From Oehlia diaphana (taxonomy: Eukaryota > Glomeromycota > Glomeromycetes > Glomerales > Glomeraceae), in the NCBI GenBank assembly GCA_003833135.1, contig QZLH01001231.1, positions 7,253 through 38,180 on the forward strand: a stretch of 30,928 nt of DNA, given 5' to 3'. The number at the start of each line of letters is the position of its first letter. Position 1 is the first letter of the stretch. The position numbers were made by a program, and so were the translations under genes. Shown piece by piece: positions 1 to 30,928 of the stretch. The notes beneath the pieces are model-generated. The model was not told the origin of the DNA. It saw nothing but the letters and a program-made list of their open reading frames with translations, and made no database searches.

Positions 1-112
1 ACCGCTTTTGGAAATTTGTGTAACATTTGACCCAAAAAAGGAAACGATCGGCAAAAATCACGTGATTTGACCGGATGACCGGATTGACGTTTTTCACCGG
101 AGCCTACCTCTA
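1..112. repeat. Right end of a hAT-type miniature element (partial)
   Basis: The stretch ending ACCGGAGCCTACCTCTA at 112 matches, in reverse complement, the left part of the complete 246-bp element at 25524-25769. It shares the blocks around CACGTGATTTGACCGG and AAATTTGTGTAACATTTGAC. Its other end lies outside the window, so its target duplication cannot be checked. Non-coding. Confidence 0.75.
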
Positions 113-438
113 AACTAAAGATTTATCAGCTTTTGTAAAATCAATAATCTTACTATTATCTATTTTATTAATTTTACTTATAGATTGTTTAGAACTTCTT
201 CATTTAAAATCATACGTAAATATTTCATTTTAATATTGTGTAGAACTTTAGAACATCTTAAAGCTGAATGTAATTTCATTTTATTTGGCTTTTTATATTT
301 TCATGATTATTTACAAAATTTACATACTGCTCCTTTATGTATATCATTTAAAATATTTACAATATCAAAGTAATCCCATACTTTATCCCTTCAATATCTT
401 CTATAATTTTACTTGTGTCATCTAATATATTTGAATAA
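113..438. other. AT-rich intergenic stretch
   Basis: No gene is visible. A 62-codon open frame here has low-complexity, Phe/Ile/Leu-rich content and no ATG-supported or family-like features. Confidence 0.5.
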
Positions 439-719
439 CACTAGTAAAAAAATGGTCTATCCTACACATATCCTACACATATCTTACATATATAAGGTAC
501 TCAAAATGTAGAAAATCATACATAAATAATACACATATCATATACATATCAGGTACTTATATATATCGTATACTTATCAGGTACCTGATGTATATATGAT
601 ATATATATATTAGTATCTGATATGTATATGATATGTGTATTATTTATGTATGATTTTCTACATTTTGAGTACCTTATATATGTGAGATATGTGTAAGATA
701 AATTATTTTTTTACCAGTG
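439..719. mobile_element. Palindromic MITE, PIF/Harbinger-like
   Basis: Almost the whole element is one long inverted repeat: the left arm (about 439-575) is the complement of the right arm (about 590-719). The ends are CACTAGTAAAAAAAT and the complement of CACTGGTAAAAAAAT, flanked on both sides by TAA (436-438 and 720-722). A 3-bp TAA/TTA duplication is the known habit of PIF/Harbinger elements; the assignment is an inference from it. No coding capacity. Confidence 0.7.
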
Positions 720-856
720 TAATCCAAATTATCATTCAAAGTAGTATCTGTATCAGTTAAAATATTGCTTTCAGTACTCTATTATTAAAATAAAATATTA
801 ATTTTTTAATATTTGTATTAAATATATAAATACTTGTATACAAATACAAAGGTTAT

Positions 857-1013
857 AGGTCTAAATCGCGATAGGTCAAAATCCCGAATGGGACAAAATC
901 CCGACAGTTGGTTCACGTTATGCAGAATTATGCAGAATTATGCAGAATCTCGTGATATTTTTGACCAGCATTAGTATTCGAGATTTTGACCTGTCGCGAT
1001 TTTGACCGGATCC
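857..1013. mobile_element. Small inverted-repeat element with 10-bp triplication
   Basis: The left end (GGTCTAAATCGCGATAGGTC, continuing AAAATCCCGAAT) pairs with the right end whose complement reads GGTCAAAATCGCGACAGGTC followed by AAAATCTCGAAT. The centre holds three head-to-tail copies of ATGCAGAATT or a one-base variant (about 920-948). No ORF and no clear target duplication, so the family is unassigned. Confidence 0.6.
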
Positions 1014-1159
1014 CAATACAAAAATAAAGTAAATATACCATTATTAAAAGTAACAATTTACTATTTAATTAAAATTTGGGTTTTCTTTTTTTTTAAAAAA
1101 AAAAAGTTGGAGTAGTTCACATTTTTGGTTAACTTTATATATTTGTTTTAATCATATTA

Positions 1160-1780
1160 GATGAATATTTAATAAAAAAATGGCTTAGTATTTAGTTAAA
1201 TCAAATTATATTACTAATTTTTTTGGGCTTAACTAATTTTTAATTTTTTGCTAAACATTTAATAAAAAGGCAAAAAAAGCTTAATTTTTTTAACCAAGCA
1301 AATTATACCAATATAACAATATTCAATGACTTAATATAACTAAATATACTAATTTTTTGGGCTTAGCCAGTTTTAATTTTCTTTAAACATTTAATAAAAA
1401 AGCCTCAGTTTTTAAGCCAAATAAATTATACAAATAATTCAACATTTAGTTTTTAAGCAAATTACATTAATTTTTATGCTTAACTTTTAATAAAAAAAAA
1501 TTGATCTTTAAGCCAAATCATGCATGTTAATTTTTTTTTGACTTAGCATTTAATTAAATCAATTATATTAATTTTTGGGCTACTAATTAAACAATTAATA
1601 AAAAAGAAACTTTATTTTTTTTAAGCTATGCAAATTATAATATTTATTTGGCACATAGTTTTCAAGCCAAATTACACTAACTTTTGTATTTAATATTTAA
1701 CAAAAAAAACTTGTTCTTTAAGCCAAATAATACTAAGTATTTATACTTGGTATTTAATAAAAAAAAAAGTTTATATATTT
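1160..1780. repeat. Degenerate AT-rich tandem satellite
   Basis: A loosely repeating module recurs about seven times at irregular spacing of roughly 60-130 bp. It comprises a CATTTAATAAAAAAG-like block, then AAGCCAAATTATA, then TTTTTGGGCTTAG. Copies are strongly diverged. No coding potential on either strand. Confidence 0.5.
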
Positions 1781-2384
1781 TAAATATATAATTTAATGAA
1801 TTATTATTATATGATATTACATAAATATTTAATAAAATAATATTTACAAACCAAAAATTAATTTATTTTAAAAAAAAATAATATCATCAAAATTATTAAT
1901 TCAAATAAAATAATCAATATATTACTATTTGCTAATATGTTACTTTTAAATAAAATATATTATTAAATACATTTATTATAATAACTCAGTCAATAATAAT
2001 TTTAGAAATATAATTTCACTACCATTAAATTTTTTGCATCAAGACGAATCTAACGATATAAATTTCATTAAAATCTGATTGGTAAATCTCTTAAAAATTG
2101 GAGTATGTAGGATAAGAATTTAAACCCTGGTAATTTGTAATTCTGGCCAGAGTTAAAATATAAACTTCGTAAGATCTTAATTTTGCTCATATTGTAATGG
2201 CTGTAATGCTGGCTAGAATTAAATGATCAGTATATAAATTTCCTTTTTGGAAATACTTGTGAAACCAAAATTTCCCATTTTTTGCAGAAAGCAAAATTCC
2301 ATTTTTGGGAGATATCTAAAGCGGAGTCAAATCACATGACTTCGAAAAAAATTTATTTTCTAAATAAAATTTTTCACAATATAT
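1781..2384. other. Intergenic, nothing recognisable
   Basis: AT-rich sequence with no open frame of note. Positions 2250-2340 contain weak echoes of the element ends seen at 2960 and 25600, but no clear borders. Confidence 0.5.
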
Positions 2385-2626
2385 AAGGTTACTTATCTAA
2401 ACCTCTTTAAAATCTTACGATTAGTTTCGTCAAAATTTTACTATAGATTTATTATAATTTTGGCAGAGTTTTGGCAGTTTCAGCATTTATAATAAGTTTT
2501 GGCAGTTTTGCCTTTCTCCAGAGTTTCGCCAGTTTTTTAATATAACTTTAATATAGTTTTGGCAGAATTTAGCTTTTTGGCAAAACGCTATCTTGCCTAA
2601 ACCCCTAGGTTTTGGCAAGCAACCTT
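2385..2626. mobile_element. 245-bp MITE family, copy 1
   Basis: Begins AAGGTTACTTATCTAAACC and ends in GGTTTTGGCAAGCAACCTT. It aligns end to end with 18662-18906, including the internal phrase AGTTTTGGCAGTTT and CCTTTCTCCAGAGTTT. Short terminal inverted repeats (AAGGTTGCTTG in the better-preserved copy) and no ORF mark it as a non-autonomous DNA element. Most differences between the two copies are transitions. Confidence 0.75.
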
Positions 2627-2660
2627 AGTAATATATATACAACTTTTTAAACATATATAC

Positions 2661-2872
2661 TAAGTGTATTTTAGCCTGCTCTGCAAGTTTATTTAAAATA
2701 ACAAAATGAGTTTTGAATGCCGTTTTCGATTTATTTGACTTTTCATTTTTGTCTATCCATTTTTGGATATGATTAGCAAAAAAGCTTTTGCTAATATATA
2801 AAGTGAAAACCAGTATTTAAAATCTACTTTTTAATCTTAAGTAAACTCGTAGAGCAGGCTAAGATACACTTA
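2661..2872. mobile_element. Small Tc1/mariner-like MITE
   Basis: A 31-bp terminal inverted repeat is visible: the left end starts TAAGTGTATTTTAGCCTGCT and the right end is its complement with about three mismatches. Outermost TA on each side fits a TA target duplication, the mark of Tc1/mariner elements. The roughly 150-bp interior is unpaired and non-coding. Confidence 0.65.
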
Positions 2873-3273
2873 TTTTATGATTTTCAAATTTATGTTCAAT
2901 TTGATTTATAAAAAAATTAGTTCACTCATATTATATCGAATCATATAATTTGACTCCACTTTAGATGACCCCCATTTTTGGAAATTTGTGTAATGTTACG
3001 TGACAATTGACCAATGAGATTATTTGGGATATGGGATGCTCTCCCATCCCATTTAATATGGGTGGCAAGTATAGTAGCGGTAGCATGGTTATTACATAAC
3101 CATGATTTTATAAGTTTCTGCAAAGGTAATCAGGCATCATATCATATATAGATTTGTTGCTATATAAATTGTTTACAATTTGATTTCTGGCTTGAAATTA
3201 GGTATTAAAATTATATGTATTATTTGAAAAGTTTTAAGAAATGTATGGTTTAGCTTTTTAGCAAGAATTTTGC
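2873..3273. other. Non-coding stretch with small inverted repeats
   Basis: Contains short palindromes (the GGGATG...CATCCC region near 3030-3062; ATGGTTATTACATAACCAT near 3086-3104) and a block at 2970-2995 related to the 25524 element. The 60-codon open frame on the minus strand here lies in repeat-like sequence and is not taken as a gene. Confidence 0.45.
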
Positions 3274-4259
3274 ATGAGCATTAAAGAATCTGTCAAAAAT
3301 CTTTTTTTTAATTGCAAAGACTCTGAAGCTTGTATGTTCATTAATATTCTAGATGATGTAATTCCATTAGTTTTAAATTTTTATCCAATAAATTTTCGAA
3401 ATGGATGTTGGGAAGTTTATAAAAAAGCAATGCTTCATATATGAACAATTTTTTATTGATACTGCCGTAAAAATTATAATAAGTTACCATTGGCATTTCT
3501 TAGTAACATTTTTTATTGGCAAAATATTAATCACCCAATGGCAGTAATTCTCAAGTTCTCTTCATATTTTTAATGATTATTATGTAAAAAACTTTCACAG
3601 TTGTATTAGATATCAAAACAATTAATTTTAATACTGCTCAACAAATTATTAATCAAGCAAAAATAATTGTCCAGATGCGTGATAATAACTCCTTTACTAA
3701 AGTTTTTTCAAAATTATAACATTATTTACACAGAAAAGCAGTTGGAGTTTCTGGAAAAAAAGGTTGCAATTTTCCTTTTAGATTTATTCCAAAATGTTTG
3801 GAAAAATTGTGGATGTATAACAAAAAAGAAAATTAAAAAGAACTGGCAATACAATTTACCAACACTTGGCAAAATTGTAGATGAAAAATTCTTCCAATGG
3901 GTTGGAATTCATCTCATTCTCCTAAATCAGACAAACTATGTGATTGGAGTAAATGTACTTTGTCATCAGAAGAGGCGTCAGGTAGTGTTCTATTATGTAG
4001 TCATGGTTACCATACAGAATGTTTTAACCAAGTGAATCAGAGGTGCCCATACAAATATCTTTGTAATGGAATTAAAGATAATTGCAAGATATTTCAGAAT
4101 ATGTTGAATATGAAATTTGATGATGATAAGGATAATGGTGATGATTTGGAGGACCAGGCAAGTTTAGAGGATAATGATGATAATGTAATTGTTTTCGCTG
4201 ATGAAGATATAAACAGAAAATTGGAGGAGGCATTAAACTCATTTAAATTATGTCAATAA
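3274..4259 (+). pseudogene. Broken gene with Cys/His-rich, RING-like tail
   Basis: Coding-looking blocks follow one another on the plus strand in different frames. From 3274 a 56-codon frame starts MSIKESVKNLFF and contains LDDVIPLVLNFYPINF and GCWEVYKKAMLHI. About 3605-3825 follows a Gln/Lys-rich frame interrupted by stops. A last frame, open to 4259, contains CDWSKC, then LLCSHGYHTECF and CPYKYLCNGIKDNC. That Cys/His spacing resembles a RING or related zinc-binding module, and an acidic Asp/Glu tail follows. At least two frame changes and several stops separate the blocks, and I found no set of introns that explains them all. The intact product is not recognised; ubiquitin-ligase function would be a guess. 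The last block (3897-4259, 120 codons with an ATG) could still be expressed alone. Confidence 0.5.
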
Positions 4260-4729
4260 TATAATTTAAATTTATAATTAAGTTTACGTTTAAATTTATC
4301 TTATATACGTTTAACTTCACCGTAAAATATTATAATTTAAAATTTATTTTTTAATATTTACTAGCCGTTGAACCCGTTGCTCCGCAACGTCTGATAAACA
4401 TACACGTGATCGTAGTCTAAACGTTACGGATACACAGGAAAACAATTATTATATAGTAGATATTTATATTTGCGACACAATGATCGACATTTACGTGACA
4501 ATTAAGAAAGCCTGCTATGCTGTTATGAATAAAATGTCACGGGTTTCATATTTAGAATTAACATTTATAAATCATCAAATAAATTTTCGTAAACGCAAAA
4601 AATCTTATTTTTTAATAGTTTAATATACAAGGTTTACATGATTACTATTAAGTATGAACCCTTTAGCAACCCGCGCGTGCGTTTGTCATTGCATCATTCT
4701 CATTTATTGGAGTTGTTGGTTCACATCAA
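4260..4729. other. Intergenic, possible transposon end
   Basis: No gene. Positions 4361-4395 read TACTAGCCGTTGAACCCGTT followed by GCTCCGCAACG, GC-rich against its surroundings and similar in style to ends of dispersed DNA transposons, but I cannot find the partner end. The segment is the 3' flank of the minus-strand Crinkler gene, so its polyadenylation site should fall here. Confidence 0.35.
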
Positions 4730-7422
4730 TCATCGGTTTTCGATATTTAACTTTACTGACACGTCAAATGGGAAATAATCCATATTTCGTAGTTTTTTAC
4801 CCCCCGGATTTTTTTCCCGATAATCCCTATCGCTATAATACGGCCGTTTTTTGATTACATTATCAATCGAGGCATCGCCAATACCGTCAAGAACATTTTT
4901 CAACCTATTTTTTTCCCAGAAGTTGGGATTTGTATCTCCGGTAATGGCAAATGATGCCCGAGAAGAAAAAATGGGTCCAAAGTGTTTTTTAAAATCTTCT
5001 TTTGAAATTACCAAAACACCTGATTCTTGCTCTCCCTCATATGGTTGCGAAGTAAAAATAATTGTAATAGCCACATAATCATCATCAGCAACATTATCCA
5101 AATTAATTAGATTATTCTTATCTTCTTCTTTAACTTTACTTTCGAGCATCTTTAATGAAACGTAATCCCATTTGTACTGGTTCATCATTATGAATTTATA
5201 ATCGTCAATATCCTTAGGCATTCTGACAAGAAACACGTCAGCAAACGGAGCACCACTACCATTGATAACTACTACATCACCACTCTGCCAGTTGATTTTT
5301 TTACCATCAGATTTTTCTGTTAATGAATTAGTGATCGGAAATTGTTCATTTGCTTTACATACACGAAGGGGTTTCAATTTTACGCTCATATCAAAGTAAA
5401 CATCCAACTCATCAGCATTGGGATATAATTCTCGTAAAGTCATTGTAGTCTTTCCCATACTTATCGCCAGATTAGTACGAAATGCTTCATGGTATGCCAC
5501 AAACACCTCCCATTCTTCCCAATACATGCGATCAACATAGAAAGTTTTTACAAGTGTAGGATTAACAATACACAGAACGTCATTATATATACAGATAAAA
5601 TAAAAGGGCATATTAATAAGGAACTTAGATTGTTCAACAGAGGAGAGAATAATATGTTTATCACGTTCTAGGCTTCTAATTGTAAGATCTGGATTATTAT
5701 CATCCAAACGTTCATCAGAGGCAATGGCAATACCTTCAATGCAATAATACATGAGCTTCATAGCAACATTTCTGTTGTTTTCAACATAGGCTTTTATGCC
5801 ATACTGTTTATCGAGACCGTCCTTGACTTTGATAAAATAGTCAACAAAGTCAAGTTCTTTTCTTTCAAGTTTCTCGAAGAATTCTCTCCCATGTTTACCA
5901 TCTACTCCAAAGCATTCGATAAAGAGTCGTTGAAGTGCGCGTGGCAACCCACCGGTATCCCTCAGAAGCTGAAGCATTTGGCGACAATATTTCCATTTAT
6001 ATGCATAGTTTGCAATTCCCGCATTGAATTTTTCTGCAAAATGATCCGTAATCCGAATAATGGATTTATCGTTCAATAATGGACAATTAACAAACTGGAA
6101 TGAAATTCTTGAAGCTTCTTTTTGGTTAATGACAGCCAGTGGAGCGGTCCCTGAAAGGAATGGTTGGACAAAGGCGGGTAAAGCGGATTTAAGCATAAAT
6201 TCCGAAATATGATGGATCATATTTATGAAGAGGTTTGTTGGTGGATTCGACTTATCCTCTTTATCCCATGAATCAATATTTTGAAATTCATCAATATGAA
6301 GATATAGGAAAAAAAATTGTCTATCGGAGAGATTTAGGGATTTGCGAATTTCTCCGATAACAGCATTAATATGAAAATTATTAAAGTTGTCCGTATATTG
6401 TTCAAGTCGTAAGCGGAATTCTTGAAACGACATTCCACATTCTTTTTCAATAAAAAACGCATGCGTAATTCGTAAGCCGATAATTATTGATGCATCTAAG
6501 CCATAATCTTGTGGAGTGAGTCTGTGACCATTTCCGAAGTCTATATATAAGTATTCAAGATGTGTGTCATTTCTTATACTGTCATGAGGATTATCAGAAA
6601 TATTATTGTAAATTTCCTTAATATACCGAGGCACTTCTTTTTTGATTTGATTATAAAGCTCCTGCCCAAATCGAGTTTTACCTATTTACAAGATAATGAG
6701 TAACTGATACAAATTGTTTACTAGGAAAAGTACAAAGAAACAATACCTATTCCCGGAGCTCCCCCACTGACAAGACACCAGTAGCACGATTTTCCATCTC
6801 GGGCCGTAATATTACTGTACATTGTCTCATATACAAATTTCATTGCCTCTGCGAAGTCACGTTGTTGCAATGGCATGTTTAATATATCAGGCAAATTAGA
6901 TCCACCCTTATATGCATTCTTCTTAATAGCCTCAATAATTTTCTTAAATGAAAATGCTAATGATGATAATCAAAAAAAAAAATCAGGCAGAGAAACGAAT
7001 GTAAATGATATAATCTATTTCTTATTCGAGAGGTAAAGCGTTAGGAGACACTTACCAGGCACTTGTACTATGACGTGAATGTTTTCATTTACAGGCAATT
7101 CCAAAAAAAGTGTCTTAACCGCGAATATTGGTATCAAAAGCTCGCCTTTAAATTTTTCTTCAATATCATCTTCGGTAGTAACATGTTTAAGTTTGTCGCT
7201 TTCTTCGAAAGCGATGTTTACCTTCCAAAGGTTAATGTCCTCATAATTAAAATTAATTTTATGAGTAATTTTATTATAGACAAGATACTTGAGGTGTGAA
7301 ATCTTTAATTCATCAAATTTGACCAAAGAACCATTAATGTTGTTTTCTTTACTAATGGTAACCACAAAAGTATCAGCAAAAGAAGTATTTCCTAGGAGTA
7401 AACAATTTATTGACCCCATCAT
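4730..7422 (-). CDS. Crinkler (CRN)-type protein with P-loop NTPase and nuclease-like domain, 3 exons
   Basis: Three exons join in frame: 7422-7056, 6956-6747 and 6681-4730 (stop TGA at 4732-4730), about 842 aa. Intron 1 (7055-6957, 99 nt) starts GTAAGT and ends TTAG. Intron 2 (6746-6682, 65 nt) starts GTATTG and ends ATAG, and splits the Walker A codons. Residues 1-125 form a ubiquitin-like Crinkler header (NLWKVNI, then NIHVIVQVP). Next come a Walker A loop, GAPGIGKT (188-195), a Walker B strand, LYLHIDEFQ (318-326), LSGTAP (368-373) and GGLPRALQRL (436-445), a STAND-like GxP motif. The C-terminus holds WEEWEVFVAYHEAFR (about 580-594), ADVFL with Asp674, and NQYK with Gln694/Lys696. That suggests a PD-(D/E)XK fold with Gln in place of the usual acid. 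Crinklers are known effector or intracellular conflict proteins with nuclear targets; role and target here are not shown. No signal peptide is evident. A TTTTTTTACAG upstream of the ATG could end a 5'UTR intron. Confidence 0.85.
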
Positions 7423-8224
7423 TTCAGTTGGGAGATAATTCTGTAAAAAAAAGAATTTTTTAGGTGTGAGAAATTTTGAGAGAAATTTTGAGGATATATA
7501 TATACTTGTAAAAACCTTTCCGAATTCATCATGATTAATAATAAAATAGACTCAGTGGTAATATGATCAGTACACAAAAAAATGATCAGTACACAAAAAA
7601 ATGATTAATACACAAAAAAAATGAATAATACGGTTTTATCATTACTCATTAGAATTTTGATTCTCCGACAAATTCTCAGGGTATTTATTAAAAAAAGTGA
7701 ATTAACAGTTGCGCAAATTTTCGGTCATACGAGGTTGTGTTTGTCTATGGAAATATAATGTACTAGGCTATTTGCCTATTTCATACATGAATTTTTTTTT
7801 TAAGGTAAATTACTAATTGTGAGTATGTATTACCAACTATATATAATGAGTAATACAGAAAGGAGTTAACCAAATAAGTATTGTATATCATATGAAATAA
7901 TCTACTCTGGTGTATGATCTGTAAAGCCACTACTGTGCAAATAATTGTTACTCTTCCTTATTGTATTGTCCCACACCGCCACACGAAGGAAATATTATCT
8001 TCACAAATATTATCTTCACTTGTTTTATGTGAGCTTCTTAATATATCTTCACTTATATATTTCATACGAAAAAACATTATTTCTACTTATTTTACGCAAA
8101 AAAATATAATTTTTACTTGTTTTACGCGAAAAAAATTTAATTTATAAAGCTATCTCACGTGAGAGTGTAAAAGAATATTATCTTGCTTGTTATTTCAAAC
8201 AAATAAAGTTATCTCACTCTATTA
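7423..8224. other. Intergenic region upstream of the Crinkler gene
   Basis: No ORF of substance. It should hold the Crinkler promoter (minus strand) and perhaps that of the small plus-strand gene at 8225. From about 7960 to 8150, related blocks of the type TTTTACTTGTTTTACGCGAA recur about three times with decay. A palindrome, TCTCACGTGAGA, sits near 8153-8164. Confidence 0.45.
7562..7625. repeat. Short tandem repeat (about 20 bp, 3-4 copies)
   Basis: ATGATCAGTACACAAAAAA is repeated head to tail about three times, the last copies drifting to ATGATTAATACACAAAAAA and ATGAATAATACGG. It lies about 140-200 bp upstream of the Crinkler start codon, so it may sit in its promoter; no function is implied by the sequence. 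Confidence 0.75.
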
Positions 8225-8498
8225 ATGGATACTAATTTTGTTAATAAAGAAGATATCATTTATGAAGATGAGCTTATTGAGGTATATTTATATGAATCAT
8301 GTTTAGAGTAATCCAAATAATAATATAATAAAATATTATTTTAACATGTTATACAGCTACCAAATGATATATCTTCTGAATCAGAAGAAGATACAAAAAT
8401 TTATATTACAAAACATATAACTGTTAAAACAATAATTCACTCACTAGTTCCAGTCAAATATCCTCCAACAAGTGAGATATAGTATACCTAACCGGGGA

Positions 8499-11180
8499 CA
8501 GTGCTTAAAATAGAAATCAAATTTTACCAGCCAAGAATCTGGAATGAAAATTATTTTACCGGACAAGGATCCGGAATTTCTTAAAATTTACCAGCTTATA
8601 AATTTTAGTAAGAAAATTTTAAAAAAAAAAATTTGTATTTTTTGTTATTTATTAAAGAAAATTAATATTTTTTTTTTGAAAAAACAATTAAATTCTTCGT
8701 TTACAAACACCATTCCAGATTTGCAATGCTCTAGTAAAATCAAATTCAGATAAATCCGTTTCTTCTAATCCAATCATCATCCAATAATGTAATGTCTCAT
8801 TATTTAAAGAATTCCTCAAATCAGTTTTTATTAAATTCTGTTTAGAAAAACCACGTTCACAATCAACAGATGAGAAAGGAATTGAGTATATAATTCCTAA
8901 TAATTTAATAATATTAGGAAAAGTATCATAGTAAAATTCAAATAATCTTGGAAGTAATTTTTCAATTTTTATATTTCTAAAATTTGAATGTATTATAGCT
9001 TTGTACCAAAACCATTCTTCACATAAATTAATATTATTAATTTCCTTTTTGTAAAATTCTGACAACATATTTAATTCCTCTTCCCCATAATTTGTGAGTT
9101 CTTCTTTATACTTGGCCAGTTTGCATGATCAAGTATTTTCATAGAATTAAGTAAAGGTCTATCAGGAAATCTTTTTTGAATCTCTAAAACAACAGCTGAT
9201 GCTTCATAATTTTCATTCTATAACAATTGATGTGCACCAATACTATAATTATTTTCTTCTTTTCTTCTGAAAAATTCAATAAAAATTTATTTAAATGTTC
9301 GCCTAGTGGTAATCTTCCATCATCATCATAATTCAAAAATTGTTGTTGAATTTTATTGAGAGTTAACTCTATAATTGGATCTATATCAGATATTTGAATA
9401 TTTTTTCATTGGAAAACTTTACTTAATGTAGAGAGATAACCAAGAATATCCCATAAAAAATGCAAAAAAGCAACCAATTTCCAATTACAAATTTCTGTAT
9501 ATAAAGAAATAAAATTTTGTCTTTAAAAATTATTAGGTGTTGAAATTATTGTTTCCAATAATGTATCCATTAAAGGTTCAATTGAAAGACATAAATTTTT
9601 GATTGCTTCATACCAAGAAAGCCATCTAACTTCATAAATTTGCTTGATTTTCAAAATTGGATGCTTTAGTATTTCTTGATATTTATGTAAGATATCTATT
9701 CTTTTGGTAGAATTAGAAAAAAAATTGTATACTGACTTTATAACATGTTTAACATGTTTGCAAAAATCTATTTTTTTTTTCAGCAGAATTACAGGCTAAA
9801 GCAAGTCTATATACAATGTAATGTGTTATAAATAAACACTCATTTCTTTCTTTAAGTCTTGATGCTACTCCAGTTGATCTTCCTAACATAACACTCACTC
9901 TATCTAAAGCAAATGACATAAGTTTATTTGTTAAACCTGTAACAAAATCTGAGTTAATTATAAATTAAATAAAATAGTATACAATATTATTTAAAAACTT
10001 GCCTTTTTTATCAAATAAATCAACAATTGCGTCAAAAATAGTTTTTGAATCTTTGTTTCTTAATTGAATTAATTTTAAAAAACAGATCTTAATATTTCCA
10101 TACAAACAATATTTAATATATATAATAAAATAGGATTCACATGAAATATCTGTGCTTTTATCTACCATAATTTCAAATGTAGTTGTTTCAGCCAATTCTT
10201 TCCAAATAGTTTCTTCTGTTGAAATTGAAATAGCAGATAAAATTTCACATCCAGATACATTATTTTCATAAGTAATTGTATTAAAAACTGATAATAGATG
10301 AGAACAATCAAAAATTCTGCATAATCTTATAACTTCAGGTAATTTGTTTAGTGAAATATCATTTTCTGCTAGCCAAAAAATTTAATATCTTCATCAAAAC
10401 ACTAACGTGATTCTGAACTCTGTCTATAGTATTGTTGGTAACCTTAATTAGTTTTACCTTTACAATCTCCCGATTTGTTACATCAGTGTGATCTTTAGTT
10501 ATGAAATATTCTGATAGTGCAGAAGATTTAAAATTCTTTGAATCTAATTTAAAATAATTGTTTAAATTTAAATTATGTTAATAAACAAATAAATTAACTG
10601 CTATCTTGAGTAATTAAAAAATTATTTAATAAAATAAAAAAAAATACAATACCTTCTTTTCTAAATTTATTTTGTTTTTTATGACTTTAGCATAGTGAGC
10701 AAAACATTAGATTTCTTGATCCATCATATATCAACCACTTATAAATATTTAACCATTCATTTTAAAAAACTCCTGTTTTTCTCTTTGATAAAAGTTGCAC
10801 TTTCTTTTTTTAAAAATTTAAATTTTTTGTGTTGCGCATCCATAATTATTTGGTACTTCGATATTAGCTTCTTCTAAATCTGAATCTACTTTACTAGATT
10901 TATTATTATCAAATTCTACGTCTTCACTAGGCATTTTTGTCTTAAAATATTGCTCAATAAACATTTTTAATGATAAATATAAAAAAAATCAAAAATCGCA
11001 AATGATTATCAAATTAATAATTTATGATTTTATTAATGCTGATATGCAAAAAATTTTGCCAGATAAAAATCCATTAAGCTTAAAAATTTTTTAAAAAAAA
11101 TCAAGAATGCAAAATTTTTACTAGAGATTTTTTGAAAATTCTGGTTTTTACCAGAATTTTGTCATCTATTTTAAGCACTG
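8499..11180 (-). mobile_element. hAT DNA transposon, 2682 bp, decayed
   Basis: Both ends carry the perfect 16-bp terminal inverted repeat CAGTGCTTAAAATAGA. The flanks are ACCGGGGA (8491-8498) and ACTGGGAA (11181-11188): an 8-bp target duplication, the hAT signature, differing by one C-to-T and one G-to-A change. Subterminal sequences near both ends contain inverted TTTTACCAG-like blocks. The single gene inside runs on the minus strand. Confidence 0.88.
8688..10934 (-). pseudogene. hAT transposase remnant
   Basis: Likely start at ATG 10934 (MPSEDVEFDN). A zinc-finger-like N-terminal part is seen near 10,680-10,790 as WLIYDGSRNLMFCSLC, with stops and shifts around it. The first catalytic-Asp region (9965-10195) reads FEIMVDKSTDIS, with Lys where most hAT enzymes have Glu in DEST. 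Near 9780-9850 THYIVYRLALAC recalls the conserved HCxAHRLxLA region. The dimerisation domain (8688-9068) reads SSVDCERGFSKQNLIKTDLR, very typical of the family. Many stops and frameshifts mean it cannot make a full enzyme. The zinc finger plus hAT layout resembles ZMYM/C17orf113-like hAT proteins. Confidence 0.85.
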
Positions 11181-11868
11181 ACTGGGAATGTGATAAAGGA
11201 TTTATTGTATAAAATATTCAGTCAAATAAACGTAAAGATAACATCAAAAATTTAAAGTTAAATTTAAACTAATTAATTTTAATTTATTTATCATATATTA
11301 TAATTAGCTCATATACGAACTAAAAGATCAAATACGACAAAATCTATTTCTGTAAAACATAAACAAAATAGGCAATTTGATAATAATAAGAAAAAAAGCA
11401 AAAAAAACTATTGTGATTGATTCTAATATTAAAGAAGATTGTGAAGACAGTGATTACAAAGAAGGTAATAAAGAGAATGAGTTGGCGTTAAAGCTCAAAG
11501 AACTTGAATACCAGAAAAAGATTTAGCATTAAAAGAACGTGAACTTGCTTTAAGGGAGTATGAAGCTAAAATTCATGTAATGGAATTGACTAATTGTGAA
11601 AAGGAGTGTCAATTAAATTTGGCTGATTAAGCAATATTAATTAATCAAAAATTTTAATAAAAAAATACAATATCCAAAGATAAATACTTTATATATAAAA
11701 AACTTTAGTTGTAATAAAAATACATGTATTATTTTAATATTAATTTTAGTAATATACTCATTTCAATTGCTAATATAATTTATCACCTGACTACTAATTG
11801 GTATTTAGGATTTTTTCCACCAGTTATAAACTGATGGACCAATTAGTATATCTAGGATAATAAAAAAA

Positions 11869-11951
11869 TTATTTACTAATCTAGTTTAGCATATAAATGA
11901 GTTATCATTCTTTGGATTATAACCCATTTATATACTACTAGATTAGTAAAT
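11869..11951. repeat. Imperfect hairpin, about 35-bp arms
   Basis: TTATTTACTAATCTAG at the left pairs with CTAGATTAGTAAATAA at the right, and the pairing continues inward through ATATAAATGAGTTAT and ATAACCCATTTATAT, leaving a loop of about 11 nt. Another inverted pair around ACTAATTGG lies just upstream (11788-11850). Probably the remains of a palindromic MITE. Confidence 0.6.
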
Positions 11952-12481
11952 AACAATATATAATTTCAAAGTATACTCAATTGCTATTTTAATCATAGTA
12001 TACCATATTTATTTCAGTTATTTGGTTAACCTGATACCACTCCTTTCTGTCTTACCTAAAATATAATTATTTTATTAAACATCATACAAGAGAGTATTAC
12101 ATGTAATGATGCAATGTAAAGTCATATGTTAATGCTCATCCAGAAATAAATTTTTATCTCATTCCAGACTTTAAACGTAGCATATTTTTTACCTGAGCTA
12201 ATATTCCTCATCATGAAGTTTAACCAAATGGGAGTTTTGTATTTATCAAATGGCAGTATTTGATAAGTATTAAAAATTTGCATTTATTAAGTAATAAAAA
12301 AATAAAATACTTAAATATTACAATATTTTATTATTTATTAATTATTTAATTTTTTGAGCATTTTTTTAATACTTTAATTTAACATTTATAGATACTTTTT
12401 CAACATATCTTGTATTCAATAAATACTATTTATAAATATTTAGTAAATGCTTTGATAAACATTATGATGCTATAAAGTGCT

Positions 12482-12658
12482 ATGTTTGAAATTAGCATAC
12501 CTTATACTTCAGCTTTCCCACCTCTACCTCATGATTTAAGTGAAATAAGGTTTGTGCAACAAAGCAGTTTAATTTTTCTTTCAGAAAAAAGAGTGTACTT
12601 TGGTATAATTTTTGTACATTTGTATAGTATTTTTAATTCAATTACATCACAAAGTTAA
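12482..12658 (+). other. Unrecognised 58-codon open frame
   Basis: Starts with ATG and reads MFEISIPYTSAFPPLPHDLS, ending at TAA 12656-12658. Its amino-acid mix is less skewed than chance frames in this AT-rich stretch. It lies between two repeat blocks and may be a fossil exon of a mobile element. No family recognised. Confidence 0.2.
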
Positions 12659-13049
12659 ACTAAGTATTTATCAACTATTTATTAAATGCTTTAAGAATAT
12701 TTAATTTAAGTGCTTATTAAACAAGTTTTAACACAACTTGTATTTGATAAGCGTTATTTTTTATTGCTAACAGATTAATAATATTATATATTAATTTTGC
12801 ATTAGAAATTAGTATAACTCAAATATTTAAATTAATTATATAATAAATAATAGTATATTACACTATTTTAATACTAATATTTTGATATTATTTTACTACT
12901 CAATTTTATTATTATATTTATTATACATATTGTTCTGTTATATTACATATGATACATCTTTTAAATTATGACTAATTAAATTTCTAACACTTTCAAAAAC
13001 CCTCCCTGCTATTTAAAATTACTAAAAAGATTTCTAATTCTTTAACGAA

Positions 13050-14270
13050 TTTTCATGCATCTGGAAACCAGGTTGTCTAATAAAAAAAAGAATGAAATTA
13101 AATTAGTTTACTAAAAGAAATACATTCAAAAAAATACTTTGGATTCTTCTTACCAAAATTCTACACTTCCAAAGACCTGGTCATCCGATCATCTAGAAAA
13201 AAAAAATAAAAATCAAAATGTTAGTAAGATATTTCATTAAAAGAAATAAATCAAAGAAAACTCCAATACTCGCCAAAATCTGTGTCCAATAAACTGGTTG
13301 TCTAAAAAAAAAGAAGAAATCCAACATGTTCAGACCTGAAGAGTACTTGTCAATATAATATTGATTTTACCAACAAAAAATCCTATGATCTTGATTTTCA
13401 TCAAGAATTTTTTTTTTAATCACGAATCTATTGTCTTATTAGCTTTAACCAAACTTTTTTTTAAACCTTTGTAGATATATCCGCTATATTTTCTACAATT
13501 TTCGTGCTTTTCATTATAACAAAATAATTTTATTTAAATAATGCATACTATTCAAATCTGAAGAGCAAGCCGTCTAAAAAAAAAGATAATAAAATGTTAA
13601 AGACAGTTTGTTAAATAAATAAATTAAAAAATCTCTTCTGATTTCTTACTGGAATCTAAGATCCATCTAAAAAAAGGAAAATAATGAAACATTAGTAAAC
13701 ATTTTGCTAAAATAAACAAAAAATAAATAAAATAAATTGAAGAAATTAACTTACAAATTCACGTCAAAAAAGTTTTGAAAAAGCTGATTAAAAAAAAGAA
13801 TAAGACGAAATATTAATAAACGTTTCATTAAAATAAATAAAAAAATAAAAGACAAAAATTACTTACCAAAAAGTCATGTCCAAAGAGCCAAAGAGCTGCC
13901 TAAAAAAAATAAAAAAAAATGAAATTATTAGGTTAACATTTTGTTATAATAAAGATGTTTAAAAAATAAAAAAACTAAAATATATACCGTAATTTACGTG
14001 TACAAAGACTTGAAGAAAAAGAAGCTATTTAAAAAGAGAAAGATAGATGAAACGTTAGTAAATGTTTCATTAAAGAATTATAAAAACAGCCCCCTCTTAC
14101 TAAATTCAAGTACTCAAATTCAAGCCATCAAAACTCTAGAAACCAGAAAGATCTGCCTAAAAAAGAAAAAAAAGTGAACTGTTAATAACAATTCGTCAAA
14201 GTAGTTAAATTAAAGAAAATAAAAAAAAATATACCAAAAACTTATGTATCAAAAGAAACTAAAAGACCAT
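13050..14270 (-). other. Tandem micro-exon-like array (main block)
   Basis: On the minus strand at least ten short blocks, each preceded by a poly-T tract ending in AG and nearly all followed by a GT donor, lie in a row. Blocks: 14270-14235, 14156-14101, 14024-13988, 13899-13867, 13783-13755, 13666-13650, 13574-13549, 13301-13274, 13192-13154, and one from 13076. Most gaps between them are 75-88 nt (78, 76, 88, 83, 88, 75, 81, 77). The 247-nt gap could hold another block ending at a donor at 13370. Several blocks share a core: TTTGGACATGACTTTTTG, TATTGGACACAGATTTTG, TTTTGATACATAAGTTTTTG, TTTGGAAGTGTAGAATTTTG. This looks like repeated duplication of an exon-plus-intron unit. In the best common frame some blocks contain stops, so the array may be decayed or non-coding. 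The block 13301-13274 has GC instead of GT as donor. Transcription is not shown. Confidence 0.5.
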
Positions 14271-14737
14271 CTAAAAAAAGAGAAAAATGAAACTGAATTT
14301 TCACACGTCTAAATCATATGCGCCAATTTCTGGAATTTGGCTTTTCATCAAGAAAACCAACTTTATCGTGTAAGTACAAATCACCAGGTGCATAAAAATA
14401 ATAGATCAATGTCAGCTGATGTGAATAAAATTGATCGTCATATGATTTTTTATTTCTTTTAATATAACATCAATAAAATTTAAAAAATCTGAATAAAATT
14501 AATGTGATAAAATTTTAAATACTCCACGTACATATATGCTAGACAGATAAATTTATATTCATTTGAAAGAGGAAATAAAGGCCTATCTAATGAATCTAAA
14601 ATCACATGAATTGAATTACTGGTTGTCGAGTAAATGCGCTCAGTATAATTATTTTAATTTTTAACTTTAATCGTTAATATCTCCACATCTAGTGATTTAA
14701 TCTGAATGATCTTTAATTACTAAGATAGAGTACATTC
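14271..14737. other. Region 5' of the micro-exon array
   Basis: On the minus strand an open stretch (14469-14314, 52 codons, no ATG) contains APGDLYLHDKVGFLDEKPNS, which looks more protein-like than its surroundings. It lies directly upstream of the first micro-exon-like block and might be a remnant upstream exon, but no convincing donor was found in the right phase. Confidence 0.25.
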
Positions 14738-15532
14738 TAAAGTTCCGAACAGGTCAGCCAAATTCAGGTAACCTGACCTGACCTGACCTGAAATTCAGGT
14801 CAGGTATGAGATTTTTGAAAAAATTCAGGTCAGGTATGAAGATTGACCTGATCTGATTGACCTGTTGACCTGAAACCATTGATTCTACTATATAATAAAA
14901 GTGAGTTGCAGTATTGCGATTCACTTTTTTATATTGATTTTATATAATAAAGTGAGTTGTGATATTGCGATTCAATATTTTTATATAAAAAAGTAAATTG
15001 CGATATCGCGATTCACTTTTTTATATTAATTCTATATAAAAAAAGTGAATTGCAGTATTGGGATTCACTTTTTTATATAAAAATATTGAATCGCAATATT
15101 TCAAGAAAAAATGTTGCGAAAACGTTTTTTTCATAATATTATATTAAAAAAATGTTTCGTAACGTTTTTTTGATATTTCAATAATAATGTTGCGAAAACA
15201 ATAGTTTCATAATGTTATATTAAAAAAAACATTTTGCAATATTTTTTTTTAATATTTTAATAAAAAAACGTTGCAAAAACGTTTTTTTTTATAATATTAT
15301 ATTAAAAAAAAATATTGCAAAAACATTTTTTTTTATAATATTATATTAAAAAAAAAGTTTTATACCATTTTTTTTTAATACTTTAATAAAAATAGTCCTG
15401 AAATTTTTTAGGTTTCAGGTCAGATCAGGTCAAACAGACAACCTGATATAACCTGACCTGACCTGACCTGAAAAAAATTTCAGGTCAGGTTTATCAATTA
15501 ACCTGACCTGACCTGACCCATTCAGAACTCTA
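14738..15532. mobile_element. Non-autonomous hAT-like element with CAGGTC arrays
   Basis: The ends read TAAAGTTCCGAACAGGTCAG and, in complement, TAGAGTTCTGAATGGGTCAG. They are flanked by a perfect 8-bp duplication GTACATTC (14730-14737 and 15533-15540). Just inside each end are inverted arrays of ACCTG/CAGGT (14754-14875 and 15405-15525). The interior is a series of imperfect palindromes of the type AGTGAATTGCAGTATTG...CAATATTGCGATTCACT, then AAAACGTTTTTTT-rich repeats. No coding capacity. The 8-bp duplication and TAGAG-type ends suggest mobilisation by a hAT transposase, though not that of the 8499 element, whose ends differ. Confidence 0.8.
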
Positions 15533-15540
15533 GTACATTC

Positions 15541-15957
15541 CCACCTTTTGAATGAATATAAAATTATTTGATTAGCACATATGGATGCTGAGATATTAAT
15601 GAACATGTAAATTGCATAAAATCTGATATAAATAAATTTTTAAAGTTACATTTCTTACCAAAAAATTATTTTCACAAGAGATCTTGAATAATTGTTGCCT
15701 TATTTAATGATAATTATTCATTATTTAAGGTTTTAATTGAATAAAACTATTAAATAAATATCAAAAAATAGAAGACAATTAGTATAAAATTAGTTCAATA
15801 AAAAATAAAAAAAAAACTTTCAAAAATCCTATATCATAGTTTATATTTTAATTTAATATATATTTTACAGAAAAAAAGAGAGGAACTAAAGTTAAAAACA
15901 TAAAAAATAATTTTTCTTATAAATAAAAAATATTTATTTATTTTTTCTTTTACTTAC
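15541..15957. other. AT-rich stretch with possible further micro-exon
   Basis: No ORF. On the minus strand a GTAAGTAA donor sits exactly at the edge of the assembly gap (from 15957). A TTTAG acceptor ends at 15886, giving a 72-nt intron. A 17-nt block (15885-15869) followed by GTAAAATA then comes. This fits the rhythm of the array at 13050-14270. Confidence 0.3.
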
Positions 15958-16734
15958 NNNNNNNNNNNNNNNNNNNNNNNNNNNNNNNNNNNNNNNNNNN
16001 NNNNNNNNNNNNNNNNNNNNNNNNNNNNNNNNNNNNNNNNNNNNNNNNNNNNNNNNNNNNNNNNNNNNNNNNNNNNNNNNNNNNNNNNNNNNNNNNNNNN
16101 NNNNNNNNNNNNNNNNNNNNNNNNNNNNNNNNNNNNNNNNNNNNNNNNNNNNNNNNNNNNNNNNNNNNNNNNNNNNNNNNNNNNNNNNNNNNNNNNNNNN
16201 NNNNNNNNNNNNNNNNNNNNNNNNNNNNNNNNNNNNNNNNNNNNNNNNNNNNNNNNNNNNNNNNNNNNNNNNNNNNNNNNNNNNNNNNNNNNNNNNNNNN
16301 NNNNNNNNNNNNNNNNNNNNNNNNNNNNNNNNNNNNNNNNNNNNNNNNNNNNNNNNNNNNNNNNNNNNNNNNNNNNNNNNNNNNNNNNNNNNNNNNNNNN
16401 NNNNNNNNNNNNNNNNNNNNNNNNNNNNNNNNNNNNNNNNNNNNNNNNNNNNNNNNNNNNNNNNNNNNNNNNNNNNNNNNNNNNNNNNNNNNNNNNNNNN
16501 NNNNNNNNNNNNNNNNNNNNNNNNNNNNNNNNNNNNNNNNNNNNNNNNNNNNNNNNNNNNNNNNNNNNNNNNNNNNNNNNNNNNNNNNNNNNNNNNNNNN
16601 NNNNNNNNNNNNNNNNNNNNNNNNNNNNNNNNNNNNNNNNNNNNNNNNNNNNNNNNNNNNNNNNNNNNNNNNNNNNNNNNNNNNNNNNNNNNNNNNNNNN
16701 NNNNNNNNNNNNNNNNNNNNNNNNNNNNNNNNNN
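15958..16734. other. Assembly gap of 777 N
   Basis: Unknown bases. The open frame that spans it is an artefact of N translation. Tandem repeats on its right edge and micro-exon-like blocks on both sides suggest the gap hides more repetitive sequence. Confidence 0.98.
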
Positions 16735-16767
16735 GTGATTGAAAAGTGATTGAAAAGTGATTGAAAA
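16735..16767. repeat. 11-bp tandem repeat at gap edge
   Basis: GTGATTGAAAA occurs three times in a row directly after the gap. A longer run of the same unit inside the gap would explain why the assembly broke here. Confidence 0.8.
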
Positions 16768-16976
16768 AAGAAGCAGTAATTATCATTGTTTTTGAATATA
16801 ATTTAAAAATTTTTTTTTTATTTTCTGATAAATTCAGATCATCTGAACATGTAACACATATTTAATTTAAGTTTGTGGAACACAATTCTTATTAAATGAA
16901 TAAATTTTTATAAAAATCTTAATTTTGGTTAATTTCACAGATCGGCAGATATGTATAAGAAAAAAGAATAAAACTG

Positions 16977-17089
16977 TCTAAAAAAAATTAAGAAAATGAG
17001 CCATTAGAAACTAGCTCGCTAAAATAAATATAATTGAAAAAAAAATAGTTTACCAGAAATGTTGTGTCCAGGGAGACTGAAATAATCGT
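16977..17089 (-). other. Two further micro-exon-like blocks
   Basis: A 36-nt block at 17089-17054 is preceded by TTTTCTAG and followed by GTAAAC. Its 3' part, CCTGGACACAACATTTCTG, matches the core of the blocks at 13-14 kb. A 76-nt intron (17053-16978) ends in TTTTTTTTAG, and the next block starts ACAGTTTTATTC at 16977; its donor is not clear. Same strand, same spacing and same sequence core as the main array, about 2.8 kb upstream of it. Confidence 0.4.
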
Positions 17090-17143
17090 CTAGAAAAGAA
17101 TTTTTGGATTTTTTTGTAGGTGATTTTAACTTTTTTTTTAAAT

Positions 17144-17340
17144 AGAAGAGGGAAAGGATGAAAAAAAGGAAAGAACGAACTCAAAAAAGAAAAAGAATAA
17201 AGGAAATGAAAATGGAAAGGATAAAAGAAAAGAACAAAAAAATGAGAAGGAAAATGGGAAAAGGAAATGTAATGTAAATGGATAGATAAGCTTATAAGAA
17301 ATTTGGTAAAAGAAAAATGAAAAAGGTGAAACTTCGTTGA
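17144..17340. repeat. Purine-rich tract
   Basis: About 200 bases of almost only A and G on the plus strand (GGAAAGGATGAAAAAAAGGA-like). The minus-strand 102-codon frame across it (Phe/Ser/His/Leu-rich) is a by-product of this composition and is not annotated as a gene. Confidence 0.7.
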
Positions 17341-17404
17341 GTAAAAAAAAATTATCAATTTGATAATTTATATCACGTGATACTCATAAGTTATAACACT
17401 AATT

Positions 17405-18105
17405 TAACAAAGTAACCAGATCAACTGGCCAACCTAACCTGAAACTTTTTTTCAGGTCGAATCAGGTCAGTACTAAACTGCACTAACCTGATCTGACCTG
17501 TTTGACCTGAATAGGTCAGGTCAGTTGGTTAACCTGATTTTTTCAGGATGGATAATAAAAGTGAAAAACGCTGATTGGCTTTTTTTCATAAAAAATAATG
17601 AAAAAATGCCACAAACTGGCATTTTTCATAAATAAAAAGTGAAAAAAATGCATTTTTAATAAATAAAGTTAAAAAATGCTGGAATGGCATTTTTTTTTCA
17701 AAAAAATAATGAAAATGCCATAAGTCAGCATTTTTCATAAATAAAAGTGAAAAAATGCCAGAATGGCATTTTTTTTATAAATAAATATGAAAAAAATGCC
17801 ATAAGTCAGCATTTTTCATAAATAAAAGTGAAAAAATGCCAGAATGGCATTTTTTTATAAATAAATATGAAAAAATGCCATAAACTGGCATTTTTTGTAA
17901 ATAAAAGTGAAAAAACGCTGGAATAACTGGCATTTTTCATAAATAAAAAGTGAAAAACTACGTTTTTTTATTTTCAGATTAACAGGTTAACCAGATCAGG
18001 TTGAAGCTTTAACCTGACCTGGTACTAGGTCATGGATTTGATGATTATTTCAAGTCAACCTAATCAGGTCACCTGAAATCGCTTGATCTGTTCTGGCTGT
18101 TCAGA
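17405..18105. mobile_element. Second CAGGTC-array element with palindromic minisatellite
   Basis: Same design as 14738-15532: subterminal inverted arrays of CAGGT/ACCTG (17430-17545 and 17975-18090) around an interior of repeated palindromes. Here the interior is different: from 17560 to 17960 units of about 60 bp such as AAAAATGCCAGAATGGCATTTT recur about six times. The right end reads CTGTTCAGAGCACTA; no matching left terminal repeat or duplication was found, so the left end may be lost. Confidence 0.6.
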
Positions 18106-18487
18106 GCACTATATTATTATACTAAAGGTACTTATGAAAAGCCTCTAAGGCTTAATATAAAAAATAAATGCTTATATTTTATACCTTTTTAATGATAAAT
18201 TCAAATGCTTAATTGGTATTTTTTTTCATAGCAATTAATGAGTATTAATCTAAAATATTTTTTAAGTATTTTGTTAAAGCAGCAATTATAAAGTATTTAA
18301 TGATAAATATTTAATTTGTAATCTATTATAATGATAACTAAATACTAATTTTAAATACAAATAGGTATTCATAAAACACTAAGTATTTAGTAAATACAAA
18401 ATTTAAGCATTTATTAAATAATTTGTGTTTGATGAATATATGTCTAACATTTGATAAACTTCAAAATGTTAGTAATCTGAAAAAAAA
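18106..18487. other. AT-rich dispersed-repeat remnants
   Basis: Variants of AAGTATTTAGTAAATAC and TTTGATGAATAT occur in both orientations, related to those at 12230-12790. No gene. Confidence 0.4.
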
Positions 18488-19090
18488 GTTCATCTGAGAT
18501 GAAAAGTTTACAAAAAAAATAAATATTAGAAATTTTGATTTAAAAAATGACATTTTTACAGTTATTTTCACAAGACATTCATTTTTTTGTTGGACTAAAA
18601 TAATGTAATTAAAGTTATTGAAACTAGAAATTCCAAAAAAAAAGAAGTCACCTGAAATGGACTTAAGGTTGCTTGTTTAAACCTTTTCAAAATCCTACGA
18701 TTAGTTTTGTTAAAATTTTACTATAGATTTATTATAGTTTCGGCAGAGTTTTGGCAGTTTTGGCATTTATAATAAGTTTTGGCAGTTTCGCCTTTCTCCA
18801 GAGTTTTGCCAGTTTTTTGATATAACTTTAATATAGTTTCAGCAGAATTTCGCTTTTTGGCAAAACGCCATCTTGCCTAAACCCCTAGGTTTCGGCAAGC
18901 AACCTTAAATGGATTATTCACAAAAAAGAAATAAATATTAGAAATTTTGATTTAAAAAATGGCATTTTTACAGTTATTTTCATAAGACATTTATTTTTTT
19001 TGTTGAATAAAAATAAAATCAAAATCACCTTTATGTAATTAAAGTTCTTGAAATTAGCAATTCTGAAAAAGAAGAAGTTCATCTGAAATG
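18488..19090. repeat. Tandem duplication (about 170-bp unit) split by a MITE
   Basis: Unit 1 (18488-18661) and unit 2 (18907-19090) share AAATATTAGAAATTTTGATT, ACAGTTATTTTCA, and the GAAGT(T)CA(C/T)CTGAAATG end. The MITE at 18662-18906 sits between them with AAATGGA on both sides, so it inserted after the duplication, at or near the junction. Confidence 0.65.
18662..18906. mobile_element. 245-bp MITE family, copy 2
   Basis: Ends AAGGTTGCTTGTTTAAACC and GGTTTCGGCAAGCAACCTT. It is flanked by the 7-base direct repeat AAATGGA (18655-18661 and 18907-18913). End-to-end match to 2385-2626. The exact first and last base are uncertain by two or three positions because TTAA flanks the repeat. Confidence 0.8.
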
Positions 19091-19710
19091 CATAATTTAT
19101 TATAATATAAAAATCAAAAATTTAATATAAAATAAGAAATTGACAATTTTTAGGAGAAATCATATAAAAAATTTATAGAATCAATAGAAGTATAAAAAAG
19201 CCAGCAGGTAAATAATATTAAGACTAAGCAAAACAAAAGTGAATACAAAAACATTATAGAATTCAATAATTTTTAATTATCTTTATTTTGATCAATAACA
19301 TTTTACTATTATATTTATCAGGCAAAATTCTTTTAACATTTCTTGTAATCTTATATTCATCATTTTTATCATTTTTTTATTTGATTTTAGGGTTCAGTAT
19401 AAGGTCTTAATTCTTAATTATTTATAGTAAATAGGTGATTTTTTTTTTTAGATATACAATTAATTGTTATTATTACATCAGGATAATGATTACAGGTACT
19501 TGATTAATGTCATATATATTCATATCTTCTATACTGACAATAATATTAAAATTTACATTTATTTATAAATTCAGTCAATCAAAATAAGTCAATTAAAATC
19601 AAAAAAAATAAAAAAATTAATATCTTATTTATTAATCTTTTATATATTGAGTTTAACCAAAAAATCATTAATACTACTTAGTGACATAATTCATAGTTAA
19701 TAAAAAATAA
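19091..19710. other. AT-rich intergenic region before the telomeric array
   Basis: No open frames, repeats of note or RNA genes seen. It is the last ordinary AT-rich DNA before the composition shifts at the first TTAGGG tract. Confidence 0.5.
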
Positions 19711-19723
19711 ATTAGGGTTAGGG

Positions 19724-19764
<41 letters not shown>

Positions 19765-19814
19765 GGTTAGGGTTAGGGTTAGGGTTAGGGTTAGGGTTAG
19801 GGTTAGGGTTAGGG
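19711..19814 (+). repeat. Interstitial telomeric tract (TTAGGG)n
   Basis: About 17 near-perfect TTAGGG units, with one GTTTAGGG variant near 19740. The G-rich strand reads left to right, so the corresponding chromosome end would lie to the right. Confidence 0.97.
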
Positions 19815-20820
19815 TTTATATTAGTATTAGGTGATTTGTAAAATTTACTGAATGTAAAAATGCAAAAAATAAACAGAATTTGAACAAGCGACGTCGTTCG
19901 GCCAACTTCTGTGAACTACTGGACGTCCAAGTTCTCGTTCTTCCTTTTATAATTGCGACAAATCTATGTAGCTTATAATTTTGAATCTTTTCCAAATAAA
20001 ACCCAAAGTCCTTACATGTGGACTTTATTGCCAAGCACAAAAAATCGTATGATTTCTAAATGTGGCACGCCTTTCATTGTATGAATGAAAATACATGCAA
20101 AAGTTAATTTAACTTTCCGAAATATTATGAAACGCAAAGCCGAGCCTAGACCTATCAAAGGAACTAAACGCCGAACATTACGCCAAGGAAAATTCTAATG
20201 GAAACTATTAACTTAACTTGGAAGTATTAAAAATACTTTGAAACTTTAACCCCTTAAACTTTTATAGTAGAATGAAACTTGGCGTCGCTTGTGGCATGAC
20301 ACGCGGTTTCACTTAATTAATGTAATTAATACTAAAAAGTGAAAATGGATGGATCGACCGGAAGCGCGGCAAATCCAATTTATAACGGCTAAATATTTAT
20401 CCGAAACCGGTGTAATATTTATCCGAAATCACGTGAGCTGCGGCGAAGCCGCAGTTTAGCTGCGTCGAAACTGCGCCATGCAGATCGTTTGCGTCAACAT
20501 CAACTGACTGTCCTACCCCGGGTGGGAAAAGGTCATTTGACAATTGTCACGTGATTTGAGTAACCTAACGTAAAACAGCCAGCCACGTGCAAAAAGTCAC
20601 GTGACTGGCCTTTTACGTAACACAACCCCATACTGCGCCACAATTTTTTCGGGCCGGTTAGGGTTAGCATTTACTGCGCCCTCGGCCAAATTTTTATCCC
20701 TATGCTTGATCACGTGATCGCGCGGATAAACTTTTGATTGGCTAAACTTAGGGTTAGAGCACGTGACAGAGCGGAAAAACGTCTGATTGGTCCACCCACT
20801 TAGGGTTAAAACCTACGCGC
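19815..20820 (-). repeat. 1-kb telomere-linked unit, copy A
   Basis: About 1005 bp starting GTTTATATTAGTATTAGG and ending CCTACGCGCTTAGGG. It recurs at 24181 (B), 25194 (C) and 29401 (D), always head to tail and joined by TTAGGG sequence. Short TTAGGGTT stubs also occur inside (near 20662, 20748, 20803). A and B are identical over roughly their first 300 bases. By position next to the reverse transcriptase it behaves like the terminal repeat (pLTR) of a Penelope-like element. A minus-strand open frame (20040-19816) runs through the first part but has no ATG. Confidence 0.85.
20430..20765. promoter_or_regulatory. Cluster of six CACGTG palindromes
   Basis: CACGTG starts at 20430, 20548, 20584, 20598, 20711 and 20760, inside copy A. 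CACGTG is the known binding site of bHLH factors such as Cbf1 and Pho4 in fungi, and Cbf1 sites occur in yeast subtelomeric X elements. The equivalent sites in copies B-D are partly changed to CATGTG or CACATG. Relative to the retroelement sense strand the cluster lies in the far upstream half of the unit, where a promoter might be expected. Binding is an inference. Confidence 0.4.
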
Positions 20821-20905
20821 TTAGGGTTAGTGTTATTAGGGCTAGGGTTAGAGTTAGGGTTAAGTTAGGGTTAGGGTTAGGGTTAGGGTTAGGTACGGGT
20901 TAGGA
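20821..20905 (+). repeat. Variant telomeric tract between unit A and the retroelement
   Basis: TTAGGG repeats with variants (TTAGTGTTATTAGGG, GGGCTAGGG, TTAGAGTTAGGG, GGTACGGGTTAGG). The opening GTTAGTGTTATTAGGG is shared with the corresponding junction after copy D, so the two junctions derive from one event or from an element that carries this tract. Confidence 0.9.
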
Positions 20906-20910
20906 CCCCC

Positions 20911-20953
20911 TCCGGAGCTTATGTCCATCATCAGGGGTGACATAAGCTCCGGA
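20911..20953 (-). other. Perfect 15-bp hairpin in the retroelement 3' end
   Basis: TCCGGAGCTTATGTC pairs with GACATAAGCTCCGGA around a 13-nt loop. On the sense (minus) strand the loop reads ACCCCTGATGATG. It lies about 130 nt beyond the stop codon and just before the telomeric repeats. It is conserved without change in body 2 (30521-30563). It could be an RNA recognition or processing element for the reverse transcriptase. Confidence 0.7.
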
Positions 20954-21084
20954 CCCTACATTAGTTATTTGGAAAGTCTATATGCATGGAGGGAAACTGA
21001 CATCAGACTATTAAACGATCAATCAGCCTAGGACACTTGGGAAAAGTTCCGTTAAAGCGGCTACCGATGAAAGTTTTGCTGAAG

Positions 21085-24000
21085 TCAGACCGAATTGGGT
21101 TGATACCCACTAAGGTTTTTCTTAGACTGATTCATAACACTTATAATAGTTTTACCTTGAGAAACGACAGGGACCAACCTTCGTTCAGAAATCTCTAAGG
21201 TGTTAACCAAAGAATCCACAACGTGGATTGCAGATGTTAAAAGCGGACGCGACCCAGAATTGCGAACCGCAATGTAACTATTATTACCCTTTTCTACACT
21301 AGCATTTTTTCTAGTTTTATGTGGTTTCGCACCGGCCAGGAGTTCGTTTCTATCGCCATAATAATTTAACGAACAGAATCTTTCGATTAAGTCCTGAGAG
21401 TATTTTCGTCTGAGTAAGAATTTCTTGAAGTCCAAGAGACTTCGTTCATACGATACAGACGTCGACGAATTACGAATTAGTCGAATATTTTCCCCTTGTA
21501 TCCAGTTATAAACGTAATGGAAAGGATAAAAGGTAGAGGGGTCGGTATAGATATGGAGGTTGGTGGGCTTATCGTAAACACTTAAGCGTAGCACCTTATT
21601 TCGCTCCAATCTGTTGTCAATACCAATCTCAATTTTAAGGTCTAAATATTCAACGTATTGCCCTGGGTTGTGAGCAGTTCCGGTCCGCTCAAATGTAATA
21701 GAGTCATCGGAGAATTGGGTGAGCATACCACAAAAACGTGACATACGCTCCTCCATCCGGAACTTAGCAAGATCATTAGGAATAGGAGAATTAAAACTTG
21801 AATGAAAGAAAAGTATATCATCCAAGTACCTATAATAATGAATGTTCTTGGTACGCATAGATGGGATAACTGTATCTTCCAGTTGAGCCATGTATAGGTT
21901 AGCAAGAACAGGTGACAATGGTGAGCCCATAGGTAAACCACGTTTTTGTTTATAAACGCGGCCTCCGAAACCTACGTACGAGGTGTGAAAGACAAATTCT
22001 ATAAGCACCATAGTGGAACGCCAGTATGGTTCGTTTTTATCAGTCCACCAACCATAGTCCTTAGCAAGCACTTCGATTCTGCGGAGACACTCCTCCTGGC
22101 CGATAGAGTTGTACATATCGGACACATCGAACGAAGCTAAGACAAAGTCATAAGACATAAGACCATCTAATTCCCGAACAAGTTCGGTACTGTTAGTTAA
22201 CACATGATCAAAAATTTTTACATAGTCGCCCAAACGTCTAACGACTTCCAAAGCAGCTTTGACATTGATCCACTCCACCACCGGAGTAATAACTCGGAGT
22301 TTATAAGGTGATTTGTGGAGTTTAATAAGACCATAAGCTTGAGGTAAATTTTCCGCATGTGGGTCAATAAGTGCGCTAGTAAGTTCATACGAAGTGGTAA
22401 AAGCGCAGTATTTACGTAAGGAGGACTGGAGCCATGCCGAAGCGTGCAACTCCTTCACGTCGAAACGATCGGAAGCTACCAACTCAAACACGTCAGTCCT
22501 ATTAAAATGTTTTAGCATGTTATCAATATACCAAGATTTATCAATAATCGTTAAACCTAAGTTTTTATCAGCGAGAATGCACATAAGCTCATTATCGTTC
22601 AAAAAATTGAAAACATTTTGCACAAGTTTATTTTGTTTAACAGCTTGTTTAAAATTTGATTTAGAAGCAACAACTTTATTAAAATAGTTTGGATCATTTA
22701 TCATTACAGATTGAACCGCATCCATAATATTATTTAAACTATTATTATTATTATTAAAGCTATCACTATTTCTTATTATTTCTTTTGCTTGGTGTGCGAT
22801 CCCTGACCAGTTTTTCCGTCTGGTCTGTAAAGAGGGAGAAGAAATAATTTGGAAATTAGCTCCTAAATTCAGAGTGCTAAAAACATACGAAGGAATGGAG
22901 ATATTTCGTTGGGTTGCAACGTTCACAAATACCTTTTGTTTTTGTTTTTGTTTTTGGGATTCCCGCCCGCTTTTTTCTTCTGCGGTTGGGAGGACTTCGG
23001 TCCTTGTTTTTTGGGACCTTTGGGCTGACCGGCGGGCTTCTTTCCGCTTTTTTTGCCCTTTTCCTTCGATTTCCCCTTTGTTTTGTTGCCTTTGGGAGGT
23101 TGAGATCCCTTCGTCTTTTTTGTAGCCTTGGAAGCTTGTTCCGAGGCGGGACGTTTCTTGGGGTTGAGTGTGATTAACTTCCGAGCCGGCTGATGCTGCG
23201 ACTGGAGGTTGAGAGGCTTGGGAGGAACCTATGTTACATTTGATAATAGCCAAATCAATAACAGAGATAAAAGATTCATCCAACGGAACTTTATTTTTAC
23301 TCACCTTAGGCGCGGGTGATTGTTTAAGTTTCGTAAGTTCGTTCTCCAACCAATCCAAATTATATTTGATGTTGGAGGCCCATTTTTCCCGGAGGCTATC
23401 CTTTTCTTCCTCACTAAGGTCCGGGCTTGCTATCGCATGTTCTAAGGCGGTATTTAACTCTGTGCGGAGTTGGGGGCCCACATTAGATAGCTGGTCCTTG
23501 ATTGCAGTGATCTGTTCGTCAAGGTCCTTTGCTAAAATATCCATGGTGGCTGAGGCTACTTTCGCATCCAAAGCTTTCCGGTTCTCCTCGAATATTTTAA
23601 TTTCGGCATTATCTGCTGAAACGAGGCGATACTGGTAGTATTTTTTAGCGGCGGCGAGGTTATTATTATTTTTTACCTCTGCGACTTTAACAAGTCGAGC
23701 TCTGAGACGGGCGAGCTTTTGCAATAAATTCCGAGCACAAGATTTCATCGCTTTAGTATTTGGAAGGAGCTCCAATCCTTTTTGTTTAGGAGTAGCGACG
23801 GGACGGGCGGGGCGGGAGCCTATTTCCATTGTAGTTTCTTCCGCAAAGTCAAGGTGCATAGGACCTTGATCATGTAAGCGTTGTAAAGAACTAGAACGGG
23901 AGCGACCACGATTTTGTGTAAGCCTTTTTTCTAAGGCTGTAACAGTTTCCATCGAGGTAGCATAAAAGCCTTGCATTTCGTTATATGCAGTTTGGCTGGC

Positions 24001-24156
24001 GGCAAGTTCATTGCGTAGACGAGTGACCTCGTTTGCGGCAAAGACTTGTACATCTGGAGTAGCTTGTCCAGAGGCTAGCGCCTGGAACGCCTGGTGGAGA
24101 GTATTGCTAGTTTCAACGGGGGGAGGGGGGTTCGATCCTTCGCCTTGTTGAGACAT
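21085..24156 (-). CDS. Penelope-like reverse transcriptase, no GIY-YIG endonuclease
   Basis: 1023 aa, starting at ATG 24156-24154, uninterrupted. Residues 1-300 are mostly helical and coiled-coil-like (LRNELAASQTAYNEM; ENRKALDAKV). Residues 355-410 are Lys/Arg/Gln-rich (KGQKKRKEARRSAQR), a possible nuclear or RNA-binding region. The RT core follows: LADKNLGLTIIDKSWY (528-543), KLHKSPYKLRVITPV (612-626), ASFDVSDMYNSI with catalytic Asp677, RGLPMGSPLSPVLANLY (739-755), YRYLDDILFF with Asp779/Asp780, and EYLDLKIEI. The thumb-like KPTNLHIYTDPSTFYPFH (863-880) is typical of Penelope-like RTs, relatives of telomerase. No GIY-YIG motif is visible at either end; the last 90 residues are unremarkable. 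It would copy the element RNA, probably from a telomeric 3' end. An intact frame in a region of decayed repeats suggests recent activity. Confidence 0.92.
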   Translation of the reverse strand: MSQQGEGSNPPPPVETSNTLHQAFQALASGQATPDVQVFAANEVTRLRNELAASQTAYNEMQGFYATSMETVTALEKRLTQNRGRSRSSSLQRLHDQGPMHLDFAEETTMEIGSRPARPVATPKQKGLELLPNTKAMKSCARNLLQKLARLRARLVKVAEVKNNNNLAAAKKYYQYRLVSADNAEIKIFEENRKALDAKVASATMDILAKDLDEQITAIKDQLSNVGPQLRTELNTALEHAIASPDLSEEEKDSLREKWASNIKYNLDWLENELTKLKQSPAPKVSKNKVPLDESFISVIDLAIIKCNIGSSQASQPPVAASAGSEVNHTQPQETSRLGTSFQGYKKDEGISTSQRQQNKGEIEGKGQKKRKEARRSAQRSQKTRTEVLPTAEEKSGRESQKQKQKQKVFVNVATQRNISIPSYVFSTLNLGANFQIISSPSLQTRRKNWSGIAHQAKEIIRNSDSFNNNNNSLNNIMDAVQSVMINDPNYFNKVVASKSNFKQAVKQNKLVQNVFNFLNDNELMCILADKNLGLTIIDKSWYIDNMLKHFNRTDVFELVASDRFDVKELHASAWLQSSLRKYCAFTTSYELTSALIDPHAENLPQAYGLIKLHKSPYKLRVITPVVEWINVKAALEVVRRLGDYVKIFDHVLTNSTELVRELDGLMSYDFVLASFDVSDMYNSIGQEECLRRIEVLAKDYGWWTDKNEPYWRSTMVLIEFVFHTSYVGFGGRVYKQKRGLPMGSPLSPVLANLYMAQLEDTVIPSMRTKNIHYYRYLDDILFFHSSFNSPIPNDLAKFRMEERMSRFCGMLTQFSDDSITFERTGTAHNPGQYVEYLDLKIEIGIDNRLERNKVLRLSVYDKPTNLHIYTDPSTFYPFHYVYNWIQGENIRLIRNSSTSVSYERSLLDFKKFLLRRKYSQDLIERFCSLNYYGDRNELLAGAKPHKTRKNASVEKGNNSYIAVRNSGSRPLLTSAIHVVDSLVNTLEISERRLVPVVSQGKTIISVMNQSKKNLSGYQPNSV

Positions 24157-24180
24157 TGTGATTATAAGATTTTGGGTTAG

Positions 24181-25193
24181 GGTTTATATTAGTATTAGGT
24201 GATTTGTAAAATTTACTGAATGTAAAAATGCAAAAAATAAACAGAATTTGAACAAGCGACGTCGTTCGGCCAACTTCTGTGAACTACTGGACGTCCAAGT
24301 TCTCGTTCTTCCTTTTATAATTGCGACAAATCTATGTAGCTTATAATTTTGAATCTTTTCCAAATAAAACCCAAAGTCCTTACATGTGGACTTTATTGCC
24401 AAGCACAAAAAATCGTATGATTTCTAAATGTGGCACGCCTTTCATTGTATGAATGAAAATACATGCAAAAGTTAATTTAACTTTCCGAAATTTTATGAAA
24501 TGCAAAGCCGAGCCTAGACCTATCAAAGGAACTAAACGCCGAACATTACGTTAAGGAAAATTCCAATGGAAACTATTAACTTAACTTGGAAGTATTAAAA
24601 ATACTTTGAAACTTTAACCCCTTAAACTTTTATAGTAGAATGAAACTTGGCGTCGCTTGTGGCATGACACGCGGTTTCACTTAATTAATGTAATTAATAC
24701 TAAAAAGTGAAAATGGATGGATCGACTGGAAGCGCGGCAAATCCAATTTATAATGACTAAATATTTATTTGAAATCGGTATAATATTTATCTGAAATCAT
24801 GTGAGTTGTGGCGAAGTTGCAGTTTAGTTGCGTCAAAACTGCACCATGCAGATCATTTATGTCAACATCAAATGACTGTCTCACCCTGGGTGGGGAAGAT
24901 CATTTGATAATTGTCATGTGATTTAAGTAATCTAATGTAAGATAGACAGCCATGTGTAAAAAGTCACGTGACTGGCTATTTACATAACACAATCCCATAT
25001 TGCGCCACAATTTTTTTTGGGCCGGTTAGGGTTAGGATTTACTGTGCTCTTGGCCAAATTTTTATCCTTATGCTTGATCATGTGATCACGTGGATAAACT
25101 TTTAATTGGCTAAACTTAGGGTTAGACACGTGACAGGGCGGAAAAACGTCTGATTGGTCTACTTACTTAGGGTTAAAATTTACGCGTTTAGGG
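24181..25193 (-). repeat. 1-kb telomere-linked unit, copy B (upstream of the RT)
   Basis: In the sense direction this unit leads straight into the RT start through CCCTAACCCAAAATC and a 16-nt spacer, so it should hold the promoter and 5' leader. Its first half (to about 24720) is nearly identical to copy A. Its second half carries dozens of C-to-T and G-to-A differences from A (for example CACGTGAGCTGCGG becomes CATGTGAGTTGTGG). It joins copy C through a single TTTAGGG. Confidence 0.85.
24184..24408 (-). other. ATG-less open frame ahead of the RT, same frame
   Basis: An open frame of about 75 codons (CKDFGFYLEKIQNYK, then GRTRTWTSSSSQKLAE) ends at TAA 24186-24184, only 27 nt before the RT ATG and in the same reading frame. 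It starts at TTG, not ATG. It is identical in copy A, has two amino-acid changes in D and is broken in C. It could be a leader exon or read-through segment, or simply conserved because the whole unit is young. I do not call it a gene. Confidence 0.25.
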
Positions 25194-26430
25194 TTTATAT
25201 TAGTTTTAGGTGATTTGTAAAATTTACTGATGTAAAAATGCAAAAAATAAACAGAATTTGAACAAGCGACGTTGTTCGGCCAACTTCTGTGAACTACTAG
25301 ACGTCCAAGTTCTCGTTCTTTCTTTTATATTGCGATAAATCTATGTAGCTTATAATTTTAAATCTTTTCCAAATTAAATCCAAAGTCCTTATATGTGGGC
25401 TTTATTGCCAAGCACAAAAAATCGTATAATTTCTAAATGTGGCACGCCTTTCATTGTATGAATGAAAATACATGCAAAAGTTAATTTAACTTTCTGAAAT
25501 ATTATGAAATGCAAAGCTGAGCCTAGAGGTAGGCTCCGGTGAAAAACGTCAATACGGTCATCCGGTCAAATCACGTGATTTTTGCCGATCATTTCCTTTT
25601 TTGGGTCAAATGTTACACAAATTTCCAAAAGCGGAATTTCTGTTTTTAGAAAAAATATTTTTTTAACGGGTGGGTATTGTCCAAAAAGGAAATGATCTGC
25701 ATATCCGTGATCGACATCACGTGATCGGATAAAATGACGGATTGAACGGATGACCGGAGCCTACCTCTAGCTGAGCCTAGACCTATCAAAGGAACTAAAC
25801 GCCGAACATTACGCCAAGGAAAATTTTAATAGAAACTATTAACTTAACTTGGAAGTATTAAAAATACTTTGAAATTTTTAACTCCTTAAACTTTTATAGT
25901 AGAATGAAATTTGGTGTTACTTGTGACATGATACACGGTTTCATTTAATTAATGTAATTAATACTAAAAAGTGAAAAAGAATAGATCGACTGGAAGCGTG
26001 GTAAATCCAATTTGTAATAGCTAAATATTTATCCGAAATCAGGGTAATATTTATTTAAAATTACGTGAGCGGTGGTGAAGCCGCAGTTTAGTTGTGTCGA
26101 AACTGCACCATGCAGATCATTTGCGTTAATATCAACTGACTGTTTCACCCTGGGTGGAGAGAGATTATTTGACAATTGTCACATGATTTGAGTAATCTAA
26201 TGTAAAACAGTTAGCTACGTGCAAAAAGTCATGTGATTGGCCTTTTACATAACACAACTTTATACTGTGCTATAATTTTTTTGGGACAGTTAGGGCTAGT
26301 ATTTACTGTGTTTTCGGCCAAATTTTTATCACTATGTTTGATCACGTGACTGTGTGGATAAATTCTTGATTGGCTAAACTTAGGGTTAGAGCACGTGACA
26401 GAGTGAAAAATATCTGATTGGTCCACCTAC
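25194..26430 (-). repeat. 1-kb telomere-linked unit, copy C, decayed and interrupted
   Basis: Full-length relative of copy A, about 990 bp after removing the 246-bp insertion at 25524-25769 plus its duplicated 8 bases. It carries small deletions (for example ACTGATGT for ACTGAATGT, and TTATATTGCG for TTATAATTGCG) that break the open frame seen in A, B and D, and many transition changes. It ends in a telomeric tract. Confidence 0.85.
25524..25769. mobile_element. Complete 246-bp hAT-type MITE inserted in copy C
   Basis: Terminal inverted repeats TAGAGGTAGGCTCCGGT and ACCGGAGCCTACCTCTA are perfect. The perfect 8-bp duplication GCTGAGCC (25516-25523 and 25770-25777) matches the uninterrupted GCCGAGCC site in copies A, B and D apart from one transition. 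No ORF. The same family ends at position 112 and a related one at 26700. Confidence 0.93.
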
Positions 26431-26529
26431 TTAGGGTTAGGGTTAGGGTTAGGGTTAGGGTTAGGGTTAGGGTTAGGGTTAGGGTTAGGGTTAGGGTTAG
26501 GGTTAGGGTTAGGGTTAGGGTTAGGGTTA
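26431..26529 (+). repeat. Telomeric tract (TTAGGG)n ending at a single N
   Basis: About 16 perfect TTAGGG units, then one N at 26530 and an abrupt change to unrelated sequence. The single N in a long simple repeat looks like an uncertain assembly join, so array length and the link to the right-hand sequence are not secure. Confidence 0.95.
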
Positions 26530-26530
26530 N

Positions 26531-26700
26531 TATCTGATCAATCCGGTCAATCCGGTCATCCGTGTAACATCCGATCAATCCGATGTTATCCAACGGATCC
26601 ATCCGGATTATCCGCAATCCGTTCATTCTTAATCTGGATGATCCGTTTTTTGATCGGATCGGATGATGGATTGAACGGATTTCACCGGAGCACACCTCTA
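26531..26700. repeat. Right part of a MITE related to 25524
   Basis: Rich in variants of ATCCGGTCAATCC and ATCGGATCGGATGATGGA, ending TTCACCGGAGCACACCTCTA, close to the right terminal repeat of the 25524 element. The left end is missing at the N. Its last bases supply the stop codon of the neighbouring ORF fragment, so it cut into the older element to its right. Confidence 0.65.
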
Positions 26701-26946
26701 ATCTGGGCCGATAACAGTATTATAAGACTGACTACCTAGATCTTTACATGTAGTTATTAAATTAGTCTCCTTTTTCCGTCCAGTAAAATTGAATAAATCT
26801 CCAGACTTCTCTATTCTGAGTTGATTCTCTGGTGTTAATCCTTTTAAGAATGCCCGTCTTCTTACCAACTTCCGTATATCAGATTGATCAACTTTTGCTA
26901 TATTGCTTATAGTTCGCATTATAGATATGTTAATATATTCTAGCAA
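26698..26946 (-). pseudogene. ORF fragment of the decayed recombinase element
   Basis: An 82-codon open frame (first ATG at 26919) reads VDQSDIRKLVRRRAFLKGLT and ENQLRIEKSGDLFNFTGRK, basic and probably helical. Its stop lies in the MITE end, so the natural C-terminus is lost. It may be the 3' continuation of the Ser-rich pseudogene upstream, with stops in between. Function unknown. Confidence 0.4.
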
Positions 26947-27101
26947 AGAAAAAATAAGGTTATCTCTGGCAGAAGTTGTTCTAGTAAATTAACTGTATGT
27001 ATTTTATATAGTTAGAATATCTTTCAATCAGAAAAAATCTTCTGAATGGATGATATGCATTCTTCTTCTAAAACTTCCCTTTGGCGCTTCCTGATCTGTT
27101 T

Positions 27102-27396
27102 CTAAATCCTTTGATGCTTAATCATCTTTACTATTTCATTAATATCAGAATTAGATGAACCAGATTTGGATGAGCTAGTCTCGGATGAGAAACTAAATTC
27201 AGATGAACTACCAGATGACGAACTAGATTCAGATGAACTAGTCTCAGATGATGAGCCAGACTCAGATGAGTTTGATTCAGACGAACTAGTCTTAGGTAAA
27301 GTAGACTTGGACAGAATATTGGTTAAGGCCGTCAGATGCTTTACCCTGAATGCCTTGTTTTTTTTGAACAACTCCAACCGGTTGGTTACTTTCCAT
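27102..27396 (-). pseudogene. Ser/Glu-rich protein fragment
   Basis: Starts at ATG 27396 with MESNQPVGVVQK. A frame change at an A-homopolymer then leads to FRVKHLTALTNILSKSTLPK and a Ser/Glu repeat region (SSSESNSSESGSSSETSSSE) followed by SDINEIVKMIKHQRI. After that stop the same frame continues with KQIRKRQREVLEEECIS, so the stop is probably a mutation. The Ser-rich part is low complexity. Likely an accessory gene of the recombinase element or a captured host fragment. Confidence 0.4.
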
Positions 27397-27509
27397 TTTG
27401 ATTATTTATTTATTAAACTTAATATCTTTGACCTAAAAAATATGCAAAGTGACTGACTCGGCCCACTTCAAATTACAATCTGCTTAACCTTTCTCGGTCG
27501 TGCCTTCCT

Positions 27510-27881
27510 TCATTGCTTATGAGGGATATCCTCGCTCTTTCTTAACACAGCGCCTCTTGACTCTTTTTTACCAATAAGCGAGGGAACTATTTCATGAATT
27601 AAGTTGACCACAGTTTTCCTATCCACACATTCATCCAGATCTTCTACTACATATTCGTCCAGATCTTTTAATTCATCTTCTAAGGATCCTACATTTCTTT
27701 CCAGTCTTTTTACCAACTTTTTATATTCGGAATAGTAGTTATCCATTTTTTCATCCAGTGCTCCCATCTTTTCAGAAAGTGCACTATCCATATCTGCAAT
27801 CCGCTTAGCAATTTTCTCATATCTGAATACTTTCTGCTCAATGGATGCACTATCGGATGAGTGGTTTTGGTCGGTTACCAT
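27510..27881 (-). CDS. Small coiled-coil protein, function unknown
   Basis: 123 aa with ATG at 27881-27879 and no breaks. A heptad-rich middle (KIAKRIADMDSALSEKMG, YYSEYKKLVKRLERN) is followed by an acidic segment (LEDELKDLDEYVVEDLDE) and a short basic tail (GKKESRGAVLRKSED). No membrane segment or catalytic motif. It lies about 130 bp downstream of the broken recombinase gene on the same strand and next to the Ser-rich fragment, so it may be an accessory ORF of the same mobile element. It is the only one of that group that still reads through. Confidence 0.5.
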   Translation of the reverse strand: MVTDQNHSSDSASIEQKVFRYEKIAKRIADMDSALSEKMGALDEKMDNYYSEYKKLVKRLERNVGSLEDELKDLDEYVVEDLDECVDRKTVVNLIHEIVPSLIGKKESRGAVLRKSEDIPHKQ

Positions 27882-28011
27882 TTTTACGATATTTTATATA
27901 TGCTATACAGTATCTTGTCTAGGTGAAAAAATAAAATTAATAAATGATACCAGGGTTACCGAAGGTAACGCTCTCCCGATTCTAATCATCTAACCCGTTT
28001 ACAGTATGTGA

Positions 28012-29162
28012 TTAGTTTTCGTCAAAGAACTTGAATACTTTTGCCTGATCATAAGGTATCCCACGGGGCCTGTAATTGACTATAGTATAGTTTTTTGCAG
28101 AGGAGACATGGTTGTCTGCACTATGGCGAAGTGCTTCACTAGCGATAGTCATAGCCTCTGATAAATTCTTTGAACTACAGTATATGATACAACTGCAAAT
28201 ACCACCCCTAATTTGCGCAAAGAACTAAGAAGTAGCGGTTTACCTATTTCAGGGAGAAATTCATCCTTTTTTAGAAATGTATTGAACTATGATACGCCTA
28301 GCTTTCCTGGGTCTCGTAACTATCTGGAAGAAATTGCTTCCTGAATCCATATAAGCAATTGCTTCGCCCGTTTCTCATTCTTCTCTAGTGATCTAAATAC
28401 TCGAGGAATGTCTTGTTGATCTTAATTTTTTCCATACTCAGTTACGTTTCTATTGAATATGTGCAAGTCTTTAATTTCGTCAGGGCGAATACAAAGTATT
28501 ATCATTACATCGGCTAGGGCTTATTTATCAGATATATTTGACACAACATATGAATCCAGTCTTTTCTTAACCGATTCTAATGAGAAGTGGTCTGGATAAT
28601 AGATCCTTCATTCTCACATAACAATCTATTCTCCTTTTGAATTTTATTAGCTGAACAAGTTATATCTAGAATAAATGTAGCTGAGATAATTTTTTTTGAG
28701 GCTCTGAGGGCTTTCAGTTCTTTTTGAAGTCTAGTGAGGCGTGATAGGCCAGCGCTGGCATTAGAGGCCGGCCGTTTCAGATAAGGCCTTGGCTATAACT
28801 TCTACTGCTTTTTCACTAATATTATCTCAGATAATACGCTCGGCCAAATCTCTAATAGTCTCTTTCAGTGAAATTTGACATACATTCACTGTCCCCTCTT
28901 CTAGTTCTACTTTCTGAGTGGTATCAGGAGTATTGGATACGGCTCCTTCTTTTTTCCGACCAGCTATCTGCTTAAAAATTAATGCAAATACCTGTTTTTC
29001 GCTAAAGTTGTATCCTTTCTTAAGACGACGTCGTGCCTGATTCCTCTTAGTTTTATCTGTCAAAAGGATGTCTAATGTCAGTGCGGGTTGACTGAGCTCT
29101 TCGATACTCATCTCATTATTGAGCTCGTTTTCTGTTACATATCTAGTAGTGATGTCAGCCAT
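28012..29162 (-). pseudogene. Tyrosine-recombinase-like (Crypton-type?) gene, decayed
   Basis: Starts at ATG 29162 (MADITTRYVTENELNNEMS), with a basic N-terminal part (KRNQARRRLKKGYNFSEKQV). After shifts and stops the catalytic half follows: SVKKRLDSYVVSNISDK, ALADVMIILCIRPDEIKDLH (the Arg of box I), DIPRVFRSLEKNEKRAKQLL, SSLRKLGVVFAVVSYT, and NLSEAMTIASEALRHSADNH with NHVSSAKNYTIVNY, whose Tyr is the candidate nucleophile. The LRHS-to-NY spacing fits box II of tyrosine recombinases. Four in-frame stops (after ISDK, YGKN, AISSR and LGVS) and at least two frameshifts inactivate it. Assignment is by motif reading only; Crypton-type is the best guess because no reverse transcriptase accompanies it. 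Confidence 0.55.
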
Positions 29163-29400
29163 GTTATTATTTGGTAATATGTAAGATATTTGGTTATACC
29201 TAGGTTGTTTAGTATATACTATGCGGAGAAAGTTCAATTTGAAAAATTCCCTCAGAGCTATACTTCTTCAAAAAGGGAAAATAACAGAAATGGCTCTTGA
29301 CTAGGAGTAAAAAAAAATGATATAGCTTATGCTCTGCCATTAAGGCGCTTTCCAGACTGGCATAATATATTTTTAAATATCTATAATAAAAATGAAGATA

Positions 29401-30418
29401 AGGTTTATATTAGTTTTAGGTGATTTGTAAAATTTACTGAATGTAAAAATGCAAAAAATAAACAGAATTTGAACAAGCGACGTCGTTCGGCCAACTTCTG
29501 TGAACTACTGGACGTCCAAGTTCTCGTTCTTCCTTTTATAATTGCGACAAATCTATATAACTTATAATTTTGAATCTTTTCCAAATAAAACCCAAAGTCC
29601 TTACATGTGGACTTTATTGCTAAGCACAAAAAATCGTATGATTTCTAAATGTGGCACGCCTTTCATTGTATAAATGAAAATACATGCAAAAGTTAATTTA
29701 ACTTTCTGAAATATTATGAAACGCAAGGCCGAGCCTAGACCTATCAAAGGAACTAAACGCCGAATATTACGCTAAAGAAAATTCTAATGGAAACTATTAA
29801 CTTAACTTGGAAGTATTAAAAATACTTTGAAACTTTTAATCCCTTAAATTTTTATAGTAGAATGAAACTTGGCGTCGCTTGTGGCATGACACGCGGTTTC
29901 ATTTAATTAATGCAATTAATACTAAAAAGTGAAAATAGATTGATCGACCAGAAGCGCGGCAAATCCAATTTGTAATGGCTAAATATTTATTCGAAACTGG
30001 TGTAATATTTATCCGAAATTATGTGAACTGCGGCGAAGTCGCAGTTTAGCTGCGTCAAAACTGCGCCATGCAGATTGTTTGCGTCAACATCAACTGACTG
30101 TCCCACCCCGGGTGGGGAGGGTTCATTTGACAATTGTTACGTGATTTGAGTAATCTAACGTAAAACAGCCAGCTACGTGCAAAAAGTCACATGACTGGCC
30201 TTTTATGTAACACAACCCCATACTGCGCCACAATTTTTTTGGGCCGGTTAGGGTTAGCATTTACTGCGCTCTCGGCCAAATTTTTATCCCTATGCTTGAT
30301 CACGTGATCGCGTGGATAAACTTTTGATTGGCTAAACTTAGGGTTAGAGCACGTGACAGAGCGGAAAAACGTCTGATTGGTCCACCCACTTAGGGTTAAA
30401 ACCTACGCGCTTAGGGTT
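29401..30418 (-). repeat. 1-kb telomere-linked unit, copy D
   Basis: Matches copy A over its whole length, including the internal TTAGGG stubs and the end CCTACGCGCTTAGGG, with a modest number of mostly transition changes. It starts abruptly after AT-rich sequence without a preceding telomeric tract. The ATG-less minus-strand frame (29629-29405) is preserved with His-to-Tyr and Ile-to-Lys changes. Confidence 0.88.
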
Positions 30419-30510
30419 AGTGTTATTAGGGTTAGGGTTAGGGTTAGGGTTAGGGTTAGGGTTAGGGTTAGGGTTAGGGTTAGGGTTAGGGTTAGGGTTA
30501 GGGTTAGGGN
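30419..30510 (+). repeat. Telomeric tract between unit D and body 2
   Basis: Opens with the same GTTAGTGTTATTAGGG as the tract after unit A, then perfect TTAGGG units with one N near the end. The open frames across it on both strands (Pro-Asn and Gly-Leu dipeptide repeats) are translation artefacts of the repeat. Confidence 0.95.
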
Positions 30511-30928
30511 TAGGACCCCCTCCGGAGCTTATGTCCATCATCAGGGGTGACATAAGCTCCGGACCCTACATTAGTTATTTGGAAAGTCTATTTGCATGGA
30601 GGAAAACTGACATCAGACTATTAAACGATCAATCAGCCTAGGACACTTGGGAAAAGTTCCGTTAAAGCGGCTACCGATGAAAGTTTTGCTGAAGTCAGAC
30701 CGATTTGGGTTGATACCCACTAAGGTTTTTCTTAGACTGATTCATAACACTTATAATAGTTTTACCTTGAGAAACGACAGGGACCAACCTTCGTTCAGAA
30801 ATCTCTAAGGTGTTAACCAAAGAATCCACCACGTGGATTGCAGATGTTAAAAGCGGACGTGACCCAGAATTGCGAACCGCAATGTAACTATTATTACCCT
30901 TTTCTACACTAGCATTTTTTCTAGTTTT
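30511..30928 (-). mobile_element. Penelope-like retroelement, body 2 (truncated by window end)
   Basis: Aligns without gaps to 20901-21318, differing at 5 of 418 positions. It includes the same hairpin (30521-30563) and the same junction to telomeric repeats. Confidence 0.93.
30695..30928 (-). CDS. Penelope-like reverse transcriptase, C-terminal part (partial)
   Basis: The last 77 codons of a second copy of the RT, ending YQPKSV at the TGA 30697-30695. It is open throughout. Of the three differences from copy 1 within the coding part, two are silent and one changes Asn to Lys near the C-terminus. The catalytic part lies beyond the window. Confidence 0.85.
   Translation of the reverse strand, partial: KTRKNASVEKGNNSYIAVRNSGSRPLLTSAIHVVDSLVNTLEISERRLVPVVSQGKTIISVMNQSKKNLSGYQPKSV

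Follow-up and report, generated by a model that had tools for sequence, protein, structure and literature searches.

Does the succession of telomeric repeats, 1-kb units and reverse transcriptase (RT) sequence at a scaffold end of Oehlia diaphana represent a retroelement that attaches itself to chromosome ends? The window, i.e. the whole stretch of 30,928 nucleotides that was analysed, has its right edge at the end of the scaffold (C1166). We consider that it probably harbours a telomere-attached, endonuclease-deficient Penelope-like element (PLE) that is added by RT copying onto chromosome ends. Such elements are no novelty as a kind: telomeres of both rotifers and fungi have earlier been reported to carry endonuclease-deficient PLEs. 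The features are, from left to right:

19712..19816, plus strand: (TTAGGG)17 between AT-rich host DNA and unit A, made up of 5 and 12 perfect copies plus an additional T
19817..20835, minus strand: unit A, noncoding, about 1 kb long and the least decayed of the units, with left end GGGTTTATATTAG
20821..20904, minus strand: telomeric tract, degenerate and free of N, leading from unit A to RT body 1
20911..20953, minus strand: hairpin that directly precedes the CCCTAA tract in sense direction
21085..24156, minus strand: RT open reading frame (body 1), intact, 1023 codons, RVT_1 at residues 672-793
24171..24182, minus strand: seam of about 1.5 telomeric repeats from the RT 5' end to unit B
24183..25187, minus strand: unit B, truncated on the right at an internal TTAGGG
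25194..26430, minus strand: unit C, the most decayed copy, truncated at an internal TTAGGG that comes earlier in the unit
26431..26529, plus strand: (TTAGGG)16 after unit C, with a single N next, at 26530
26531..29398, no strand assigned: dispersed repeats outside the telomeric element, left edge in mid-repeat
29399..30410, minus strand: unit D, left side joined to non-telomeric repeat sequence
30411..30509, plus strand: TTAGGG repeats adjoining unit D on the right, of which 14 copies from 30426 onward are perfect, with a single N next, at 30510
30511..30928, minus strand: RT body 2, 3' part only, up to the scaffold end

The telomeric tracts, the four related copies of a unit of about 1 kb (A–D) and the minus-strand RT gene with its second, incomplete body were all described in the original prediction and are real; TTAGGGTTAGGG matches the window 46 times where 0.01 matches would be expected. 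One continuous array, as also proposed there, could not be upheld: it is broken by the two Ns, and the order unit D, TTAGGG, RT body 2 is the product of scaffolding. Free of Ns is the order host DNA, (TTAGGG)17, unit A, degenerate tract, RT body 1, unit B, unit C, (TTAGGG)16. The dispersed repeats that follow have 71 genome matches among those listed, itself included, and both other fetched copies of the repeat at 26531 extend beyond that breakpoint. It is such a repeat and not TTAGGG that flanks unit D on the left. Because of both Ns and the mid-repeat start, at least two subtelomeres were probably joined by the scaffolder, and the long array is read here as two or more subtelomeres put together in this way.

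The reading frame of body 1 matches RVT_1 with E=2.5e-12, and its 1023-aa protein gave no match to an endonuclease domain; an intact RT frame with no such match speaks for an endonuclease-deficient retroelement. The RT looks Penelope-like by motifs such as ADKNLG, YGLIKLHK and MGSPLSP, which in a comparison by eye resemble those of PLEs. Body 2 is 99% identical with body 1 over 414 bases. Five GIY-YIG matches are found in the genome. Their flanks, taken to about 1.5 kb, contain nothing that matches this RT, and no GIY-YIG PLE was recognised among the five. Six peptide patterns, which reach close relatives only, revealed no relatives in viral or prokaryotic contigs. A structure prediction of the RT part made without alignment had a mean pLDDT of 35 and was left unused.

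As predicted from the letters of the window, the RT sense strand ends in the telomere complement, with CCCTAA-type repeats after the reading frame. The hairpin beside them has a fold z of -3.35 and contains CUGAUGA. As a hammerhead ribozyme it was negative by descriptor and by Rfam (E<=1); the only descriptor match in the window lies at 28435-28483, which is about the chance number. It was also rejected as a dispersed repeat, as the matches listed cover it in the two RT bodies and nowhere else.

Units A–D and unit E of a second scaffold, C741, show pairwise identities of 89.1–96.8%. Within unit C a MITE-like insert is seen at about 25528-25770. The first bases of the unit can be read by eye as a hexamer-phased degenerate telomere repeat (TTAGGG TTTATA TTAGTA TTAGG), and the fold of its own sense 3' end is unremarkable (z -0.28). 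The left end occurs in six copies in the 108.8-Mb genome and in none in the control. All six lie on the plus strand in telomere orientation, four on C1166 and two on C741. From the "fixed 1-kb partner" of the original prediction the left end, constant in all six copies, was thus retained, while the right ends differ between copies. Units C, D and E continue into 16, 14 and 21 copies of TTAGGG, respectively; these copies are followed by an N in the case of C and D and by the scaffold end in the case of E. The order on C741 is host, (TTAGGG)8, 62 bases of the unit, an N, other sequence over 1.4 kb, RT 5' end, unit E, (TTAGGG)21 and scaffold end; the RT 5' end and the seam are identical in the window and on C741.

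Copies found mainly at internal sites were to speak against a telomeric element, and the genome has instead seven of its 12 unit matches within the terminal arrays of C1166 and C741, the other five being fragments of 34-126 bases. Away from these arrays both unit and RT are present as fragments only, with small diverged RT pieces at other genome places. The array is carried by only two scaffolds of the assembly. No unit match was found on C544, which starts with CCCTAA repeats, and the internal (TTAGGG)4 places on C163, C379, C424, C464 and C581 were discarded as extra arrays, being without unit match.

All six unit left ends point the same way, with the 3' end directed inward, close to where the two scaffolds end. 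The fixed orientation, the CCCTAA-type sense 3' ends, the terminal TTAGGG of C741 and the RT without endonuclease match agree with the predicted telomere-attached, endonuclease-less element. Attachment is suggested because the left end is constant, the orientation is the same in 6/6 and the right ends differ, and because the hairpin with reverse-complement telomere repeats resembles Terminon 3' ends. In the proposed mechanism the element RNA would end in CCCUAA-type sequence and pair with an exposed TTAGGG 3' overhang, a broken DNA end being used as primer less often. The RT would then copy the RNA directly onto the chromosome end, and the new end, often 5'-truncated, would later be capped with TTAGGG by telomerase. 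Repeated rounds would lead to head-to-tail arrays with every sense strand inward. Units C and E, which run into TTAGGG arrays, and units B and C, which are cut at TTAGGG, would correspond to such truncated and capped copies, a reading valid only where the left end of the unit is the 3' end.

Several observations weaken this picture. Unit A is innermost and least decayed, and B and C lie further out and are most decayed; strictly outward growth predicts the reverse order, so that end recombination, different sources or assembly mixing have to be added. Furthermore, the seam identity at two loci may go back to one duplication. Also unfavourable are the unremarkable fold at the sense 3' end of the unit, the presence of the array on two scaffolds only, the lack of a unit match on C544 and the small diverged RT pieces at other places.

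What the 1-kb unit represents can be answered only tentatively. Among three architectures we favour, with reserve, a long 3' UTR of the element, by which the unit-only copies B, C and E would be 5'-truncated and A with body 1 would be the full element. Against this, the tract that separates unit and RT body varies, and its hairpin with CCCTAA has the look of another 3' end. Rather unlikely is a unit that exists independently as a subtelomeric repeat or as a non-autonomous element attaching to telomeres, the RT being separate with its own hairpin-CCCTAA 3' end. It would explain why unit left ends (six) outnumber RT bodies (body 1, body 2 and a 61-codon piece on C741), why telomeric sequence lies left of both units and RT bodies, and why units A–D are 96% identical compared with 99% between bodies 1 and 2. 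Nevertheless, the RT 5' end and its seam to the unit are identical at 2/2 loci, and between unit D and body 2 lies an N, and the identity contrast may therefore span different loci. Slightly less probable again is a 5' leader or promoter, with the 3' end formed by hairpin and CCCTAA and unit-only copies primed at CCCTAACCC of the seam. The hairpin beside the telomere complement matches the Terminon arrangement, only about 15-25 bases separate the start of the reading frame from the unit, and the seam is common to two loci. Unit copies starting at a TTAGGG tract would, however, require internal priming, and the isolated hairpin-ended 3' RT fragments predicted by 5' truncation are absent among the matches listed. 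Misassembly, named in the original prediction as a refuting outcome, applies to the joins at Ns, but an array that is altogether a scaffolding artefact of unrelated pieces is very improbable, even with the Ns at 26530, 30510 and on C741 and the mid-repeat start at 26531, as the stretch from unit A through the degenerate tract, body 1, seam, B and C to (TTAGGG)16 has no N and C741 independently carries seam, unit and tract.

Coprina of basidiomycetes is an endonuclease-deficient telomeric PLE, and by this general description the element reading of our array, which we prefer, is similar to it, a comparison already drawn in the original prediction. In Mycosphaerella graminicola, family 4 is a telomere-localised PLE lacking the endonuclease, with 34 full-length elements of 3.4-3.5 kb and full-length copies on 26/41 ends (PMC4522978). 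Common to both are a subtelomere-limited RT element with telomeric repeats at the 3' end, a 3' end away from the telomere, truncated tandem copies and a TTAGGG host with telomerase; unlike in that family, copies of a 1-kb noncoding unit are more numerous here than the RT part, and the assembly shows two scaffolds only. With bdelloid Athena elements and Terminons the array shares the endonuclease-deficient RT, 5' truncation with a telomere-repeat cap, head-to-tail arrays and a 3' fold followed by reverse-complement telomere repeats, but their folds are hammerhead ribozymes whereas the hairpin here fails descriptor and Rfam (PMC6431247 and PMC3846280). Drosophila HeT-A, TART and TAHRE likewise form head-to-tail arrays with 3' ends inward and, provided that the unit is a 3' UTR, have a comparable long 3' UTR beside the following element; their G-poor strand points toward the centromere, a feature that arises here in decayed units (PMC5537684). 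In contrast, they are non-LTR elements of a host without telomerase repeats (PMC5537684), and here TTAGGG, telomerase-like exons and an RT that looks PLE-like by its motifs are found.

The C-to-T decay of the units falls mainly on the telomeric G strand (99/208 C columns versus 42/200 G columns), and unit A has kept 56/57 CpG sites. The same bias was not seen in two control repeats, which are imperfect controls. The telomeric G strand is the one left single-stranded both in 3' overhangs and where telomeric R-loops form. This strand-biased decay is new here and may record life at the chromosome end. That cytosines of the G strand deaminate more than those of its partner strand, and that the unit perhaps also acts as promoter of telomeric RNA, is a doubtful combination; the unit is CpG-rich and has six CACGTG sites beside the TTAGGG tract. 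If general, such a bias by itself would account for a G-poor strand running toward the centromere, as is described for the telomeric elements of Drosophila, and would allow former chromosome ends to be oriented and dated. It thereby provides a mutational mark, open to testing, of DNA that once lay at a chromosome end.

A telomere-attached PLE of a mycorrhizal fungus, thought possibly undescribed, is reported in none of the listed titles and abstract openings, the text of a 2007 paper on Glomus intraradices chromosome ends lying outside this scope. The element would extend telomere-attached PLEs to a fungus, probably mycorrhizal, with a telomerase-like gene, and would be an example in which attachment and capping affect a 1-kb noncoding unit more often than any other part. 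That the host is mycorrhizal is presumed from a Crinkler domain, a hAT remnant and the base composition. A contribution of the element to end maintenance, as suggested in the original prediction, is no more than a conjecture, since telomerase-like exons are present in the genome.

Since the scaffold that carries the window (C1166, in an assembly of 108.8 Mb and 1672 contigs; the window covers 7253-38180 of it) is 38180 bases long, the right edge of the window is the scaffold end. Left of the array the host DNA is AT-rich up to 19711 (GC 0.255 over 1-19700), with a run of N at 15958-16734. From 19711 on the following order is found, with 19712-26529 free of any N:

19712-19816: (TTAGGG)17
19817-20835, minus strand: unit A of a 1-kb noncoding repeat
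20821-20904: degenerate telomeric tract
20911-20953: 43-base hairpin
21085-24156, minus strand: reverse transcriptase (RT) ORF, RT body 1
24171-24182: short seam between RT ORF and unit B
24183-25187, minus strand: unit B
25194-26430, minus strand: unit C with a MITE-like insert, followed by (TTAGGG)16, then a single N at 26530
Right of this N: dispersed-repeat sequence
29399-30410, minus strand: unit D, followed by TTAGGG repeats and an N at 30510
30511-30928: RT body 2, of which only the 3' part is present

A single N in a scaffold generally marks a join made by the assembler, and the Ns at 26530 and 30510 are read as scaffold joins of telomere-bearing contigs. The dispersed repeat after 26530 has at least 71 genome matches including itself (40 of 66 candidates scored); both other fetched copies of the first such repeat extend beyond its start point here, and a related copy on scaffold C75 extends beyond the point where unit D starts. 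The stretch 27102-29267, a dispersed repeat with many genome relatives, contains small ORFs, of which one has a serine-rich, acidic product and another is coiled-coil-like.

The favoured reading is a telomere-attached, endonuclease-deficient Penelope-like element (PLE) with its sense strands pointing inward. The left end of the unit (27-letter pattern, at most 3 mismatches) occurs six times in the genome, always on the plus strand, four times on C1166 and twice on scaffold C741 (control 0). The right end of unit A continues into the tract and RT body, as does that of unit D but over an N, and unit E, on C741, passes into the (TTAGGG)21 with which that scaffold ends; in units B and C the cut lies at a TTAGGG motif inside the unit, and an N breaks off the second C741 copy after 62 bases. 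A search of the genome with the unit gave 12 matches, seven in the C1166 and C741 arrays and five fragments of 34-126 bases (C813, C327, C177, C1, C8). (TTAGGG)4 has 63 forward and 14 reverse matches (control 0 and 0), which lie at the start of C544, on C741 and C1166, and at one place each on five other scaffolds. C544 starts with CCCTAA repeats, and in the locus fetched there (L040) the terminal array at 1-450 grades inward into CTATAA and CCATAA variants; the genome search with the unit gave no match on this scaffold. An internal degenerate telomere-like satellite at 1501-1674 of locus L024 (C163) has units including GGGTTTATATTAGGG, a sequence similar to the left end of the 1-kb unit.

The units decay with a strand bias. 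With unit A as reference and a column counted if changed in any of B-E, C>T is found in 99 of 208 C columns and G>A in 42 of 200 G columns. Fisher's test gives p=1.5e-8 (majority as reference p=2e-7, D p=4.5e-7, E p=1.3e-6). These p-values assume independent columns, although the copies have a common history; of the 99 C>T columns, 31 are found in at least two units. The counts exclude majority-gap columns (e.g., unit C's insert) and the 62-base C741 copy. Other changes are rare (6 T>C, 10 A>G, 16 transversion columns). The bias is strongest in the right part (columns 600-1023: C>T 67/103, G>A 18/100), weaker in the middle (columns 300-600: 25/56 and 16/54) and absent from the left 300 columns (7/49 and 8/46). 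The C>T:G>A ratios are 41:11 in B, 61:20 in C, 21:9 in D and 15:10 in E. At CpG sites C>T and G>A stand at 36 and 19 of 56 (binomial p per unit at these sites alone: B 0.011, C 0.041, D 0.23, E 1). Ordinary CpG methylation in double-stranded DNA should by itself give a symmetric pattern. A single-stranded G strand (TTAGGG strand) in resected ends, or one displaced in R-loops of telomeric RNA, would fit as cause. No bias was found in the window's dispersed repeat, which is more diverged and near saturation (127/246 versus 113/208, p=0.57; window copy and 9 fetched places of at least 70 other matches, 1234 columns where 4 or more copies are present and a majority exists), or in the 210-bp repeat (9 versus 9; 5 other copies of at least 42 other matches). 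The C>T-biased decay therefore gives the G strand a higher G-over-C skew in units C (0.108) and B (0.062), with A at -0.020, D at 0.016 and E at 0.000. This skew has the same direction as the strand bias reported for the telomeric elements of Drosophila (PMC5537684).

CACGTG occurs six times in unit A (0.17 expected), five times in E, three in B, and twice each in D and in C outside its insert. It is scarcer in the rest of the window (host 4 in 19,711 bases, RT body 1 none, RT body 2 one), and 18 other loci contain 6 in 54,270 bases. The stretch 19817-20820 has three TTAGGG and no CCCTAA (0.13 expected; three reached in 0 of 5000 simulations), and the CpG observed/expected ratio falls from 1.39 in the unit to 1.03 in the RT body and 0.77 in the host part. 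The hairpin (fold z -3.35; 1 of 200 shuffles equally good) directly precedes the CCCTAA tract in sense and, despite its CUGAUGA, gave no hammerhead match. In Terminons, as described, a hammerhead fold is followed by reverse-complement telomere repeats (PMC6431247); the arrangement is similar but the fold different.

The RT ORF comprises 1023 codons without a stop, and its sole Pfam match is RVT_1 (residues 672-793, E=2.5e-12). Matches in PDB and NCBIfam cover the palm region and are mostly to bacterial RTs (Drt2, retrons, group II introns); TERT of known structure comes next (E=0.0035). The motifs ADKNLG, YGLIKLHK, FDVSDMYNSI, MGSPLSP, YRYLDD and DKPTN resemble what we take to be PLE motifs, a likeness of motifs and not a tree placement. 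The protein has six matches in its own genome: one over its full length, one of 77 residues at the end of C1166, one of 61 residues on C741, and small pieces on C619, C189 and C933; a DNA search added 78 bases on C17. The genome has five GIY-YIG matches; reading of the loci assigns one to an SLX1-like gene, two to zinc-knuckle proteins and two to a mitochondrial-like contig. About 1.5 kb on either side of each held no match to the RT better than E=1. According to a 2013 paper, the only PLEs in fungal genomes are endonuclease-deficient ones (PMC3846280).

Differences from the majority number 11 in A, 52 in B, 87 in C, 32 in D and 29 in E. The freshest unit is thus the innermost, which is unpredicted by plain outward growth. 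Divergence is 4% between units A and D and about 1% between RT bodies 1 and 2 (414 bases). These two observations count against the favoured reading and leave room for the unit being an element in its own right, or for recombination between chromosome ends.

PF12009 has six matches above cut-off in the genome (two on C81, one on C1266, three on C1365) and none in 14 control genomes. The best, on C81, reaches 49.1 bits without a stop; the four on C1266 and C1365 have internal stops. Sequence in open frames near the C81 matches is read as containing putative TERT motifs. As telomerase-like PF12009 matches and TERT-like motifs are present, the best view of the arrays is as passengers on ends that telomerase maintains; the role in end maintenance put forward in the original prediction is possible.

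Among the titles and abstract starts listed in the literature searches, none reports telomeric PLEs in a mycorrhizal fungus. A 2007 study on Glomus intraradices chromosome ends may already describe such sequences. The paper on a near-complete Rhizophagus irregularis assembly reports TTAGGG ends, and "Penelope" is absent from its main text (PMC10234402).

The MITE-like repeat is present in two mutually inverted, 98% identical copies, 2-112 and 25524-25634, the latter within unit C with GGTAGGCTCCGG at its edge. The 210-bp repeat at 18700-18908 has at least 40 other full-length matches of 88-97% identity (40 of 397 candidates scored). Remnants of a hAT transposase lie at 8688-9128, and the ORF at 7015-7551 carries a Crinkler N-terminal domain (3.7e-11).
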